NCBI GenBank assembly: GCA_945881915.1
Contig: CAMCVW010000013.1
Location: 1-64,000 of the forward strand
Direction: 5' to 3'
Origin: Thermoflexus hugenholtzii JAD2
Lineage (GTDB): Bacteria > Chloroflexota > Chloroflexia > Chloroflexales > Roseiflexaceae
DNA length: 64,000 nt
Part shown: positions 1 through 64,000 of the stretch, piece by piece
How positions within the stretch are numbered: position 1 is the stretch's first letter
How the letters are laid out: each line of letters opens with the position of its first letter
Made by a program: the position numbers and the translations under genes
The notes under the pieces: model-generated
The model's input: the letters and a program-made list of their open reading frames with translations, nothing else
Told to the model about the DNA's origin: nothing
Database searches by the model: none

Positions 1-38
1 GGGGCGTAAGGGCGAAAGATTTTTCGCCCTTACGCCCC
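1..38. repeat. Perfect 17-bp hairpin, dispersed-repeat-like or terminator stem
   Basis: Arms at 1-17 and 22-38 are perfect reverse complements around the 4-base loop GATT. It lies 37 bases beyond the stop codon of the minus-strand amidohydrolase, so it could be the stem of that gene's terminator, but any T-run would be outside the window. The symmetrical GGGCG...CGCCC stem enclosing an A/T core also resembles the short dispersed palindromes scattered between genes in Chloroflexota and cyanobacteria. The two readings cannot be separated here. Confidence 0.7.
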
Positions 39-75
39 GACACAGACTGACTGAGATCAGCAATAGTAGTGGTGT

Positions 76-1710
76 CTAGAAATCGTTGCGATAGACGATA
101 TTGCCTTCGATCATGGTGAGATGTGCAGTATTGTGCTGGAGTAATGCAGCATCGCAGGCAAACGGATCATGCTTCATAACGGCAATGTCTGCCACCATTC
201 CTGGCATGAGTGTGCCTTGGCGCATGTGACTATTCGAACAGTAGGCAGCACCCACGGTGAAGCCACGAAGCGTGCTGAGTCGCGTGAGCGCTTGCTCTGG
301 GTACCATCCTGCAGCGGGGGTGCCATCGAGTTTGCGACGGGTGACAGCGCCATAGATGGAGAGCCACGGGTTGAGGGATTCAACGGGGGCATCGGATCCG
401 AGCGCCAGCACGGCGCCTGTTAACTCGACAGAGCGCCAGGCGTACGCGCTGGCGTTACGGGCACCCCAGAGGCGCTGTGCGGTATCGAGGTCACCGATCA
501 TGTGGACGGGTTGCATCGAAGCGACGACATTCATCGCAACGAAGCGGGGGATGTCGGTTGGATCGAGCAATTGACAATGCTCGATGCGATTGGGAACGGC
601 CAATGAGCGCACTGCCGTAGCTGCCAGCGATTCACCAGGTTTTTGCATCGGTTTGAGAGCGGCTTCGATGGCATCGAGGACTTTGCGATTGGCTCCGTCA
701 CCAATACAGTGAACCGATATTGCGATTCCGTTTTGATTGGCCCGACGAGCGTTATCGAAGATTTCTTCACGCGACATGGTAGGCAAGCCGAGGTTATTCC
801 CACCTTCGAACGGCGCGAGCATATCGGCAGTTTCACTCCCCAGCGTGCCGTCGGCGAAGAACTTAAAGGCGCCAATGCGCAACCAGTCATCGCCCAGACC
901 ACTGCGCAGGCCGAGGCCGAGCATGTGCTCGAAACCATCGGGGTCCATTTGGACGAGGATACGGCCGGGCAGGTTGCCCTGCTCGCGCATGTACTGGAAG
1001 TTGCGGAGGTCATTGTACCCATCGCGCCGTGTACCCGTCAGACTGTGCATGCCCACCATTCCGTAGCTGTAACCTTCAGCGAATGCTTCGGTGACAGCAT
1101 TCCGTCGGTCTTCATCGGTTGTGTCGGGGATGTATTGACGAACGAGGTTAATTGCGGTTTCTTTGAAGATACCGGTCGGATTGCCGTTGGTATCACGGTC
1201 GATGTGGCCGCCTTCGGGATCGGCGGTGTGTTTGTCGATACCGGCGATTTTCATGGCGGTGTGATTGACCCAGGCGGAGTGGCCGTCTTTGCGGCTGAGC
1301 AATGCCGGCCGCCCGGGGGAGAGCTGTTCGAGGTCATCTGCAGTGGGCCAGTAGCCGCCCCAGAGCGTATGATCCCAGCCACCGCCCTGGAGCCAAACGC
1401 CCTTTGGCAAGCGATCGTCGGCCGCACCGATGACCTTGCGTACTTCGGCAAAATCGGAATATCCATACAGGCGTACTTGGCGCAGTGTCATGCCTGTGGC
1501 GATGATATGCACGTGTGCATCTGTGAGCCCTGGAATTGCGGCTTTCCCTTGTAAATCGAGTGTCGAGTCGGGGGTGCCGAGGATTGCCAATACGTCAGCA
1601 CGACTCCCGGATGCACAAACCAACCCGTCACGGATGCCGAGCGCTTCGACGAGGGGTTTGGCTGGATCGAGCGTGTAGATGGGACCATTGGTGACAAGCA
1701 TCGTCGTCAT
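76..1710 (-). CDS. Amidohydrolase family 3 (YtcJ-like) metal-dependent hydrolase
   Basis: A 544-residue cytoplasmic protein of the amidohydrolase superfamily, the long YtcJ-type branch that hydrolyses C-N bonds of small amides or carbamates; the substrate is unknown. The first metal motif is TDAHVH (H66 and H68). Later motifs are HCIGDGANRK, NRIEHCQLL (metal His) and GSDAPVESLNPW (metal Asp). The start ATG at 1710 is chosen because AAAGGAAA lies just upstream and the family begins near this point; the open frame runs back to 2457 but that stretch is only ftsZ antisense-frame translation. It ends in TAG. The gene follows the dcw terminator and has its own -10 box, so it is probably not part of the division operon. 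Confidence 0.9.
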   Translation of the reverse strand: MTTMLVTNGPIYTLDPAKPLVEALGIRDGLVCASGSRADVLAILGTPDSTLDLQGKAAIPGLTDAHVHIIATGMTLRQVRLYGYSDFAEVRKVIGAADDRLPKGVWLQGGGWDHTLWGGYWPTADDLEQLSPGRPALLSRKDGHSAWVNHTAMKIAGIDKHTADPEGGHIDRDTNGNPTGIFKETAINLVRQYIPDTTDEDRRNAVTEAFAEGYSYGMVGMHSLTGTRRDGYNDLRNFQYMREQGNLPGRILVQMDPDGFEHMLGLGLRSGLGDDWLRIGAFKFFADGTLGSETADMLAPFEGGNNLGLPTMSREEIFDNARRANQNGIAISVHCIGDGANRKVLDAIEAALKPMQKPGESLAATAVRSLAVPNRIEHCQLLDPTDIPRFVAMNVVASMQPVHMIGDLDTAQRLWGARNASAYAWRSVELTGAVLALGSDAPVESLNPWLSIYGAVTRRKLDGTPAAGWYPEQALTRLSTLRGFTVGAAYCSNSHMRQGTLMPGMVADIAVMKHDPFACDAALLQHNTAHLTMIEGNIVYRNDF

Positions 1711-1744
1711 GTCGTTTCCTTTTGTGATAGAGGGGGACGTGCCA

Positions 1745-1750
1745 ATTATA
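1745..1750 (-). promoter_or_regulatory. -10 box for the amidohydrolase gene
   Basis: A perfect TATAAT on the minus strand, 34 bases before the ATG and just after the dcw terminator. No convincing -35 hexamer is seen at 16-18 bases, since that position falls in the terminator T-run. Confidence 0.45.
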
Positions 1751-1764
1751 CCGGTAAAGTGCAC

Positions 1765-1797
1765 AAAAAAACCACCGTTGGCAATGCACAACGGTGG
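1765..1797 (-). terminator. Intrinsic terminator ending the dcw cluster
   Basis: On the minus strand a perfect 9-bp stem (CCACCGTTG / CAACGGTGG, 1772-1780 and 1789-1797) with an 8-base loop is followed directly by seven T residues (1765-1771). It starts 10 bases after the stop codon of the second ftsZ and marks the end of the long minus-strand cluster. Confidence 0.92.
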
Positions 1798-1807
1798 CAA
1801 CAGCTGA

Positions 1808-3145
1808 TTAATTGTCTTCGTGACGACGATGGCGAATCGCTGGCGGGAGCGATATATCGGGATCGTCTTCGTGGGGCCGACCATTGCTGGGTGGCTGACG
1901 AAAACCGCCTTCGAGCGGTGATTGTCGAGACAGCGGCGGCCGACTCGGTGATGGTTGTTGTTCGGCAGCAGGAATGTATGGTCGACGGGGAGGCACATCT
2001 GCACCGGGCTGGCGCCCTGCCAATGGCCCTGGCCGATCATTCCCGGCGTGTGCTGGCGGGTTGATGGCTGGAGCGGGCGGGACTGCCGGCACCGATGAGC
2101 GCAGTGCAGGAGGGATTTGCGACGGCGTCGGTGCAAGTGTTGCTTGCTCGTGCATAGGTGTTCGTGCAGGCATTTGCGCTTTTGGCCGCATCGAACTAAT
2201 TCCGGATGCGAGGAGGGTGATTTTGACTTGATCGGCCGGAAAATTCGGATCAATGACCGAACCCCAGATGATTTGTGCGTCGTCTGCAACGATTCCTTCG
2301 ACGATGGTCGCAGCTTCTGCGACTTCAGCCATGCGAATGTCTTCGCCGCTGGTGATATTGAGCAGCACGCGTTTGGCACCGCGGATTTCGACATCGAGGA
2401 GGGGCGATTGCATTGCCGATTCGATAGCTTGTTGAATGCGGTTTTCGCCAGATCCAAGACCGATTGCCATCAGTGCTTCACCGGAATTTTTGAGCACCGT
2501 CTGCACATCTGCAAAATCAACATTGACGACACCGGTTTTGGTGATGAGGTCCGAAACACCCTGAATGCCTTGCCGCAAGACGCTATCAGCGATTTGGAAG
2601 CCCTGAATCATCGAAACACCGCGTTTTGCGTAGGCTTCGACGAGTCGGTCATTCGGAACGACGACGAGCGCATCGACATATTGACGCAGCTGTTCAATGC
2701 CTTTTTCTGCTTGTGCAAGACGTTTAGAACCTTCGAATTTGAATGGTTTGGTGACGACTGCGACGGTCAAAATACCCAAGTCTTGGGCAATAGAGGCGAC
2801 AATCGGCGCTGCTCCTGTGCCAGTACCACCGCCCATACCGGCAGTGATGAAGACGAGATTGGAACCTTTGAGGATTTCGTAGAGTTCGTCGTTTGTTTCT
2901 TCGGCGGCACGCTCACCAACCCCGGGGTCACCACCAGCACCCATCCCCCGGGTGAGACGCTCACCAATGCATATTTTGTAGTGTGCGCGTGAGAGCCGGA
3001 GGACTTGTGCATCGGTGTTGATTGCAACAAATTCCACATCCCGGACGCCGTCTTCGATCATTCGGTCGATGGCATTAGAGCCACCACCGCCAACACCAAT
3101 CACGCGAATCACTGCACGCACGCCACGAGGTTGTGAAGAAGTCAT
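1808..3145 (-). CDS. ftsZ: Second FtsZ paralogue, with long Pro-rich C-terminal linker
   Basis: Tubulin-like GTPase of the division ring, 445 residues. The GTP-binding signature GGGTGTG is at residues 105-111 and the T7 catalytic loop NVDFAD at 208-213, so both nucleotide binding and hydrolysis residues are kept. After the globular core (to about residue 320) comes a linker of roughly 100 residues very rich in Pro, Ala, Ser and Arg. The last residues, DISLPPAIRHRRHEDN, are a degenerate version of the conserved C-terminal peptide that binds FtsA. It lies 56 bases after the first ftsZ and is preceded by AAAGGA. Differences from the neighbouring copy in linker and tail suggest a specialised role rather than a recent duplication. 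It is the last gene of the cluster. Confidence 0.95.
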   Translation of the reverse strand: MTSSQPRGVRAVIRVIGVGGGGSNAIDRMIEDGVRDVEFVAINTDAQVLRLSRAHYKICIGERLTRGMGAGGDPGVGERAAEETNDELYEILKGSNLVFITAGMGGGTGTGAAPIVASIAQDLGILTVAVVTKPFKFEGSKRLAQAEKGIEQLRQYVDALVVVPNDRLVEAYAKRGVSMIQGFQIADSVLRQGIQGVSDLITKTGVVNVDFADVQTVLKNSGEALMAIGLGSGENRIQQAIESAMQSPLLDVEIRGAKRVLLNITSGEDIRMAEVAEAATIVEGIVADDAQIIWGSVIDPNFPADQVKITLLASGISSMRPKAQMPARTPMHEQATLAPTPSQIPPALRSSVPAVPPAPAINPPAHAGNDRPGPLAGRQPGADVPPRRPYIPAAEQQPSPSRPPLSRQSPLEGGFRQPPSNGRPHEDDPDISLPPAIRHRRHEDN

Positions 3146-3201
3146 CGATGGGTCCTTTCGGGGTGCCTAACAAGGACTGACGGAGGTGAACGAATGGCTG
3201 G

Positions 3202-4371
3202 TCAGCGATCTTTGTTCCGACGAACAAACACGGGAATATCCACATCAGCCTGTGTGGGGAAGTTGCGCATTGGTTGCGATGGTGTTCGTGCATCACGCTG
3301 CGGTGGCGTGGGCAGCGGAACTGAAGCATCTTGATTGGGTTGCCGTTGCATAGGTGTCGGTGCACGTTGGGGGAGTTGCGTGCGTTGCTCTGCGATGGAG
3401 TCTGATCGACGTTCCCCATCGAACCCCGTTGCAATGAGGGTGACTTTGACTTGGCCCCGTGGGAAATTGGGGTCAATCAGCAAGCCCCAGATGATATTGG
3501 CATTGTGCGCAACGGCTGCTTCGATGACAGAGGCGGCTTCTTGGACTTCGTAGAGGCTGACGTCTTCGCCGCCAGTCACATTGAGCAGCACGCTCCGTGC
3601 GCCAGTGATGGTGACCTCGAGCAGCGGCGACTCTACCGCCTCGCGCACCGCGTCGATCATACGATTGTCACCGCTGCCGATACCAATCGACATCAGAGCA
3701 GTGCCGGAGCGTTGCATCACGGAGCGCACATCGGCGAAATCGACGTTGATGAGCCCAGGCAGATTGATCATGTCGGCGATACCCTGGATACCCTGGCGAA
3801 GCACACCATCGGCCATCTGAAATGCCTGCATCATCGTGGCGTTTTTGTTGCCGGCATGGAGCAGGCGATCGTTCGGTACGATGACGAGTGTATCGACATG
3901 CGGTCGGAGTCGCTCGATGCCTTCTTCGGCGTGCTTGCGGCGATGTTTGCCCTCGAATCCAAACGGTTTGGTGACCACTCCGACGGTCAATATTCCTAAT
4001 TCTTGGGCGATACTGGCCACGATGGGGGCTGCACCGGTACCCGTACCACCACCCATACCCGCAGTGATAAAGACCATATTGGCACCGTGTAGTGCTTCGG
4101 TGAGTTCGATGCGCGATTCTTCGGCGGCTTTTTCACCGATACTGGGGTCACCGCCTGCGCCGAGGCCTTTGGTCAGCTTATCGCCGATGCGGATACGTTT
4201 ATCGGCTTTTGAGTTGACGAGTGCCTGTGCGTCTGTATTGACCGTGATGAATTCGACATTCTGGACACCGTCAGCGACCATGCGGTCGACTGCGTTCGAT
4301 CCACCACCGCCGACACCGATAACCTTGATGACCGCCACGCGCTCATTGATATCTTGTTGGTGACCGAACAT
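3202..4371 (-). CDS. ftsZ: Cell division GTPase FtsZ (canonical copy)
   Basis: The 389-residue tubulin homologue that polymerises at mid-cell. The GTP motif GGGTGTG is at 107-113 and the T7 loop NVDFAD at 209-214. It ends in [12 protein letters not shown], a near-canonical C-terminal peptide of the type recognised by FtsA and other ring tethers. The start ATG follows GGAGG with a 4-base gap. It is separated from ftsA by 185 bases that hold a perfect hairpin and a TATAAT box, so it may be transcribed both from the cluster and from its own promoter. Of the two copies this one most resembles the standard division FtsZ. Confidence 0.96.
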
Positions 4372-4457
4372 ATGTCCTCCATCGACTGCTGCCGTGAATA
4401 CAGAACTCTCGAAGTTCAGTGCGTACCGAGATTGAAATCATTTTGTAATGTTCTTTG

Positions 4458-4463
4458 ATTATA
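4458..4463 (-). promoter_or_regulatory. -10 box upstream of the first ftsZ
   Basis: A perfect TATAAT on the minus strand, about 87 bases before the ftsZ start, within an AT-rich part of the ftsA-ftsZ spacer. No good -35 sequence is visible 17 bases upstream (TCCCTC). A dedicated ftsZ promoter is plausible because the ring protein is needed in excess over FtsA. Confidence 0.4.
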
Positions 4464-4497
4464 CTACATTACTACGCACAGAGGGAAGTAGCAGAAT

Positions 4498-4527
4498 ATC
4501 AACCTCCATCGATTGATGGAGGTTGAT
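4498..4527. other. Perfect 13-bp hairpin between ftsA and ftsZ
   Basis: Arms 4498-4510 and 4515-4527 (ATCAACCTCCATC and its complement) flank the loop GATT. On the plus strand it is followed by AGTTTTT, but no plus-strand gene ends here. On the coding (minus) strand there is no T-run after it, so it is not a normal terminator for ftsA. It may be an attenuator, an RNase processing site or an mRNA end-stabiliser that uncouples ftsZ from ftsA. Confidence 0.65.
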
Positions 4528-4556
4528 AGTTTTTGGCATAGAGAAGCAAAAAGTAA

Positions 4557-5789
4557 CTACGGCAAGAATTCACGTAACCACATTTTGAAGCGCTCGTAGA
4601 CATCGACCCAGCGACTGTCTTCGTCGCGGCTGTGGCGACCACCTTCACCGTGACGATACCCCCAGCGGATCAAGCCCAGGACAGTGGCATATGCAGGAGT
4701 GTTGAGTTGATCGATGCGGCCATAGACGTCCTCGGTCGTACCGATTCGAATCGGTGCATTGAAGCGCTCGTAGAACAGAATATCGAGGTTGCGCAGCAAC
4801 GCACCGCCACCAGTCAATACCACACCTGCGTTATATGCACCCATATAGGCACTCTGAGAGACTTCGTAGATGATGAATTCGATGAGCTCGTCACAGCGTG
4901 CTTGAATCGATTCGTTGAAGTGCATTCTGCTCATCGATACCGGATCCCCCGGGCGTTGCCCTTCGAGTTCGATGACGTCTTTGTGTCTGTATGCGTCAGC
5001 GACGGCTTCGCCGAGGGTTATCTTGGTCTGTTCGGCAACTGCTGGGTTCAGTTGAAACATAAGACTCAAATCGTTCGTAATTGTGTGCCCGCCGATAGGA
5101 ATCACATGCGTATGCCAGGTCGAACCCTGGGCAATAAATGCTACTCCGGTCGTATCACTGCCGATGTCGACGAGGACGACTCCGTTCTGTTTGTCGTCAT
5201 CGGTGAGCACGGCTTCGGCACTCGCGAGTTGCTGAAGAACGACATCATCGATATCAACGGAGCAATTCTGGACGACCTTGATGATGTTTTGAATTGCGGT
5301 GACATCACAGACGACGATGTGGACATCGACTTCGAGTCGGTAGCCACGCATTCCGACGGGATCTTGGACCTCTTGGGTGTCGAGGGTATAGCGGAATGGC
5401 ATGACATGGAGTAATTCCACATTGGGCGGCAGCGGTTCTGCCTGTGCTGTTTCGACCGCACGCAGGATATCTTCGTGACGTACAAAGCCGTCATACTCGC
5501 GCGAAATAGCCACAGCACCGGTGCGACTGAAGCTTTGGATGTGTTTGCCTGTGATGGAAACATAGGCAGAGCCAACGCGATAGCCACCCATCTGTTCTGC
5601 CTGAGTGATACTCGCTTTGATCGAACGCGTTGCTTCATCGAGGTTGACAATGATGCCGCGCTCGACCCCACGAGAAGGCGTTACCCCGTAGCCGAGGACG
5701 GTGATGATTTGTTCACCATCCATCTGAGCAATCATCGTGACAATTTTGGTCGAGCCGATATCTATACCGGCGATTGTGCGCATACTCAC
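4557..5789 (-). CDS. ftsA: Cell division protein FtsA
   Basis: An actin-like ATPase of 410 residues that tethers FtsZ filaments to the membrane. The N-terminal phosphate-1 motif GIDIGSTKI is followed by the FtsA-specific SHS2 region with HVMPFRYTLD, the phosphate-2 motif LVDIGSDTTGVA and the adenosine motif VVLTGGGALLRNL. The last segment, WVDVYERFKMWLREFLP, has the alternating aromatic and charged pattern of the membrane-binding amphipathic helix. It lies 15 bases after ftsQ and 185 bases before ftsZ. Confidence 0.96.
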   Translation of the reverse strand: MSMRTIAGIDIGSTKIVTMIAQMDGEQIITVLGYGVTPSRGVERGIIVNLDEATRSIKASITQAEQMGGYRVGSAYVSITGKHIQSFSRTGAVAISREYDGFVRHEDILRAVETAQAEPLPPNVELLHVMPFRYTLDTQEVQDPVGMRGYRLEVDVHIVVCDVTAIQNIIKVVQNCSVDIDDVVLQQLASAEAVLTDDDKQNGVVLVDIGSDTTGVAFIAQGSTWHTHVIPIGGHTITNDLSLMFQLNPAVAEQTKITLGEAVADAYRHKDVIELEGQRPGDPVSMSRMHFNESIQARCDELIEFIIYEVSQSAYMGAYNAGVVLTGGGALLRNLDILFYERFNAPIRIGTTEDVYGRIDQLNTPAYATVLGLIRWGYRHGEGGRHSRDEDSRWVDVYERFKMWLREFLP

Positions 5790-5804
5790 AGAAAACCTCG
5801 TGTA

Positions 5805-6653
5805 CTAGGGGACAACATCGATGGTGTCGGAAAGAACCAGGGTTTGCGTGATTGTTTCGGTCAGAGGGATATCGTCGCGGTAATAGGGTGTAAGCGAACG
5901 CAAATCGGCAAAAGCGTAGTTCGCGTTTTCGGCATTGAGCTGTGCCAGGAGGGCGATTTTTTCGTCGGTTCGGTCGAGCGTTCCCATCAAGATGGTCTGC
6001 CCCACCTCGGTGAGAATCGAAATTCCACGCCGTTCATCCCAGCCGATGCGGGCAATGGATAGTCCCGCTTCTGTCGGCAGTCGCTGCGAGACAATGCGCG
6101 CTAACGTGATAATCCGTGGGTCGATGGTATCACCTGGACTGAGAAAAACTGCACTGTCGTCGTTGATGATGAGTGTACCGGTGATGACAACCGCAGGATC
6201 GATGCCCAAGAGTTGGCCTTCGGGATTGACAATCAGGAAGGAAGGGCCATTTTTCCAGCGTATTTCGCTGGCGAGTTCGTTGAGCGAAACACTGACAAGG
6301 TTGGGCAAACGCAGCGTGACATCGGCCGATACGACGTAGGGACTCTTGAGGATGGCGTTGCGCATCGTTGGTGCATCGAGTGACCAGATCGGCGCACCGA
6401 CCGCACCGGTGAGTTGACGAACCCGATCACCACTCAGTGTGGCAGCTCCGGTAACGGTGACGGTGTTAACGATATATGCAGGATCCTGCCAGAGCACATA
6501 GGTATAGCCAATGACTGCAATCAACAACAGGATACTGAGGGGGCGACCTGTACTGAGGTACGCGAGAGCACGTAACCGGAATCCCGGCCGCACTCCTTCA
6601 GGGCGGCGGGGACTCGGCGTGGTACGTGTTGGGCGAGGTCGCTGTGTCGTCAC
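5805..6653 (-). CDS. ftsQ: Division protein FtsQ/DivIB
   Basis: A bitopic membrane protein of 282 residues. A basic, Pro/Thr-rich cytoplasmic N-terminus is followed by one membrane helix (PLSILLLIAVIGYTYVLW), a POTRA domain beginning near YIVNTVTVTG and a beta domain. FtsQ bridges FtsL/FtsB-type partners to the septal synthase outside the membrane. The start is taken as GTG at 6653, because AAGGA lies 5 bases upstream and the codon is only 2 bases after the ddl stop. The longer ATG frame starting at 6743 would overlap ddl by 88 bases. Confidence 0.9.
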   Translation of the reverse strand: MTTQRPRPTRTTPSPRRPEGVRPGFRLRALAYLSTGRPLSILLLIAVIGYTYVLWQDPAYIVNTVTVTGAATLSGDRVRQLTGAVGAPIWSLDAPTMRNAILKSPYVVSADVTLRLPNLVSVSLNELASEIRWKNGPSFLIVNPEGQLLGIDPAVVITGTLIINDDSAVFLSPGDTIDPRIITLARIVSQRLPTEAGLSIARIGWDERRGISILTEVGQTILMGTLDRTDEKIALLAQLNAENANYAFADLRSLTPYYRDDIPLTETITQTLVLSDTIDVVP

Positions 6654-6655
6654 GG

Positions 6656-7762
6656 TTATCCTTCGGCGCGGGTCCCGCGTTCGCGTGCAAGGGTTACCAA
6701 TCGGTCGAGAAGATCGGGGTATGCAATGCCACTGGCGTCCCACATTTTGGCATACATGCTAAAAGGCGTAAACCCGGGCATCGTATTGACTTCCGAAATA
6801 TAGAACACATCGGCTGCCTCGTCATAGAGAAAGTCGACGCGTGCAAGACCTGCTCCATCGACTGCTTGGAATGCCTGCAGCGCGGTCTGGCGTACTGTAA
6901 AGGATTGTTGTGCACTGAGGGAAGCCGGTATGACGACGCGCGTGTCGCTATTGAGGTACTTTGCTTCGTAATCATACCATTCATTGGCCGGGATTATTTC
7001 ACCGGGGAGACTCGCAATAGGGGCATCATTGCCGAGCACGCTGACCTCTATTTCACGCGCGGAGACGCCTTGTTCGACGACGATACGGCGGTCGTACGCG
7101 GCAGCCAACGTCAAGCCGGCGACGAGCGCTGTCCGTGATTTTACTTTGCTAATACCCACACTGCTGCCCATATTGGCAGGCTTTACAAACATGGGGTAGT
7201 GGAGACTGCTCTCGAGGCGTGCGATGACGGCATCGGCATCGGCACGATACTCGTGCGTGCGTACCAATTGCCAGGGCACAACGGGCAATCCGGCTGCATT
7301 GAATGCCGCCTTCATCATTGCTTTGTCCATGCCGACGGCTGATGCGAGCACACCACATCCCACGTACGGGATGCCTGCGAGTTCGAGGAGTCCTTGGATG
7401 GTGCCGTCTTCTCCCATCGGCCCATGGAGCACGGGGAAGACCACGTCGAGCCCACGAATGGCATGCGGCGCTGCGTGTTCACCGCGGATAATCGCCTGTG
7501 GTGAAGCGGTGATGTGCGCAGGGAATTCAGGGGCTTTGACATGCCCGCCGCCACCGGGGAGGAGCTGCACATCAGATTCAGCTTCGAGTGTCGCCAAAAC
7601 ATCGCCATCTGCCAGCCACTGGCCATTTTTGCGGATACCAATGGGAACGACGTCATAGCGAGCGGGATCAAGCCCAGCCATAACGGCGCGGGCCGAGACG
7701 AGTGAAACCTCGTGTTCACCCGATTGCCCACCAAACATCACGCCGATGCGTATCCGCTTCAT
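6656..7762 (-). CDS. ddl: D-alanine--D-alanine ligase
   Basis: An ATP-grasp enzyme of 368 residues that joins two D-Ala molecules to make the dipeptide added by MurF. The N-terminal GGQSGEHEVSL, the HGPMGEDGTIQG motif, the ATP-grasp FVKPANMGSSVG loop and the C-terminal EVNTMPGFTPFS metal-binding strand are all present. The omega-loop motif EWYDYEAKY has the Tyr typical of D-Ala-D-Ala enzymes, so a D-lactate ligase is unlikely. It sits 15 bases after murB and 2 bases before ftsQ. Confidence 0.96.
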   Translation of the reverse strand: MKRIRIGVMFGGQSGEHEVSLVSARAVMAGLDPARYDVVPIGIRKNGQWLADGDVLATLEAESDVQLLPGGGGHVKAPEFPAHITASPQAIIRGEHAAPHAIRGLDVVFPVLHGPMGEDGTIQGLLELAGIPYVGCGVLASAVGMDKAMMKAAFNAAGLPVVPWQLVRTHEYRADADAVIARLESSLHYPMFVKPANMGSSVGISKVKSRTALVAGLTLAAAYDRRIVVEQGVSAREIEVSVLGNDAPIASLPGEIIPANEWYDYEAKYLNSDTRVVIPASLSAQQSFTVRQTALQAFQAVDGAGLARVDFLYDEAADVFYISEVNTMPGFTPFSMYAKMWDASGIAYPDLLDRLVTLARERGTRAEG

Positions 7763-7777
7763 ATGTGAACTCCTCTA

Positions 7778-8716
7778 TCAGGCGTTGAACGACCATTCCG
7801 CGCCGAGAATTTGTACTTCGGGTTCGAGTGTAACCGCAAATTGTGCCTGAACGGTGGCACGGATGTGGGCAACCAAGGTGCAGACATCGGCACTGGTCGC
7901 GCCCCCACGGTTGATGATGTAGTTTGCGTGCTTGTCCGCGACGCAGGCAGTCCCAACGGATGCGCCTTTGAGCCCAGCAGCTTCGATGAGACGCCCGGCA
8001 GAATCACCTGGTGGGTTTTTGAAGACGCTGCCGCACGACGAGCCTTGGGGTGTTTTGCTTTTGCGCAGTGCAGCAGTTTCGGCCAATTGCGTGGCCAACA
8101 GCTGCGGATCTTCTTGGGTGAGTTGGATTGTCGCGCCGACGACTATGGGTTCGATGTCACCAACATGCATCCCATGGATGAGTTTGGGGACCACATGGCG
8201 TTTGAGTGCACTACTCCGGTAGGAAAATCCGAGCTCGTGCGGACCGACCGACGCGATGTTCCCGCCGCGCCAGAGTTCCACATGCGTGACCGAATCAGCC
8301 ATCGCGCCACCGTAACACCCGGCATTGCCGTACACGGCGCCACCGACCGTACCTGGCAGACCTTCGGCCCAAGACAATCCCGCCCAACCCGCGCTGATGA
8401 GTTGACGAACGGTCCCGGCCATGGGCGCGCCGGCGCCGATACGCACCGCTGCGACACCGCTGCGGTGCTGAATGTCGACGGTCATATCACGCATGCGGAT
8501 AACCAATCCGGGCAATCCATCGTCACTGATGAGCATATTGCTCCCGCCGCCCAAAATCCAAACGGGCAAGAAATGGGTATCAGCAAACGCAATTGCCTCT
8601 GCGACGCCATGGGCAGAACGAACCGTGGCGAGATAGCGTGCTACCCCACCGATACGCCAAGAAGTCAGCGGGGCGAGCGAGACAAATTCCGTCAGGATGA
8701 ATTGCGGTGTGGTCAT
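7778..8716 (-). CDS. murB: UDP-N-acetylenolpyruvoylglucosamine reductase
   Basis: A 312-residue FAD enzyme that reduces the enolpyruvyl group to form UDP-N-acetylmuramic acid. FAD-binding motifs ILGGGSNML and AEGLPGTVGGAVYGNAGCYGG are present, as is the GSVFKNP segment with the catalytic Ser. The ATG at 8716 overlaps the murC stop as ATGA, which fixes the start and suggests coupled translation. The frame reads open upstream to 8977 only because it runs inside murC. Confidence 0.96.
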   Translation of the reverse strand: MTTPQFILTEFVSLAPLTSWRIGGVARYLATVRSAHGVAEAIAFADTHFLPVWILGGGSNMLISDDGLPGLVIRMRDMTVDIQHRSGVAAVRIGAGAPMAGTVRQLISAGWAGLSWAEGLPGTVGGAVYGNAGCYGGAMADSVTHVELWRGGNIASVGPHELGFSYRSSALKRHVVPKLIHGMHVGDIEPIVVGATIQLTQEDPQLLATQLAETAALRKSKTPQGSSCGSVFKNPPGDSAGRLIEAAGLKGASVGTACVADKHANYIINRGGATSADVCTLVAHIRATVQAQFAVTLEPEVQILGAEWSFNA

Positions 8717-10119
8717 CGCGTCGCCGCCAATGCTGCGAGGAGTGCCGGACCGACGGTAGTGCCATCCCCTGCGCTGAGCGTGATAACCACGTCCCCGGGT
8801 TGCACAATGGCGCACAGATGGGCAACAGATTGCGCAATGGTGCCACAGGCTGTCACGCGGGAATGGCTGATATGACGAACAAGCCAGGCTGCATCTACCC
8901 CGGCAATTGGCTGCTCGCGAGAGGCATAGATGTCGCCGATACAGACGATATCGGCATCGCCAAATGCATCTGCCCATTCGGAGACGAGCATCTGCGTGCG
9001 TGAGAATGTATGTGGCTGAACGTAGGCGACGATGCGTGCAGTGCCGTAGCGTTGGCGCGCAGCGGCAAGCACGACGCGCACTTCGGTCGGATGATGCCCG
9101 TAGTCGTCGATGACGCGGACATCTGCAACCGAGCCGACATGCTCGAAGCGTCGTTTGGCACCGCGGAACCCCGCAAGCGCCGCTACCACGGCATCGGGTG
9201 CGGCGCCGGCCATCACCGCAGCTGCATAAGCGGCCACCGTGTTGGCAATGTTATGTAATCCAGCCAATGGAGTCTGTACGTGTGCATGGAGACGCGTCGA
9301 GAGACTGCGTGGGTCGTAGTGCCAGAGTTGGAAGCGTTGGCCCGCAGCGTCATGACTCAGTGCGGTGGCTGACCAGTCGAGTGGAATGCGTGTACATGCG
9401 ACGGGATTACGAGCTAACTCCTCATCGATGCCGTACCACTGGATGCCCGGTCGCGTGATGTGCTGCACGACTCCTGCATCGGACGCGCACACCAAAACAT
9501 GATGCGCTTTCGGCACTGATCCAACAAACGTCTCAAATGCACGAGCATAGTCATCGGCATCCGGGTAGATGTCGACGTGGTCCCATTCGAGCGTGGTAAT
9601 AACGGCGATGAACGGCGTGAGCGCGAGGAAGGTGCGATCGTATTCATCAGCTTCGATGACAAATGGTGCCGTGGAGTCACCCCAAGCAGCGGTGCGAGGC
9701 AAATCGGGTATTTCGGCACCGATGAGATAGCCCGGATTGAGACCAGCCTGCTGCAGTGCCACTGCAATCATCGCGGTGGTAGTTGTTTTGCCGTGTGTCC
9801 CCGCGACCGCGATGATGTTGCGTTCGGTCGACCAGGTGCGCCAGAGGTCATGGCGGCGCAGAATGGGGATCCCGCTTGATTGCGCTGCATCCAACTCTGG
9901 ATGCGGATGTCGGGCAGCCGATGTGGCAAGGACAGCATCTGCACCGGCGATGTTGACCGCAGCATGTCCCAGGGCGATTTGCACGCCGCGCTCCTGCAAT
10001 GGAACCCAGGCAGCACTGCGGGTCGCATCGCTGCCACTCACTGTATCACCACGGTCGAGCAAAATATGGGCGATGGCGTTCATTCCAGCGCCACCGATAC
10101 CGACGATGTGGTAATGCAT
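8713..10119 (-). CDS. murC: UDP-N-acetylmuramate--L-alanine ligase
   Basis: A Mur ligase of 468 residues that adds the first amino acid of the stem peptide. It has the N-terminal GIGGAGMNAIA nucleotide fold, the ATP loop AGTHGKTTTTA, VIEADEYDRTF in the central domain and the DDYGHHPTEV motif typical of MurC. The ATG at 10119 shares one base with the murG stop and is preceded by AGAGG. The open frame upstream lies within murG and is not used. Confidence 0.96.
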   Translation of the reverse strand: MHYHIVGIGGAGMNAIAHILLDRGDTVSGSDATRSAAWVPLQERGVQIALGHAAVNIAGADAVLATSAARHPHPELDAAQSSGIPILRRHDLWRTWSTERNIIAVAGTHGKTTTTAMIAVALQQAGLNPGYLIGAEIPDLPRTAAWGDSTAPFVIEADEYDRTFLALTPFIAVITTLEWDHVDIYPDADDYARAFETFVGSVPKAHHVLVCASDAGVVQHITRPGIQWYGIDEELARNPVACTRIPLDWSATALSHDAAGQRFQLWHYDPRSLSTRLHAHVQTPLAGLHNIANTVAAYAAAVMAGAAPDAVVAALAGFRGAKRRFEHVGSVADVRVIDDYGHHPTEVRVVLAAARQRYGTARIVAYVQPHTFSRTQMLVSEWADAFGDADIVCIGDIYASREQPIAGVDAAWLVRHISHSRVTACGTIAQSVAHLCAIVQPGDVVITLSAGDGTTVGPALLAALAATR

Positions 10120-11288
10120 CACGTGCCTCTGGCAATGGTCTGAAGCAGACCGGCGATTGTCTGTGCGGCCTGCGGTTGGGCCAGTGCGTGCATCTGACGG
10201 CGCATTGCCGCAATCTGGGCTGGATCCGCGACCAGGCTCAGCAGATGCGGGGCGAGTTCGTGCGCGACGCGACAATCTGCGATTTTATGGGCTGCACCAT
10301 GGCGAACCAGGTAATCAGCGTTTTCGTCCTGATGGACATACGGGTACGGCACCAAAAGTGCAGGCAAGCCGGCACTGGGTAACTCACCGAGCACCGATGC
10401 TCCACTGCGACAGACCGTCAGATCGGCAGCTACAAACGCAGCAGTCATGGTCAATGGACCGTCAGCAGCGAGATACGGATGCACCTGATACCTCCTCCCC
10501 AGGACTAGATCGAGCTCTGCAGCGGCAGTCTGGAGCGGGGTTTCGTCGCCCTCGCGTCCACAAACATGAATGATGTGCATGTGCGGTAGCAAGGATTGCA
10601 AGGCGTCGCGAATGGCATAGTTGAGGCTGCGCGCACCGCGGCTGCCACCATAGACCAGCACAATCGGCATATCGTCGGTCACCCCAAACGCTGCGCGTGC
10701 ATGCGCACGCGAGGTAGCACTGATTGCCCGTCGAACCGGGTAGCCAGCCACGATGAGCTGTCGGCGTCCTTGTTTGTACCCCATTGCAGTGTGCACTGGC
10801 AACCCAAAATACGGGGCTGCATCGGGGATTGTTGCAAGTACGACCGTCGAGATTTTCGCCAAAAATCGCACTGCCAGCCCAGGGACGACATCTGGTAAGT
10901 AGATTGCTCGGGGTATGCGCAAGAGCCATGCGGCGACGAACACCGGCACACACACATACCCTCCCGTGCCAAAGATTGCTGCCGGGCGTTCCCGCCGAAG
11001 CAGTCGCATTGCTTGACCAATCCCACGTACCAGACGCAGCAGATTCGTCAGCAGCGCTCGTGGTCCGCGTCCACGCACAGCTGCTGCATCAATGGGATGG
11101 AATAGAAGCGTGCTCTCACGCCGGACGAGGTCGCCCTCCATCCCGTCAGGGCTGCCGACATAAGCAACACGCGTGTCACTCGATATCTGAACGAGTGCCG
11201 CTGCGACGGCGAGGGACGGGTACACGTGACCCCCGGTCCCGCCGCCCGAAAGGAAGAATAGCGGCGATTGCTGCGCGGATTTGTTCAT
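10119..11288 (-). CDS. murG: UDP-GlcNAc--lipid I transferase MurG
   Basis: A GT-B glycosyltransferase of 389 residues that converts lipid I to lipid II on the inner membrane face. The N-terminal loop SGGGTGGHVYPS is at residues 14-25, GGSRGARSLN marks the second lobe, and the donor site is CRSGASVLGELPSAG followed by HQDENADYL. The glycine-rich loop is so close to the start that the ATG at 11288 cannot be moved far downstream. As a result the first 113 bases lie inside the end of ftsW in another frame. Confidence 0.95.
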   Translation of the reverse strand: MNKSAQQSPLFFLSGGGTGGHVYPSLAVAAALVQISSDTRVAYVGSPDGMEGDLVRRESTLLFHPIDAAAVRGRGPRALLTNLLRLVRGIGQAMRLLRRERPAAIFGTGGYVCVPVFVAAWLLRIPRAIYLPDVVPGLAVRFLAKISTVVLATIPDAAPYFGLPVHTAMGYKQGRRQLIVAGYPVRRAISATSRAHARAAFGVTDDMPIVLVYGGSRGARSLNYAIRDALQSLLPHMHIIHVCGREGDETPLQTAAAELDLVLGRRYQVHPYLAADGPLTMTAAFVAADLTVCRSGASVLGELPSAGLPALLVPYPYVHQDENADYLVRHGAAHKIADCRVAHELAPHLLSLVADPAQIAAMRRQMHALAQPQAAQTIAGLLQTIARGT

Positions 11289-12459
11289 ATCTCATTCCCA
11301 GTGATAGCGGTTGGTCGACATCCACCAACGTATATTTTGACACATTTAACAAAATTCCGACGGCGATCATACTCATCATCAACGACGTGCCACCATAACT
11401 CAAGAACGGCAGGGTGATTCCCGTGAACGGTACCAGTGTCGTTGCGACTGCCAAATTAATGACTGCTTGGATGACAATCCACAGCGTCAGACCCGTAGCG
11501 AGCAATGCCGCATACGAGTTGGGAGCACTACTCGCAATGCGAAAACCACGGTACGCGATGAATGCGAAGCTGCCGACGACGAACAGTGTGCCGATGAGCC
11601 CGAGTTCTTCACCGATGATTGCCAATATGGTATCAGTATAGGACTGCGGCAACCAGAGGTACTTTTGCCGTGATTGACCGATACCCATCCCGAAAACACC
11701 GCCTGAAGCGAGTGCATAGAGTGCATGAATAGGTTGGAACCCCGCCCCACTATAATAGGCAAATGGATCAAGCCAGGCGTTGATACGTTCGAGCCGGTAG
11801 GATGCCACATTAATTGCCAAGAGAAAAAACACCCCGCCCAACAGTCCGGCACCCAAAAAATGCCACAGACTGGCTCCTGCGACAAAATATACGAGCGCCG
11901 CAACCGAAACCATGACAGTCGATGAGCCCAGATCCCGCCCGACCATGACGAGACCTGTGAAGATACCCAGCACTGCGGCGAAGGGGAGCATTCCTGTGTT
12001 GAAGTTGGCGACTTTGCCGGCGCGCTTCGATAGCCAGCTCGCCAAATAGATGATAAGCGCGAGTTTGACGAACTCAGATGGTTGGATGCTGAAGAACCCC
12101 AGCCGAATCCAACTCCGAGAGTTATTCACCTCAGTCATCTCGGCAGGGAGCACAAATCCTGTCAAAACAAGTAACACGAATGCAATCACGACGAGGTGCA
12201 GCGAATACGTCCGCCAGGTCCGGTAGTCAATTCGTTGCGCCACGATGAGCCCAGTTGTCCCGACGACTGCCGCAAACAGTTGTCGTGTCATATAGTGAAA
12301 TCCGTTTTCGTAGTACACGAACCCCTCAACGAACGAAGCACTATACACCATCACGAGTCCAAACGGCACCAAGATACCAATACACAGCAACAGTTGGTAA
12401 TCTGGCTTGTGCTTCAGACCTTCGGATTCACTTGTCAATCGTGGTGTTCGATCGTTCAT
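11176..12459 (-). CDS. ftsW: SEDS peptidoglycan glycosyltransferase FtsW
   Basis: A polytopic SEDS protein of 427 residues that polymerises lipid II at the septum with FtsI. It shows about ten hydrophobic helices, the SWIRLGFFSIQPSEFVKLA motif, GEELGLIGTLF and the C-terminal PFLSYGGTSL motif. The ATG at 12459 is chosen as the family-like start just before a cytoplasmic tail; a weak AAGAAA precedes it, 19 bases after the rhomboid gene. The basic C-terminal tail (about 45 residues past the last helix) is encoded in DNA that also encodes the murG N-terminus. Confidence 0.95.
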   Translation of the reverse strand: MNDRTPRLTSESEGLKHKPDYQLLLCIGILVPFGLVMVYSASFVEGFVYYENGFHYMTRQLFAAVVGTTGLIVAQRIDYRTWRTYSLHLVVIAFVLLVLTGFVLPAEMTEVNNSRSWIRLGFFSIQPSEFVKLALIIYLASWLSKRAGKVANFNTGMLPFAAVLGIFTGLVMVGRDLGSSTVMVSVAALVYFVAGASLWHFLGAGLLGGVFFLLAINVASYRLERINAWLDPFAYYSGAGFQPIHALYALASGGVFGMGIGQSRQKYLWLPQSYTDTILAIIGEELGLIGTLFVVGSFAFIAYRGFRIASSAPNSYAALLATGLTLWIVIQAVINLAVATTLVPFTGITLPFLSYGGTSLMMSMIAVGILLNVSKYTLVDVDQPLSLGMRYEQIRAAIAAILPFGRRDRGSRVPVPRRRSGTRSDIE

Positions 12460-12478
12460 TTTGTCAATTTCTTGTAGA

Positions 12479-13231
12479 TCACAGCGCTGGGCCAGACACA
12501 GCGACGATGAGAAAAAGCACTGCTGTGAGACCGATGGTTGCGTTCCAGCCCCACGGAAGCGTGGCACGTAGGCGTACAAGTCCTGACTCGGTTTGTTCTT
12601 CTGTCAGCCGTGGCATCAAGAGAAAACCGGTCACAAGCCCACCAAGCAGTCCACCGATATGTGCCATATTGTCGATATTTGGCATACTGAAACCAAAAAA
12701 TATATTGATAAGAGCGGTGAAGGCAACACTCGCCAAAATTTGTTTGGCGTTTGCGCCATACGCGCTGCGATTCATCCAGACGAACGTCCCCGTGGCTCCT
12801 ATGAGCGCAAAAATCGCTCCCGATGCGCCCACAGACGGATTTGCAGAAAACAAGTATGAGGCGACACCGCCAACAAATCCCCCGATGAAGTAGATTCCCA
12901 GAAAGCGCTTGGTATCACCCATTCGTTCAACAGTTACCCCGATTTGAACAATGGCAAATGAGTTAAAGAGCAGGTGAACAATATTGCCATGCAGGAACAT
13001 CATGGTCAAAAATCGGTAGTATTGGTCGCCAAACGCGATAGCGATGTTGTCTTTGGCGCCATAGATGAGCAGCAATTCAGACACCGCGACCGTTTTGTAC
13101 ACGACACCCAATTGATCGAGCAAATAGGGAACGGCAAAGATAATGACGTTGAGGATGACGATGATTCGTACCATCGGTGATGTCTCGCGCAGAAATCGAT
13201 TTATCGGGGCGGACATTGCTGCGGTGTTCAT
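12479..13231 (-). CDS. Rhomboid family intramembrane serine protease
   Basis: A 250-residue membrane protein with six or seven helices. The rhomboid hallmarks are all present: HGNIVHLLFN (81-90), the nucleophile motif GASGA with S137, and AHIGG with H191 as the catalytic partner. Rhomboids cleave within or near single-pass membrane helices. The ATG overlaps the murD stop as ATGA, and ftsW starts 19 bases downstream, so it is translated as an integral part of the cell-wall operon. Single-pass proteins such as FtsL, FtsQ or FtsI are conceivable substrates, but this is inference. Confidence 0.93.
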   Translation of the reverse strand: MNTAAMSAPINRFLRETSPMVRIIVILNVIIFAVPYLLDQLGVVYKTVAVSELLLIYGAKDNIAIAFGDQYYRFLTMMFLHGNIVHLLFNSFAIVQIGVTVERMGDTKRFLGIYFIGGFVGGVASYLFSANPSVGASGAIFALIGATGTFVWMNRSAYGANAKQILASVAFTALINIFFGFSMPNIDNMAHIGGLLGGLVTGFLLMPRLTEEQTESGLVRLRATLPWGWNATIGLTAVLFLIVAVSGPAL

Positions 13232-14628
13232 TCTGCTGCCTCTTCCTCTAGTATGCGTACGATTCGACGAAATTCTTCGCCGCGATGAAATTCATTGCGA
13301 AACATCCCAAAGCTTGCACAGCCTGGAGAGAGCGCAACGGTCGCCGGTTGAGAAGAGACTGCATGTGCAGCACGAACCGCAGACTCCAGCGAATCGTAGC
13401 TGCCAATGATCTGTTTGGCTGCGCCGTGGCGTACCAGTGCATCGTGGAGCAGTTCGGTCGCGGAACCCTGCAGGAGCACGATGTGGCTTGCATGGCTCAC
13501 TGCGGTGGCAGCGAGTGCCTCGAACGAGAGCTTTTTGTCGGCTCCACCTGCAATCCAGATTATCGGTTGTGGGAGCGAGACTAATGCAGCAATTGCCGCA
13601 TCGGGCATCGTGGCAGCAGTATCGTTGATAAAGACGTGCCCGCTGATGGAAGCGACGACTTCCTGACGATGCTCTACACCCATAAACGACGCCAACGCAG
13701 GAGCAATACGCTCAGGTGGCATACCGGCGCGGAGCGCCAAAGCAACCGCTGTGGCGATATTGGCGCGATTATGCATCCCCGAGAGCTGCACATCAGCCTG
13801 AGTCGCCACAATCACGGTTTTGTGGGCTAGTACTGCATGCAGCGCATCAGCATTCCAATAGACGGATCCGATCGGCGCATCGGGGATGGAAGCGGTAGCA
13901 GACCAGGCAACGGTCCCCGGCATGGTCGGAGCAAGCTCCTGTAATACTGCGTCTCGCGCATTCAGTAGCAGGAAATCGGCAGGTTGCTGGTGCGCGCCGA
14001 TTGCTGCTTTGGCGGCGATATAGGCAGGCATGGTGCCGTACCGATCGAGGTGGTCGGGGTGAATGTTGGTGATGGCCGCAATTGCTGGACTCAGACCTGC
14101 AGCGCCTAAACCTTCGAGCACAAATGATGAGAGTTCGAGCACAACCGGCGTATCAGGGCCGATCAGCGCCAATTGTGCCAACGCCGAAATGCGCATGTTC
14201 CCCGCGAGAATCGTGTCGGAACGCCAGCTTTTGAGCAAGTGGGCAGTCAACGTCGCCGTTGTCGTCTTCCCTTTCGTACCGGTGACGGCGATGATTGGTG
14301 CAGGGCATAAACGAAAGAAGAGCGTCATCTCCATTTCGATCTGGGCACCCGCAGCGCGTGCAATTGCGACGAATGGTGATGTTGCGGGAACTGCAGGGTT
14401 TTGTACCAGGATATCGCAGGTACGAAAGTCGTCGTCGCGGTGTTCGCCGAGAACATAGGTAATTGGCACATCGGCGAGGGCGGCTACGGAGTCCTGCAGC
14501 AAATCTGCGGAGCGCAAATCGGTGACCAGCACACTGGCACCCTGCTCGGCACAATAGCGGGCGACCCCGAGCCCACCACCGTGGACACCGAGGCCCATTA
14601 CGACGATTTTTTTGCCGCGTAGTTGCAT
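13228..14628 (-). CDS. murD: UDP-N-acetylmuramoyl-L-alanine--D-glutamate ligase
   Basis: A 466-residue Mur ligase adding D-Glu to the stem peptide. It has the short MurD-type N-terminal Rossmann start (VVMGLGVHGGGLGVARY), the P-loop VTGTKGKTTTA, NIHPDHLDRYG in the middle domain and INDTAATMPDA plus WIAGGADKKL in the C-terminal domain, the latter a MurD trademark. The ATG at 14628 lies 8 bases after mraY with AGGA upstream. Confidence 0.94.
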   Translation of the reverse strand: MQLRGKKIVVMGLGVHGGGLGVARYCAEQGASVLVTDLRSADLLQDSVAALADVPITYVLGEHRDDDFRTCDILVQNPAVPATSPFVAIARAAGAQIEMEMTLFFRLCPAPIIAVTGTKGKTTTATLTAHLLKSWRSDTILAGNMRISALAQLALIGPDTPVVLELSSFVLEGLGAAGLSPAIAAITNIHPDHLDRYGTMPAYIAAKAAIGAHQQPADFLLLNARDAVLQELAPTMPGTVAWSATASIPDAPIGSVYWNADALHAVLAHKTVIVATQADVQLSGMHNRANIATAVALALRAGMPPERIAPALASFMGVEHRQEVVASISGHVFINDTAATMPDAAIAALVSLPQPIIWIAGGADKKLSFEALAATAVSHASHIVLLQGSATELLHDALVRHGAAKQIIGSYDSLESAVRAAHAVSSQPATVALSPGCASFGMFRNEFHRGEEFRRIVRILEEEAAE

Positions 14629-14636
14629 ACTTCGTC

Positions 14637-15737
14637 CTAGCGTTCTGGCGCTACCACAGCGGGTGGTGCCTGAGTGGCTCGCTGGGCTGTCTGTGCTTCT
14701 TTGTGGAAGGTGAGTGCAAGCGACACGCCCAAAAACGTGGCAATCATGGTAATCATGACGAAGCGTTGCGTAATCTGTGTTTCGCTCCAGCCACCGAGCT
14801 CGAAGTGATGATGTAATGGCGCCATACGAAACAGCCGAACAGGTGTTCCCGTGCGCCACCGCGTGTATTTATAGTAGGCCTTTTGTAGTGCTGACGAAGC
14901 CGCCTCGCCCACAAAGACAACGCCAATGATGGGTAACAAGAGCCATTGCTGCGACTGGAGTGCGATGACTGCGAGCACCGCCCCGAGCGCCATCGAGCCG
15001 AGATCCCCCATAAACACCTGTGCGGGGTGTGCGTTGTACCACAAGAACGCCACACAGGCCCCGACCAGGGTAAAACTCAGTGTCATCAGGTTGGTAAAGT
15101 CTCCACTCAAAAAGGTAATCACGCCGTATGCACCAAATGCAATCGCGAGATTCCACCCAGCCAGGCCATCGAGTCCATCTGTCAGATTGACGGCGTTGCT
15201 CGTCGCCACAATGATGAATGCAGCCAGCGGAAAAAACCAAAAGCCAATATCATATGTGCCGACAAACGGAATGCGTACGAGACCCGAGTTGGCTAAACCG
15301 AATGGTTGGGGTAAGTAGAGAAATAGGCTAATGAGGAGTGCGAGTGCAATCTGAAGGATGAATTTTACGTGCTCACTGAAGCCGTATTGTTCTTTCTTCG
15401 AACGCTCGAGTGATAGATAATCGTCGACCGCACCGAGAATGCCATAGAGCACCAGCGTCACAATGGGCAACAGCATAGACCAGCGATCGACCAAATTGAA
15501 TGCAATCGTCAACAAGACCACCGGTGCAATAATCATCAACCCGCCCATGGTCAGCGTCCCGGTTTTGACGAGATGACTTTGCGGACCATCGACGCGGACG
15601 CGTTTGCCGATGCGGTAGTGACGTAGCACTTTGAGCCAGAAGTAGCCAAAGATGAGCGTAATCACAAATGCACCCGCTGCCAGCAGCAACGCGCGTGACA
15701 TGTCGCGGACTAATAAATTGCGTAATGCCTCTTGCAT
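14637..15737 (-). CDS. mraY: Phospho-MurNAc-pentapeptide transferase, canonical copy
   Basis: A polytopic enzyme of 366 residues that moves phospho-MurNAc-pentapeptide to undecaprenyl phosphate, giving lipid I. The substrate-loop motif reads DGPQSHLVKTGTLTMGG (residues 50 onward) with the conserved Lys at 58. The catalytic AspAsp is in GAVDDYLSL, the third acid in FMGDLGS, and APLHHHFE is intact. It lies 30 bases after a second mraY and ends in TAG. Of the two copies this one fits the family consensus and probably does the essential reaction. Confidence 0.95.
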   Translation of the reverse strand: MQEALRNLLVRDMSRALLLAAGAFVITLIFGYFWLKVLRHYRIGKRVRVDGPQSHLVKTGTLTMGGLMIIAPVVLLTIAFNLVDRWSMLLPIVTLVLYGILGAVDDYLSLERSKKEQYGFSEHVKFILQIALALLISLFLYLPQPFGLANSGLVRIPFVGTYDIGFWFFPLAAFIIVATSNAVNLTDGLDGLAGWNLAIAFGAYGVITFLSGDFTNLMTLSFTLVGACVAFLWYNAHPAQVFMGDLGSMALGAVLAVIALQSQQWLLLPIIGVVFVGEAASSALQKAYYKYTRWRTGTPVRLFRMAPLHHHFELGGWSETQITQRFVMITMIATFLGVSLALTFHKEAQTAQRATQAPPAVVAPER

Positions 15738-15767
15738 ACCGGAGCCTCCAATCGCAAAAAATACGCG

Positions 15768-16799
15768 CTATGCACGCATGGCCAATGCAATGGCAACCAT
15801 TGCAGACGCCATGGTGATGACGACAAATCGCTGGGTAATCTGCGGGTTACTCCAACCAGACATCCGCAAATGGTGATGGAGTGGTGCCATTTTCAGTAAG
15901 CGGACCGGTGTACCGGTGACCCGTCGGGTGTATTTGAAATAGCCAATCTGGATGAATGATGACAACCCTTCCACCACAAAGATGATGCCTATAATTGGGA
16001 GCAGCAACCACTGCTGAGATTGCAGTGCAACGATTGCAAGCACACCCCCAAAAGCCATCGATCCCAAATCACCCATGATGACGGTTGCGGGATGCGCGTT
16101 GTACCACAGATACCCCGCACATGCACCCACGAGGGTGAAACACAACGCCATCAGGTTGGTAAAATCGCCATTCAGAAAAGCAATCACTCCATATGCACCA
16201 AATGCAACCATCAACGTCCAGCCGGACAACCCGTCCACCCCATCGGTGATATTGACCGCATTGACCGTCACCCAAATGATGCATGCCGCAATCGGAATGA
16301 CATAGATTCCCACGTCGAGTGGGCCGATAAATGGGACAAACACCATTCCTGAATGACCGAGTCCGTAGGGAGCGGGCAGATAGAGAATCACACTTGCCAT
16401 GACTGCAATGAGCCATTGCAATGCACCCTTGACGCGCTCGGTGAGACCGTAGGTTTTGGATTGAACCACATCGAGCGAATAATAGTCGTCGACTGCACCG
16501 AGGATCCCATAGCCCAACATCACAGATAACGGAAGTAGCATTGACCATCGATCAATGAGATTGAAAACAATGGTCAACACCACCACAGGAACGATAATCA
16601 TGATGCCACCCATCGTGATTTGTCCATACGAAACCATAGTGTCACTGCCCTCATTGCGGGCACGTTTGCGGATGTTGGCACGTTTAAGCAGTGCAATCCA
16701 GCCACCACCAGTGACGAGCACAATCAGCGCAGCTGCCGCAGCGAGAAGCAGTCCACGTGCCATATCTTGAATGAGGAGTGCGCGTAACGCTTCTTGCAT
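15768..16799 (-). CDS. mraY: MraY paralogue with altered substrate-loop motif
   Basis: A 343-residue paralogue of the next gene; both begin MQEALR. It keeps the catalytic acids (GAVDDYYSL, NITDGVDG, IMGDLGS) and the APLHHHLR motif, so a phosphosugar transfer activity is likely. The normally strict DGPxSHxxKxGTPTMGG loop is changed: residues 50-64 begin EGSDTMVSYGQ, with the conserved Asp, Pro, His and Lys all replaced (Lys becomes S57). In characterised MraY enzymes this Lys lies in the active-site pocket. The copy may use another UDP-sugar or be regulatory. It starts 6 bases after murF. Confidence 0.9.
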   Translation of the reverse strand: MQEALRALLIQDMARGLLLAAAAALIVLVTGGGWIALLKRANIRKRARNEGSDTMVSYGQITMGGIMIIVPVVVLTIVFNLIDRWSMLLPLSVMLGYGILGAVDDYYSLDVVQSKTYGLTERVKGALQWLIAVMASVILYLPAPYGLGHSGMVFVPFIGPLDVGIYVIPIAACIIWVTVNAVNITDGVDGLSGWTLMVAFGAYGVIAFLNGDFTNLMALCFTLVGACAGYLWYNAHPATVIMGDLGSMAFGGVLAIVALQSQQWLLLPIIGIIFVVEGLSSFIQIGYFKYTRRVTGTPVRLLKMAPLHHHLRMSGWSNPQITQRFVVITMASAMVAIALAMRA

Positions 16800-16805
16800 C
16801 GTGTC

Positions 16806-18266
16806 TTACTCCGTCACATCGACGCGAAGTGCCGCGACAATCGATTCCATCGCCATTGCCCGTGATCCTTTTATGAGGATGCAATCAGACGGAGCAAGAA
16901 TCTGGGTGAGCACTGGAATGGCCTCCTCGGTGGTCAGAACCTCGTAGACGGCTGACATCCCGGCGCTGCGCGCGCCTTCGGCGATCCACGTGCCACGTGC
17001 ACCTACCGCCAAAAGCACATCCGCTGCCTGTGCAGTCTGGATGCCGACATCGCGGTGTGCTTGCGCCTCGACGGGACCAAGCTCGCGCATATCACCGAGT
17101 ACCGCGACTCGGCGACGATCAACAGTCGCCAAGAGTTCTAGTGCTGCGCGAACCGATGTCGGTGCAGCATTGTAGGTATCGTCGATGATTTGTGACTGCT
17201 GCACGCCGTCGTAGATCACAAACCGAATGGAAGTGAGTCGATGGAGGATCGTATCGCGCATGGAAGACCAAGACACATGGGCGACGATACCGACTGCGAT
17301 TGCTGCAAGTACGTTGCGCACCTGATGCATACCCGGCGCAGCAATCAGAATCCGCTCGTCGATGCCGGGTGCAACGATACGCACATCGGTGCCGCCGAGC
17401 CCGTGGGTCACGATGTCACATGCGCGGACATCGGCGCTCTCTGCTGTGCCATAGGTGATGACTCGGGCGCTCGTTCGAGTGGCGAATCCAGCGACGATTG
17501 GATCATCTGCATTGAGAATAACCACTCCCGTTGCAGGAATTGCCGCAACCAGTTCTGCCTTGGCATTGGCGATTGCTTCGATACTCCCCATCCGCTCCAA
17601 ATGTGACGGACCGACTGTAGTCACGACGGCAATGTTTGGGTGCGCAATTGTACAGAGCGTGGCAATATCGCCTGGATAGTACATGCCCATTTCAAACACT
17701 GCGGCGCTATGTGACGCAGTCAATCCCAGGGTGACCAGCGGCAATGTCGATTCACTGTTATAACTGCGCGGGGTTTTGAGGGTAGGCATAGCGTCGCTGA
17801 GCAATGCGCCGACGATTTCTTTCGTCGATGTTTTGCCCACACTCCCGGTAATCCCGACAACATACTGCGGTGAATACCGTGCGCGATGCCATGTAGCCCA
17901 ACGGTGCAGCGCTTCTAGTGGATCTGGAACGGCAATGAGCAGGATTCCCTGCCAGTGTGCAGGAGGCTGCTGCCCCAAGCGCACTATCGACCAGCCGTGT
18001 TCTCGGGCGAGTGCTTCTGCCTTCGCTTCTGCCACGACTGCTGCCACGGCACCCCGAGCAGCTGCTGCCTGCACATATGCATGGCCATCGACGGTCATCC
18101 CGACGAGGGCAACGTACAGCGCTCCCGATTCAACGAGACGAGAGTCGATGGTGACGTGCGTTATCGACGTCGAGTGACACTGCCCGACCGCTGCGATGGG
18201 GAGTCGTGATTCGGCAAGTTGCAGACCAATCAAGACCATTGCGAGTGGGTGTGCGCTATTCGCCAT
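16806..18266 (-). CDS. murF: UDP-MurNAc-tripeptide--D-Ala-D-Ala ligase
   Basis: A Mur ligase of 486 residues that adds the D-Ala-D-Ala made by Ddl. Its ATP loop is ITGSVGKTSTKE, followed by YNSESTLPL (a MurF feature) and EMGMYYPGDI; the C-terminal domain holds DDTYNAAPTSV and LGDMRELG. The ATG at 18266 overlaps the end of ftsI by 11 bases. In most dcw clusters murE lies between ftsI and murF; here the two are adjacent and no murE is present in the window. Confidence 0.95.
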   Translation of the reverse strand: MANSAHPLAMVLIGLQLAESRLPIAAVGQCHSTSITHVTIDSRLVESGALYVALVGMTVDGHAYVQAAAARGAVAAVVAEAKAEALAREHGWSIVRLGQQPPAHWQGILLIAVPDPLEALHRWATWHRARYSPQYVVGITGSVGKTSTKEIVGALLSDAMPTLKTPRSYNSESTLPLVTLGLTASHSAAVFEMGMYYPGDIATLCTIAHPNIAVVTTVGPSHLERMGSIEAIANAKAELVAAIPATGVVILNADDPIVAGFATRTSARVITYGTAESADVRACDIVTHGLGGTDVRIVAPGIDERILIAAPGMHQVRNVLAAIAVGIVAHVSWSSMRDTILHRLTSIRFVIYDGVQQSQIIDDTYNAAPTSVRAALELLATVDRRRVAVLGDMRELGPVEAQAHRDVGIQTAQAADVLLAVGARGTWIAEGARSAGMSAVYEVLTTEEAIPVLTQILAPSDCILIKGSRAMAMESIVAALRVDVTE

Positions 18267-20082
18267 AGACCACACCCGCCCGTTGACCGGGACCGACGAG
18301 ATTTTGGTTGGGTGCAATTCGGTCGTAGCGCATCAGTTCGGCGACAATCCTGCGATAGACCGGTAACGCGGTCGCGACACCATATATGTCATCGATGGGG
18401 CGATCGATTTTGACCAAGACTGCATAGTGCGGTGCTTCAAGCGGCGCCATGCCGACCACCGAACCAATCGTCTGCCCGGTGTATCCGCCGTACCCATCCG
18501 GGATGGAGGACGTGCCCGTTTTGGCACCAACGCGAAATCCGGGAACGAGCCACAGGTCATCTGGTTGACGGGCATTGACATAGTGGTTGGCGGATCGCAT
18601 CAACATACCGCGTACTTTGAGTGCTACCGGCGCGCTGATTGGTTGACTCTGGACCACCGGTTCGGTGTCTACACAGCTCCCATCACGATTGCAACGCTTC
18701 TGGACGATGTATGGTTGCATCATCACCCCGTTATTGGCGACGGCTGCAGCCATGCGCACCACTTGGAGTGGCGTGACTGCGATTCCTTGCCCGTACGAAT
18801 TCGTGTTGAGGTTGATGGGGGTGTAATTGGCGCTACCCGGCTGCCAATAGATTCCCGCTGTTTCACCGGGTAATTCGATGCCGGTCATTTTGCCGAAGCC
18901 AAAATCGTCAATGGCGCGGTAGAACACCGATTCGCCCATTTTTTCAGCGAATAACAAGGCACCAATATTGCTCGAGAAGTAGAGCACCCCGCCTGGGGTC
19001 ATGACACCATGTCCCTTGAAGTCGTAGTTGGACAAGTTGTAGTCGTAGCGGCGGATGGTTCCCTCATCAATGACTTGCGTTGTTTCGTCAAAAGCGTTGG
19101 CTTGGAGGCCGGCGGCAACCGTCAAAATTTTGAAGGTGGACCCCGGCTCATAGACCTGTCCGACTGCGGGATTCGTGTTGTAGACCTCTGGTTCGACGTC
19201 GGCATAATCATTCGGGTCAAAATCAGGAAAACTGGCCATGGCGCGAATTGCTCCGGTTTTCACATCCATCACGAGTACCGAGCCGCCAGAAGCACCATGT
19301 ATGTCAATCGCTCTGCTGAGTTGGTCTTCGGCGAGGTGCTGGATGTATGGATCAATCGTCAATTGCACTTGACTGCCGTTGACGGGTTCGATGCGTTGGT
19401 ATGGTCGCGACCAGATGGGCTGTTGGTGAATGTCGACCTCTGCGGTGATGACGCCATCTGCCCCGCGCAACACGTCGTCAAAGCTCGCTTCGACCCCGGC
19501 AATGCCCATCCCATTGAGGTTCGTCGCGCCGATGACGTGGGATGCGAATCGTCCTTGCGGATAGAATCGGTGCGGCTCATAGACAAGGTAGAGGCTTTCT
19601 TGTTTGAATCGCTCGATTTTGTCAGCCTGATCATCCGGCAGCCAACGGGCAATCGGTACCCACGCACGATTCGTGTCGATGAGGAGTGCCAAAATTTTCT
19701 CGGAGGGAATTTTGATAACCTCGCTGATGCGCACGGCGAGATTCGCTGCATCGCCGGGATCGATTTGTGCAGGTACCACGTAGAGTGACCGACGCTCGAC
19801 ATCGACCGCCAAAATATTGCCGAAGCGGTCGACTATCGTGCCACGGCTTGCCACAATGGGGATGCTCTGGTTGACTTCGCTGCTTGCCCGTGCTGCATAC
19901 CCGTTCCGGTCCAGCAGCTGGACATCGGCGAGTTGGAGCGTAATACGTGCCAAAAACGCCATAGCCAAGCCGAATGCCACAAACAATCGCCACGGACTCG
20001 TGGCACTGCTCGGCGCAGCGGGTGTACTGGAGGGTAGACGTTCGTTGCCAGCTACTGCACGGATATCATTTATCAAGCTCAT
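18256..20082 (-). CDS. ftsI: Septal class B penicillin-binding protein (transpeptidase)
   Basis: A bitopic D,D-transpeptidase of 608 residues that crosslinks septal peptidoglycan with FtsW. One membrane helix (about 32-50) precedes the dimerisation domain with ASRGTIVDRFGNILA. The penicillin-binding motifs are STFK (S315-K318), SSN (370-372) and KTG (521-523). There is no C-terminal PASTA domain. The ATG overlaps the ftsL stop as ATGA and the end overlaps murF. Confidence 0.95.
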   Translation of the reverse strand: MSLINDIRAVAGNERLPSSTPAAPSSATSPWRLFVAFGLAMAFLARITLQLADVQLLDRNGYAARASSEVNQSIPIVASRGTIVDRFGNILAVDVERRSLYVVPAQIDPGDAANLAVRISEVIKIPSEKILALLIDTNRAWVPIARWLPDDQADKIERFKQESLYLVYEPHRFYPQGRFASHVIGATNLNGMGIAGVEASFDDVLRGADGVITAEVDIHQQPIWSRPYQRIEPVNGSQVQLTIDPYIQHLAEDQLSRAIDIHGASGGSVLVMDVKTGAIRAMASFPDFDPNDYADVEPEVYNTNPAVGQVYEPGSTFKILTVAAGLQANAFDETTQVIDEGTIRRYDYNLSNYDFKGHGVMTPGGVLYFSSNIGALLFAEKMGESVFYRAIDDFGFGKMTGIELPGETAGIYWQPGSANYTPINLNTNSYGQGIAVTPLQVVRMAAAVANNGVMMQPYIVQKRCNRDGSCVDTEPVVQSQPISAPVALKVRGMLMRSANHYVNARQPDDLWLVPGFRVGAKTGTSSIPDGYGGYTGQTIGSVVGMAPLEAPHYAVLVKIDRPIDDIYGVATALPVYRRIVAELMRYDRIAPNQNLVGPGQRAGVVYGE

Positions 20083-20465
20083 GGCGTTTGTTCTAGCGCT
20101 TTGGTGACGACGACTTGCCCTTGTTCGACACCGAGAATCATAAATCGAACGCTGGTTTCTTGGACCGGAATCATCCCCGTTTGCTCTGCATATCGTTCGA
20201 TGCGCTGCATCGACTGTGCGTCGGCCATACGAAGCATCAGCGACTTGTGGGTGCGGATGAGTTGCGTCTGCTTGGCGATGAGGAGGTCTATGTCGAGGCC
20301 CGTTTGCGCCACCCGAACAGTCTGCGCAATGGTGGCAATTCCCATCACAGCCAACAGCAGTGCAAATGCGATGACCGCACCGTTGCGTGATGTGATGTAT
20401 GCGCGCGAATTATGCAGACCTTGTTGGAGGACACTCATACGCATGTTTGCACCATGGGGAGACAT
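20079..20465 (-). CDS. ftsL: FtsL/DivIC-like bitopic division protein
   Basis: A 128-residue single-pass protein: short cytoplasmic tail, one hydrophobic helix (AVIAFALLLAVMGIATIAQ), then a heptad-like stretch (IDLLIAKQTQLIRTHKSLML) that could form the coiled coil used by FtsL and FtsB. Sequence conservation in this family is low, so the call depends on size, topology and the position just before ftsI. The ATG at 20465 is used; Met8 and Met10 are alternatives, and none has a clear ribosome binding site. A promoter candidate ends 11 bases upstream, which would make the mRNA nearly leaderless. Confidence 0.8.
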   Translation of the reverse strand: MSPHGANMRMSVLQQGLHNSRAYITSRNGAVIAFALLLAVMGIATIAQTVRVAQTGLDIDLLIAKQTQLIRTHKSLMLRMADAQSMQRIERYAEQTGMIPVQETSVRFMILGVEQGQVVVTKALEQTP

Positions 20466-20476
20466 GTTTTTACTAT

Positions 20477-20504
20477 GTTATATAGTACCATGCTTCGTAA
20501 TCAA
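20477..20504 (-). promoter_or_regulatory. Internal promoter candidate before ftsL
   Basis: On the minus strand TTGATT (20499-20504) and TATAAC (20477-20482) are separated by 16 bases. This lies in the 47-base gap between the caspase-like gene and ftsL, the largest gap between the insert and the core division genes. It would let ftsL-ftsI and downstream genes be expressed without reading through the insert. Confidence 0.45.
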
Positions 20505-20512
20505 AATGTCAG

Positions 20513-23026
20513 CTAGCGTGAAACATAGATCTTGTTCCCGGTCAGGGTATTCATCGTCACATGGACATTCTTGGGGAGCCACTGTCCGTCACTCGTTTGG
20601 ACGAGCGAAGTCATCGAAAAGCGAACATCCGGCGCATAGGTACCTTTGCTCTGTATCCCGGGGTTCGTCGTTGCCACGATCGATAGTCGGCCGCTCTGGC
20701 TGGATGGGATGTATTGCTGTAACACGAATCGCGCATGGCGCAACATTTCGGGCGAAATGTCGCGTTCGGTCAGGAGCATCCGTCGAACGGTTTTGGGCAC
20801 ACGTTCCACCGTCTGAAGTTGCATGCTGCCGGTACTCGTGGTGTGCCGAATCGTTGGTTGCGCCATGCCACCCTTCATCGTTGCCCAGGGATCGCCGAGG
20901 AGAATGAATTCGATGAGTGTCTTCATATCGACGTCATCCAAAAATCCTTGCCGATCGTACATCGTCTGTGCAAATTCGAGGCGGGCATAGTGCAGCGCCA
21001 TTCCGACTGGCATTCCGGTTGCCAGGTGGTGGGTTAAGCGCTCAAACAACAAATCCGCACCCAGCAACGGTGCTCCAGCGCTGCCATATGCATTCACGGT
21101 CGCGCCTACAAATGCAAGCGCCCCTTGTGATAGTGCTTTGAGGGGAATTGAGTTGCGGATGTTACGCCCAGATAATTCGGCTCCGTAACATGCCTCACTG
21201 ATGATAATCGTGCCAGCAACAGAACTGCGCTGTATGTGGTCTGGCGACAGCGCAATGGGGAGCGCAGTGGCTGCCCCCCACACGTCGGCCGGCTGCCCGT
21301 AGAAGTGTGGCATACCCGCTGCGCCGTGCAGATTGAGGTACAAGACCTCACGACCAGCGATTACTTTGTGTGCGCCGGATTGGCTCGTGTGCGGTGGCGA
21401 CAAAACGAGCTGCGCATCGGCGTGGAGATTGCGCAGAACGAGTCTCGAGGGCTCTTGCCAGACTTCTGCTGCGACCCCGCGTGCCATGCGGTCACCGACA
21501 GCGCTGCGGATGCGCAACCAGGCTGCCACATCGAATCCCATCCGACCCTGATGGTGGGCAGTGCGGTGATAGTCGGTCATCGTCGTCAACATGTTCAGCA
21601 GTAATGTCGGATCGTCGTCGTCACCCTCGGGCAGTCGAGACACGATACGCTGAGGAATGAGGTACCCCGAGTCGTCACAGGCATATGGGTTGTCCGAAAA
21701 GATTACCCGGTCATCGTCGGGTATAGGATTTTGGAGGCGGTGGAACGGAATGCACTCATCGCCGCCAATCAAAACCACAGTAGCTAATTCGACCTGCACC
21801 GCTGCGCAATGCTCGGCAAATCGCCGAATCAAATCACGAACCGCCAACGCATCAGCCGGGATTGGTTGATCGACAACAAGGTCGCCCCATACCAGAGACT
21901 GGGGTGTATCGATGTAGCCTGCACAAACGGTCATACCTTGACCGCGCAAAACACTACATGCGAGTTGCAGATGCTGGTCGATGCGACGCCAACCCTCTGT
22001 GCCGAAGCGTCGTGTCAACACGCCACGATTCCCGAGTATCAGGTGCACCTGACCGTCTCCGGTTACCATGCTGGGGGGCGTCTGTCTGCCGGCATCGGCA
22101 CGAATGACGCTATCGGGCGTTGCAGGGAGGGGCTGTTGTACTGCTTCGGCACTGCGCAAACCTGATTCATCTTCTGCGCCGAGGTATTCCTGAAGTGCTG
22201 CGAGTTCCAGATCCCAACGCACACGGGGCACCATTGGCAGTCGGAATGGTATACCAGTGCTCCCAAAGAAGGCCTGTGTGTAGCTCCCATCAGGATCCAT
22301 TGCCATGATTTGTTCACGTGTCACCTGAATGACGTCGAGTGCGGTACTGAGCGCGACACGGAGCAGCAGAATAGGGAATTCTGGTTCAGGGTCGAAATCA
22401 TGATGCGACAGTAAGCGCCGCGCTTCTTCAATCAGTCCTGCCCGACGCATTGCATCGATGGCGAACCAGCGAATATCTGTGCGGTGCGGCACGGTTTTGA
22501 TGGTTTGGCTCAGTTCGGTCGCAGCAAGTACGGGATTGCCACGCTTGAGCAGCAAAATGCCATGACTATACGGCACGTCTGCGGTACCTTCGCGCGGGTT
22601 GTCGTTTTGGTCGAGGGGGTCGACACACAACGCGCGTTTCATGGCAATGGTGCCTGCGTGTTCATTGCCACTCTTGGTCAGGCCAGTCGCCAGACCTACC
22701 CATGCCTGTGCGTCGGTGGTATTGCGCTTCAGCAAAAACTGAAAATGCTGCACCGAGAGACCATGTTGATTACCGGCCAAAAGGGCACGCCCAAGCAACA
22801 TGCTCGGTGCAAGTGCGTCAGGGAATCGACGAATGAGGACCTGCGCAACGCGCCAGGCAATCTTGTGATCACCAGCCTGAATGGCGCGTTCACATGCACG
22901 GCGCACCTGAGCAAACGTCGGAGCATCGGGAAGCTCGTGGTCGAATGCAGGCACAGCGACACTCAGTGAAGCGTTTGGCTTCACTCCTGGCAGTGGTCGA
23001 ATTGTCCCGCTCTTCCTTCGTTCCAT
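20513..23026 (-). CDS. TPR protein with C25/CHAT-type caspase-like peptidase domain
   Basis: An 837-residue protein, no signal peptide seen. Residues about 35-230 are TPR-like helical repeats. The C-terminal half is a caspase-fold peptidase: the catalytic His is in YLNLHGAAGMPHFYGQ (H567) and the Cys in IIISEACYGAEL (C613). The 46-residue spacing and the later FILLGDPW segment match the clan CD families C25 and CHAT, so it should be an active Cys protease cutting after an unknown residue. A strong GAGGAG precedes the ATG. It is 31 bases after the giant NACHT-TPR gene. TPR-linked caspase-like proteases act as effectors in several prokaryotic signalling and defence systems; a role in division control is inferred only from location. 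Confidence 0.87.
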   Translation of the reverse strand: MERRKSGTIRPLPGVKPNASLSVAVPAFDHELPDAPTFAQVRRACERAIQAGDHKIAWRVAQVLIRRFPDALAPSMLLGRALLAGNQHGLSVQHFQFLLKRNTTDAQAWVGLATGLTKSGNEHAGTIAMKRALCVDPLDQNDNPREGTADVPYSHGILLLKRGNPVLAATELSQTIKTVPHRTDIRWFAIDAMRRAGLIEEARRLLSHHDFDPEPEFPILLLRVALSTALDVIQVTREQIMAMDPDGSYTQAFFGSTGIPFRLPMVPRVRWDLELAALQEYLGAEDESGLRSAEAVQQPLPATPDSVIRADAGRQTPPSMVTGDGQVHLILGNRGVLTRRFGTEGWRRIDQHLQLACSVLRGQGMTVCAGYIDTPQSLVWGDLVVDQPIPADALAVRDLIRRFAEHCAAVQVELATVVLIGGDECIPFHRLQNPIPDDDRVIFSDNPYACDDSGYLIPQRIVSRLPEGDDDDPTLLLNMLTTMTDYHRTAHHQGRMGFDVAAWLRIRSAVGDRMARGVAAEVWQEPSRLVLRNLHADAQLVLSPPHTSQSGAHKVIAGREVLYLNLHGAAGMPHFYGQPADVWGAATALPIALSPDHIQRSSVAGTIIISEACYGAELSGRNIRNSIPLKALSQGALAFVGATVNAYGSAGAPLLGADLLFERLTHHLATGMPVGMALHYARLEFAQTMYDRQGFLDDVDMKTLIEFILLGDPWATMKGGMAQPTIRHTTSTGSMQLQTVERVPKTVRRMLLTERDISPEMLRHARFVLQQYIPSSQSGRLSIVATTNPGIQSKGTYAPDVRFSMTSLVQTSDGQWLPKNVHVTMNTLTGNKIYVSR

Positions 23027-23057
23027 TCCCTCAGCTCCTCTTCAATCGCTGTCGTCG

Positions 23058-26000
23058 CTAGAGTGTCGGTGGCTTACGTCGCCGCAGTATCGACAACGGA
23101 CCAAGTATGCTCAAGCCGTTTTGTGCTTCTTTGAGCTCTGGGTTGAGATTCAGTGCGCGCCGGAACGCGATTTGCGCCTTCTGTGCATTGCCAGTCAACT
23201 TATATGCCCTGCCGAGCAGACAGTGCGAATCGGCATTGCTGTCATCTATCGAAATAGCTCGTTCCATAGCGCTGATTGCCTCTGCGGTAATACCCAGCGT
23301 CATCGCCACAATGGCAAAGCGCTGCAACACGGTGACATCTGCAGGTAAGGTCTTGATGACCTGGGGCAGGAGCGCCGTGCATTCCTCGGGCTTTTTGAGC
23401 AAAATCAGTATCTCGATGAGGCCGATTTTGTGGAGGGCCGCGTGAGGTTCGAGTTCGCACGCAATGCGCTGATGATCGAGTGCAGATTGATATTGTTTGT
23501 CGTGCTGTGCAATCGTCGCCATGCCGACATAGGCTTGCACACAGCGGCGGTCCTGCTTGATGGCAGTCTCGTAGGCGTGGCGTGCTTCATCAGAAGAACC
23601 GAGGTGCCACATTGCTAGACCAAAGCGCCAGAGTACCTCTGCTTTGGTTGGTGCAACGGCCAGGGCGTGTTTGAATTGTTCGAGTGCGGCATCGTACCTC
23701 CCCTGTGCCAAGTTGACATCGCCCATTGCCAAAAAGACTTCCTCGTCACTCTGGAATCGATGTGCAGAGCGTTGGATTTCTTCCGAAACTGGCGCTGCAG
23801 GGGCTTCTTTGGGAGCGACTTTTGCTTCCAATTTGGCAAGTTCGCGATAGTATTGTGCTTTATCACCGCCGAACTGGACTGCACGTCGATAGGATTCGAG
23901 GGCTGCGGGACGATCGCCGCGTTGTTCGTAGAGTTGACCGAGTTCATAGTGCCAACTCGCGTTTTCGGGGTCACGTTGGAGCGCTTGTTCGAGGTTGGTA
24001 ATTGCTTCGTTGATGCGCCCCTGCAATACGAGCAGATGTGACAGCGCATAGAGCGGTTTGGTGCCTTCGGGGTCGAGGGCTGTTGCGCTCAGATATGCGC
24101 TACGGGCGTTGTCGAACATCCCCATCTGTTGACAGACGTCACCGAGGAGCATGTGCCAAGAAACGACTTCGTTCTTGAGTGCGATGGCCGCCATGATGGA
24201 ACTGCGCGATTCGCGGAGCTGGTGGGTTTCGACATAGAGTTTGGCCAATTGGAAGTGGTTATCCGCATTCCCACTATCAAAACGCGTTGCCCGCTGGGCA
24301 GCACTGATTGCGCGGTCGATGCGCTGTTCGGCGAGGTATGCATCGCGCAATGCAGCATTGATGGGACCATTCCCCGGCTGCAACTCATTTGCTCGCTCGA
24401 GCACCGGCGTAGCCTCTTTGAGTGCGCCGCGGTTGAGCAGCAACATCCCATACCACTGTTGGACCACGGCAGTGCCGGGCATACTCGCTGCTGCATGTGC
24501 CAAAGCAGCGAGTGCTTCCTCGAGATTGCCAGCCAAATATGCGATACGGCCGTAGATGTACTGATCATGCATCGACAATGGGGCAACAGCCAACACATAG
24601 CGCATATCGACGAGCGCATCTGCCGCCCGCCCTATCATGGCCAACGAGAGTGCACGCCGTTGCCGAATGTGCGCAGCCAGATCGTTTTTGTTGAGGATGC
24701 TGGCATCATGGGCGTCGCCCGATAGGTGCCGTGGGTGCACATCGCCTTGCAATGCCGCTGCGGCATCGAAGGTCGACACAGCCTCGCTATGGCGCTCCAA
24801 CATCTGCAATACGATGCCGCGCTCGAAGAAGCAGCGTGGGTTGTCACCCTCGATCATCAACGCTCGGTCGAATGCCTGGAGCGCAGCGGTCAATTTGACG
24901 TGGATGTTTGCCGGCTGCGTGACGAATTCTTCAAAGTCCTTGGCCAGCGGTGTCTGTTGACGCAGCGCCATGCCCAAGCACATGTGATAGACAGCCTGGG
25001 TGGGATCTGCGGCTACGGCTGCGGTAAAGACGGGTACTGCATCGTCGACTAATTCAAAATCGAGTAACAGGAGGCCATACATCAGGGCAGAAGGCGCATA
25101 GTCTTTTTCGAGCTCATAGGCGTTACGCGCCGCTGCCAAAGCTTTTTCGTATTCGCCCTGACCACGCAGGACACGTGCAAAAACGCGCCAGTGTTCACTG
25201 ACTTGACCCTGCAAATCGACGGCTCGACGCGCGAGGCTATAGGCTTCGTTCAAGCGACCCTGCGCCAGTGCAACATCTGCGAGGCAAGCAATCGCAGGTG
25301 CTGACGTGGGCATAGCAGTAATAACTCGCTGCAGTTCAGCCTCAGCGGCTTCGTAATCACCTGCCTGGAATGACAGAACGCCCAGTCGGTAGGCAAGATT
25401 CACATCGCTTGGATTGAGGTCAACAGCACGATTCATGCATTGGGCGGCGTTGGTCACATCGTGCACTGCCTCGTAATTGTCTGCCAGTTCGACCCACCAC
25501 TCATACTGCTGGTCACGCAAACGCAATGCAGCAATCATGTGCGGAATTGCCTCACCATCGCGTCCGAGCGTTGTCAGCACGGATGCAAGCTGATGTTGCG
25601 CCTGTGCATCGTCCGGATGGACCGAAACGGCTCGTTCCGCGGCATCAAGCGCACGATCGAGGCTGTCTGCCTCGACCATAATCTGCGACATCAAGGTCAG
25701 TGATTTGACATCATTGCCATCGCGTCGTAACGCTTCGACGATATCCGCCGATGCGTCATCGACTTGATTGTTTCGCAGGAGCAGTTCTGCACGTTTGCGC
25801 CACAACGCTGGGTGATCGCCGGCGATGTCGAGTGCGTGGTCGATTTCGTTGATGGCTTCTTTGTACCAGCCACGTTGAGCATGTACATCTGCCAAATCCG
25901 CACGCCAATGATGTGCATCAGGACGTTGTCTGATGGCTTGTTCGATGGCTGCGACCGCCTGCTTGCTCTCGCCGAGAGCCAGATGTGCCAATCCCAAGGT

Positions 26001-29000
26001 GTGCTGGTACTCGGGCCGATTGCTGAGTGCAACGGCTTTTTTGAGTGCACCGACAGCCTCACGATCGGCACCAGTCTGATGCAAGAGGTGCCCAAGAATG
26101 AATTGCCACGGTGCAAAATCCGGCCGACGAGCCACTGCATTGCGATAACTCGTGACAGCGGCTACCCGCTGGCCGAGGCCGAGTAGTGCATCACCGAGCA
26201 ATGCATGATGCTCCGGGAGGCTCGCATCCGCGTGCACGGCATGCTCTGCGCACTCGCGAGCCTCGGACCAGCGTGTGCTTTTGGCATAGGCTGCACTCAT
26301 ACGGGCGTAGGCCGTACCGCGCAGTGGGTGTCTGGTGTTTTTGGTTGCTGGTGTATTGCGTTCGAGGTCGAGGGCTTGTTGCAACTCAATGATTGCAGCT
26401 TCGGGCACGCCAATGGCAATGAGCACTTCGCCGAGGCGCAAATGGTGTTCTGCGGATTTCGGCGCGAGGGCCACCAGGCGTTGGGCGGCATCTGCGGCGG
26501 TAGAAAAATCATCCGCCAGCATTGCTGCATCGCGTAATCCTGCCAGTACCTCGGGTTGTGATGGGTCAATTTGATTCGCTTGTGCAAACAAATCGCGTGC
26601 TTCGTGATGCCGTTGCACCCCGAGGAAGGCCGAGGCCGTCGCGACGATTGCATCGATGGATTGACTATCGATGTGCAAGGCTGCCCGTGCGACTGATAAT
26701 GCTTCATCGATGAAGCCATGCTGATGCAACGCCCGACTCCGGGTGCTCAACACATCGACGCGTTGCGGGGCGTGTTGTGCAGCAGTGTCGAGCAATTCGA
26801 GCGCTTCGCTGGCGCGGTCGGTCTGCAATCCCATCCGTGCCATCTGAAGGATAACTTCAATATCGGACGAATTGATGAGGTATGCTTTGCGTGCCTGTTC
26901 ATAGGCAAATTCATACCGGCCGTGTTGTGCCATTGACTTTGAATAAGCCAGAAGCGTCGGTGCAGATTCGGGATTTACGCGTATCGCTTGCTCAAACGTG
27001 CTCGTGGCTTCGTCGAATCTTCCCGCACCTGCGAGTGCTTGACCCATCAATTCCAGCGCCAACGGGTTGTTCATGACATCGCTGATGTATTGTGTCGACG
27101 CTATCGCAGGCTTCCATGCACGTTCGGCGATGTGGAGCTGGGCTACCTTGAGCCACGAGGCATCGTCGTGGCGATTTTGCCACAACGCTTTTGCTAAATA
27201 ACTGCGGGCGCGCTTCAGACGGCCTCGGCGCATCGCAAAACCGGCAGCGGTGCGTAACAGGCGAGCGTCGTTCCCGTGGTGAATGAGTGCACGTTGAATC
27301 AGCGCGTCGCCTTGCTCAATCTGGCCTAGATGTTCGAAGACGCCGATTGCGTCGATGAGCAACACAACGTTGTCGCTGTCGATTCCAATTGCTTTGTTAT
27401 AGACCTCCGCTGCCTCGCGGAAGCGACCCACATCGCTCAATGCTTTAGCCATCGTATGCATATGGATACTCTGGTGCGGCGTGAGTGTAATCGCCTTGCG
27501 ATACGTAGCCAATGCAGCATCGTACTCACCACGTTGCCACAACAAGCCGGCGAGGTCACTCTGCAGTTCTGCATCTCCGCTTGCTTGACCAAGTGCAGTC
27601 CGGACGATTTGGACCGCTTCGTCACTTGCTCCATGCGCCTGTAATTGCATGGCGAGGTGGCGCTGCGCCGTGATGCTCTTGGGGGCAATGGCAACGGCCT
27701 TCCGCAATGAGCTGACTGCCGCATCAGAATCACCAACCGCTGCACACGCGCTGCCGAGTGCGATATACAACGCCTCGTCGTTCGGTTGCAGATTCACCGC
27801 TTGTTGCCACGATTGCAATGCTCCAGCGGTATCGCCCTTTGCAGTCCGGACGCGACCCAGTGCTGCGTGGCTGTATGCGTCATGGGGCGACAAGCCAATC
27901 GATTTTTCCAGGTAGTACTGTGCTTTTGCGGTATCGCCACGCTCGAGTGAAACACGACCCAGCGCTGCCAACAACGCCGGTTGATCGCCCAAACGTCCCA
28001 GTGCACCTTGGAGCAGTGCATTGGCATCATCAAAACGTCTCAACGACTCGAGCACCTGGCCTTTGGCACAATACAAACTCGGGTCGTCTTGGACTTCGGC
28101 GAGTGCATGATCAAAAGCCGTCAAAGCGGCGGGGAAGTTCTGCTGCTGCACATAGATTTGCCCCAATTCTTGGGCGACTGTGGCACTTTGGCGCCGATAG
28201 ATGTCAATCAGCGACTGCAACGACTGTGCGGCAGCATCGAGCGATCCGATTTTCCCATATGCGATGCCCAGTTGGGTGCGTGCTTGCAAATCCTCTGGGC
28301 GCAGGGAGCACAATAATTCGTACGCTTGTACCGCCGCTGCCCAGTCACTCTGAGACAGCGCCATTTCGGCAATGCGCCGCACCACATCGACATCTTGGCG
28401 CTGTTCGCCGGCAATACCTTCGAGTTGCGCACGGGCGTGCCCGATTGCCCCTTCCTGTTGCAAAATATCTGCTACCGCGATACGCATGCTGACTGTTTTC
28501 ACACCCGCAGAATGCAGCAACGTATCGACACGGTCTCGTTCACCCCCCTGCAGAACAGCTTTGACTGCCGGGCGAATCAAGCCTAATTCAAACAGGCGGC
28601 GCAACGCCGCTGCCCGATTTTCACTGATATCGACGGCAATAGCCACTGCATCTTCATCGCCCGCGAGTTGCGTCAGACTCCACTCCGCCGGTGGTTGCAG
28701 GATCCATTGTTTGGCGCGCACGACCGAGCGAATCATCGGATGCCGATACGACAATGCCTGCTGTTCATAATCAAAATGGATGATGCCCGCGGAGACCAAT
28801 CCACGCAGCGCCACAATATCTCGCTCCACGGCCGGCGCACCCAAAATCTGCTGCGCCAACGTGGCTGTGTTTTGTCCGCCGATACGGAGCCGCAAGACGA
28901 CGTCCACTAATGCCCAGGTATCGCTCTGCTCACCGAATTGTTGATTCAAACTGACCAATAACTCGAGTGCCGGGACCGCATCGGTATTGCCTGATTCCAA

Positions 29001-29786
29001 GATAGCAGCTAACCACTCCCACATCCAACGACTTCGGAATGTAATCCCGGTGTACGATCCACTGCCCTGCATCGTCAAGAGTGCCGCCAACCAGCGTGGC
29101 CGGCTGGCGAGGGCGAGGACCGCATCGTCTTGTTCAATCTGCTGCGCCACACTGTCTCCGCAGCGAGTTCGCACCATACTGACAATGTCTTTGGGTGAGA
29201 GCGGGCGGAGCGTTCGTACGTCTGCGCTACTAAACCATGGTCGGAACAACGCTAACGCTTCACTCCGACAGGACAACACCCAGCGTGCCTGCGGTCCCAT
29301 TGTGCTCATCAACGCGGCGATATGCGAGAGTGCGGTCAGCTGAACATCCGAAGGTAGTTGTTCCAGACCATCCACAAACAAGACCACCGGCAGACTCGCG
29401 AATTCGCGCCAGGTCGGTGGGGTAGGAACGCTGTAACAATCAACAATTGTCTGTTCGAGAGAATCGCGATACCTGCCGAGGTCGATATACAGCGGCACCA
29501 AGCTCGCTTGTTTGGTTTTGCTGGTACGCCCATCGGCCAACTGTATATCAGCGAGCTGGAGTGCCGTCTGCAACAGACAGCTGCTCTTGCCGGCTCCTGG
29601 TGGTCCGACGACCAGAACGCGGGCGTGTTGATCGAGGACTTGCCGCAACCCGACGGGGTTGCCCCGCGTCCGTTCCGTTCCTTCGTGCGCTAACGACAAC
29701 ATCGGCAGCCCACGCACTGCGCTACTCGCAGGGTGTGCCACCAAGGCGTGAAAATATGTTTTCAGCCATGTCATTGCGTCGTTCAT
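23058..29786 (-). CDS. Giant NACHT-type STAND ATPase with about fifty TPRs
   Basis: A 2242-residue protein. The N-terminal NTPase has Walker A GPPGAGKS (61-68), Walker B VVLFVDGLEQL with D139 and the sensor strand WVLSCRSEAL with R174, the pattern of NACHT/STAND switches. A winged-helix-like region follows (to about 400). The rest, about 1800 residues, is a near-continuous run of 34-residue TPR units (recurring A-LG-A and P-N/D signatures), broken by one spacer near residue 1985 (KVAPKEAPAAPVSEE). STAND proteins couple ligand sensing by repeats to ATP-driven oligomerisation and effector activation. The next gene is a caspase-like TPR protease, the natural effector candidate. The gene sits 6 bases after a small membrane protein, inside the dcw cluster. 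Confidence 0.9.
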   Translation of the reverse strand: MNDAMTWLKTYFHALVAHPASSAVRGLPMLSLAHEGTERTRGNPVGLRQVLDQHARVLVVGPPGAGKSSCLLQTALQLADIQLADGRTSKTKQASLVPLYIDLGRYRDSLEQTIVDCYSVPTPPTWREFASLPVVLFVDGLEQLPSDVQLTALSHIAALMSTMGPQARWVLSCRSEALALFRPWFSSADVRTLRPLSPKDIVSMVRTRCGDSVAQQIEQDDAVLALASRPRWLAALLTMQGSGSYTGITFRSRWMWEWLAAILESGNTDAVPALELLVSLNQQFGEQSDTWALVDVVLRLRIGGQNTATLAQQILGAPAVERDIVALRGLVSAGIIHFDYEQQALSYRHPMIRSVVRAKQWILQPPAEWSLTQLAGDEDAVAIAVDISENRAAALRRLFELGLIRPAVKAVLQGGERDRVDTLLHSAGVKTVSMRIAVADILQQEGAIGHARAQLEGIAGEQRQDVDVVRRIAEMALSQSDWAAAVQAYELLCSLRPEDLQARTQLGIAYGKIGSLDAAAQSLQSLIDIYRRQSATVAQELGQIYVQQQNFPAALTAFDHALAEVQDDPSLYCAKGQVLESLRRFDDANALLQGALGRLGDQPALLAALGRVSLERGDTAKAQYYLEKSIGLSPHDAYSHAALGRVRTAKGDTAGALQSWQQAVNLQPNDEALYIALGSACAAVGDSDAAVSSLRKAVAIAPKSITAQRHLAMQLQAHGASDEAVQIVRTALGQASGDAELQSDLAGLLWQRGEYDAALATYRKAITLTPHQSIHMHTMAKALSDVGRFREAAEVYNKAIGIDSDNVVLLIDAIGVFEHLGQIEQGDALIQRALIHHGNDARLLRTAAGFAMRRGRLKRARSYLAKALWQNRHDDASWLKVAQLHIAERAWKPAIASTQYISDVMNNPLALELMGQALAGAGRFDEATSTFEQAIRVNPESAPTLLAYSKSMAQHGRYEFAYEQARKAYLINSSDIEVILQMARMGLQTDRASEALELLDTAAQHAPQRVDVLSTRSRALHQHGFIDEALSVARAALHIDSQSIDAIVATASAFLGVQRHHEARDLFAQANQIDPSQPEVLAGLRDAAMLADDFSTAADAAQRLVALAPKSAEHHLRLGEVLIAIGVPEAAIIELQQALDLERNTPATKNTRHPLRGTAYARMSAAYAKSTRWSEARECAEHAVHADASLPEHHALLGDALLGLGQRVAAVTSYRNAVARRPDFAPWQFILGHLLHQTGADREAVGALKKAVALSNRPEYQHTLGLAHLALGESKQAVAAIEQAIRQRPDAHHWRADLADVHAQRGWYKEAINEIDHALDIAGDHPALWRKRAELLLRNNQVDDASADIVEALRRDGNDVKSLTLMSQIMVEADSLDRALDAAERAVSVHPDDAQAQHQLASVLTTLGRDGEAIPHMIAALRLRDQQYEWWVELADNYEAVHDVTNAAQCMNRAVDLNPSDVNLAYRLGVLSFQAGDYEAAEAELQRVITAMPTSAPAIACLADVALAQGRLNEAYSLARRAVDLQGQVSEHWRVFARVLRGQGEYEKALAAARNAYELEKDYAPSALMYGLLLLDFELVDDAVPVFTAAVAADPTQAVYHMCLGMALRQQTPLAKDFEEFVTQPANIHVKLTAALQAFDRALMIEGDNPRCFFERGIVLQMLERHSEAVSTFDAAAALQGDVHPRHLSGDAHDASILNKNDLAAHIRQRRALSLAMIGRAADALVDMRYVLAVAPLSMHDQYIYGRIAYLAGNLEEALAALAHAAASMPGTAVVQQWYGMLLLNRGALKEATPVLERANELQPGNGPINAALRDAYLAEQRIDRAISAAQRATRFDSGNADNHFQLAKLYVETHQLRESRSSIMAAIALKNEVVSWHMLLGDVCQQMGMFDNARSAYLSATALDPEGTKPLYALSHLLVLQGRINEAITNLEQALQRDPENASWHYELGQLYEQRGDRPAALESYRRAVQFGGDKAQYYRELAKLEAKVAPKEAPAAPVSEEIQRSAHRFQSDEEVFLAMGDVNLAQGRYDAALEQFKHALAVAPTKAEVLWRFGLAMWHLGSSDEARHAYETAIKQDRRCVQAYVGMATIAQHDKQYQSALDHQRIACELEPHAALHKIGLIEILILLKKPEECTALLPQVIKTLPADVTVLQRFAIVAMTLGITAEAISAMERAISIDDSNADSHCLLGRAYKLTGNAQKAQIAFRRALNLNPELKEAQNGLSILGPLSILRRRKPPTL

Positions 29787-29792
29787 GCGTTC

Positions 29793-30140
29793 CTACGGAA
29801 TAATTTGCGTCGTCATCCAAAAGCTCGCGGTACAGATGGCAGCACCCAAGACAGCCAAGAAGATCCCAATCCCGAGTGCGGTATGCAGTAATCGACTGAC
29901 CAGCGTTGCCAACGAAATCGTCGTCTCGATGGCCGCGGGTACACCCAAATCAATCAACGATTTGCCTTGCAGCCGTCCCGATTGTGCCGACATCATGCGC
30001 ATCGTCTCGCGATAGATTCGGTTCATGACAATCGCCATGCCGCCGATGAGCATGATGACCCCACACAAGAAGAAAATGCCCGCCATCACCAGTTGCACCA
30101 TCTGAAGCCGGGCCATCAGGTCGCTTGCAATCACGTGCAT
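29793..30140 (-). CDS. Small protein with two membrane helices, unknown function
   Basis: 115 residues with two hydrophobic helices (about 16-40, LVMAGIFFLCGVIMLIGGMAIVM, and about 85-112) and a cytosolic or extracytosolic loop containing RETMRMMSAQSG. No known family is recognised. It starts 15 bases after the sensor-like protein and ends 6 bases before the NACHT-TPR gene, so it is likely co-translated with both and may anchor the complex at the membrane. Confidence 0.7.
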   Translation of the reverse strand: MHVIASDLMARLQMVQLVMAGIFFLCGVIMLIGGMAIVMNRIYRETMRMMSAQSGRLQGKSLIDLGVPAAIETTISLATLVSRLLHTALGIGIFLAVLGAAICTASFWMTTQIIP

Positions 30141-30155
30141 TCTTCTTTCGCTTGC

Positions 30156-31316
30156 CTAGATCCACAAATCGAGTTGAGACTGATCAGCATTGGCACGTGT
30201 GCGCCGTTTGGGGGTGGCCTCCCCGTGCTCAGGCAACATGGTCGTCAGCACGACGCTCAGTAATGGGGTGGTCGGCGCTGCGGTTTCTTCGATGATGGGT
30301 ACTGCATGCTCGAGTCCGGGAATATCGAGCGTCTCCCACGATGAAACCGCAGCAATCATGGGTGTTGTTGGTGTTACATCCATTGCCTCGACAACATGGA
30401 CCGAATCATTCCATTGCCGCGCAACGATGTGACCAATAACACGCAGGTGAGCGAGCACATGCGCAGGCAGTTGTGCAGGTGGCAAAAACACCGTCATCAC
30501 GGCACGTTGGTGTGCCGCGTCGCAGATAAATCGTGTTGCATCCGCCCCGACACCATCCATCCGCATCGTACCCACTTGGATGTCGACCGGGCAATCAGCA
30601 ACCATGCGGGCATATTGTTTGGCCGCGCGCAGGAGCTGCTGCGCATCAGTGATTTTGAGTAATTGCTCGATGTCTCCAGTCCACGCGCTGTGCGACACCG
30701 GGTCGGCGTGCACCGGTGTCGCACGGGTGATGCGCTGCACCCCCGTACACAGGTACTGAACAATCCGTTCCGCCATGGCACTCAACCAACCACAAGCCAC
30801 GCCACTGATAAACACGGTCAGCAGTACGGAGGGCAGTACCGCTGGCACCGCTGGTAGTGCAAATCCTGCACTCAATAAAATCACCAACAGATTGAGGCAC
30901 GCCGCTACCACGCTCCCGCGCACGCCATCGGCCACCATCGCCAACGGCACCAGTGCGGCTATCCCATACAGATATGGACTCGTGATTCCGCCGGTTACAT
31001 TGATAAAAAACGCATAGAACAGACAATCCAGCGCCGTCTGTGTGAGCGCTTGCAGGTTTGGCAATCGTCCAAAAAACAAGCTGGCAGCGAAGTAGAGTAT
31101 CGGCAGCAGGCTATACCAGTGCCCTGGGACGTGAGTCCCAAAGAGATGCGCCACCATGATTGCGACCAACACACCTCGACCACCGTGCGCCACAAATGCC
31201 AACAGCGACGTCGCCCGGCGCAGTGCATGCCCGATACGATAGGGTGGGATGTGCAGCGGCGTTGTCGCCGCATCGACATATTGGCCTCGAGTGAGCTGCT
31301 GAATCGTTGCGTTCAT
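30156..31316 (-). CDS. Membrane sensor-like protein without a kinase domain
   Basis: 386 residues. The N-terminal 190 residues contain five or six membrane helices, with the motif NVTGGITSPYLYGIAAL between helices. The TGGxxSP motif is typical of the membrane sensor part of some histidine kinases in Chloroflexota and Actinobacteria. Downstream, where a kinase would be expected, there is only a region of about 100 residues (INxxL-like KITDAQQLLRAAKQYARM..., possibly GAF-like) and a low-complexity tail; no H-box or ATPase motifs are present. It begins 11 bases after rsmH. It may provide the signal input for the STAND/caspase-like pair. Confidence 0.6.
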   Translation of the reverse strand: MNATIQQLTRGQYVDAATTPLHIPPYRIGHALRRATSLLAFVAHGGRGVLVAIMVAHLFGTHVPGHWYSLLPILYFAASLFFGRLPNLQALTQTALDCLFYAFFINVTGGITSPYLYGIAALVPLAMVADGVRGSVVAACLNLLVILLSAGFALPAVPAVLPSVLLTVFISGVACGWLSAMAERIVQYLCTGVQRITRATPVHADPVSHSAWTGDIEQLLKITDAQQLLRAAKQYARMVADCPVDIQVGTMRMDGVGADATRFICDAAHQRAVMTVFLPPAQLPAHVLAHLRVIGHIVARQWNDSVHVVEAMDVTPTTPMIAAVSSWETLDIPGLEHAVPIIEETAAPTTPLLSVVLTTMLPEHGEATPKRRTRANADQSQLDLWI

Positions 31317-31327
31317 CTGACCCTCCC

Positions 31328-32227
31328 CTATCCGACGTATTCGATTGCGCGCATCTTGGCACTGCGACTGCGCGGATTGCGCGCCAATTCTGCGTCGCTC
31401 GCAGTCAACGGATGCTTTGTCACCAACCGATAACGCCGCACCAATCCCTGACTACTTGCATCGCGGAAGGCATGCTTGACGATGCGGTCCTCGAGTGAGT
31501 GGAAGCAGATGATGACCAACCGTCCACCCGGTGCCAACAGATCCAATGCCGCTGGAATGACCGCCTTGAGGACATCGAGTTCGCCATTGACGGCGATGCG
31601 CAATGCTTGGAATGTCCGCGTCGCAGGATGGATTTTGCCGCGTTTGCCCCCCAATGCCTGCGCCACCAGATCGGCGAGTTCCGTCGTCGTCGTAATCGGC
31701 GCACTCTTGCGTTGCGCGACAATCATTTTGGCGATGCGTCGTGAAGCCCGTTCTTCGCCAAATTGAAAAATAACGTCGGCCAAATCGGCTTCGCTATAGG
31801 TATTAATGATGTGCGCAGCATCGATGGGTCCATCGGGATCGAGGCGCATGTCGAGTGCTGCCGGATATTTGAATGAAAAACCGCGCTCTGGTGTGTCGAG
31901 TTGATGCGAAGAGACGCCGATATCCAACAAAATACCCGCAACTCCATCGATTCCAGCTCGCCGACAGATACCCGTCAAATCAGCAAAATTGCCGCGCACA
32001 ATCGTGTACCGCGGTGCGTATGGCAGAAGCACCGCGTCTGCTGCAGCGATGGCTGCGGGATCAAGCTCGATTCCTATCAGCCGGCTCGATTCGGGCGCAC
32101 GTGCCAAAACCGCAGCTGCATGACCAGCGCCGCCCAGCGTGCCGTCAATGTATATTCCGCCACGTTGCGGATCGAGCAAGGTCATTGCCTCGTCCATGAG
32201 CACCGCTGTGTGCTGGAAGGTCTGCAT
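31328..32227 (-). CDS. rsmH: 16S rRNA (cytosine1402-N4)-methyltransferase
   Basis: A 299-residue SAM-dependent enzyme (MraW) that methylates C1402 of 16S rRNA. It shows YIDGTLGGAGHA (SAM loop), LLDIGVSSHQLD, RGFSFKYPAALDMRLD and CFHSLEDRIVKHAF, with the terminal RNPRSRSAKMRAIE. It begins 2 bases after mraZ, the standard first pair of the dcw cluster. Confidence 0.97.
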   Translation of the reverse strand: MQTFQHTAVLMDEAMTLLDPQRGGIYIDGTLGGAGHAAAVLARAPESSRLIGIELDPAAIAAADAVLLPYAPRYTIVRGNFADLTGICRRAGIDGVAGILLDIGVSSHQLDTPERGFSFKYPAALDMRLDPDGPIDAAHIINTYSEADLADVIFQFGEERASRRIAKMIVAQRKSAPITTTTELADLVAQALGGKRGKIHPATRTFQALRIAVNGELDVLKAVIPAALDLLAPGGRLVIICFHSLEDRIVKHAFRDASSQGLVRRYRLVTKHPLTASDAELARNPRSRSAKMRAIEYVG

Positions 32228-32229
32228 AT

Positions 32230-32664
32230 TTATATCTTTATGCTGGTGAGCTGCGCGAAGAGATGATCGTTCCCCGTGTCCATCGCCGTGACACGTTCTT
32301 GCCAGCGCTGCGGGGACCAGATTTCGAAGTATTTGTTCACACCCACGATGACGACGTTCGTCGTATCGAGATTCGCATAGTCACGCAGGGTCTGCGGCAA
32401 CAAAATACGCCCCTGCTTGTCGAGGTCACATTCAGTGGCCGCCGAAAACAAGAGACGTTGGAGGTTGCGCGTATTGGGGTCACTGGGCGCCAGCCCACTC
32501 ACTTGATCGGCCAGCATGCGCCAGACAGACATGGTAATTCCCATCACACACGCATCGAACCCACGCGTCACAACCAACCCATCACCCACAAGCGTGCGGT
32601 AACGTGCTGGTATTGCCATGCGGTTTTTGTCGTCGATGGAATACTCGTGTTCGCCGAGAAACAT
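32230..32664 (-). CDS. mraZ: Transcriptional regulator MraZ
   Basis: 144 residues made of two AbrB-like swapped-hairpin repeats: MFLGEHEYSIDDKNRMAIPARYR at the start and CDLDKQGRILLPQTLRDYA in the middle, each with the D-K-x-R/G-R-I-x-x-P core. MraZ forms a ring oligomer that binds short direct repeats at the dcw promoter and usually represses it. Three matching boxes lie 41-67 bases upstream of the ATG. It is the first gene of the cluster. Confidence 0.96.
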   Translation of the reverse strand: MFLGEHEYSIDDKNRMAIPARYRTLVGDGLVVTRGFDACVMGITMSVWRMLADQVSGLAPSDPNTRNLQRLLFSAATECDLDKQGRILLPQTLRDYANLDTTNVVIVGVNKYFEIWSPQRWQERVTAMDTGNDHLFAQLTSIKI

Positions 32665-32704
32665 GCGACCCTCATGAGTGGCTTCACCATTTGCAGGTGA
32701 TTTG

Positions 32705-32731
32705 CCCCACTATTCCCCACTCATCCCCACT
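32705..32731 (-). promoter_or_regulatory. Triple MraZ-box operator
   Basis: On the minus strand TGGGG occurs three times with exactly 5-base spacers (plus-strand CCCCACT at 32705, 32715 and 32725, a 10-bp period). This is the arrangement known for E. coli MraZ (TGGGN repeats with 5-base spacers). The boxes begin right where transcription from the promoter at 32739-32767 should start, so bound MraZ would block initiation or escape. Confidence 0.92.
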
Positions 32732-32738
32732 TATCAAC

Positions 32739-32767
32739 ATTATATGCATAATATGGATATTTTGCAA
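32739..32767 (-). promoter_or_regulatory. Main dcw promoter upstream of mraZ
   Basis: TTGCAA (32762-32767) and a perfect TATAAT (32739-32744) are spaced 17 bases on the minus strand. The predicted start near 32732 gives a leader of about 68 bases carrying the MraZ boxes. Confidence 0.8.
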
Positions 32768-32796
32768 CCGGTTTTCCCCAAAAATAGCCAAGATGG

Positions 32797-32802
32797 TACA
32801 AT
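32797..32802 (+). promoter_or_regulatory. -10 candidate for moaC
   Basis: TACAAT, 44 bases before the moaC ATG. The position 17 bases upstream reads TTCCCC, a poor -35. It is divergent from the mraZ promoter, 30 bases away. Confidence 0.35.
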
Positions 32803-32846
32803 CGCAATGCGTAAAAAATTAACCAAACCAGACGGGAGCGTCTCTG

Positions 32847-33293
32847 ATGCCTGAATTGACTCATTTAAATGCCGCTGGTCACGCCCATATGGTGGACGTC
32901 GGCGCTAAACCCGACCAAAAGCGCACCGCCATTGCTGCGGCTCAGGTCATCATGACGCCACAAACCCGCGATTTGATTATCGCGGGTGGGTTGCCCAAAG
33001 GCGATGTCTTGGCGGTCGCCCGCATCGCTGGCATCATGGCCGCCAAAAAGACTGCCGATCTGATACCACTCTGCCACCCGCTTGCACTGACCGCGGTCGA
33101 AGTCACCCTGACCGCCAGCCCAGATGGCATCGACATCCTGGCCCGCGTCCAGACCACCGGCCGCACCGGAGTCGAAATGGAAGCCCTCACCGCAGTGTCA
33201 GTTGCGGGTTTGACCATCTACGATATGTGTAAAGCCGTCGAAAAGACCATGCAAATCCACAACATTCGCCTCGTCAGCAAAGTCAAAGAATGA
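32847..33293 (+). CDS. moaC: Cyclic pyranopterin monophosphate synthase MoaC
   Basis: 148 residues, molybdenum cofactor biosynthesis: converts 3',8-cH2GTP into cyclic pyranopterin monophosphate. Family motifs are [62 protein letters not shown] and [10 protein letters not shown]. The usual C-terminal GGKSG tail is missing; the protein stops at SKVKE. GGGAG precedes the ATG. No other Moa gene is nearby. Confidence 0.95.
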
Positions 33294-33348
33294 CCTGCCG
33301 GACGAGGCGTTTATAGTTGTCTGAATACTCTCATAAATAAAGTTGTTT

Positions 33349-34749
33349 TTATGGGATGGTGCACTGCCCTGCGCCGTTTGCCCCCCAGCACACCACACTC
33401 CCGTCTGTCAGCAGCGCCAGTGTATGATTGGACCCCGCGCTGATGGCGATTACTCCCGTAGCGCTCGCTGGCACCGTCGACTGCCCACTCGTGTTGCTGC
33501 CCCAGGCGACTACTGCACCACTCGCCGTCAATGCCACACTATGGGATGCCCCGGCACTGACGGCGCTGACGCCCACCGCAGTCGTCGGTACTGTGCCCAA
33601 CCCGGCAGCAGAATTACCCCACGTACGGACGCTGCCATCCTGTAATACCGCCAACGAATGATTGGTACCCGCTGCAATTGCCGCAACGACTCCGAGATCT
33701 GTGGGGATACTCACCTGCCCGTAACTGTCGTCGCCCCATCCGCGCACCGTCCCGTCACGACACAACGCCAACGAATGGTTAGCCCCTGCAGCGATTGCCT
33801 GGACCGAACACAAATCAGATGGGATGGTGGTTTGGCCATATTCGTTATCACCCTGTCCAAAAACGATCCCAAATTTATTTAGTTTAAGTGTGAATAACCC
33901 CCCTGCGCTAACTTGTGTGATGTTTTGGTTATTAGCTGAATCAAAAGTCAATTGATCGTAATCATTGTCTCCCCACCCAATCACCGTCCCATCGGCGAGC
34001 AGCCCCAAAGAATGATTCTGGGCAGCGGCGACGGCGACAATAGCTATTGCAGAGGTTGGAACGGTTGCTTGCCCATACGTGTTGCTCCCCCAACCTGCCC
34101 AACTTCCATTCCGGTACGCAATCGAGTGACTCAATCCAGCAGCGATCCGCACCGCTACAATTGTCGGTGTGCTTGTTGCCGTCGGCGTGCCAGACGGCGT
34201 ACGGGTTAGTGTGCTTGTTGCCGTCGGCGTGTCGGACGGCGTGTTGGTAAGCGTGCTTGTTGCCGTCGGCGTGCCGGACGGCGTGTCAGTTAGTGTGCTT
34301 GTTGCCGTCGGCGTGCCAGTCGGCGTACTTGTTGCCGTCGGCGTGCCGGACGGCGTACTTGTTGCCGTCGGCGTGCCAGACGGCGTACGGGTTAGCGTGC
34401 GTGTTGCCGTCGGCGTGACGGACGGCGTACGGGTGAGTGTGCTCGTTGCCGTCGGCGTACCAGACGGCGTACGGGTGAGCGTGCGTGATTTGGTAATCGC
34501 TTTGGTGGCAGCGCGGGTTTTGGTGCGTGATTTGGCAATTGCTTTTGTAGCGGTACGTGTTTTGGTGCGCTTCCGGGTAGGGGTGGAGCGTTTTTTTATG
34601 GAAGGACGGAGCGGTGTGGGCGTCGCCGTGTATGTCGGATGTGACGCATCACGTGCGAGCGACATCGCAGCGGTAGGGAGTGCCGGGGTTCGCATAGTCA
34701 TGTACCAGATGCACGCCAAAAGGAGCACGAATGAGAGGAATCGACGCAT
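33349..34749 (-). CDS. Secreted RCC1-repeat protein with Thr/Pro-rich stalk
   Basis: 466 residues. A signal peptide or N-terminal anchor ([14 protein letters not shown]) is followed by a basic segment rich in Lys, Arg and Thr, then a low-complexity stalk of TPTATST-type repeats (about 90-195) and about six RCC1-like units ([36 protein letters not shown] and similar), which should form a beta-propeller. The stalk looks like a glycosylated cell-surface linker. GGAGG lies before the ATG and a consensus promoter is about 115 bases upstream. The ligand is unknown. It is convergent with moaC, 55 bases apart. Confidence 0.85.
34168..34487 (-). repeat. Tandem repeats coding for the Thr/Pro-rich stalk
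   Basis: Near-identical units of 42 bases (14 codons, [14 protein letters not shown]) mixed with shorter 24- and 30-base versions. Identity is high at third positions as well, which points to recent expansion by slippage or recombination. Copy number probably varies between strains. Confidence 0.85.
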
Positions 34750-34864
34750 AGCGCCCTCCTATTTGTTTCGTTTTTTTGGATACAACAGCCTACACATATG
34801 CCCTACAGGCATATATTTGGCGCGGAATACTATGAGAGATTAAGTCGTATTGGGTAATGCGCAG

Positions 34865-34893
34865 ATTGTAATAAATTTGCTTTTTTTTGTCAA
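34865..34893 (-). promoter_or_regulatory. Consensus promoter for the RCC1-repeat gene
   Basis: TTGACA (34888-34893) and TACAAT (34865-34870) are spaced 17 bases on the minus strand. The leader is about 109 bases long and contains a 7-bp hairpin (34796-34802 with 34808-34814). Confidence 0.8.
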
Positions 34894-34906
34894 TACCTGA
34901 CAAAAA
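34884..34906. promoter_or_regulatory. 9-bp dyad overlapping the -35 box
   Basis: TTTTTGTCA, 5 bases, then TGACAAAAA: a perfect inverted repeat (34884-34892 and 34898-34906). One arm contains most of the TTGACA hexamer of the RCC1-gene promoter. It lies 53 bases before the divergent kinase gene and could be the operator of a dimeric regulator acting on both. Confidence 0.55.
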
Positions 34907-34946
34907 TTCGTGGCTACAACTGCACTGCCGTGACGAGCCGACACGG

Positions 34947-34952
34947 TATAAT
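34947..34952 (+). promoter_or_regulatory. -10 box placed for leaderless transcription
   Basis: A perfect TATAAT ends only 6 bases before the ATG of the PfkB-type kinase, so transcription should start at or next to the A of the start codon. There is no ribosome binding site in between. No good -35 is present. Confidence 0.6.
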
Positions 34953-34958
34953 TCAGCT

Positions 34959-35885
34959 ATGAACAATGTGCCATGCGAAATAACCGTCATCGGAGACATG
35001 AATGTCGATGTCAGCCTCGCCATCGATGCCTGGCCGCACGAGGGTGGCGATGTGCTGGCGAATGCAGTAACCTGGAGCAGCGGTGGGACCGGCTTGAATT
35101 GCGCGGTTGCAATTGCCCGTATCGGCCATCCCGTACGGCTCTGGAGTCGCGTTGGACCCGACCATGCGGCGGCACAAGTCCTCCATACTGCGCGCTCCGC
35201 CGGCGTACACACCAGCGACATCCAGACCGACACAGCCATAGCGACGGGGCTCTGTGTGATTCCGGTTACCCCGGGCGGCGAACGGACGTTCTTGAGCTTC
35301 CGCGGCGCAAATGTCCAATGGCACCACGACCGGATGGCGTTCGCGCCGCCTGGTTGGCTGCACGTCTGTGGGCACGCACTCTTGGCAGATCCGCAGCGGA
35401 TGCACACGATGCACGCGCTCCGTGCTGCCCAAGCGGCCGGCTGGCAGACTTCTCTCGATTTATGTGACCCACTCGCCCCACTCGTGGTACCGTTGCTGCG
35501 TCAGCTGCATGGTCCATTGCGAATTCTGATGGGTAATGAGCGTGAAGTAGCGACCGTCGGTGCATCGCTACAGCAGTATGCAGACGTCGTTGTGACCAAA
35601 CGCGGGGCACGCGGTGCAGCAGCACAGACTGCTGATGCCTCTACCGAGCAACCCGGGTATGTGGTGCAGGCCATCGACACCACTGCCTGCGGAGACACCT
35701 TTGGCGGGGTCTTTTGTGTGGCCTGCTGTCATGGTGCATCTCTCGCTGACGCCCTCCGTATCGCCAACGCAGCCGGGGCACTGACGGCCAGTCGGCGTGG
35801 TGCAGCCGATATTGAACCGACCCGTGCCGAAATCGTTGCATTCCTCACACTCCAGCAGCACGACATCCCCGATTGGCTGACCTAA
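34959..35885 (+). CDS. PfkB-family carbohydrate/nucleoside kinase
   Basis: A 308-residue ribokinase-fold sugar kinase. The N-terminal signature VIGDMNVDVSLAID, GGTGLNCAVAIARIG and the ATP/anion-hole motif DTTACGDTFGG (consensus DTxGAGDxF, here with Cys) with the catalytic Asp are present. Substrate unknown. The ATG at 34959 is preferred over a frame start at 34887, as the family motif follows at once and a TATAAT box ends 6 bases upstream. It heads a six-gene plus-strand operon. Confidence 0.88.
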   Translation: MNNVPCEITVIGDMNVDVSLAIDAWPHEGGDVLANAVTWSSGGTGLNCAVAIARIGHPVRLWSRVGPDHAAAQVLHTARSAGVHTSDIQTDTAIATGLCVIPVTPGGERTFLSFRGANVQWHHDRMAFAPPGWLHVCGHALLADPQRMHTMHALRAAQAAGWQTSLDLCDPLAPLVVPLLRQLHGPLRILMGNEREVATVGASLQQYADVVVTKRGARGAAAQTADASTEQPGYVVQAIDTTACGDTFGGVFCVACCHGASLADALRIANAAGALTASRRGAADIEPTRAEIVAFLTLQQHDIPDWLT

Positions 35886-35905
35886 CGGTCAGAGAAAGAG
35901 CGCAT

Positions 35906-36757
35906 ATGCCGCCACTCTGGAAGACACATCTCGATTCGTTGCAAATCACCACCCTTGCTGACATATTCCGCACCCCCAAACCCGTCATCGGGATGGTGCA
36001 TTGCTGGCCCATGCCCGGTGCTCCAGGGTACCGCGGGTACGGGATGCGCGACATCATCCGACACGCCCAGTCCGAAGCCGAAGCACTCATCGTCGGTGGC
36101 TGTGACGGCATCATTGTCGAAAACATGTGGGACATACCCTTTCGCGCGGGGGCCCACATCCCCCCCGAAAGTATTGCAGCGCATGCGGTCGTCGCAGCGG
36201 CAGTCCGCGACGTCTGCCCGTTGCCGATGGGCATCAATCTCGTCCACAATGGCGGCGTCGCCCTCCTGGCCATCGCCATTGCCGCTCGGGCAGAATTCAT
36301 CCGCGTCTGTATGTTCACTGGTGCAGGTGTATGGGATGCCGGGAGCTTCGACGAAGGCTGCGCCGCCGATTTATTGCGTCGCCGGAGCGAACTCCATGCC
36401 GAATCCATCAAAATTCTGGCGGATGTCGACAAAAAACACTCCGTCCGCTTCCCCGGCATTGATCTGGCGACACACATCGAATGGACGCGCTTCTTTGGGG
36501 CTGACGCGCTGATTGTATCGGGGCGGATGACCGGTGATGCGCCGGATCTCGGTAAAGTACGTGAAGCCAAAGCCCTCGCCGGGGACCGCCCTATTATCAT
36601 TGGGAGCGGTGCCGACGCCAGCAATATCGGTGCATTCATGAGTGTCGCCGACGGGGTCATCGTGGGATCGAGCATCAAAGGAGGCGGCGCAATCGCAGAG
36701 CCCGTGGATGTCGAACGCGTCAAGCGCTTTGTCGACGCAGCCCGGAGCCGCATGTGA
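35906..36757 (+). CDS. BtpA/SgcQ-family TIM-barrel protein
   Basis: 283 residues, similar to BtpA (needed for photosystem I stability in cyanobacteria) and SgcQ. Typical strands are GMVHCWPMPGAPGYRG, GIIVENMWDIPF, GINLVHNGG and the phosphate-binding IIIGSGADASNI and GVIVGSSIKGGG. The family occurs widely outside phototrophs and its reaction is unknown, perhaps on a phosphorylated sugar made by the kinase next to it. The ATG at 35906 follows AAAGAG; a TTG at 35873 inside the kinase gene is the alternative. It overlaps the next gene by 4 bases (ATGTGA). Confidence 0.87.
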   Translation: MPPLWKTHLDSLQITTLADIFRTPKPVIGMVHCWPMPGAPGYRGYGMRDIIRHAQSEAEALIVGGCDGIIVENMWDIPFRAGAHIPPESIAAHAVVAAAVRDVCPLPMGINLVHNGGVALLAIAIAARAEFIRVCMFTGAGVWDAGSFDEGCAADLLRRRSELHAESIKILADVDKKHSVRFPGIDLATHIEWTRFFGADALIVSGRMTGDAPDLGKVREAKALAGDRPIIIGSGADASNIGAFMSVADGVIVGSSIKGGGAIAEPVDVERVKRFVDAARSRM

Positions 36758-37989
36758 GCGACCAACGTCACATCGTCATGCCAGCGGATGTGTTCCCGCC
36801 CAGATGTGGCGGGGCCGGGTGGAGTGCACACGCATTGGCGACGGCGCTCCAGCAGCACGATGCTTCGGTGACTGCGATTGTGCCGCGCGCTCGCACCGCA
36901 CCTGATTCAGGCACGGTAGATGTCGCAGGCATTGCAACGGTAGAGGTACAGCACCGGCCGATCCAAAACAGTGTTGTGCGGCAACTCTTCTCCATACTCA
37001 GCGTTATCCCGCGCATGCGGGCGCACATCGCGGCGCTGCGCAGTGCAGCGGGTGTGACGATTGTGCACGCCCAACATATTTTGGCAGCCAGAGCAGCGCT
37101 CCCCCTCAAAAACAGCCGCACCCGGGTCGTCATTACGGTGCGCGATCATTGGCCATGGGATATGCGGGCAACGGGGATGCAGATGGCTGGTGATCAACGC
37201 ACACTCAGCGGCATACTCCAGACCATGGCGCGCCGCGATGTCCCGCGCTGGCAATCCGCACTGGCCCCATTCTATGCGTTCCAGATGCGGCAACGCGCTG
37301 CATTATTGACCCAGGCAGATCTGGTCATCGCAGTCTCTGAGCACATGGCGCAACGCGTACGGACGTACACACCGACCGCGAATGTCTGCGCCATCCCAAA
37401 CATGGTCGATATCCAATCGATTGCGCAGACGATTCAAGGAGTGCCAAGCTTCCCCATTCCAGAGCGGTTTGTATTGTTTGTCGGCAAACTCAGTCCCAAC
37501 AAAGGGGCCCAATACTTGCCAGAACTCATTGCGCGCATTCGGCCACCTGCCATTATCGTCGCAGGCGATGGGCCGCTCCAAACTGCCATTGCCGCAGCGG
37601 CAGTTGCTGCCGAAGTGCCCTGCCACATTTTGGATTGGGTCGCCCACGACGATGTCCTCCGCCTGATGGCACGGTGCTCCGCGCTGTGGTTCCCTTCGTC
37701 GTGGGACGAACCGCTCAGCCGTGTGCTCCTCGAGGCATTGGCATGCGCAGCGCCGATTGTTGCAATGCCTACCGGCGGCACCCCCGAAATCATCGTGGAC
37801 GGCGTGACCGGGCTCCTAGCCAACACCATAGATGCCTTCGTGGCAGCTGCGCAACGACTCGCTACTGACCCTGCGTTACAGGCGACGCTCAAACACAATA
37901 GTCTGGCGCATGCCCATAGTACGTACGCCCAAGACATCGTCGTCGCACAGGTACTCGCGCAGTACGATGCGCTAGGAGCACTGCAATGA
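36754..37989 (+). CDS. GT4-family glycosyltransferase
   Basis: 411 residues, GT-B fold. The N-terminal domain shows the PPRCGGAGWSAHALA loop; the donor-binding half has FVLFVGKLSPNKGAQYLPEL, VAGDGPLQ and the EX7E-like segment SSWDEPLSRVLLEALACAAPIVAMPTGG. GTG start overlapping the previous stop as GTGA. It should transfer a nucleotide sugar to a surface or lipid-linked glycan; donor and acceptor are unknown. Confidence 0.9.
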   Translation: MSDQRHIVMPADVFPPRCGGAGWSAHALATALQQHDASVTAIVPRARTAPDSGTVDVAGIATVEVQHRPIQNSVVRQLFSILSVIPRMRAHIAALRSAAGVTIVHAQHILAARAALPLKNSRTRVVITVRDHWPWDMRATGMQMAGDQRTLSGILQTMARRDVPRWQSALAPFYAFQMRQRAALLTQADLVIAVSEHMAQRVRTYTPTANVCAIPNMVDIQSIAQTIQGVPSFPIPERFVLFVGKLSPNKGAQYLPELIARIRPPAIIVAGDGPLQTAIAAAAVAAEVPCHILDWVAHDDVLRLMARCSALWFPSSWDEPLSRVLLEALACAAPIVAMPTGGTPEIIVDGVTGLLANTIDAFVAAAQRLATDPALQATLKHNSLAHAHSTYAQDIVVAQVLAQYDALGALQ

Positions 37990-39224
37990 CCCCATCTATC
38001 CGTGTCGCTCTGTTGGCCCGTGTGGTCTACCCATTGCACGGGTTTGGCGGAATCGAACGGCACGTTTTTCACCTGACGACCCATCTCGCGCGGCTCGGCG
38101 TCGCAGTGACCCTCTATGTCCAAGAAACAGACGACAGCAACGGGCTTGCCCAGTTGCGAACCCAGATGCAGGTCGAGACGCTGCGGTATGACTACACCAG
38201 CCCCTACCTGCGCCCCAACTCGATTCTCGGTCGACAGATAAACTACCCGCGCTACACGCGTACCCAAGGTGCACAGGTTGCGCGCGCGGTGGTCAACGGC
38301 GCATTCGACATTGTGCACACCCAAGGGCTCTGCGCGTACGGGTATGCCGTCGCGCGGTCAGCGGATGTGCGGTTGCAACGCGTGCCATTTTTTGCCAATC
38401 CACACGGGCTGGAGGAATATCGCACGCCAGATTGGCGCAAACGGCTGGCCTATACACCTTTTCGCATGATGTATAGCCACGGCCATCGCCAAGCCGACTG
38501 GGTCATTGCCACTGATGCATGTACTGCACCCGATGTGCCGCACTACCTCGGGGTCGACCCCCGCCGCGTCGTCGTCATCCCGAGTGCCATCGACAGCAGC
38601 GAAAACTTGGCCCCGGTGACCCCTGCACTGACACACCAGATGCGCCGCCGATTTGCCACTGACGACGACATGTTGATGCTGTCGGTCAGTAGACTCGAGC
38701 GCAACAAAGGCTATCACTTGTATGCAGCGGCACTGGCACAGGCTGCCCGCGACGGACTGTTACCGCCACACTGGCGCTGGGTGTTGGTGGGGAGCGGTAA
38801 AGAACGCGCAGCCCTCGAGGCACAGGTCACCCACTTGGGCATCGGTGCTCATGTCACATTTGCCGGTCGTGTCGATGATGCCGATTTGCAGAATCTCTAT
38901 GCCGCCTGTGATTTCTTTGTGCATCCAACCCTCTACGAAGGGTCGTCATTGGTCACGCTCGAGGCCATGATTCACCGAAGACCAGTGTTGGCCACACACG
39001 CAGGCGGAATTCCCGATAAAGTGTTTACAGATGTCAATGGTATACTCGTAGCACCTGGGAGTGTGGACGCGCTGTACGTCGGTCTGCGAGACATGCTTTC
39101 GGCACGCAGTCGCTGGTCCCATTGGGGTGACGCGAGTGCTGCGATTGTATTGCGTACCTTTGATTGGCCAGTGGTGGCACGGCACAACCTCGACATCTAC
39201 GCCCAGGCGTTGGCTGACCGCTGA
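37986..39224 (+). CDS. GT4-family glycosyltransferase
   Basis: 412 residues, GT-B fold. FGGIERHVFHLTTHLARLG at the N-terminus, LSVSRLERNKGYHLYAAAL, LVGSGKERAALE and the donor motif PTLYEGSSLVTLEAMIHRRPVLATHAGGIPD. Only distantly similar to the preceding GT4 gene, with which it overlaps as ATGA, so the two likely act one after the other on the same glycan. Confidence 0.92.
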   Translation: MTPSIRVALLARVVYPLHGFGGIERHVFHLTTHLARLGVAVTLYVQETDDSNGLAQLRTQMQVETLRYDYTSPYLRPNSILGRQINYPRYTRTQGAQVARAVVNGAFDIVHTQGLCAYGYAVARSADVRLQRVPFFANPHGLEEYRTPDWRKRLAYTPFRMMYSHGHRQADWVIATDACTAPDVPHYLGVDPRRVVVIPSAIDSSENLAPVTPALTHQMRRRFATDDDMLMLSVSRLERNKGYHLYAAALAQAARDGLLPPHWRWVLVGSGKERAALEAQVTHLGIGAHVTFAGRVDDADLQNLYAACDFFVHPTLYEGSSLVTLEAMIHRRPVLATHAGGIPDKVFTDVNGILVAPGSVDALYVGLRDMLSARSRWSHWGDASAAIVLRTFDWPVVARHNLDIYAQALADR

Positions 39225-39251
39225 GCCGATGCGATCGACGAGGAGGCCCGC

Positions 39252-40424
39252 ATGCAGATTATGCCATTCCAACTTTCAATCGCACGCGACGAACACGGTG
39301 CGTATGTCTTTTATGCCTTTAGCGACGAATCGAATTTGGTCATGCGAATCGATATTCCTGATCGGCTGCGTGACATCGGTATCCGCCTTCTGGAGTCTCC
39401 ACTGCCTGTTTTCTATGACGACCCGCACGAGTTGGGTCGTGAATTGGGACAGGTCCTTTACCCTCCAGAAGTCCAAGAAATGCTTTCGCATGCCGCCCAA
39501 AATGCGCTGCGCACCAAAAGACGCGTCCAAATACAACTCCAAATCGCCATCCCTGAACTTGCAGCACTCCCATGGGAGTGGGCCAGCATTCCAAATCCAC
39601 AGCCGTGGGCACCTGCTCGCACCGATGACTTCCCGGTGGTTCGGCATTCAGCTGTCGCCAAACCGGCGCATCCGATTGTCGTCGACGGGCCGTTGCGCGT
39701 GCTTATCTGCGTTTCTGATGCGGACTATGATTCCCTACGCGTCATTTCGTCGTTGTTAGCAATCGAAGTCGTACAACAGCGGATTGTGATCGACGTCATT
39801 GTCGTGACCACCATCACGGATATCGAAGTCGCTTTGCAGTCCGCACCGGTTCATATTCTTCACTGCGTCGCCCCTGTCGAACTGGACCACGATCAGGTAT
39901 TGACGCTGCGCTTCGAAGAAGCAATCGACATCGACGACTTCCGAGATCTGCTCGCTCCCTACCCGACTATTGGGATGGTGGTGATTACTCCCGTCGGTCC
40001 GCAGAGTGCACAAGTCATGGCATATCCGCAAATATATGCTGCGCTGCTCCTCAACAACACGCTCATGGCGGCGATCGCATTTGGGGGGGTCTGCCGTGCA
40101 GAGGTACTTACGCGCTTCGCCGCGACCTGCTACAACGCCATCATTGACGGTATGCCGATCGATTTGGCGGTCAGTCATGCGCGACGTACGCTCGGCAACA
40201 TCGATGTCGATCCGTTGTGGGGCTACCCACAGTTGCGCTTGGTTCCGGGCGGTGAGGCGGTTTTTTCGATTGCTTCACCGCAGAATCGCTTCGAGTGGCT
40301 CCGTGCTGCAGGCATAATCGTCGTGTTGATCATTGCGCTCGTAGCAGTCACCGTACTGGGCAGATATCTGCGCGGTGATGGATTGCCATCTATTATTCAA
40401 ATGCTTCTCCCCCATACACCATAG
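39252..40424 (+). CDS. Membrane-anchored CHAT-like protein, catalytic Cys lost
   Basis: 390 residues. Residues about 60-330 follow the CHAT layout: IPELAALPWEWASI then DDFPVVRHS, the His strand VHILHCVAP (H204), and the late helices FAATCYNAIIDGMPIDLAVSHARRTLG. The Cys strand reads VVITPVGPQSAQ (244-254) where active members have an NACxSA-type motif, so no nucleophile is present, and the HG of the His motif is also missing. A C-terminal helix (about 352-372) anchors it to the membrane with the bulk in the cytoplasm. GGAGG precedes the ATG. Likely a pseudo-protease scaffold or sensor; it lies 7 bases before selA. Confidence 0.75.
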   Translation: MQIMPFQLSIARDEHGAYVFYAFSDESNLVMRIDIPDRLRDIGIRLLESPLPVFYDDPHELGRELGQVLYPPEVQEMLSHAAQNALRTKRRVQIQLQIAIPELAALPWEWASIPNPQPWAPARTDDFPVVRHSAVAKPAHPIVVDGPLRVLICVSDADYDSLRVISSLLAIEVVQQRIVIDVIVVTTITDIEVALQSAPVHILHCVAPVELDHDQVLTLRFEEAIDIDDFRDLLAPYPTIGMVVITPVGPQSAQVMAYPQIYAALLLNNTLMAAIAFGGVCRAEVLTRFAATCYNAIIDGMPIDLAVSHARRTLGNIDVDPLWGYPQLRLVPGGEAVFSIASPQNRFEWLRAAGIIVVLIIALVAVTVLGRYLRGDGLPSIIQMLLPHTP

Positions 40425-40431
40425 AGGTTTC

Positions 40432-41778
40432 ATGCATCCATTTCGTTCGTTACCGTCGATAGATTCCCTCGTGGGTTCCGTTGCAGCGTTGCTCGATGCG
40501 CCGCATGCCGTCGTTGTCGCTGCGAGTCGCAGTGTGCTGACCGAGATTCGCGAGAGTGGCGTCGTCGTGGATCATGCTACCTGTGTTGCCCGCGTTGTCA
40601 GTGCTGTGCAATGCCTGCTCGAACCGACGTTACGACCGGTCCTCAATGGCACTGGCGTACTCTTGCAGACCAACCTCGGGCGTGCCCCTTTGAGTAGCGC
40701 CGCGCAAGCTGCCATGCAGCACGCCACGGGCGCAACTGCAATCGAATACGACCTCGTACGAGGTGCGCGCGGGGAACGGAATCGTCATTTATCCCCGCTG
40801 CTTGCACATCTGAGCGGCGCCGAAGCAGGTATTGCAGTCAACAATACCGCCGCCGCTGTCCTCTTGCTGTTGACTGCCCTGGGTGCCGGGCGCGAGGTCA
40901 TCGTGTCACGCGGGGAGGCGGTCGAGATAGGCGGCGGTTTTCGCATCCCTGACGTCCTGCGCCAGAGTGGTGCTACCCTGGTCGAAGTCGGTACCACCAA
41001 CCGCACCTACGTCCGCGACTATGCCGCCGCAATCACCGAACGCACCGCATTTTTGCTCTGTGTGCACACCAGTAACTTCCGGCAATTCGGCTTCGTACAT
41101 ACACCCGATAAACGCGAATTAGCCGAATTGGCGCATCAGCGCGGCATTTTGCTCATCGACGATCTCGGCAGTGGTTCGTTCCTGGATGTGACACAGTATG
41201 GGTTGAGTGCTGAACCGACCGTCCAAGCACACGTCGCCGCTGGTGCAGATTTGGTGTGTTTTAGTGGCGACAAGCTGCTTGGAGGCCCGCAAGCGGGCCT
41301 CATTGTGGGCAAATCATCTCTCATTGATCAATTGACACGCCACCCGTTGCTGCGTGCACTCCGACTCGACAAGACGAGCTATGCAGGCATTCATGCCACC
41401 CTGGTGAGTTATGTCATGCAACGAGCCGTCCACGAGATTCCCATTTGGCAAATGATTAGCGCGACGCACGCTGAACTCTCGCATCGGGCAGGCACACTCC
41501 AACAGAGCCTCGGCCACCCATGGCAGGTGCGCGACAGCGTCAGTACGATTGGCGGCGGTGCACTGCCGACAGACACACTCCCCTCGTGCGCGCTTGTGCT
41601 CCCCTGCTCCCAGCCTGATGCCGTTGCCGCTCATGCCCGTGGGCTCCACCCTGCGCTGATTGGCCGCGTGAAGGACAATGCCTTTTGGCTTGATCTGCGC
41701 TCACTGATGCCCAACGACGATGAAATCCTGCTTGCAGGGTGTCGACTCCTCGCGGAGTCCGCAGCGATACGCGAATGA
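40432..41778 (+). CDS. selA: L-seryl-tRNA(Sec) selenium transferase
   Basis: A PLP enzyme of 448 residues that converts Ser-tRNA(Sec) to Sec-tRNA(Sec). Motifs: VLNGTGVLLQTNLGRAPLS, EIGGGFRIPDV, HTSNFRQFGF, LIDDLGSGS and the PLP-lysine motif FSGDKLLGGPQAG (K281). AGAGG lies before the ATG at 40432. selB, selD and the selC tRNA are not in the window, which is unusual since selA and selB are often adjacent. SelA-like enzymes with other roles exist, but the match here is to the full bacterial SelA. Confidence 0.92.
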   Translation: MHPFRSLPSIDSLVGSVAALLDAPHAVVVAASRSVLTEIRESGVVVDHATCVARVVSAVQCLLEPTLRPVLNGTGVLLQTNLGRAPLSSAAQAAMQHATGATAIEYDLVRGARGERNRHLSPLLAHLSGAEAGIAVNNTAAAVLLLLTALGAGREVIVSRGEAVEIGGGFRIPDVLRQSGATLVEVGTTNRTYVRDYAAAITERTAFLLCVHTSNFRQFGFVHTPDKRELAELAHQRGILLIDDLGSGSFLDVTQYGLSAEPTVQAHVAAGADLVCFSGDKLLGGPQAGLIVGKSSLIDQLTRHPLLRALRLDKTSYAGIHATLVSYVMQRAVHEIPIWQMISATHAELSHRAGTLQQSLGHPWQVRDSVSTIGGGALPTDTLPSCALVLPCSQPDAVAAHARGLHPALIGRVKDNAFWLDLRSLMPNDDEILLAGCRLLAESAAIRE

Positions 41779-41953
41779 CCGTGCGTGAGTGCCGCGCACA
41801 ATCCTGATTCTGCGCGTATCTATGCTATAGTTCGGATAGTTGTCTGAGATGCGATAATCATGAACATTTTTCCCGACCTTTCGGCTGGTACTGGTATGCG
41901 CTCCTTCTTACCATGCGGCTCTGTAACGTTGCAGTCGTACAGGGTGATGGTGG

Positions 41954-43711
41954 ATGTGGAAGATTGACGCATTGAGTCAGTCGATAGCAAACTATAGAAG
42001 CGATCTCGGCGATCGCGAATACAGCGAATATTTTGGTCCAACCCTCTGGTTCCGGCAAGCAAAACGCCTGGGTAATTCCCCTTTGCCCAATACGGTCGAT
42101 CCATGCATTGTCGATTTAACTATAATCACGCGTGCAGAATTGCCCCCTGCTTCGATTACCCTGCAAACGTGTGCCCACGCAATTCCACTGCCGACGGCAC
42201 CAAACCTCTACCGCATTCACCTGTACCTCCTCGCTGATACAACCTACACCATCGATTGTGACAATCAAGCAGTCACTTCGGCATACCTCCAAAATTTTTG
42301 TTTTGCGTTTGTTGACGCACGGAGCACACCACTCCCGTATTCCCGGGCATATGATGCATTCGGATACATCCTCCCAATTCTCGCTTGGATGGCATTTGTG
42401 GTTGTCGCACTGCATGCGAGCCGCGCCTCGAGCACCTTGGCATAGGTGCTCGTGTCGGTTGCAGGAGCAATCGCTCTGATGTTGCTTGAGAAGTACGGCC
42501 TGCAAATTGTCAGCTGGCGCTTCGGCATTGTGAATCTATTTGGCGGTGCATCGATTGTCATTTGGGGGAGCGAACGCCTCAGATTCCCGGTTCGACAGCT
42601 CCTGATTCTGGTGGTCGTCGCCATGGTCCTGAAATACTCGGGTGCACTGGCACCCGGGGCTCCCAGGATCGACCTGCCCGTACACTCCCAGCAGCTCGAA
42701 AACGTCATGTCAGGGAACCTGTATCTGCAAAACTCTGGCACACTCAATCCCGTTGCAGGCGACAAAGCAGTCACGCAGACATACCCGTACCCGCCTTCCA
42801 TCTATTTGCTGCTTGCACCGTTTGCGCTCTTACTCCAACCTCCGTTCTCACTCATGTCTATTGTGGGCACGCTCTCGATTCTGCTCGAAGCACTGTTTGT
42901 CATTGGGTTGGTCTGGCTCGTCGACAAGAATCGGCTCCCACGGCGGGTGGCCATACTGGCCTGTCTGATGTACCTCTTCTTCCCGCAGTCCTCTGTTCTA
43001 CAGAACTACCCAAACACCGCCCAGTCACTCGCCCAAGCAGCGGGTTGGGTGTTTATATTGTTTGCGTATGCCCAACCAAATCCAACGCATATTCTCGAAC
43101 GCCTTCGTCTGGTGTTGTTGGCTGCATTGAGCGTCGCGGGACATTTCGGTGTCTTTATCACCATGACCATCGTGCAGGGCTATGCCTTTCTGCTTGGCGG
43201 ATTTCGCCGTACCGCAATCTATTGGGCATTGACTGGCATATTTGTCACTGTGGCCTACTACAGCCAGTACCTGAAGTTGATTTTGGATCAAATCGGTCGC
43301 CTCGACAACGAAGCCCAGATTTCGCGCAGTCAGGAGTTCTCTCTGCTCTGGCAAAAAGGCATCAATGACCACTATACGGGTGTCGTTTTTGTGGTTGCCT
43401 CGCTGGCGCTCGGTCTGACCCTGATGAGCAAACGACCCTTGTTACGGCAATTGTGGTTGTCAGCCTATGCAACGGCAGTGAGTCTGGCAGTGCTACGCGT
43501 GGTCTTTTCGATCAATCCAACCCGCTTTGTGATTATGTTATCGCCGCTCATCGCCCTCGGCATCGGGTTGATGGCCAATGGCTATATGCGGTCGCGGGCA
43601 GGACGGTGGCTGGTGTATTTTTTCTATATCAGTCAAGCACTCGTTGCCATCATGACCTGGTATACCCTCAAAATCGACCACAACATGATTCGCTGGTCAT
43701 TTCCCCAGTAA
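41954..43711 (+). pseudogene. GT-C-like membrane protein interrupted by in-frame TAG
   Basis: Two open segments in the same frame, 163 and 421 codons, are separated by a single TAG at 42443-42445. Joined, they match in length and layout the intact paralogue at 46353-48116: a periplasmic-type domain with YTIDCDNQ (TLTIDCDT in the paralogue), then about ten helices, and the loop TYPYPPSIYLLLAP (TYPYPPTIYALLAI there). The joined product lacks about 26 N-terminal residues. A membrane-helix-like stretch (WYWYALLLTMRLCNVAVV) is found just upstream in another frame (about 41885-41940), so one or two frameshifts are likely too. TAG is a normal stop in this window. Restart at GTG 42446 directly after the TAG could still yield the membrane part. 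Confidence 0.72.
42429..42452. other. Perfect 9-bp hairpin enclosing the amber codon
   Basis: CGAGCACCT, loop TGGCAT, AGGTGCTCG. The TAG is formed by the last loop base and the first two bases of the right arm; the GTG restart codon is within the right arm. It may be a coincidence of decay, or a structure affecting termination, readthrough or re-initiation. Confidence 0.6.
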
Positions 43712-46201
43712 CGGTTCATCTCCATACAGATATGTCCGCACGATGCGTATCAAATCCATCAGATTTGCCGATAATGGGGTAACCCGTTTGCGCTGGTTGA
43801 TTAGGTGCGCATATTCCCGTTGGCGCACGACAATTGCTTCGAGCGCTGCACCGCGGGGGATTTTTTGTTGTGCACGCAGCTCGGTGCAGGCTGCGCTCAA
43901 CTGAATCGCCATACGCCCATCGCCCTCGGACAACGCCAAACCAGCGCAAATGTCGATGACAAACAACAAATCTTGTAGCCCACCACTTTGTTCGAGCACA
44001 CGGAACGCTTTCGCCAGATAAAACCGAGCATCAGTTGCACGATTCCAGAGTGCGCATATCGCTGCGATGCGGAGATGCACCGCGGCGGTATTCGCTGGTG
44101 CATTCAGTGTCTGAAAAATCAACTCTGCCTTGATGAGTTCTTGCCGGGCGATTTCGTAATCGCCGAGTGACATGAATATGAGGCCGCGGTTCGCGTGCGC
44201 ATCGCCGCGGCCGTGCGTGACCTGCACCGTGCCGTAGCGTACCAGGGCTTCGTCGTTGGCCTGCACACTCTGCGGTAACCTACCTGCCGTGAGGTACACA
44301 TAACTCAAGGTATCGTAACAACGTGCCACCCAGTACTGATCGCCTAAGCGCTCAAATTGCGCCAATGCACGCAGGAGCAACCGTTCTGATTCGGAAATCC
44401 CAATGACGGATAATCCATGGAGCGCGCATTCGAGCGCCGTCATTGCCCAGATGTCAGTTTGGCTCTGCGTCTCTGCAATGCGTAGGGCGCTCTGCAGGTT
44501 GACGACGGTGCGTTCGACCATCCCACGATGCCCATAGAAACTTCCCAGTGCATATCGTAACTGCGCAGCTGCACTGTTGTCAGCCCCCAACGCACGCACG
44601 ACCTCTTCGGTGATGGCGCACCATTCCGCACACAGACCATAGCGAATCCAGATTGTCCGCCAGTGTACGGCTATCCGTCCGATTGCATCGTACATCCGAA
44701 ACTGCTGCAGGTGGTCGACCAGCTCAAGGACTGCAAGTACTTCGTGTATCGACAAGTGGTTGTAGTACACCAGCGGACTGTCTTCGCGCACAAAAGCATT
44801 GGTATGAATGGCCTCGGCAGTGCGCTGCAGGATTGATTCCATGTCTGCTTGGGTCATCACCAGGCGCACAGCCATTCGGAGTGCGTCATGCATCACATAG
44901 CCTTCCGTGCGACGCAAACTGAGAATCTGTCGCCGTTCGAGCTGCTCAACAATCTGACGAATGCCATCAGCACGCTGTACCCCAAAGACGCTCCGCACCT
45001 GTTGCAGAAAAGCGATAGACACTGGTTGTGTCACCAATGCCAGCACCTGCATGATGGGGATTGCTTCACGCGGGACGCCAGCAATCACATGGTCATAGAT
45101 GTTGTCCGTCTGGAGCACACCACCCTGCACTGCAGCATTCGCAAAGGCAACGATGTGCATCGGGAAGCCGTAGCTCTCGTCCAATAATCTACTCACGTCA
45201 CGTGGATCAATATCATGTCCTTGTGCATTGCGATAGATCCGCCAAAAAAGCCGGCTCCGTTGTACCTCATCCAAGGGCTCGAGTGCAACTTCATGTGCGT
45301 GAGCGATGACCTGGCCTAACCCCATCATCTGTGTGGTGACGATACATATTGTCGTCGGCAGCGCGTGCGTCACATCCGTCAAGATCGACTCCAGCGACAA
45401 CCCCGGCGTTCCGATGACGTTGTCGAGGATGATAATTGCATTGCGTAAGGTAGCTGTATTGCGCAACCGCAACGCCCATGGTTCTGCACCGATGAGCTTC
45501 ATTCCCACGGTTACCCCAATCGCGCGGTACACCTGCTCGAGGGTCGTCAGCTGTGGTCCGAGCACGACAATGGGGATGCGCCGACCATAGATAGGCTCGA
45601 TACGACGCGCCGCTGCGATGGCGACTGCAGTTTTGCCAATACCCGATGGTCCACTAATGATGATGTGGCATGGCCTTGTGTGCGCGCCGTTGTGGTGTGC
45701 GTCCACCAACCGCTGTTCAATGTACGCCAACACATCCCCGCGCTCGATACCTTCGTCGTCACCATCACGTTGTGGCACCAGGTTGTACTGCAGCAGTGCC
45801 GCGCGCCATTGCTCTGTCGGGTAGTAGCGGGCAAACGGTTGTACCGCACGAAACGGCACCCGCGTGAGTTCGCATAGCTCGATGAGTTCGTTCGCCAGCA
45901 GCATCGTGTGCCCATAATCAAGGATGACCTCGTAGGTTGTCACGAGCTCGCCCACACTGGCATTGACAATGCGGTTCGGTCGCGACAAGAAGATATCCGA
46001 AAACCGATTGCCCGGCATTTCACAGCCGCGCAATCGAATCATATCAACCACTGATTGGCCCTTCGCATGACCATCAAACCGCACATCATCTGTGCCTGCG
46101 CCCAACATGATTCGGCGCCGCCGCAGGCGCATTTTCACTTCCGACATAATCGCGATGATTCGCGCTTTTTGGGACCGTTCAAACGTCTCTGCGAGACCCA
46201 T
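43697..46201 (-). CDS. STAND (NB-ARC-like) ATPase with TPR C-terminus
   Basis: 834 residues. An N-terminal region of about 150 residues matches no family I recognise. The NTPase has Walker A IISGPSGIGKTA (G184-T191), Walker B RNAIIILD with D250 and the sensor strand ICIVTTQMMG, the pattern of NB-ARC/AP-ATPases. A winged-helix region follows (to about 470), then TPR-like repeats (WVARCYDTLSYVYLTAGR, GDAHANRGLIFMSLGDYEIA). No HTH or enzymatic effector domain is seen. Strong AGGAGG before the ATG. Its end overlaps the end of the interrupted GT-C gene on the other strand by 15 bases. Confidence 0.82.
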   Translation of the reverse strand: MGLAETFERSQKARIIAIMSEVKMRLRRRRIMLGAGTDDVRFDGHAKGQSVVDMIRLRGCEMPGNRFSDIFLSRPNRIVNASVGELVTTYEVILDYGHTMLLANELIELCELTRVPFRAVQPFARYYPTEQWRAALLQYNLVPQRDGDDEGIERGDVLAYIEQRLVDAHHNGAHTRPCHIIISGPSGIGKTAVAIAAARRIEPIYGRRIPIVVLGPQLTTLEQVYRAIGVTVGMKLIGAEPWALRLRNTATLRNAIIILDNVIGTPGLSLESILTDVTHALPTTICIVTTQMMGLGQVIAHAHEVALEPLDEVQRSRLFWRIYRNAQGHDIDPRDVSRLLDESYGFPMHIVAFANAAVQGGVLQTDNIYDHVIAGVPREAIPIMQVLALVTQPVSIAFLQQVRSVFGVQRADGIRQIVEQLERRQILSLRRTEGYVMHDALRMAVRLVMTQADMESILQRTAEAIHTNAFVREDSPLVYYNHLSIHEVLAVLELVDHLQQFRMYDAIGRIAVHWRTIWIRYGLCAEWCAITEEVVRALGADNSAAAQLRYALGSFYGHRGMVERTVVNLQSALRIAETQSQTDIWAMTALECALHGLSVIGISESERLLLRALAQFERLGDQYWVARCYDTLSYVYLTAGRLPQSVQANDEALVRYGTVQVTHGRGDAHANRGLIFMSLGDYEIARQELIKAELIFQTLNAPANTAAVHLRIAAICALWNRATDARFYLAKAFRVLEQSGGLQDLLFVIDICAGLALSEGDGRMAIQLSAACTELRAQQKIPRGAALEAIVVRQREYAHLINQRKRVTPLSANLMDLIRIVRTYLYGDEPLLGK

Positions 46202-46352
46202 AGTGGCCTCCTATTCCAGTTTTTTAACCATATCATTGTGGTGCGCGGCTATTTTTGGAATTTATGACAAAAGCCCCGTACCCCACTCGTTCAGGCTGAG
46301 TATACGCCCGAATATTCTTTGCTACAATACGTCGTATATCAAGAAGGTACGT

Positions 46353-48116
46353 ATGATTCGTCGTCACATCCTGCAATCGCTCGGCATCGCCATCCTCGCC
46401 TGTCTCTGTGCAGCTGCGAGTGCCCCGCTGACCTGGCAGAGTGATATCGGCACCAAAGACGCACAACGCTTCACTACTACGCTACGCGAGGCAGAGTCTG
46501 CCGCCATCCCGAGCAGCGATACAACCTTCCAGTGGGCCTTCCCTGGCTCACAGCTCCTGCTTGCGGAACCGACACTGCCACACATCCTCACCATCCTGAC
46601 GATGCAACGCAGCGAACAACCGCCACGTACCGTCAGCCTGACGGTGGCGCAGCACACCTACACCATCCCGGGCACCGCAGGAATCCGCACGATTCATCTG
46701 CTGGCTCCTGCAAGTCCCACGCTGACCATCGATTGCGACACCGCAGGTACCAGCGATCAAACGCTCGCACAACTCTGTCTGGCGCTGCTCCACATCGACA
46801 GCCAACGCGTCGGATCATCCGTCGATGTCCGTGCCATCGCCTGGCTCTTTCTGTTTGCAGTGTGTATCTCGTTCGGGTGCAGCCTGAGCATCCCGTCACA
46901 GCCCGGATTGGCTGCGGTCGCGAGCAGTGTTGTGTTGACCATAGCGCTCTCATTCCCCCATGCATTGAGCGTTTCGTTCTCGGGGCTCATCGGCCTCGGC
47001 ACGCTGTGGCTCGCAGCCCTGCTGCTCATTCGTTGGCGTATTCATACTCCTTGGCTGCGCATTGCCCTGATTGCGGTGAGTGCAAACATTATCATCAAAG
47101 CCGCCGGCGTTGTCTCACCTGGCTATTTCGGCACGGATATCGGCTTCCATGCGCACAAATACGAAGCAGCGCTGCGTGGTCACTTCTACCAAATCGCCGA
47201 TGGCCAAGGGTTGACATACCCCTACCCACCGACCATCTACGCACTCTTGGCCATCGTCGCACTGCCATTGCAATACCTCTGGTCGCTGGAGCGCATCATC
47301 CACATAAGCGCCGTCGTCATCGATAGCAGTACCATCGTGCTACTCACCTGGCTGGCACGACACTCTGGCTGGTCACAGCTCCGCATCGCGCTGCTTGCAA
47401 TCCTGTATGTGATTCTGCCTGCGGGCTTTTTGCTGCAATGGCAGGCCACGGTCGCACAGACCATCGGCCAATGGTTCGGCGTCATCGCCGTGGTGACCAG
47501 TCTTGCCGACCGTGGCGTGCTCAGCGGGTTTGCCATGGTGCTCACAATGGTTGGCCACTTCGGGGCCTTCCTGACCCTTCATCTGACGTTTACTCTGGCG
47601 TTCTTGCGCCGTTCCTTGCGTACGCTCGCGTGGCGCTGGTGGGGATTGTTCGGCCTCGTCAGCGTCGTCTACTTTTCGCAGTACGCCGGCACCATCGCTG
47701 CCCAGTTACGCACGTTAGCGCAGGGCGACGGCGCCACCACCGTCGACCATCGCTGGTGGCAATACGCCTGGCAGTACGGCATTTTTGGGCACTACAATGG
47801 TATATTCGTAGCACTGATGATCATCGGTCTGATCCGCTCGCCAGCACATCGCCTGCGCTCTATGAGCGGCCTGATGCTCTGCAGTTCGGCCATCTTACTC
47901 GTCGCACAGGTAATCGGTGATATCGACACTACCCGCTATGTGATTGCGATTTTTCCGATTGTGACCCTCTACGCTGCAGTTCCCATGGCATCGCTCTGGC
48001 AGAGTCGTGCCGGTCGCGCCATGGTCGTCAGCCTGGCTGGCCTCATCCTCATCCAGAGTGGTCAAGCCTGGTTCGCGGGCGTCCTTCACGGGGTGCGGAT
48101 GGGGTTTTTGTGGTGA
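46353..48116 (+). CDS. GT-C-like polytopic membrane protein
   Basis: 587 residues. An N-terminal signal/anchor helix (ILQSLGIAILACLCAAASA) is followed by an extracytosolic domain of about 110 residues and about eleven helices. The loop FGTDIGFHAHKYEAALRG followed by GLTYPYPPTIYALLA resembles GT-C glycosyltransferases that use polyprenyl-phosphate sugars, with a possible metal or catalytic Asp in TDIGFH. No named family is certain. Start at 46353 with AAGAAGG 5 bases upstream. It is the intact paralogue of the interrupted gene at 41954-43711; the pair flanks a STAND ATPase gene of opposite orientation. Confidence 0.75.
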   Translation: MIRRHILQSLGIAILACLCAAASAPLTWQSDIGTKDAQRFTTTLREAESAAIPSSDTTFQWAFPGSQLLLAEPTLPHILTILTMQRSEQPPRTVSLTVAQHTYTIPGTAGIRTIHLLAPASPTLTIDCDTAGTSDQTLAQLCLALLHIDSQRVGSSVDVRAIAWLFLFAVCISFGCSLSIPSQPGLAAVASSVVLTIALSFPHALSVSFSGLIGLGTLWLAALLLIRWRIHTPWLRIALIAVSANIIIKAAGVVSPGYFGTDIGFHAHKYEAALRGHFYQIADGQGLTYPYPPTIYALLAIVALPLQYLWSLERIIHISAVVIDSSTIVLLTWLARHSGWSQLRIALLAILYVILPAGFLLQWQATVAQTIGQWFGVIAVVTSLADRGVLSGFAMVLTMVGHFGAFLTLHLTFTLAFLRRSLRTLAWRWWGLFGLVSVVYFSQYAGTIAAQLRTLAQGDGATTVDHRWWQYAWQYGIFGHYNGIFVALMIIGLIRSPAHRLRSMSGLMLCSSAILLVAQVIGDIDTTRYVIAIFPIVTLYAAVPMASLWQSRAGRAMVVSLAGLILIQSGQAWFAGVLHGVRMGFLW

Positions 48117-48165
48117 CGCGAGCGATTCCACGTCCATGAGTCAGGGCATGCATCTCCGTTTTTCG

Positions 48166-48197
48166 TTTTTTTAAAAAAACGACGAGCGATTGGCTCG
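48166..48197 (-). terminator. Terminator-like hairpin, minus strand
   Basis: On the minus strand a 5-bp stem CGAGC-CAATC-GCTCG (48183-48197) is followed by TCG and seven T residues (48166-48172). The T-run is itself half of a perfect 18-base palindrome (48164-48181). It lies 48 bases beyond the plus-strand gene and about 275 beyond the minus-strand kinase gene. Confidence 0.45.
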
Positions 48198-48238
48198 CCC
48201 CAACCTCACTGCGGTCGGCGCTGCCCATGATTCAGAGA

Positions 48239-48267
48239 GCCACGGAAACACCGGCGCGTGGCTTTTT
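48239..48267 (+). terminator. Intrinsic terminator after the GT-C-like gene
   Basis: Stem GCCACG (48239-48244) with CGTGGC (48257-48262), then TTTTT. It is oriented to end transcripts of the gene stopping at 48116. Confidence 0.6.
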
Positions 48268-48406
48268 GCGCATCCCCCGATACAGCGCGAGCGCTGTGTG
48301 CGCACAAGTCCAACGCCTACCCGTTTTGCCGCAGGCCCACAACGTACTGCTGTCGCGCCTGCCAAGGATTGCGCCAGCGCACTGCATGCTGGTCGCTCGC
48401 CTTTTT

Positions 48407-48442
48407 CAAAAACAATAAATATGCGTCCCAACGACGGACGCA
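48407..48442 (-). terminator. Intrinsic terminator after the deoxynucleoside kinase
   Basis: A 7-bp stem (48422-48428 with 48436-48442; TGCGTCC on both strands) starts 29 bases after the kinase stop and is followed on the minus strand by the T-rich tail ATTTATTGTTTTTG. Confidence 0.7.
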
Positions 48443-48471
48443 GCATGGAACGAGTCAGCGCTGTGGGTGCA

Positions 48472-49137
48472 TTACGAGAGCAGTCGTTCCTGCACTGGTC
48501 CGCGCAGACCGAGGGTGCGCGCGATGACATCGACGGTACTGCGCCGCGCATCGAGCGAATTGACGTAGTCTAATTCATCGGTTGGGATGGTCAGGACGGC
48601 ACATCGGTCGAAGCGCCGCATCCATGCTTCGTAGCGTTCGTTCAAGCGGGTCAGGTATGCCGGCGGAATGTTCATCTCGCTCGGCCGCGCCCGAGCTGCG
48701 ATGCGCTTCTGCAATGTGGGCACGGACGCCTGCAAGTAGACCACGAGCGACGGCGGCTGGATGCGCTGCACCAGGGTCGTGTAGAGGCGCCGGTAGGTAC
48801 GGAAGTCGCGTTGCGACAAGATACCTTCCTCCAGCAGGCCTTTGACAAATATCTCGTAGTCTTCGTACATGCTGCGGTCTTCGAGCACAGAACTCGGCGT
48901 GTCGGCTATCTCGAGGTGCTGCTCGAAGCGCTGTGTCAAAAACCAGATTTGGCTATGAAATCCCCAGCGCTCGCGATCGCCATAGTAATCATCCAAATAC
49001 GGATGATCGCTCACGAGCTCGTAGTACGGTTGCCATTTGAATTCTTCGGCAAGAATCTGCACCAAGGTACTCTTGCCGACGCCGATATTGCCGGCAATCG
49101 ATACATGGAATCGTCTGTTGGAGTGTGACTGTGTCAT
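48472..49137 (-). CDS. Deoxynucleoside kinase (dNK family)
   Basis: 221 residues; phosphorylates a deoxynucleoside (dA, dG or dC type) in the salvage pathway. P-loop GNIGVGKS (16-23), the EDRSMYEDYEIF motif (DRS equivalent of the ERS motif that holds the substrate base pocket and catalytic acid) and the LID RARPSE are present. AGGTGAA lies upstream of the ATG. Which deoxynucleoside is preferred cannot be read from the sequence. Confidence 0.92.
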   Translation of the reverse strand: MTQSHSNRRFHVSIAGNIGVGKSTLVQILAEEFKWQPYYELVSDHPYLDDYYGDRERWGFHSQIWFLTQRFEQHLEIADTPSSVLEDRSMYEDYEIFVKGLLEEGILSQRDFRTYRRLYTTLVQRIQPPSLVVYLQASVPTLQKRIAARARPSEMNIPPAYLTRLNERYEAWMRRFDRCAVLTIPTDELDYVNSLDARRSTVDVIARTLGLRGPVQERLLS

Positions 49138-49379
49138 TGATTCACCTACGGAGGTTACCGGTTACATATCCCTGCGACGGACGAAAAAGTACGGTCGCGC
49201 AGTGACGCAGCGTCTTGAGGGCCGCAGAGTACACGCAGATGTATGTCGATTCGAAACGATTGCCCGTCGCCGGTATGCTGGCGGCAACCCGCCAAATTAA
49301 TTCTCCGGAGCACGATTACGCATTCGTTTGACCACTCCAGCCTTGAATTCGTCCTACTCAATACACGCTTCTCACTGAT

Positions 49380-49407
49380 AATTCATAATTCATAATTCAT
49401 AATTCAT
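49380..49407. repeat. Four tandem copies of AATTCAT
   Basis: A 7-base unit repeated four times without change. The last copy contains the stop codon of the MATE gene, so unit gain or loss would leave the stop or move it only slightly. Confidence 0.85.
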
Positions 49408-50765
49408 ACCTGCATTGTGCGCCAATTCCCTTGGCGGAATCGGACATATGCCAGTACCGCCTGGATGAAGAAGTCCAAACCCATCGCGATCCAGACGCCA
49501 TTCAATCCATAGCCCCATTGCAACATCAGGTACGACATAGGCAGCCGCAACCCCCAGGTCGCAATGATTTTGGTATACAACGGCCACTTCGTATCACCAG
49601 CGCCGCGTAACGCACCAGAATAGACGAAATTCGCACCCATCCCAATCTGAAAAACACCGGCGATCTGTAGCGGCACAATGCCTGCTTGGACGACCGACTC
49701 GTCAAAGATAAACAGCCGTAACAAAAACCCCGGAACCAACACCATAATGCCACCCAGAACGATCATGAGTGCCGACGTCTGCTTGAATGCCTCAGTCGTG
49801 GCAGCCTGTGCTTCTTCGGGGCGCTTAGCTCCAAGCGCCTGACCAACCAATGCCGAGGCCGCAATACCATAGCCCCACCCAGGCAGAAAAGACAACGATT
49901 CGATGCGAATGACGACGTTGTGGGCAGCGTAGGCATTCGTCCCCAGCTGGGTAATCATTCCCAAAAAGACCATCAATGCGCCTTGGAACACTGCTTGCTC
50001 GCCGGCAAACGGGAGTCCGACACGGATGATGCGGCGCATCATGTCGAGATGCGGTGCGACCCATCGCGTCAGATGCAAACCCGCCCGACCACGCAACAAG
50101 ACGACAATGGTCGCAATTGCCCCGACCGTCCGTGCCACTGCTGCACCGATGGCAGCTCCTTCGACGCCGAGTGGCGTTAACCCAAAAGCGCCACCAATCA
50201 ACAAGTACGACAATCCGACATTGATGATGTTGACGGCAATCATGATGTACAAAGGCATCCGTGTATCGCCAGCACCACGCATGGCAGCCATCCCAATCAT
50301 GCCGATGGCAGTCGGTATAAGCGCATAACTCAGAATGGTCAACACGCGTGCACCAAGCCCAGTGACCAGTGCGTCTGCGCGATAGACCGACATCAACGTG
50401 TGCGCACCAAACATCACCACAACCATCATCACAATGGCCGAAATCAGACCCATCAATAAACCCTGCCGCAGTGCCTCGTTGCCCATCTCGCGGTCGTGAG
50501 CTCCTTTTGCGCGGGCAGTCAATGCAGTACAACCTGTGCCAATTGCCATAAACAGCAGAATGGTCGTCCAGTACATTTCGTTCGCGAGTCCCGTCGCCGC
50601 TAACGCAGCTGCACTGCTATATCCTAAAACGGCAGCCGCAGCCGCGGGCAAACGTCCCACCAGTAATACATCCATCAGCCCAACGGTGGTATTGAGAATC
50701 TGCTCACTGACCGCAGGCATCGCGAGTTGAAAAACACGCTTGCGCCGCTCGATGGGAGTAATCAT
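49404..50765 (-). CDS. MATE-family multidrug/cation antiporter
   Basis: 453 residues with twelve helices in two homologous halves. The MATE hallmarks are MDVLLVGRL in helix 1, the repeated MRGAGDTRMPLY and LRGAGDTKWPLY motifs (one in each half) and VGQALGAKRPEEA. Exports drugs or metabolites using a Na+ or H+ gradient. No regulator is adjacent. Confidence 0.92.
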   Translation of the reverse strand: MITPIERRKRVFQLAMPAVSEQILNTTVGLMDVLLVGRLPAAAAAVLGYSSAAALAATGLANEMYWTTILLFMAIGTGCTALTARAKGAHDREMGNEALRQGLLMGLISAIVMMVVVMFGAHTLMSVYRADALVTGLGARVLTILSYALIPTAIGMIGMAAMRGAGDTRMPLYIMIAVNIINVGLSYLLIGGAFGLTPLGVEGAAIGAAVARTVGAIATIVVLLRGRAGLHLTRWVAPHLDMMRRIIRVGLPFAGEQAVFQGALMVFLGMITQLGTNAYAAHNVVIRIESLSFLPGWGYGIAASALVGQALGAKRPEEAQAATTEAFKQTSALMIVLGGIMVLVPGFLLRLFIFDESVVQAGIVPLQIAGVFQIGMGANFVYSGALRGAGDTKWPLYTKIIATWGLRLPMSYLMLQWGYGLNGVWIAMGLDFFIQAVLAYVRFRQGNWRTMQV

Positions 50766-50801
50766 TTGTTCATCCTATGTGCATTTGCTTGCGCATTGTA
50801 A

Positions 50802-51026
50802 CAGCTATCAGTTTGCAAGAATCAGGTATCAGTTCGCAGATATCAGTTAGCAGGTTACACACAGAACCTAGGATTTGGCGAAGAGCGTCGGCGCAAATGT
50901 ACTCCGGGATGCACGCATCTTGCTCTGTGCGTAACTGCAACATGGATACACCGCCATCCTGCTCGTTAACCTGCTTGATTCTCATGTCAACGCACTGATA
51001 ACTGATGACTCATCACTGATTACTGA
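50802..51026. repeat. Degenerate inverted-repeat element (MITE-like)
   Basis: Left side: three imperfect direct repeats of TATCAGTTNGCA (50806, 50827, 50841) running into AGCAGGTTA (50849-50857). Right side, inverted: TAACCTGCT (50967-50975), then CTGATAACTGATGAC and CACTGATTACTGA. The arms of about 55-60 bases enclose about 105 bases with no convincing gene. It lies in the 380-base space between the MATE gene and the next promoter and looks like a decayed non-autonomous element or dispersed intergenic repeat. Confidence 0.5.
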
Positions 51027-51070
51027 ACGATTACATTCACTACCATTTGTAGCAAATCTCATTTCAGGTC

Positions 51071-51099
51071 TTGACGTGAAACAAATGTTCGCATATATT
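51071..51099 (+). promoter_or_regulatory. Strong promoter with repeats around the -10
   Basis: TTGACG (51071-51076), 17 bases, TATATT (51094-51099). The -10 is bracketed by an inverted repeat ATGTTCG (51085-51091) / CGAACAT (51114-51120) and by direct repeats ACAAATGTT (51081) and ACAGATGTT (51104), which may be regulator sites. Confidence 0.8.
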
Positions 51100-51145
51100 T
51101 AGCACAGATGTTTCGAACATGCGTACGACTTGAGGAGGAACCCCG

Positions 51146-51679
51146 ATGGCAATGCTCATCCGCGATATCCGACACCCATCCCGCCGATCGGTTCGTTCTG
51201 ACACGACTGCCATGTTCATCACCACTCCTCCCAGCAAGACTCCCCGCTTCTACCTGACTGGACTAGTGGCCATCCTGGCAATCTACATGGCAGTCACTAG
51301 CGTCTATCAATGGGCCAGCGTGCAATTGGCAGACGTCCGATACGGGGCCACACGTACCTTTCATACCGAAGCCTATGTCGGCATCGATGATAACGCGGCG
51401 CGCCCCAGTCACTTCATCGCGATGAATGTCAACAGTCACGTCGTCATCATGCACATCCCCGCCGGCAACACAACGCTGACGCGCGTCATCAACGGACCGG
51501 CACTCATCGGCCACAACGCAGCCTCCATTCCGGTATTGCTGACCTTTCGCGATACCAATGACGATACTCGCCCGGACATGATCGTGACCGCAGGTGGACA
51601 AAGCTTTGTCTACATCAACCGCATCGATCAGTTCGTCCTGATGCCAACGGAGGAGCGTGCCACCCTGTACAAACCCTGA
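51146..51679 (+). CDS. Small membrane-anchored protein of unknown function
   Basis: 177 residues: a cytoplasmic tail of about 33, one membrane helix (FYLTGLVAILAIYMAVTSVYQ) and an extracytosolic domain of about 110 residues rich in beta strands (VGIDDNAARPSHFIAMNVNS, VVIMHIPAGN, LLTFRDTNDDTRPDMIVTAGG). The last segment with DTNDDTRPDMIV is like an EF-hand-type or FG-GAP-like loop. No family is recognised. It has a strong promoter, AGGAGG before the ATG and its own terminator, so it is a well-expressed single gene. Confidence 0.75.
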   Translation: MAMLIRDIRHPSRRSVRSDTTAMFITTPPSKTPRFYLTGLVAILAIYMAVTSVYQWASVQLADVRYGATRTFHTEAYVGIDDNAARPSHFIAMNVNSHVVIMHIPAGNTTLTRVINGPALIGHNAASIPVLLTFRDTNDDTRPDMIVTAGGQSFVYINRIDQFVLMPTEERATLYKP

Positions 51680-51715
51680 CACGGTACAGTCCATCACCCC
51701 ACACGATGCCTGTCC

Positions 51716-51763
51716 CAACAGAACGCACTGCCGCCCCACTGGCAGTGCGTTCTGTTGTCTTTT
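51716..51763 (+). terminator. Strong intrinsic terminator
   Basis: A perfect 17-bp stem (51716-51732 with 51741-51757), 8-base loop, followed by TCTTTT. It ends the transcript of the small membrane protein gene. Confidence 0.92.
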
Positions 51764-51773
51764 GGAATACATG

Positions 51774-51779
51774 TACAAT
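51774..51779 (+). promoter_or_regulatory. -10 candidate for the ABC exporter gene
   Basis: TACAAT, 26 bases before the ATG and directly after the terminator; no good -35 because that position is inside the terminator stem. Confidence 0.35.
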
Positions 51780-51805
51780 GACGCGGCAATCTAAAAAGAG
51801 AACCG

Positions 51806-53656
51806 ATGACAGACGAACAAGAATCCCTCAGTATCCAGCAGCGTTGGCAGCAATGGCGCACACAAACGGCCGAAGCCCTCCACACACTCCCCGCTGCATT
51901 TGCCATGGTACGCGAAGCCGATCCACAAGGTGCGCTGGTCTACTCCATAACGACCATCGTGGGCGCTGGTTTACCAGCCGCACAGGCCTACACTGCCGGA
52001 CGCATCGTCGACAGCGTCGCTCAGGGAATGACCCTCGGGGATGCTTGGGCTGGGGTCGCAGTCGCTGCTCCCTGGGTAGGCATCGAACTCGGACTGGTCA
52101 GTGTCGCCTTCATCATCAGCCAAGTACGCATTCTCGCAGACCATACGCTCAATGCCCGACTCTCAAACTATGTCGCGACGCGGGTGATGACGAAATCTTC
52201 GGAACTCGATATTCAATATTTTGAGGACCCGGCTTTCTACGACCGACTCCAGAACGCCAGGCGGCAAGCTGAATTCCGGGCATTGGCCTTGGTCACCGGT
52301 AGTTTCGCCCTCGTGCAGCAGTTCATCTCGCTGCTGTCGTTCTTGGTGCTGGTGATTTCATTTGCACCCGTGTTGGCACTCATCCTCTTTGGCGCAAGTA
52401 TCCCTGCATTCATCGCACAGGGTCGCTATAGTCGGTTGTTCTTCCGCTTGCTGACGCGTCGCGCACCGGAGTTTCGCCAACTGCGCTACCTCGAAGAACT
52501 CCTGACCAGCGACAAAACCATCAAAGAAGTACGCCTCTTTGGTCTGGCAGCCCCGATTATGCAACGCTACACCGCAACGTTCGAACAGTACTATAACGAA
52601 GACCTCGCCTTGTCCAAAAAACGATCACTGTTGAGCATCGTGTGGGGCTTTATTTCGACCCTGAGCTTCTACGTCGCCTATGGATACGTCGTCTGGATGG
52701 CACTCCGCGGTGCGGTGACCATCGGCGGCATGACATTCTATATCGCACTGCTGCGGCAGAGCCAGACCACATTCCAGAGCATCTTCAGCGGCGTCAATGG
52801 CCTGCTCGAAAACGGCATGTTTATGACCAACCTCATCGAATTTTTCGCCATTCAGCCAATCATTCGCTCGCCCGAACACCCGGTGCCGGTGCCTGATCCA
52901 ATGCTCCAGGGAATCACCTTTCACAATGTGTCGTTCCGCTACCCTGACCATGCAGAATGGACGTTGCGCAATATCTCGTTCACCATCAATGCCGGCGAGA
53001 CGATGGCACTCGTCGGTTTGAACGGGGCCGGCAAAACCACCCTCGTCAAACTGCTGACACGCCTCTACGACCCGACCGAGGGCTATATTTCGATCGACGG
53101 AATCGACATTCGCCAGTTTGGGTTGGATGATCTGAACACGCACATCGGCGTAATCTTCCAAGACTTCGTTCGCTATCAGATGACCCTAGCCGACAACATT
53201 GGCTTCGGCAACATCGCCCAACGGGACAATCCGGAACGCATCCGCCGTGCTGCCGTTGATGGCGGAGCAGACGAAATAGCCGATACGCTCCAGAACGGGT
53301 ACGACACGATGCTCGGGCGCCAATTCCAGCAAGGGCGCGAGTTATCGGGCGGGCAATGGCAAAAAATCGCCCTGAGCCGGGCATTCATGCGCGACGGCGG
53401 AATCCTCATCCTCGACGAACCGACCTCGGCGCTCGACGCCCAACGCGAGCATGAGGTATTTGTTGGCTTCCGAGAATTGACCAAAGGCCGTACCGCTATC
53501 CTCATTTCGCATCGCTTCAGTACCGTACGTATCGCAGATCGCATCGCTGTTTTGGCAGGCGGACAACTCGCTGAACTCGGTACTCACACGGAACTCATTG
53601 CCAATAATCAAGGGTACGCCCAACTCTTCGAAATGCAAGCGAGCGGCTACCGCTGA
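51806..53656 (+). CDS. ABC exporter half-transporter (permease fused to ATPase)
   Basis: 616 residues: a six-helix exporter membrane domain (about 30-335) fused to an ATPase. Walker A is GLNGAGKTT, the Q-loop VIFQDFVRYQ, signature ELSGGQWQ, Walker B ILILDEPTSALD and the switch His in ISHRFST. A homodimer is expected since no partner half is nearby. Cargo unknown (lipid, peptide or drug). SD AAAAGAGA precedes the ATG. Confidence 0.93.
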   Translation: MTDEQESLSIQQRWQQWRTQTAEALHTLPAAFAMVREADPQGALVYSITTIVGAGLPAAQAYTAGRIVDSVAQGMTLGDAWAGVAVAAPWVGIELGLVSVAFIISQVRILADHTLNARLSNYVATRVMTKSSELDIQYFEDPAFYDRLQNARRQAEFRALALVTGSFALVQQFISLLSFLVLVISFAPVLALILFGASIPAFIAQGRYSRLFFRLLTRRAPEFRQLRYLEELLTSDKTIKEVRLFGLAAPIMQRYTATFEQYYNEDLALSKKRSLLSIVWGFISTLSFYVAYGYVVWMALRGAVTIGGMTFYIALLRQSQTTFQSIFSGVNGLLENGMFMTNLIEFFAIQPIIRSPEHPVPVPDPMLQGITFHNVSFRYPDHAEWTLRNISFTINAGETMALVGLNGAGKTTLVKLLTRLYDPTEGYISIDGIDIRQFGLDDLNTHIGVIFQDFVRYQMTLADNIGFGNIAQRDNPERIRRAAVDGGADEIADTLQNGYDTMLGRQFQQGRELSGGQWQKIALSRAFMRDGGILILDEPTSALDAQREHEVFVGFRELTKGRTAILISHRFSTVRIADRIAVLAGGQLAELGTHTELIANNQGYAQLFEMQASGYR

Positions 53657-53670
53657 TACGTGTGCACACA

Positions 53671-53708
53671 AAAACGACCCGCGCGGCAGTGGCCGCGCGG
53701 GTCGTTTT
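53671..53708. terminator. Bidirectional terminator between converging genes
   Basis: A perfect 17-bp stem (53671-53687 with 53692-53708), loop AGTG, very GC-rich and bounded by AAAA on the left and TTTT on the right, so it works on either strand. It lies 14 bases after the ABC gene and 13 bases after the opposing YYY gene. Confidence 0.93.
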
Positions 53709-53721
53709 CGACAGATCGGGA

Positions 53722-56046
53722 TTATTTCTCGTATGCGTAGATCACAACATCACCATCAGCGAAGACTTGTTTGCCCAGTGAGGCAACCATCATGCCAGCG
53801 TCGGCACCGTAGGCGGTGCGTTCTGCGTTCCCGATGTAGATATAGCGCACATGGTACAGGTCCAATAGGCTTCGTACTTCGGCATCGTTGGTCGACGAGT
53901 AGATGGTGCGCACGTCGTTTTCGCGCTGGCTAATCTGCTGATCCATCCCCATCTGTCCACCACGCCACTGATATTCATGCCCCGGCCAACCCATCACCGT
54001 CGGGAATCCCGTCGATGCCGAGACGCCACCAAAGCCGTTTCCTTCGATATCGTACGACGAACCGACTCCTTCGAGGACCACCGACCCAGCGGTCACATGG
54101 TCACGCAGCCACGTAATAGACGCGGGACCACCGGCGGCGTAATCGCGCGGGGTTTTGCCATAGAGGGTGCCATCGCGTGGTTCGAGCAGCGCTTTGCCTA
54201 GGGTAGCAGCCGGGTAACTCAGTGCCGCGCCCAGCAATGGGACAACCAGGACGAGACCCGCCACGCGCCAGCGTGTGTGCGGTGTAGACCAAATCTGCCA
54301 TATGCCCAACACAGCCGCCACGCCCCATAACGCCCATACTTGATAGTAAAACTTGAACACCGTGTTCATGCGTGAGCTGAAGGTGTCTCGAATATAGACC
54401 ACGTCCACCACCAGCGTGAGCACCCCTGCCAGTGCTACCATCCCAAGCCAAATGGCAAACGCCGGGGTCACATCAGCGCGACGGAATGCATAGTGCAGCA
54501 ACAGTGCTGCGAGTGGAACGGCAGCCAGGGTCACAAATCCACCGACGCCAGCAGCGATAGCTACAACCGCAGTCACGCCAATCAATACCCATTCGAGTCG
54601 ATCACGGGCGTAAGACACGGCAGCAATGAGTATTGGCACCAAAAATAACCCGAACATGATAAACAGACCATGTGCTTCAGTACGTGCCGGAGCGAGCCCG
54701 AAGTAGCGAGAAAACGTCGCCAGAATCGGGGTCGTCACTGTGGGTTCGGCTCCGCCGACCAGCGACACAAAACTCATATGGAACGGCAAATAGAGTGCAT
54801 ATGAACCCAAAACCGTGATCCCCGCCTCGATGCCCACCGCTCGCCAAGACGCTTTGGCACGCATACTCTGCCACACCATAGCCCCGAGATAGAGCACTAA
54901 GTAGGTAGGATAATCCCAGCTGTTCATCGGGTAGAGCAGTCCCAATAACACCGCCGGTATGATGACGTTCGGCATGGTGCCGACGGCACGGCGCAATGCC
55001 AAGCCGAGCAGCAATAATCCAAACGGCAATGCCATCACATGCGGATGCATGTCACCCAACCAGAAAGAAAAAAACGGGAACTCGGTAATCGAATAACGCC
55101 GCTCCCAGGTACCATTATCTTCGACGAGCGTATCCCAGACCGCCCGGGACGGATTCCACCAGTTGAAGTCCTGCCAGGTGTCACGCGGTGTCAGCTGCGT
55201 CGTTCCTCCGAAGTCCCAACCCTGGAACGGTCGTTGGAGCGCATATGGTTCGCGTGCGCCCAGACCATTCTGGATTGTGGGCAGCACGTCGGCAGTCTCG
55301 AGTGCTAATACTTCGGGGAGGCCAGTCACTAATTGCAAAAATCCACCGAGATTCCCTACCAAGAGCACCGCACAAAACGCAAGTCCGGCAAATAATCCGG
55401 CAGTGCGCTTGCGGAGTGGTTGCTCAACCGGTTGCCAGACTGCAGCCATACTGACAACGACGGTTGCCGCAGTTGCACCAATCATGCCAGCGGTCGTCGC
55501 CAACGCCAAATTGTATGCCACGACGGGATCGACACCAGTGAGTGTGGCAGGGATCGCTGCCAACAGGTAACCCGCATAGTAATAGTTAATCGTCAAACCC
55601 GACATCCATGGATCGAGCGGTGGGAAGCTCGGTGAATGGAGCATGCTGTTGAAAAACGCATAGTCCATCGGTCGTTCCGTACCCCATGGGTCAGGCGTAC
55701 GCCCACGGACAAAGACTACCATCGCAAAGCCAGCCAAAAAGATAATCTCAGACAGCAGCCACGCCCGCCAGTGGGTGCGCAGCCATGCACGGTCGACTCC
55801 CCCGGCTAACCGCCATCCCAAATATCCCATTCCAATTGCAACAAAGACCACGCTCCCGCTATTGAACGGCAACAGGCCTATCATCGCGAGTCCCCACACC
55901 ACCACGCCGATGAGTGCATATCCCAACGGACGTGCGACTCCAACGAGTGCATGCGGTAATGTCTGGAAGAGATATTTGGTCCAGGGAATGCCGACGGTGA
56001 CACAGAGCATGGTCACCAGCCAATGCAAAACCACATCGTTTATCAT
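53722..56046 (-). CDS. YYY-family (DUF2298) polytopic membrane protein
   Basis: 774 residues with about 18 helices. The family-naming NYYY is at 154-157 (LTINYYYAGY), preceded by ERPMDYAFFNSMLHSPSFPPLDPWMSG and followed by TEFPFFSFWLGDMHPHVMALPFG and FSSRMNTVFKFYYQVW. The C-terminal 150 residues (DYAAGGPASITWLRDH, STGFPTVMGWPGHEYQW, VRYIYIGNAERTAYG) form a soluble extracytosolic part. The biochemical role is unproven; topology and the acidic GDMHPH loop suggest a GT-C-like enzyme on lipid-linked sugars. It lies 15 bases after the giant homologue and is likely co-transcribed. Confidence 0.88.
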   Translation of the reverse strand: MINDVVLHWLVTMLCVTVGIPWTKYLFQTLPHALVGVARPLGYALIGVVVWGLAMIGLLPFNSGSVVFVAIGMGYLGWRLAGGVDRAWLRTHWRAWLLSEIIFLAGFAMVVFVRGRTPDPWGTERPMDYAFFNSMLHSPSFPPLDPWMSGLTINYYYAGYLLAAIPATLTGVDPVVAYNLALATTAGMIGATAATVVVSMAAVWQPVEQPLRKRTAGLFAGLAFCAVLLVGNLGGFLQLVTGLPEVLALETADVLPTIQNGLGAREPYALQRPFQGWDFGGTTQLTPRDTWQDFNWWNPSRAVWDTLVEDNGTWERRYSITEFPFFSFWLGDMHPHVMALPFGLLLLGLALRRAVGTMPNVIIPAVLLGLLYPMNSWDYPTYLVLYLGAMVWQSMRAKASWRAVGIEAGITVLGSYALYLPFHMSFVSLVGGAEPTVTTPILATFSRYFGLAPARTEAHGLFIMFGLFLVPILIAAVSYARDRLEWVLIGVTAVVAIAAGVGGFVTLAAVPLAALLLHYAFRRADVTPAFAIWLGMVALAGVLTLVVDVVYIRDTFSSRMNTVFKFYYQVWALWGVAAVLGIWQIWSTPHTRWRVAGLVLVVPLLGAALSYPAATLGKALLEPRDGTLYGKTPRDYAAGGPASITWLRDHVTAGSVVLEGVGSSYDIEGNGFGGVSASTGFPTVMGWPGHEYQWRGGQMGMDQQISQRENDVRTIYSSTNDAEVRSLLDLYHVRYIYIGNAERTAYGADAGMMVASLGKQVFADGDVVIYAYEK

Positions 56047-56061
56047 TTATGGCTCCTCTGC

Positions 56062-59000
56062 TTAGTTCAGGGCATCCAGGGCACGTTGGACGTCTTCGCG
56101 GAAGATGGCATCCGCTGGTGCGTTATCCAGGTATGCGTTGTAGTCTGCGCGCGCACTCTCAAAATCGCCCAGTTGTGACGAGATATTCGCCCGTGTCATC
56201 AGGAAGTCGTAGAACGTCGGGTTCTGCGCTATCGCTACATTCACTTCGGCCAATCCTTCGTCTAGCAATCCTGCAGTCATATAGCCGCTGATGAGTTTGT
56301 TGATGTTGCCTGGATTATTGGCGTATTTGATAGCTTCCCGATACGCCTCAATCCCTTGATCTATCAATCCTGCTTCGATCGAGATATCACCATAGATATG
56401 CAACAACGGGATATCACCCGGATGCGCCTGCGTTCCTTTCTGAAGGACTGCTGCAGCATCATTAAGGCGCGCGTTGCGTCGGTATGCACCGACCAATTCC
56501 ATCATGATATTGATGTCTGCTGGGTCTTTGTCGTAGGACTCCTCGAGTGTGCTCACGTCTTCTTCGATCGGTTGAACCTGCTCGACCGGGAAGCCTACAT
56601 TCGGACTATTCCCTTCGCCACTGACATTTGGATATGGTGCAATCGCGACAATATTCGGAGAAACCGCGTAGACCTTGGTTTCGCTGTTTTTGTAGACTTC
56701 ACGCAATTCCTGCATCTCGGCGATGACTGCTGCACCCTTTTCGCCGTACGCTGCGCGTTCAATCATCCCCACGACGACATAGCTGACACGATACTTCGAC
56801 AAAATACGCCGCTTCACAATGGGGTCTTCGCTCCGGTAGAACTCGATGACGTCGCTGTCGCGTGCCCCGACCACATCCGGATTCCGCTGCTCGCTCTCGT
56901 GCAGCGGACTGACGACAGTGGGGAAGCCCGTGTTGGCAGCGATACGCACACCGTATCCACGGTAGAACTCTATACTCGACTGCAACACCACCGGCGCACC
57001 CTTGACGTTCTGTTTGAGCCATTCCATTGCCTGATAATCGTGCGTAAATGGAATCGTCTTGTCGTACGTGTCGTACGTACCTTCATTCATGAACGCAAGA
57101 CCATCGAGTGTCGCTGGTTGATCTGGATTGATTTTGTAATGCACCCGACTCGGAATTGCCCCGAGTGGGAACGCCACACCCAGCAGCAACGGTATGAGCA
57201 TCAGAGCCAGCACCGCAGTAGCGGCAGTCCGCGGCAAGTGGTCTATTTTTTTGGTGAGTGCCGGCAACGCTACCGCAATCCCAACCGTCAATAACAACCA
57301 GCTCTGCATGCCGAACTTGAATACTGTATTCATGCGATACCAATCGCCATCCGACATGTGATCGCGGAGATATATAAATTCAACCGCACCAGACAATCCC
57401 CATGCAATGCCCATCAACCACAAACCAAACCAGAGCGTGTTGTCTGGTTGCCGTTTGAACAAGAAAGGAACAAGGAACAACACCATTGCAGCGAGCCAAA
57501 TGCGTGGATTACCGATATACGGCATCACTGGAGCCAATGCAGCCTGCGGTGCATACTCTGTCACCAGACCAATGACCATGAGCAATACCAAAACAACTGC
57601 AGCCAAAATCTTCATCAGCCGATGATTCCAGGCCAACAGAACGGTGATTACGATGCTCGGGATGATGAACAAGCCCCACACCGCTGACCATGCTGCCCAC
57701 GGTGATGCAGTTTTGATTGCATCAATCGCTCCCACCTGCGGTGCATACTGTTGGAAGAACGGGAGGTACAGCGCCACTGCCATCCCTGCCACAGCAAGAC
57801 CTTGCAAGATTGCCAGTGGGAACCGCCAACGATGCTCACTGACCCAGACGCGGCGTACCAACGCACCCATAAAGATCAATGTGATGGTCGGAGTATCCCA
57901 AGAATTTGTGACCGACAACGCACCGACGGTCAATGCAGACAATACCCACCAGATGTTGGGGAGTGGAGCTGCTTCGAGCGCCTGCCAAGCCAACGCCAAC
58001 GCCAGCATCAACAGCGGCATGGCAATGACGTGCGCATGCAAATCACCGAACAAGAAGCTCCAGAATGGGAATTCCGTAATGGTACTCGGGATGACGCGGC
58101 TGGGTCCCATGAACCAATCGCCCAGGACGCTTCCGACGAGGGCAAAATCGTTTTCTTTGACTGCGGTGATGACTTCACCAAAGCCACGTGCCCAACCGAC
58201 CGGCAATGCTCCGGCTACGTTGCCCAATATTCCAGTGACCAACACCGCCAATACCCACGGCCAGCGTGCTTTGGTGATGCGCCAGACCAATGCCGCCATA
58301 CCGGTAATCATCAACGCATAGAGCGTTGCCAGGATGAGATTAAACCCGATCTCAGGCGCAATACCGGTCAACCGTAACGGCAGCGAGACCAAGACATATC
58401 CGTAATAGTAGTAATTGAGCGTTCCACCACTGAAAAACGGCGAATAGGGCGGCATCACGGGGCTGCGCAAAACCGCATTCAGGACGCCAAATTCGAACGG
58501 CTTTTCGCCGCCCCAGATGGGCTGCCATACATCCGGATTCGCCATCCGGATGGCAGCCATGAATGCAAACGCAACCAAGAAGAGCAATTCAAACCGAATA
58601 ATCGTCCCGCGTTGGTAGCGTAACGTCGTGCGCACCCAGCGCCAGCCACTCCGAATATAGCGTTCGATTGCGTCCAGATCAAACCAGGTGAGTTTTGCAT
58701 CTGTCGCTGGTTGTAGGCGCATGCCGATGCGCAACAACGACCAGAGACTCACCAGTGCAGTCAACAAGAGTGCCACGATGAGCCCGGTGGTGCTGTTGTA
58801 CATGAGTCGTGCACTGACCGGCAACCACAGTGCATAGCCCAGCAGCAGTAATCCAATTAACCGAGCCCACGGCCACTGCGTCGATCCGAGCCACAGTGCG
58901 GGAATCAGGCCGAGCAAGGCAATCAAATACCACGCCAACATCCACAATGCGATGACCTGAACCGTGTCGGTCATGGGATTCCAGCCGGGCGCAGTGACAA

Positions 59001-62000
59001 CTGGCAGTGACTGATTATCACTGGTCAGGAGCGACTGTTGCGGTATTTTGTTGGTGGGGAATACGGCCAACGTACCGGTTTTGAGGACACCAGGTGCATG
59101 ATTTGCCACTGGCACTTGGTAGATGACGGTCTCGCCACTCGTAAAGACTTTGGAGATTTTGCCAGTTTGGGCGAGTTCTGCGAATGCTTTCCCAGCGTTT
59201 TCGCCGTACAAAGCCCGCTCCATGCGGCCGTAGTAGACATACTCGATGCCGTACTTCTGCATTTCGGCAAACGTCTGATTGGGTTCCAGACTCGAATACC
59301 AGCGCTGGATTGCTTGTTTGCGGGCGTCCATGACGGTTCCCGCATCGGCAACACTCCGCTGCTGCTGCTCGTGCCACGGCCAACCCATCAAGGACTGCAT
59401 CCCGGTGTGGGTGGCGATACGGGTTATCCACCGATAGGCTTCCGCGTGTGCCTCGAGCAGCACCGGTGTGCCCGTGACGTTGGCACGTAACCAAGCGATG
59501 CCATCGGCGTCTTCGCTGAAGCTAAAGTTCATCCCGTTTTCACCCCAGGATGCATTGGGTGAACGCAGGTATGCCTCACCGTCGAGCGACAACGGGGCTT
59601 CGCGGTCATATCGCTCTGCGATACGTACAGGTGTTGCGGTGACCGGGTACACGAATGAGGCACAGACCAATACGAGGGTCACGGCGATCCAGGCGGCACG
59701 CACCGGCATGCGGTACGCACGCAGTTTTTGCCAGGCCCATGCCAATAGCACACCCGCACTGACACCACCAAAGACCCACACCTGCATACCGAATTTAAAG
59801 ACACTGTTCATGCGCCCGATGTCGGACTTGGCAACGAGTACTTCGGTCAATGCCGAAATACCAAACACTGCGAGGACCATCACCATGATAAACACGGTCT
59901 CGAGCGCAATCGGAGCCACTTGTGCATTGGGGCGCCGTTCGAGTTCATCAAATTCCGGTAGCTCGAGTTGAACTTCTGTCTTACGGACGAACCATGGTGT
60001 CGCAACGCGTGCTTCGTTGGTGCGCAGTAGCACCGCCCCAATCAAGCCCACCACGCTGACAATTGCGAATGCCTCGACGTACAACGCGGGCCACGCATAG
60101 TAGACACTGGCTGCCATAGCGGCGAAACTGACGACCAATACCACTGCGCCCACGATACGATCTACCCAGCCGAGACGAATAAGGAATATGACCGCAGCCA
60201 CAAGTGCAGCGTATACCCACATTCCCGAGATTTCGTAGAACAACGACGCGGGCGTCTGCGGACCAGTCCACGGATCGAAACCCGTGTAATCACTGGCGAA
60301 CGACCGGCTGAAGGGCCAGACAAATAGCTTCGACAAGGCAAACACCGTCGCCACAGATGCACCCAAGACCAGCATGTGGCCGACCGCATCTGCGCGTTGC
60401 TGATGATCTCGCCAGGCCAGCAATGCCAAGGTCACCACGGACATGCCGAAAATCGTCGGATAGTCCCAGGTGTTGGTTGCATACGACACACCAGCAAACA
60501 TCCCCAAGAAGAGCAGTGGCACAAAACGTTCGCGCCAGCGCTGCCAGAGTAGCCGCGCATGCCGCCGGCGCCGGATGAGCGCCAACATCACACCCAAGCT
60601 ACCCACCAGCATGAGCAGGCCGAACATGTGCGCGTGCAAATCCGAAAACAAAAACGTGAAGAATGGAAATTCATTGATGACGCCGTCGCCGGTCTTGATC
60701 GAGACGACACGTGTCGCGTCCCAGAATGCCCACTCGCTACGCCCCTTGCACTCGGCTTGCATGGCGTACGATGTGCCCTTATCGCATGCAAAATCTGCCT
60801 CGCCGGTATTGGGAAGGTACCAGAGTGCCTGCGACCAGTTCCCAGCACAGACAACAAAGAGCGCAGCCAAGAGCGCGCCAGCAAACTTGCGCTTGCCATC
60901 ACTGTTCAACGCTGCCAGCCAATATCGCCATTTGCCGGCATAGATGAAGCCAAATGTGCCCTGGAGCGCCAACGCCAGGCTCCACACGCCCACCGCAGTC
61001 AATGCAAAAATCGTGGGAACTGCCAGATTATATGCCGTTGCCGGCGCAATCCCGGTCAGGTGGACCAGGACGCCTACCATCACGAATCCGAAGTAGTAGT
61101 AGTTCAGCATGCCACCCGCGAACCAGGGGTCGATTGGCGGGAAGGCCGGGCTGCGTATCACAGCAGTCAAAAATGCAAGGTCCATCGGCTTTTCGCCACC
61201 ACGGGCGGGATGCCACAGGTCGGGATTACTCGCCCGAATCAACACAAACGCTGCATACGCGAGTAAGAACAAGCCTTCGGTCGTCAAAATCAACCAGCGC
61301 GACTCGTGCCACCAGCTCCGCCATTCGGCGCGGTTACGCCAACCGACAACCGCCGCCAGCGCAACCCAGCCCCCAGCGATGACGCCCACACCAACGCGGG
61401 TGAAACTCAGCAGGTTGACACTCGCAGCAAACCAAATCAGCCACGCAACCGTCACCAAACTGAGTATTTTAATCAGCCCAAAGCCACGGTCAGGCATCCA
61501 TTTGAAGGTGCCTTGGAGCAGTACAAAACCTGCCAAACCGATAATCTCGAACGCCAATATCCACCACAACCATGGCAGGGTGGTCGTTGTCACGGTGCTA
61601 AACAGTTCGGTCCACTTGGCACTATTGCGATAGGTGGGCCATTGCAGATCCGTGAAGTGCAGGGCAGTCATTACGGCGCTGGCGCGGATGGTGGGCAGTT
61701 TATAGACTTCTTCGAAGACTACGCCCTTGGTAATAATGGCTTCGGCGTTGGTCTTGGAGTAGGTGTCGTTCTTTTTGAAAATCAAGACCCGTGGGTGATC
61801 GTAGACGCTAAATGCTTCTTCGGCCCAGATCGACGTGGGCACTTCAAACCCGAATAGCCTCGGAGCAGCGCGGAACTCCGCTACCAACGTGAATCCCAGT
61901 GACCCATCAGACAGAGCTTTGTAGTAATTGATCAGCGCCGGATAACGCATCACCAAGCGTCCAGCCGTGTCATAGACACGATTGCTACTCATGATGATAT

Positions 62001-63774
62001 AGTCGACTTTGTCGATTTGGTCTAGCATCCCGAGTTCATCAGGGTTCCCGTTGCCGTACCACTTGTTCCGTTCGTCTTCGCCATAGACGGGGAATGCGTA
62101 GCCCTTGAATTCATCGGCCGAACGACCGTCCAGCCCCAACGGCAGCCCATCGTCCCACGTCTCGGCACTGATGCCCGAACCAGGCGGTATGTTGGTGTAG
62201 ATCCAGCGCGAGGCAGCCACACGGCTGTGTTCTTCGGTGTACATGCGGGTAAAGGCATATCCCCACGACACTGCACCGATTACCACCACTAACGCAGGGA
62301 CCACGACCATGAATGCAATGCTTCGCCCAATGGTGAGTGCCCGGGCGCGATGCAATTGCGGATCACCCGGTTGCCACATCCAACGCATCACCGCATCAAA
62401 GACGCGCTCGCGCTGACGTGCAATCTCTACAATCAACCAGGCGGCAAAAATAATCAATACGCCGTAGATGGGCAGATAGTAACGCATGGTCATCAGGAAC
62501 TGACCACCCTGCCAACCAAAGAAAAAGAGGACCCAGGCAAACGGTACCAAATGAACGATTTTTTTGCGACGGAGCAACTGCCAACCAGCCACCAAGAATC
62601 CGAACCAGGCAGCCACACCCAATGGGGCGCCCATGCCTGCCAAGACCATGTTGCTCAGCGCAAACATATAGCGTGGTCGGGCAGCCCACTGTTGCGTCGG
62701 CGGCCAATCGACTTCACCCGAGGCAAATCGTCGGATGTCATCCATACTCTTGAGAAAACGATCATCCGGCCGGATATCGAAAAATCCCTTCCCTTGGAAG
62801 AAGTCGTCGATAACGACGCCCCTGTCACCGAGCACTTCGGTCAAAATCATTTTGTCGGGTGCCCCGGGCAGCGTGCCAGCAAACATGTCAGGACCGAGTG
62901 TCCGCGCTACAAACAGCGTCATGACACCGGTCAGGACCAACAACACAAAATCTCGTTGCACGGCGTACATATTGCCACGCTGCCACGCAGCATAGATGCG
63001 ACTGAATGCGGCCACGATGGTGACCACCGCAACGGTCACCAGGGTGATACGACAGGCGATCGAAGCGCCGATTGCGAAGGCTGCACCCGCATAGTCGCTC
63101 AACCCTCCGCGCTGGGCCACACGGATAGAACAATAGACCGTCAGCAGAATAAAAAAGGCGCTGCCGGCATCGACCGTAAAAAAATGCGCCTGCTGGATGG
63201 CAAACGCAGTTCCTGCATACATCAGCCCGGCCAACAACCCGACACCACTGCCGTACAGACGTCTCCCAATGCCATAGATGACCAGAATTGACAGTAAATC
63301 GAAGAAGGCTGACCAGACACGTCCCACCTTGTGGATGTCATTGGTATAGTCGCGTCCCTCTGGGTTGATGACGTTGCGCAAAAATTCCGGCAGGTATGCC
63401 GATATCTCACGTTCTGCATTGGGATTTCTGGCACCATCACCCGGCAACATCGCCGGCAACCGATCAGGAGGTGTAATGAGCACCGCGGTCAGTCGCGTCA
63501 ACTCGTGCGGCAACAAGCCATAGACAAAAAACTTGTAATTGCCGTTTCTTGGATTGAGTGGCGTGTTGGTTGAGTCGAGATACTCACCGAACGACCCGGG
63601 AAGATGAATTTGCGAGGCGACCTCAGTCAAAAACCGCTCGTCAGGGTGCAAGCGGAACGATGGTTCGTCCCACATGAACAGTCCACCCAAGCGGAAGTAT
63701 GCTCCGAGCAAGAGAATTGCCAACAGTGCCACAGATTGGCCAACCGACCGTCGGAAGAACGACGTTACATTCAT
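56062..63774 (-). CDS. Giant fusion: PMT/GT39-like, two YYY modules, TPR tail
   Basis: 2570 residues, uninterrupted. Module 1 (to about 720) looks like a PMT/GT39 mannosyltransferase: an early helix, then LHPDERFLTEVA with the Asp-Glu pair (D45, E46) in the first loop. Module 2 (about 730-1640) and module 3 (about 1650-2390) are complete YYY (DUF2298) units, each with an NPDxWxPxxGGEKP start, an NYYY motif (MLNYYYFGF and TLNYYYYGY), TEFPFWSFLFGDLHAHV-like loops, RMNTVFKFGMQxW and a soluble VxYVxxGxxERAxYG end. Residues from about 2400 form four or five TPRs. The tail may be cytoplasmic or outside depending on helix count. A TATAAT box and a hairpin lie in the upstream region. Probably a surface glycan or glycoprotein enzyme complex in one chain. 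Confidence 0.87.
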   Translation of the reverse strand: MNVTSFFRRSVGQSVALLAILLLGAYFRLGGLFMWDEPSFRLHPDERFLTEVASQIHLPGSFGEYLDSTNTPLNPRNGNYKFFVYGLLPHELTRLTAVLITPPDRLPAMLPGDGARNPNAEREISAYLPEFLRNVINPEGRDYTNDIHKVGRVWSAFFDLLSILVIYGIGRRLYGSGVGLLAGLMYAGTAFAIQQAHFFTVDAGSAFFILLTVYCSIRVAQRGGLSDYAGAAFAIGASIACRITLVTVAVVTIVAAFSRIYAAWQRGNMYAVQRDFVLLVLTGVMTLFVARTLGPDMFAGTLPGAPDKMILTEVLGDRGVVIDDFFQGKGFFDIRPDDRFLKSMDDIRRFASGEVDWPPTQQWAARPRYMFALSNMVLAGMGAPLGVAAWFGFLVAGWQLLRRKKIVHLVPFAWVLFFFGWQGGQFLMTMRYYLPIYGVLIIFAAWLIVEIARQRERVFDAVMRWMWQPGDPQLHRARALTIGRSIAFMVVVPALVVVIGAVSWGYAFTRMYTEEHSRVAASRWIYTNIPPGSGISAETWDDGLPLGLDGRSADEFKGYAFPVYGEDERNKWYGNGNPDELGMLDQIDKVDYIIMSSNRVYDTAGRLVMRYPALINYYKALSDGSLGFTLVAEFRAAPRLFGFEVPTSIWAEEAFSVYDHPRVLIFKKNDTYSKTNAEAIITKGVVFEEVYKLPTIRASAVMTALHFTDLQWPTYRNSAKWTELFSTVTTTTLPWLWWILAFEIIGLAGFVLLQGTFKWMPDRGFGLIKILSLVTVAWLIWFAASVNLLSFTRVGVGVIAGGWVALAAVVGWRNRAEWRSWWHESRWLILTTEGLFLLAYAAFVLIRASNPDLWHPARGGEKPMDLAFLTAVIRSPAFPPIDPWFAGGMLNYYYFGFVMVGVLVHLTGIAPATAYNLAVPTIFALTAVGVWSLALALQGTFGFIYAGKWRYWLAALNSDGKRKFAGALLAALFVVCAGNWSQALWYLPNTGEADFACDKGTSYAMQAECKGRSEWAFWDATRVVSIKTGDGVINEFPFFTFLFSDLHAHMFGLLMLVGSLGVMLALIRRRRHARLLWQRWRERFVPLLFLGMFAGVSYATNTWDYPTIFGMSVVTLALLAWRDHQQRADAVGHMLVLGASVATVFALSKLFVWPFSRSFASDYTGFDPWTGPQTPASLFYEISGMWVYAALVAAVIFLIRLGWVDRIVGAVVLVVSFAAMAASVYYAWPALYVEAFAIVSVVGLIGAVLLRTNEARVATPWFVRKTEVQLELPEFDELERRPNAQVAPIALETVFIMVMVLAVFGISALTEVLVAKSDIGRMNSVFKFGMQVWVFGGVSAGVLLAWAWQKLRAYRMPVRAAWIAVTLVLVCASFVYPVTATPVRIAERYDREAPLSLDGEAYLRSPNASWGENGMNFSFSEDADGIAWLRANVTGTPVLLEAHAEAYRWITRIATHTGMQSLMGWPWHEQQQRSVADAGTVMDARKQAIQRWYSSLEPNQTFAEMQKYGIEYVYYGRMERALYGENAGKAFAELAQTGKISKVFTSGETVIYQVPVANHAPGVLKTGTLAVFPTNKIPQQSLLTSDNQSLPVVTAPGWNPMTDTVQVIALWMLAWYLIALLGLIPALWLGSTQWPWARLIGLLLLGYALWLPVSARLMYNSTTGLIVALLLTALVSLWSLLRIGMRLQPATDAKLTWFDLDAIERYIRSGWRWVRTTLRYQRGTIIRFELLFLVAFAFMAAIRMANPDVWQPIWGGEKPFEFGVLNAVLRSPVMPPYSPFFSGGTLNYYYYGYVLVSLPLRLTGIAPEIGFNLILATLYALMITGMAALVWRITKARWPWVLAVLVTGILGNVAGALPVGWARGFGEVITAVKENDFALVGSVLGDWFMGPSRVIPSTITEFPFWSFLFGDLHAHVIAMPLLMLALALAWQALEAAPLPNIWWVLSALTVGALSVTNSWDTPTITLIFMGALVRRVWVSEHRWRFPLAILQGLAVAGMAVALYLPFFQQYAPQVGAIDAIKTASPWAAWSAVWGLFIIPSIVITVLLAWNHRLMKILAAVVLVLLMVIGLVTEYAPQAALAPVMPYIGNPRIWLAAMVLFLVPFLFKRQPDNTLWFGLWLMGIAWGLSGAVEFIYLRDHMSDGDWYRMNTVFKFGMQSWLLLTVGIAVALPALTKKIDHLPRTAATAVLALMLIPLLLGVAFPLGAIPSRVHYKINPDQPATLDGLAFMNEGTYDTYDKTIPFTHDYQAMEWLKQNVKGAPVVLQSSIEFYRGYGVRIAANTGFPTVVSPLHESEQRNPDVVGARDSDVIEFYRSEDPIVKRRILSKYRVSYVVVGMIERAAYGEKGAAVIAEMQELREVYKNSETKVYAVSPNIVAIAPYPNVSGEGNSPNVGFPVEQVQPIEEDVSTLEESYDKDPADINIMMELVGAYRRNARLNDAAAVLQKGTQAHPGDIPLLHIYGDISIEAGLIDQGIEAYREAIKYANNPGNINKLISGYMTAGLLDEGLAEVNVAIAQNPTFYDFLMTRANISSQLGDFESARADYNAYLDNAPADAIFREDVQRALDALN

Positions 63775-63846
63775 CTCGTACCCTTATCTGTTTTACACCA
63801 AACGGAGATTGTCCACATCACCGCGGATTTTCTAGAAATAGCACCA

Positions 63847-63873
63847 CAGAACATCGCGCACTGCGATGTTCTG
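63847..63873. other. 11-bp hairpin in the leader of the giant gene
   Basis: Perfect arms CAGAACATCGC (63847-63857) and GCGATGTTCTG (63863-63873), 5-base loop. It lies between the -10 candidate and the ATG, so it would be transcribed in the 5' leader; it could instead be an operator. Confidence 0.55.
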
Positions 63874-63900
63874 CCTCATGGAATGTTCATTTCATGGCGT

Positions 63901-63906
63901 ATTATA
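63901..63906 (-). promoter_or_regulatory. -10 box for the giant membrane-protein gene
   Basis: A perfect TATAAT on the minus strand, 127 bases before the ATG. The matching -35 is weak. Beyond it, to the window end, the sequence is AT-rich and shows no gene. Confidence 0.45.
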
Positions 63907-64000
63907 GAACAAAATTCACGTATCTACGATATTCACGCATCTACTACATAGGTAATATGACGAATTGTAGTATTTTGTCGTATCGGGATATCACAGATGT

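Follow-up and report, generated by a model that had tools for sequence, protein, structure and literature searches.

A tandem mraY paralogue with a rebuilt nucleotide side and an intact catalytic centre in one genus of Chloroflexota

The dcw cluster of the window, by which we mean the whole 64,000-nucleotide stretch of DNA analysed, contains two head-to-tail mraY paralogues that are 61% identical and flanked by murF and murD. The upstream gene, copy A (15768..16799, minus strand; 343 aa), as defined by its reading frame, family score, and alignment, has a rebuilt nucleotide side around an intact catalytic centre. The downstream gene, copy B (14637..15737, minus strand; 366 aa), follows after 30 nt and encodes a canonical-type MraY. 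Judging from its sequence, copy A is an MraY paralogue by descent and is likely to serve another function alongside the ordinary MraY. Tentatively, and well short of certainty, we prefer to see copy A as a non-equivalent partner subunit of MraY in which the nucleotide site might have degraded. MraY, an essential enzyme and antibiotic target, has been examined as a homodimer, and what the dimer does is still under debate. We regard the pair as a new version within a known enzyme family, not as a new kind; we recognised no paper on the mraY pair of this genus in the open-access literature, which is not proof of absence.

The tandem pair, its operon, and its origin

Both reading frames lie on the minus strand within 14637-16799, as the preliminary description had proposed for a tandem of mraY genes, and both pass the cut-off of the NCBIfam mraY family (TIGR00445, 192.05 bits) with 225 bits for copy A and 256 bits for copy B. 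Copy A stays below the cut-offs of WecA (TIGR02380; 47.7 against 326 bits) and of the pseudomurein-type MraY (NF053644; 82.5 against 450 bits). The gene murF (16806..18317, minus) ends 6 nt upstream of copy A, and the murD reading frame (13228..14859, minus) has its own start probably near 14628. Because the gaps between murF and copy A and between the two copies are only 6 nt and 30 nt, the sequence suggests co-translation. In minus-strand order, the dcw cluster runs from mraZ and mraW over several other reading frames, an ftsL-like gene, a pbp2/ftsI-type gene, and murF to copies A and B, and continues with murD, a rhomboid protease gene, ftsW, murG, murC, murB (named from its translation), a D-Ala-D-Ala ligase gene, ftsQ, ftsA, and two ftsZ genes. 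The source genome (3.09 Mb in 63 contigs), from an uncultured genus of Chloroflexales type that probably belongs to the Roseiflexaceae, has a single clear copy each of murE and murG, and therefore no duplicated downstream pathway; neither a dedicated glycosyltransferase nor a flippase is found beside copy A in the neighbourhood from murF to murD. Nothing in this setting supports the suggestion that copy A handles a lipid-linked precursor of another envelope polymer.

Elsewhere in the window, two very large reading frames on the minus strand (23058-29786 and 56062-63774) encode 2242 and 2570 aa, the former full of tetratricopeptide-like repeats as judged by eye, and the product of 33349-34749 (minus) is an RCC1-repeat protein that contains a long low-complexity segment rich in Thr and Pro. 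A selA-type gene (PF03841) occupies 40375-41778 on the plus strand, and downstream of it are two reading frames related to parts of 46092-48116. The selA-type gene and its neighbours up to 48116 could form a selenocysteine system, yet no tRNA was found within the 64-kb window, where no RNA family reached its gathering threshold either.

An orthologue of copy A is present in all 11 genomes of the genus, and copy B lies on the same contig in nine of them. The last 115 residues of copy A stand directly before copy B on a short contig in G006, and the second copy of G008 is visible only as a 100-residue fragment. Elsewhere in the family, a lone mraY was found in 14 of the 15 remaining genomes (partial in G022), and G014 has none at threshold. 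In the class, 149 of 158 genomes match at 1e-35; two matches outside the genus occur only in G083, G097, and G098, and no tandem mraY was seen outside the genus among the 158. An even draw of 251 genomes from the phylum gave 164 with a match, four of them with two matches, one being the window's own genome. Both neighbours are visible at 35 of 37 loci outside the genus (a few from the same genome), and all 35 read murF, one mraY, and murD. The idea that a changed loop is a generic trait of extra mraY copies was rejected, as the Lys and the DGPQxH motif of the ordinary loop are retained in the three copies examined, the two of G097 and one from G098.

A maximum-likelihood tree of 53 rows (11 copies A, 10 copies B, 24 single-copy relatives from the order, and eight other Chloroflexota) recovered the clades of copy A (100/100), copy B (100/98), and both together (99/96), with stems of 0.60 changes per site for A and 0.24 for B. 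Since the two are sister clades, and each remains a single clade in separate trees of the N- and C-terminal halves, the phylogeny indicates that mraY was duplicated in tandem once, no later than the base of the genus, after which copy A changed faster. Gene conversion across the pair was rejected on the half-protein trees, and horizontal gain of copy A was rejected on its sister position to copy B. Codon models, run on nine (or eight) full A and B pairs and on eight of the 24 relatives with two values per run, gave omega values of 0.038–0.041 for copy A (nine genes), 0.021–0.022 for copy B (nine genes), and 0.036–0.037 for the single-copy relatives (eight genes), all of which are rough because synonymous distances are saturated for many pairs. 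When G003 was left out, the values were 0.035–0.038 for A and 0.020–0.021 for B. By these estimates, copy A is plainly constrained and under strong purifying selection.

Changed and kept residues of copy A

We counted changes in the column numbering of Aquifex aeolicus MraY against 114 reference rows, comprising 10 copies B, the 24 single-copy order relatives, and 80 rows from a scan that favoured A-like sequences. Dropped before counting were the copy A fragments L117 and L122 and the copy B duplicate L122 (all from G006) and the partial L128 of G022; the truncated A rows L012 and L013 were kept in the residue counts and in the 53-row tree and excluded from the half-protein trees and the codon sets. 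Of 63 columns conserved to at least 90% in the reference, 11 are changed in every A row reaching them: P64, H67 (deleted), K70, T73, P74, L195, A199, F251, F262, F327, and E328. When copy B was taken out of the reference, 12 of 60 conserved columns were changed in copy A, against two of 60 (P74 and K319) in all B rows, and the excess in copy A is by these counts more than chance. P74 is changed in both copies and therefore not special to copy A. Copy B itself has no Pro74 in any of its 10 genus rows, and 103 of the 104 other reference rows retain it.

The substrate loop of copy A (residues 45-62; 16614..16667, minus) is rewritten, and its His is deleted. Lys70, present in 114 of 114 reference rows, is Ser in 10 and Gly in one of the 11 A rows, and is Ser57 in the window's copy A (16629-16631, minus); H67 is deleted and P64 lost in 11/11, the Pro having become Ser52 in the window. 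All three losses agree with the preliminary description, which had also listed the replacement of Asp50 by Glu. The Glu is present, but it occurs at this column in 11 of the 24 single-copy order relatives and in 23 of the 80 wider MraYs and is not specific to copy A. The loop changes are real, but that description had missed those at Leu195, Phe262, Phe327, Glu328, and Gln260. Leu195 has become Val or Ile. Phe262, the uracil-stacking residue according to an excerpt of PMC6606608, is Ile in 11/11 A rows (Ile241 in the window; 16077..16079, minus), a state found also in five of the 80 wider MraYs. The HHH motif is kept and followed by Leu-Arg in place of Phe327-Glu328 (15864..15878, minus) in all nine rows that reach these positions. 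T73Q and F251Y are fixed in 11/11. Asp65, Tyr71, Gln73, Tyr251, and Ile262 are the same in all A rows, Leu327, Arg328, and Asn334 are fixed in the nine rows reaching them, and six of the changed columns have a single new state throughout.

The catalytic residues D117, D118, K133, N190, D193, and D265 are kept in 11/11 A rows and H324-H326 in 9/9 (two rows are truncated), confirming in the alignment that copy A retains the catalytic Asp residues and HHH; D117/D118 correspond to Asp104-Asp105 of copy A (16485..16490, minus). None of these nine residues is changed, against 11 of 63 columns overall, which is weak evidence either way (p = 0.16). An excerpt of PMC5039524 lists eight catalytically important residues for Bacillus subtilis MraY, the loop Lys not being on that list; by our mapping the eight are among, or equivalent to, the nine checked here, and all are kept in copy A. 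The middle His of the motif is not universal, as HNH replaces HHH in 11 of the 24 single-copy relatives (L014-L021 and others).

The uracil pocket of A. aeolicus MraY consists of K70, G194, L195, D196, and F262 in the excerpt of PMC6606608, and three of these five columns (K70, L195, and F262) are changed in all A rows, leaving G194 and D196 (hypergeometric p = 0.034, post hoc). For DPAGT1, an excerpt of PMC6218659 describes the first cytoplasmic loop as the rear wall of the active site and a Phe as the stacking partner of the uracil. An altered acceptor or donor had been proposed for copy A. Because the altered residues belong to the nucleotide pocket, they favour a changed or weakened donor site and disfavour the lipid acceptor as the primary change. 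Copy A thus has the catalytic residues of MraY and a phylogenetic position inside MraY as the sister of copy B, which resembles ordinary MraY, but it has lost the K, H, and P of the DGPxxHxxK loop (11/11), and its uracil pocket is changed at three of five positions. Because these two defining sequence features are not preserved, we do not file copy A as a functional phospho-MurNAc-pentapeptide transferase.

The replacement loop is identical in nine of the 11 genus genomes, has two changes in G009 (L010), and is rewritten differently in G003 (L011), still without Lys, Pro, and His. Of the 23 positions from 43 to 65, 21 are invariant across eight complete A genes, compared with 68% of positions overall, and 17 of 319 equal-sized segments are as invariant. 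Between G003 and the rest of the genus, identity in the core loop is only 39% for copy A and 83% for copy B, and the G003 copy A has lost four further conserved residues. According to the alignment, the loss of Lys and His is old and fixed, and the replacement loop is strongly conserved across most of the genus, with G003, its most divergent member, as the exception. Random drift in orthologues had been named as the sign of decay; with an omega of about 0.04 and a conserved altered motif, the genus overall is not decaying at these positions, and drift is apparent, in part, only in G003.

Possible roles of copy A

AlphaFold2, run on the target with 46 other sequences (the window and 45 of the 80 scan loci), gave a mean pLDDT of 89.4 for copy A, with residues 52-57 below 50, and of 91.8 for copy B, with none below 50. 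The copy A model matched solved MraYs with Z-scores of 34 to 43 (up to 42.6) and DPAGT1 with about 30. The fold is thus predicted to be unchanged, with an uncertain loop. In the dimer of A. aeolicus MraY, a carrier lipid sits between W253/F254/Q260 of one subunit and L332/K336/R340 of the other; Q260A lost the co-purified C55-P and R340A lost most of the dimer (PMC9046198, in excerpt). Position 260 of copy A is Pro in six and Thr in five of 11 rows, both states occurring in none of the 114 reference rows, while W253 is kept in 11/11 and R340 in the 9/9 rows reaching it. Gln occupies position 336 in both copies and in the relatives, and this position does not discriminate. With Q260 lost and R340 kept, an A:B dimer, if formed, would carry one complete and one altered lipid site.

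Our preference for the partner role comes mainly from this pattern of single residues, in which half of the interface lipid site is changed and the other half is kept. After the duplication at or before the genus base, copy A would have been retained by purifying selection. It might still bind Mg2+ and undecaprenyl phosphate, and might bind UDP-MurNAc-pentapeptide poorly or not at all. Copy A could then pair with copy B into an asymmetric MraY dimer of non-equivalent partners, in which it would tune or stabilise copy B according to the supply of carrier lipid. The genus-wide tandem in place of a single gene, the single clear murE and murG, and the Q260/R340 pattern speak for such a partner. 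Against it, the nine kept catalytic residues would be needless for a pure partner (the weak p = 0.16 applies), the six columns with one new state fit a new activity equally well, and the A. aeolicus residues given in an excerpt of PMC10914600 are not specially conserved in copy A or between A and B.

The same cluster holds a second pair, ftsZ1 (3202..4371, minus) and its fast-evolving partner ftsZ2 (1808..3145, minus), whose C-terminal peptide is unlike the DIPxFLRN/R-type ending of relatives. The tandem ftsZ is found in 10 of the 11 genus genomes, with none found in G001 (60% complete), and within the family only in this genus; of the 15 other family genomes, 13 have one ftsZ, a single gene is split into two pieces in G018, and none was found in G022. 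The genus's two ftsZ clades (98 and 100) were joined at 86 in a quick tree, which is below the star of the tool, and their stems were 0.35 and 0.80. Six second ftsZ genes fetched from another family of the order are located on different contigs or at a great distance, and in the tree they sit elsewhere, on long branches. Two cell-wall and division genes that have both diverged into a slow and a fast copy within this genus suggest a changed division apparatus; the two cases are parallels, and any link between them would be hypothetical. The boldest version of the partner reading is one to which we give little credence: an obligate asymmetric MraY heterodimer throughout the genus, in which copy A would keep the metal and carrier-lipid sites, be blind to UDP-MurNAc-pentapeptide, and gate copy B by carrier-lipid supply, in step with FtsZ, which would likewise have divided into two non-equivalent subunits within this gene cluster. 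For the partner reading at large, a natural pair in which one subunit retained catalysis while its nucleotide pocket and one half of the interface lipid site were altered would open the roles of the dimer and the loop lysine to direct tests.

Alternatively, copy A might be active as a phosphosugar transferase within this superfamily, with another sugar nucleotide as its donor while still using undecaprenyl phosphate, which we consider somewhat improbable. The kept catalytic residues beside three changed uracil-pocket columns, the fixed T73Q, F251Y, F262I, F327L, and E328R, and the invariance of the loop would all suit a new donor. No sugar-nucleotide or dedicated glycosyltransferase gene was recognised in the operon, however, and the core loop of the G003 copy A agrees poorly with the others (39%, against 83% for its copy B). 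To our knowledge, moreover, all characterised members of the superfamily use UDP donors. If copy A were an altered transferase, it would reveal which few residues decide donor choice.

It is unlikely, though conceivable, that copy A is still a lipid I synthase, an isoenzyme whose affinity for the substrate is altered or which is less sensitive to uridine-type antibiotics. Such an isoenzyme would agree with its score above the mraY equivalog cut-off (225 against 192 bits), with the retention of the eight B. subtilis residues, which do not include the loop Lys in the list of PMC5039524, and with the Ile at F262 in some wider MraYs. In the excerpt of PMC6606608, the side chain of K70 is disordered in two inhibitor complexes, and nucleoside inhibitors make contact with the residues that are changed in copy A. 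Opposed to this are the invariance of K70 in the reference, the canonical loops of independent extra copies (both in G097, one in G098), and the annotated genes of the window, among which no antibiotic gene cluster was recognised.

Decay of the duplicate, which the faster evolution of copy A and the further losses in G003 might suggest, was rejected as very improbable on the omega values, which are similar to those of single-copy relatives, and on the reading frames, which are free of internal stops in all 11 genomes (two copies being truncated by contig ends), with the catalytic residues intact. An assembly artefact or contamination, conceivable because the genus is known here from draft genomes only, has a negligible chance, given that the same arrangement appears in separate assemblies of different species, that both genes share a contig in nine of 11 genomes with the end of A just before B in G006, and that the pair diverges with the species.

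Relation to known systems

The closest known counterparts of copy A are the solved MraYs (PDB 4J72, 5CKR, and 8G01), with which it shares the modelled fold, the catalytic residues, the operon position, and an above-cut-off score, and from which it differs at K70, H67, P64, T73, L195, F262, F327, E328, and Q260 and in the low-confidence loop 52-57 of its model. The DPAGT1/WecA/TagO branch has the same fold (Z about 30 for DPAGT1), but copy A, unlike that branch, falls inside MraY, and its WecA score is 47.7 against 326 bits. Planctopirus limnophila likewise carries two mraY genes in one bacterium, mraY1 and mraY2, both of which are deletable there according to an excerpt of PMC10632474. The lipid II feedback at the MraY dimer interface, which the excerpt of PMC10914600 describes for one homodimer and no paralogue, shows that this interface controls activity.

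Follow-up and report, generated by a model that had tools for sequence, protein, structure and literature searches.

A three-module fusion protein of Chloroflexales and the placement of its YYY (DUF2298) modules among predicted GT-C glycosyltransferases

Introduction

The closest described counterparts of the protein analyzed here are membrane glycosyltransferases of the GT-C type, namely the OST/STT3-AglB-PglB enzymes, Pmt (GT39), ArnT, ALG9/ALG12 and DPY19, with which it shares a modelled fold, an acidic first outer loop and an extracytoplasmic C-terminal domain. To our knowledge, STT3-AglB-PglB, Pmt, ArnT, ALG9/ALG12 and DPY19 each feature one GT-C module per chain, whereas in the present chain three predicted GT-C modules follow one another. 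Two of these belong to the TIGR03662/PF10060 (YYY or DUF2298) family, which has no stated function; the literature searched contained no functional study of DUF2298. The TIGR03662 entry already sets apart proteins that have an additional N-terminal region, the domain in duplicate and TPR repeats, which is the layout of the present fusion.

Two further systems bear on the comparison. The human TMTC1-4 proteins combine a GT-C membrane part with lumenal TPR repeats that follow it (PMC7801869). The present chain resembles them in having a GT-C-like module succeeded by a TPR tail, but they contain a single GT-C module and a DUF1736 segment, and DUF1736 was absent from the Pfam matches of our chain at E 1. 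Agl23 (TIGR03663), reported as a flippase (PMC11182771), includes distant relatives of the N-terminal module of the fusion. To this background we add the placement of YYY among the GT-C enzymes, its candidate active site, the nature of the N-terminal region and the history of the family; the GT-C placement and the position-specific clades of YYY described below were both derived in this analysis.

Architecture of the fusion and its neighbor

The window, i.e., the whole 64,000-nucleotide stretch that was analyzed, comes from the 3.09 Mb genome, in 63 contigs, of a Roseiflexaceae bacterium. Positions 56062-63774 of its minus strand form a single intact open reading frame of 2570 codons with an ATG start and no internal stops, which codes, in order from the N-terminus, for a PMT_2-like module (N), two YYY (DUF2298/TIGR03662) modules (Y1 and Y2) and a TPR tail. 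The chain contains two copies each of PF10060 (DUF2298, Chlor_Arch_YYY; 650.8 bits in total) and TIGR03662 (982.8 bits), as well as a TPR_19 repeat at residues 2409-2458 (E 8.7e-7, above cut-off). A stand-alone YYY gene of 774 codons (YA) lies downstream on the same strand at 53722-56046 (minus), separated from the fusion gene by just 15 bp; its product scores 495 bits with TIGR03662 against a cut-off of 300.25 and falls in the Y tree with stand-alone Y genes from relatives. Y1, Y2 and YA are all above the curated TIGR03662 and PF10060 cut-offs. Both the 2570-residue chain with two YYY modules and a TPR module and the separate adjoining YYY gene had been proposed in a first-pass annotation, and both are borne out.

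The N module covers residues 1-725 (61600-63774, minus). Scanning the full-length chain returned no match over these 725 residues, and the affinity emerged when the module was scanned alone: it then matched PMT_2 (PF13231) at 47.8 bits (E 2.3e-12), above the cut-off of 26.1, and PMT (PF02366, GT39 proper) at 20.8 bits, below the cut-off of 22.7. The module, described as GT39-like in the first-pass annotation, falls short of GT39 proper, which we reject for N. Y1 occupies residues 731-1560 (59095-61584, minus; TIGR03662 stretch 735-1554) and groups with the Y1 modules of its relatives in the Y tree. Y2 occupies residues 1576-2375 (56650-59049, minus). The tail, at about residues 2401-2570 (56065-56574, minus), is recognized by the TPR_19 match, is modelled as TPR and matches TPR structures.

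Distribution and origin of the fusion

We conclude that the fusion is genuine and ancient. Of 400 genomes sampled from the phylum, 274 have TIGR03662 matches. Within the order, DUF2298 is found in 59 of 60 genomes, and in at least 45 of these, as counted by eye, it lies in an open frame 2300 to 2900 codons long. Among the named records, the closest relative is a contig from Roseiflexaceae, which has the same N-Y1-Y2-TPR layout and an N module that is 88% identical. Full-length loci with this layout recur in many Chloroflexales from independent assemblies, among them one-contig genomes such as G118 and G158. This recurrence rules out an origin of the fusion in frameshift or assembly error, the latter of which the first-pass annotation had named as potentially fatal to its proposal; nothing was found in favor of such an origin, and we regard it as having practically no chance of being correct.

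Outside the Chloroflexales, the full-length loci show an N-Y1 protein of about 1360 to 1800 residues, often with an adjoining separate Y. A few loci (L053, L074 and L094) code for N-Y1-Y2 without TPR. The check for split orthologues that the first-pass annotation had called for also turned some up: one locus (L134) codes for a 619-residue N, followed by a 793-residue Y and then a PMT_2 protein, and in Patescibacteria (e.g., L106, L119, L123 and L132) N and Y are encoded by distinct genes with a few kilobases between them.

Two individual loci call for separate comment. At L059:8878-16736, the frame that holds N and the start of Y1 overlaps a second one with the remainder of Y1-Y2-TPR, owing either to a frameshift or to a genuinely split gene in that assembly. 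A contig titled Singulisphaera (Planctomycetota; L056) carries modules that fall among those of Roseiflexaceae at about 69% identity and is probably misassigned.

Predicted folds and homology of N and Y

Searches of PDB sequences gave only weak STT3A/PMT2 matches for the N profile, and for the Y2-TPR profile the best 60 matches listed all fell in the TPR part; hence, a comparison at the level of fold was needed. Using AlphaFold2 with homologue alignments, we obtained two models, one of N (mean pLDDT 91.7) and one of Y2-TPR (mean pLDDT 91.2), with Y1 and YA being assigned by homology only. For the N model, all 28 Foldseek matches with E <= 0.001 are GT-C enzymes, and OST, Pmt and ArnT are among its structural matches. 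VIA-align likewise superimposed it on AglB (Z 25.4, 7.0 A over 427 residues) and on Pmt2 (Z 23.2, 4.0 A over 411 residues).

For the Y2-TPR model, the best Foldseek match is the C-mannosyltransferase DPY19 (E 1e-5), with PglB and AftA lower in the list and the remaining listed matches being TPR and other helical-repeat proteins. VIA-align matched it to Stt3 (6.7 A over 453 residues) with a Z of 15.1, which is only modestly above the tool's warning range for helical bundles, and the structural matches have low TM-scores. Because TPR chains fill the VIA-align list for this model, the absence of a GT-C family from it does not speak against a match. The Stt3 match spans model residues 154-814, which places the three leading transmembrane helices of Y2 outside the predicted GT-C core.

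Given the low TM-scores and the modest Z for Y2, an independent line of evidence was useful, and the profile-profile comparison by hhalign provided it, linking Y to N at P 1.6e-6. With this alignment extended to full length, an invariant glutamate of Y (in its EKP motif) falls opposite Glu46 in the HPDE motif of N. Both models thus match solved GT-C glycosyltransferases, and the prospect that the YYY modules would have folds unrelated to GT-C does not hold, given the GT-C-like model of Y2 and the sequence homology of Y with N. Taken together, the models and this homology place the YYY modules among the GT-C glycosyltransferases, with Y1 and YA joining by homology.

Candidate active-site motifs and position-specific Y groups

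A conserved acidic residue is found in the first outer loop of both module types. In N, the HPDE motif anticipated by the first-pass annotation is present at residues 43-46 (63637-63648, minus) in the first extracytoplasmic loop, and its D45 and E46 are unchanged across 67 sequences. In Y, the corresponding candidate catalytic loop features the EKPx[D/E] motif, seen as EKPMD at residues 861-865 of Y1 (61180-61194, minus) and as EKPFE at residues 1757-1761 of Y2 (58492-58506, minus; the invariant glutamate is Glu1757). Across 98 Y sequences, the invariant positions include the EKP glutamate, one tyrosine and the glycine of YYYxG, an arginine, the E and P of EFP, the aspartate and both histidines of DxHxH, and the R, N, F and K of RMNTVFKF (RxNxxFK), all of which are kept at all three positions (Y1, Y2 and YA). 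The conserved YYYxG motif reads NYYYFG in Y1 (residues 891-896; 61087-61104, minus), NYYYYG in Y2 and NYYYAG in YA.

These acidic residues bear on what N does. Sugar transfer is not its only conceivable role because of the flippase activity reported for its distant relative Agl23, and N could instead be an Agl23-like flippase, or flippase partner, for lipid-linked sugars, leaving sugar transfer to the Y modules. In line with this, 15 of the 21 orthologues in the N alignment match TIGR03663 (flippase activity-associated protein Agl23; best E 5.2e-10), and there is a biochemical precedent in the purified Haloarcula hispanica Agl23, which translocated M5GN2-PP-Dol in liposomes and also suppressed a yeast rft1 deletion (PMC11182771). 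However, the N module of the window itself has no TIGR03663 match at E 1, the acidic residues of HPDE are retained throughout the 67 sequences, and N models as a GT-C transferase. We therefore regard the flippase reading as unlikely and favor a transferase role for N.

While they share the motif residues, the Y modules differ by position. The last position of EKPx[D/E] is Glu in all Y2 sequences and mostly Asp in Y1, and another site is Phe or Tyr in Y2 versus Trp in Y1 and YA. In a quick tree made without bootstrap, Y2 is a single group, whereas two changes are required for Y1 and two for YA; the support for Y1 plus Y2 is 99*. Position-specific groups are expected if each position has its own job, and the presence of such groups, each with the motif residues, suggests a division of labor among the positions, although the pattern falls short of proof.

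A different view is that at least one Y lacks catalysis and serves as a scaffold for binding lipid or acceptor, with the chain performing only one or two transfer steps. A precedent comes from a fused relative (L039:5989-12990), in which the EKP and YYY motifs are gone from Y1, making it an inactive-looking module, and Y2 is intact with a full-length score; thus, not every module need be catalytic. Against its application to the window, all three Y copies there retain the motif residues that are invariant across the 98 sequences. We accordingly hold a scaffold role to be improbable for this locus and prefer catalytic roles for all its Y modules.

Membrane topology

Model helices, hydropathy and counts of charges (the positive-inside rule) predict that N has its N-terminus inside and its C-terminus outside, with about 11 transmembrane helices and an extracytoplasmic C-terminal domain. 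Each Y would have both termini outside, with three leading helices followed by a core of about 13. This arrangement would give the whole chain about 43 transmembrane helices and would expose the TPR tail, like all of the acidic loops, on the outside. The three leading helices would allow a core with a cytoplasmic N-terminus to follow a module that ends outside, permitting a head-to-tail fusion with the active loops on the outer face, as judged from the models, hydropathy and charge distribution.

Genomic co-occurrence and context

N and Y travel together: of 23 genomes that have a strong Y, 21 contain N (E < 1e-100), versus only 1 of 39 with a weak Y or none, the two exceptions among the strong-Y genomes having no N match at E 1e-20. 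The associated Fisher p of 3e-13 is uncorrected for kinship and serves as a guide only, since the genomes are not independent. Recurrent neighbors, by counts made without a background control, include GT4 and other PMT_2 proteins, NDP-sugar epimerases/dehydratases, methyltransferases and LPG_synthase_TM.

The source genome codes for GT2 proteins that resemble polyprenyl-phosphate-sugar synthases, all below curated cut-offs, one GtrA protein and five PF03706 proteins. A scan of the entire genome for STT3 (PF02516) at E 0.001 found nothing, nor did the chain match it at E 1, and an STT3-type oligosaccharyltransferase was rejected for lack of a match to this family in the genome. A search of the literature for a link with surface glycoproteins found nothing specific.

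Several other genes nearby were noted. Within the window, a 2242-residue protein consisting mostly of TPR repeats is encoded at 23058-29786 (minus), and two adjoining GT4-type glycosyltransferases at 36754-39224 (plus) are followed by a SelA-like protein at 40375-41778. Beyond the window, a second N-type protein, scoring 461 bits with the N profile, is encoded upstream on the same strand (L054:9250-13023, i.e., about 69250-73023 of contig C13). No significant match to Y falls in the second half of this protein, although by eye it features a stretch like the first loop of Y without EKP or YYY.

Proposed function

Considering the evidence as a whole, we slightly favor an explanation in which the protein is an outer-face assembly of GT-C modules that act on sugars linked to polyprenyl phosphate. 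The three predicted GT-C modules in one chain would constitute a membrane glycosyltransferase assembly on the extracytoplasmic face, with each module probably taking a sugar from a polyprenyl-phosphate carrier and passing it to an acceptor. The acidic residues of the first outer loop, in HPDE of N and EKPx[D/E] of Y, would be used for the transfer, and N, Y1, Y2 and the neighboring YA may perform distinct steps. The outward-facing TPR tail might hold the acceptor, a role suggested by comparison with GT-C transferases that carry TPRs, such as TMTC. The first-pass annotation, which had read the fusion as pointing to lipid-linked sugar transfer, perhaps in sequential steps on one glycan or protein, is thus borne out only in part. 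The catalysis, donor, acceptor, order of steps and role of the TPRs are all what we infer, and the literature searched yielded no biochemical test of this activity. More tentatively, and with odds that we place on the lower side of even, the system might operate as an assembly line, in which three GT-C sites in one polypeptide and a fourth in the next gene add successive sugars, taken from polyprenyl-phosphate donors, to a single acceptor held by the outward TPR domain.

Conclusions

By these findings, YYY, a membrane family present in over two-thirds of the genomes sampled from the phylum, can move from an unexplained group to one that can be tested for glycosyltransferase activity, with specific residues as candidates for catalysis. 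The natural fusion of three modules offers a route to ask how successive extracytoplasmic sugar transfers are organized, and the naturally split orthologues provide simpler proteins for assay.
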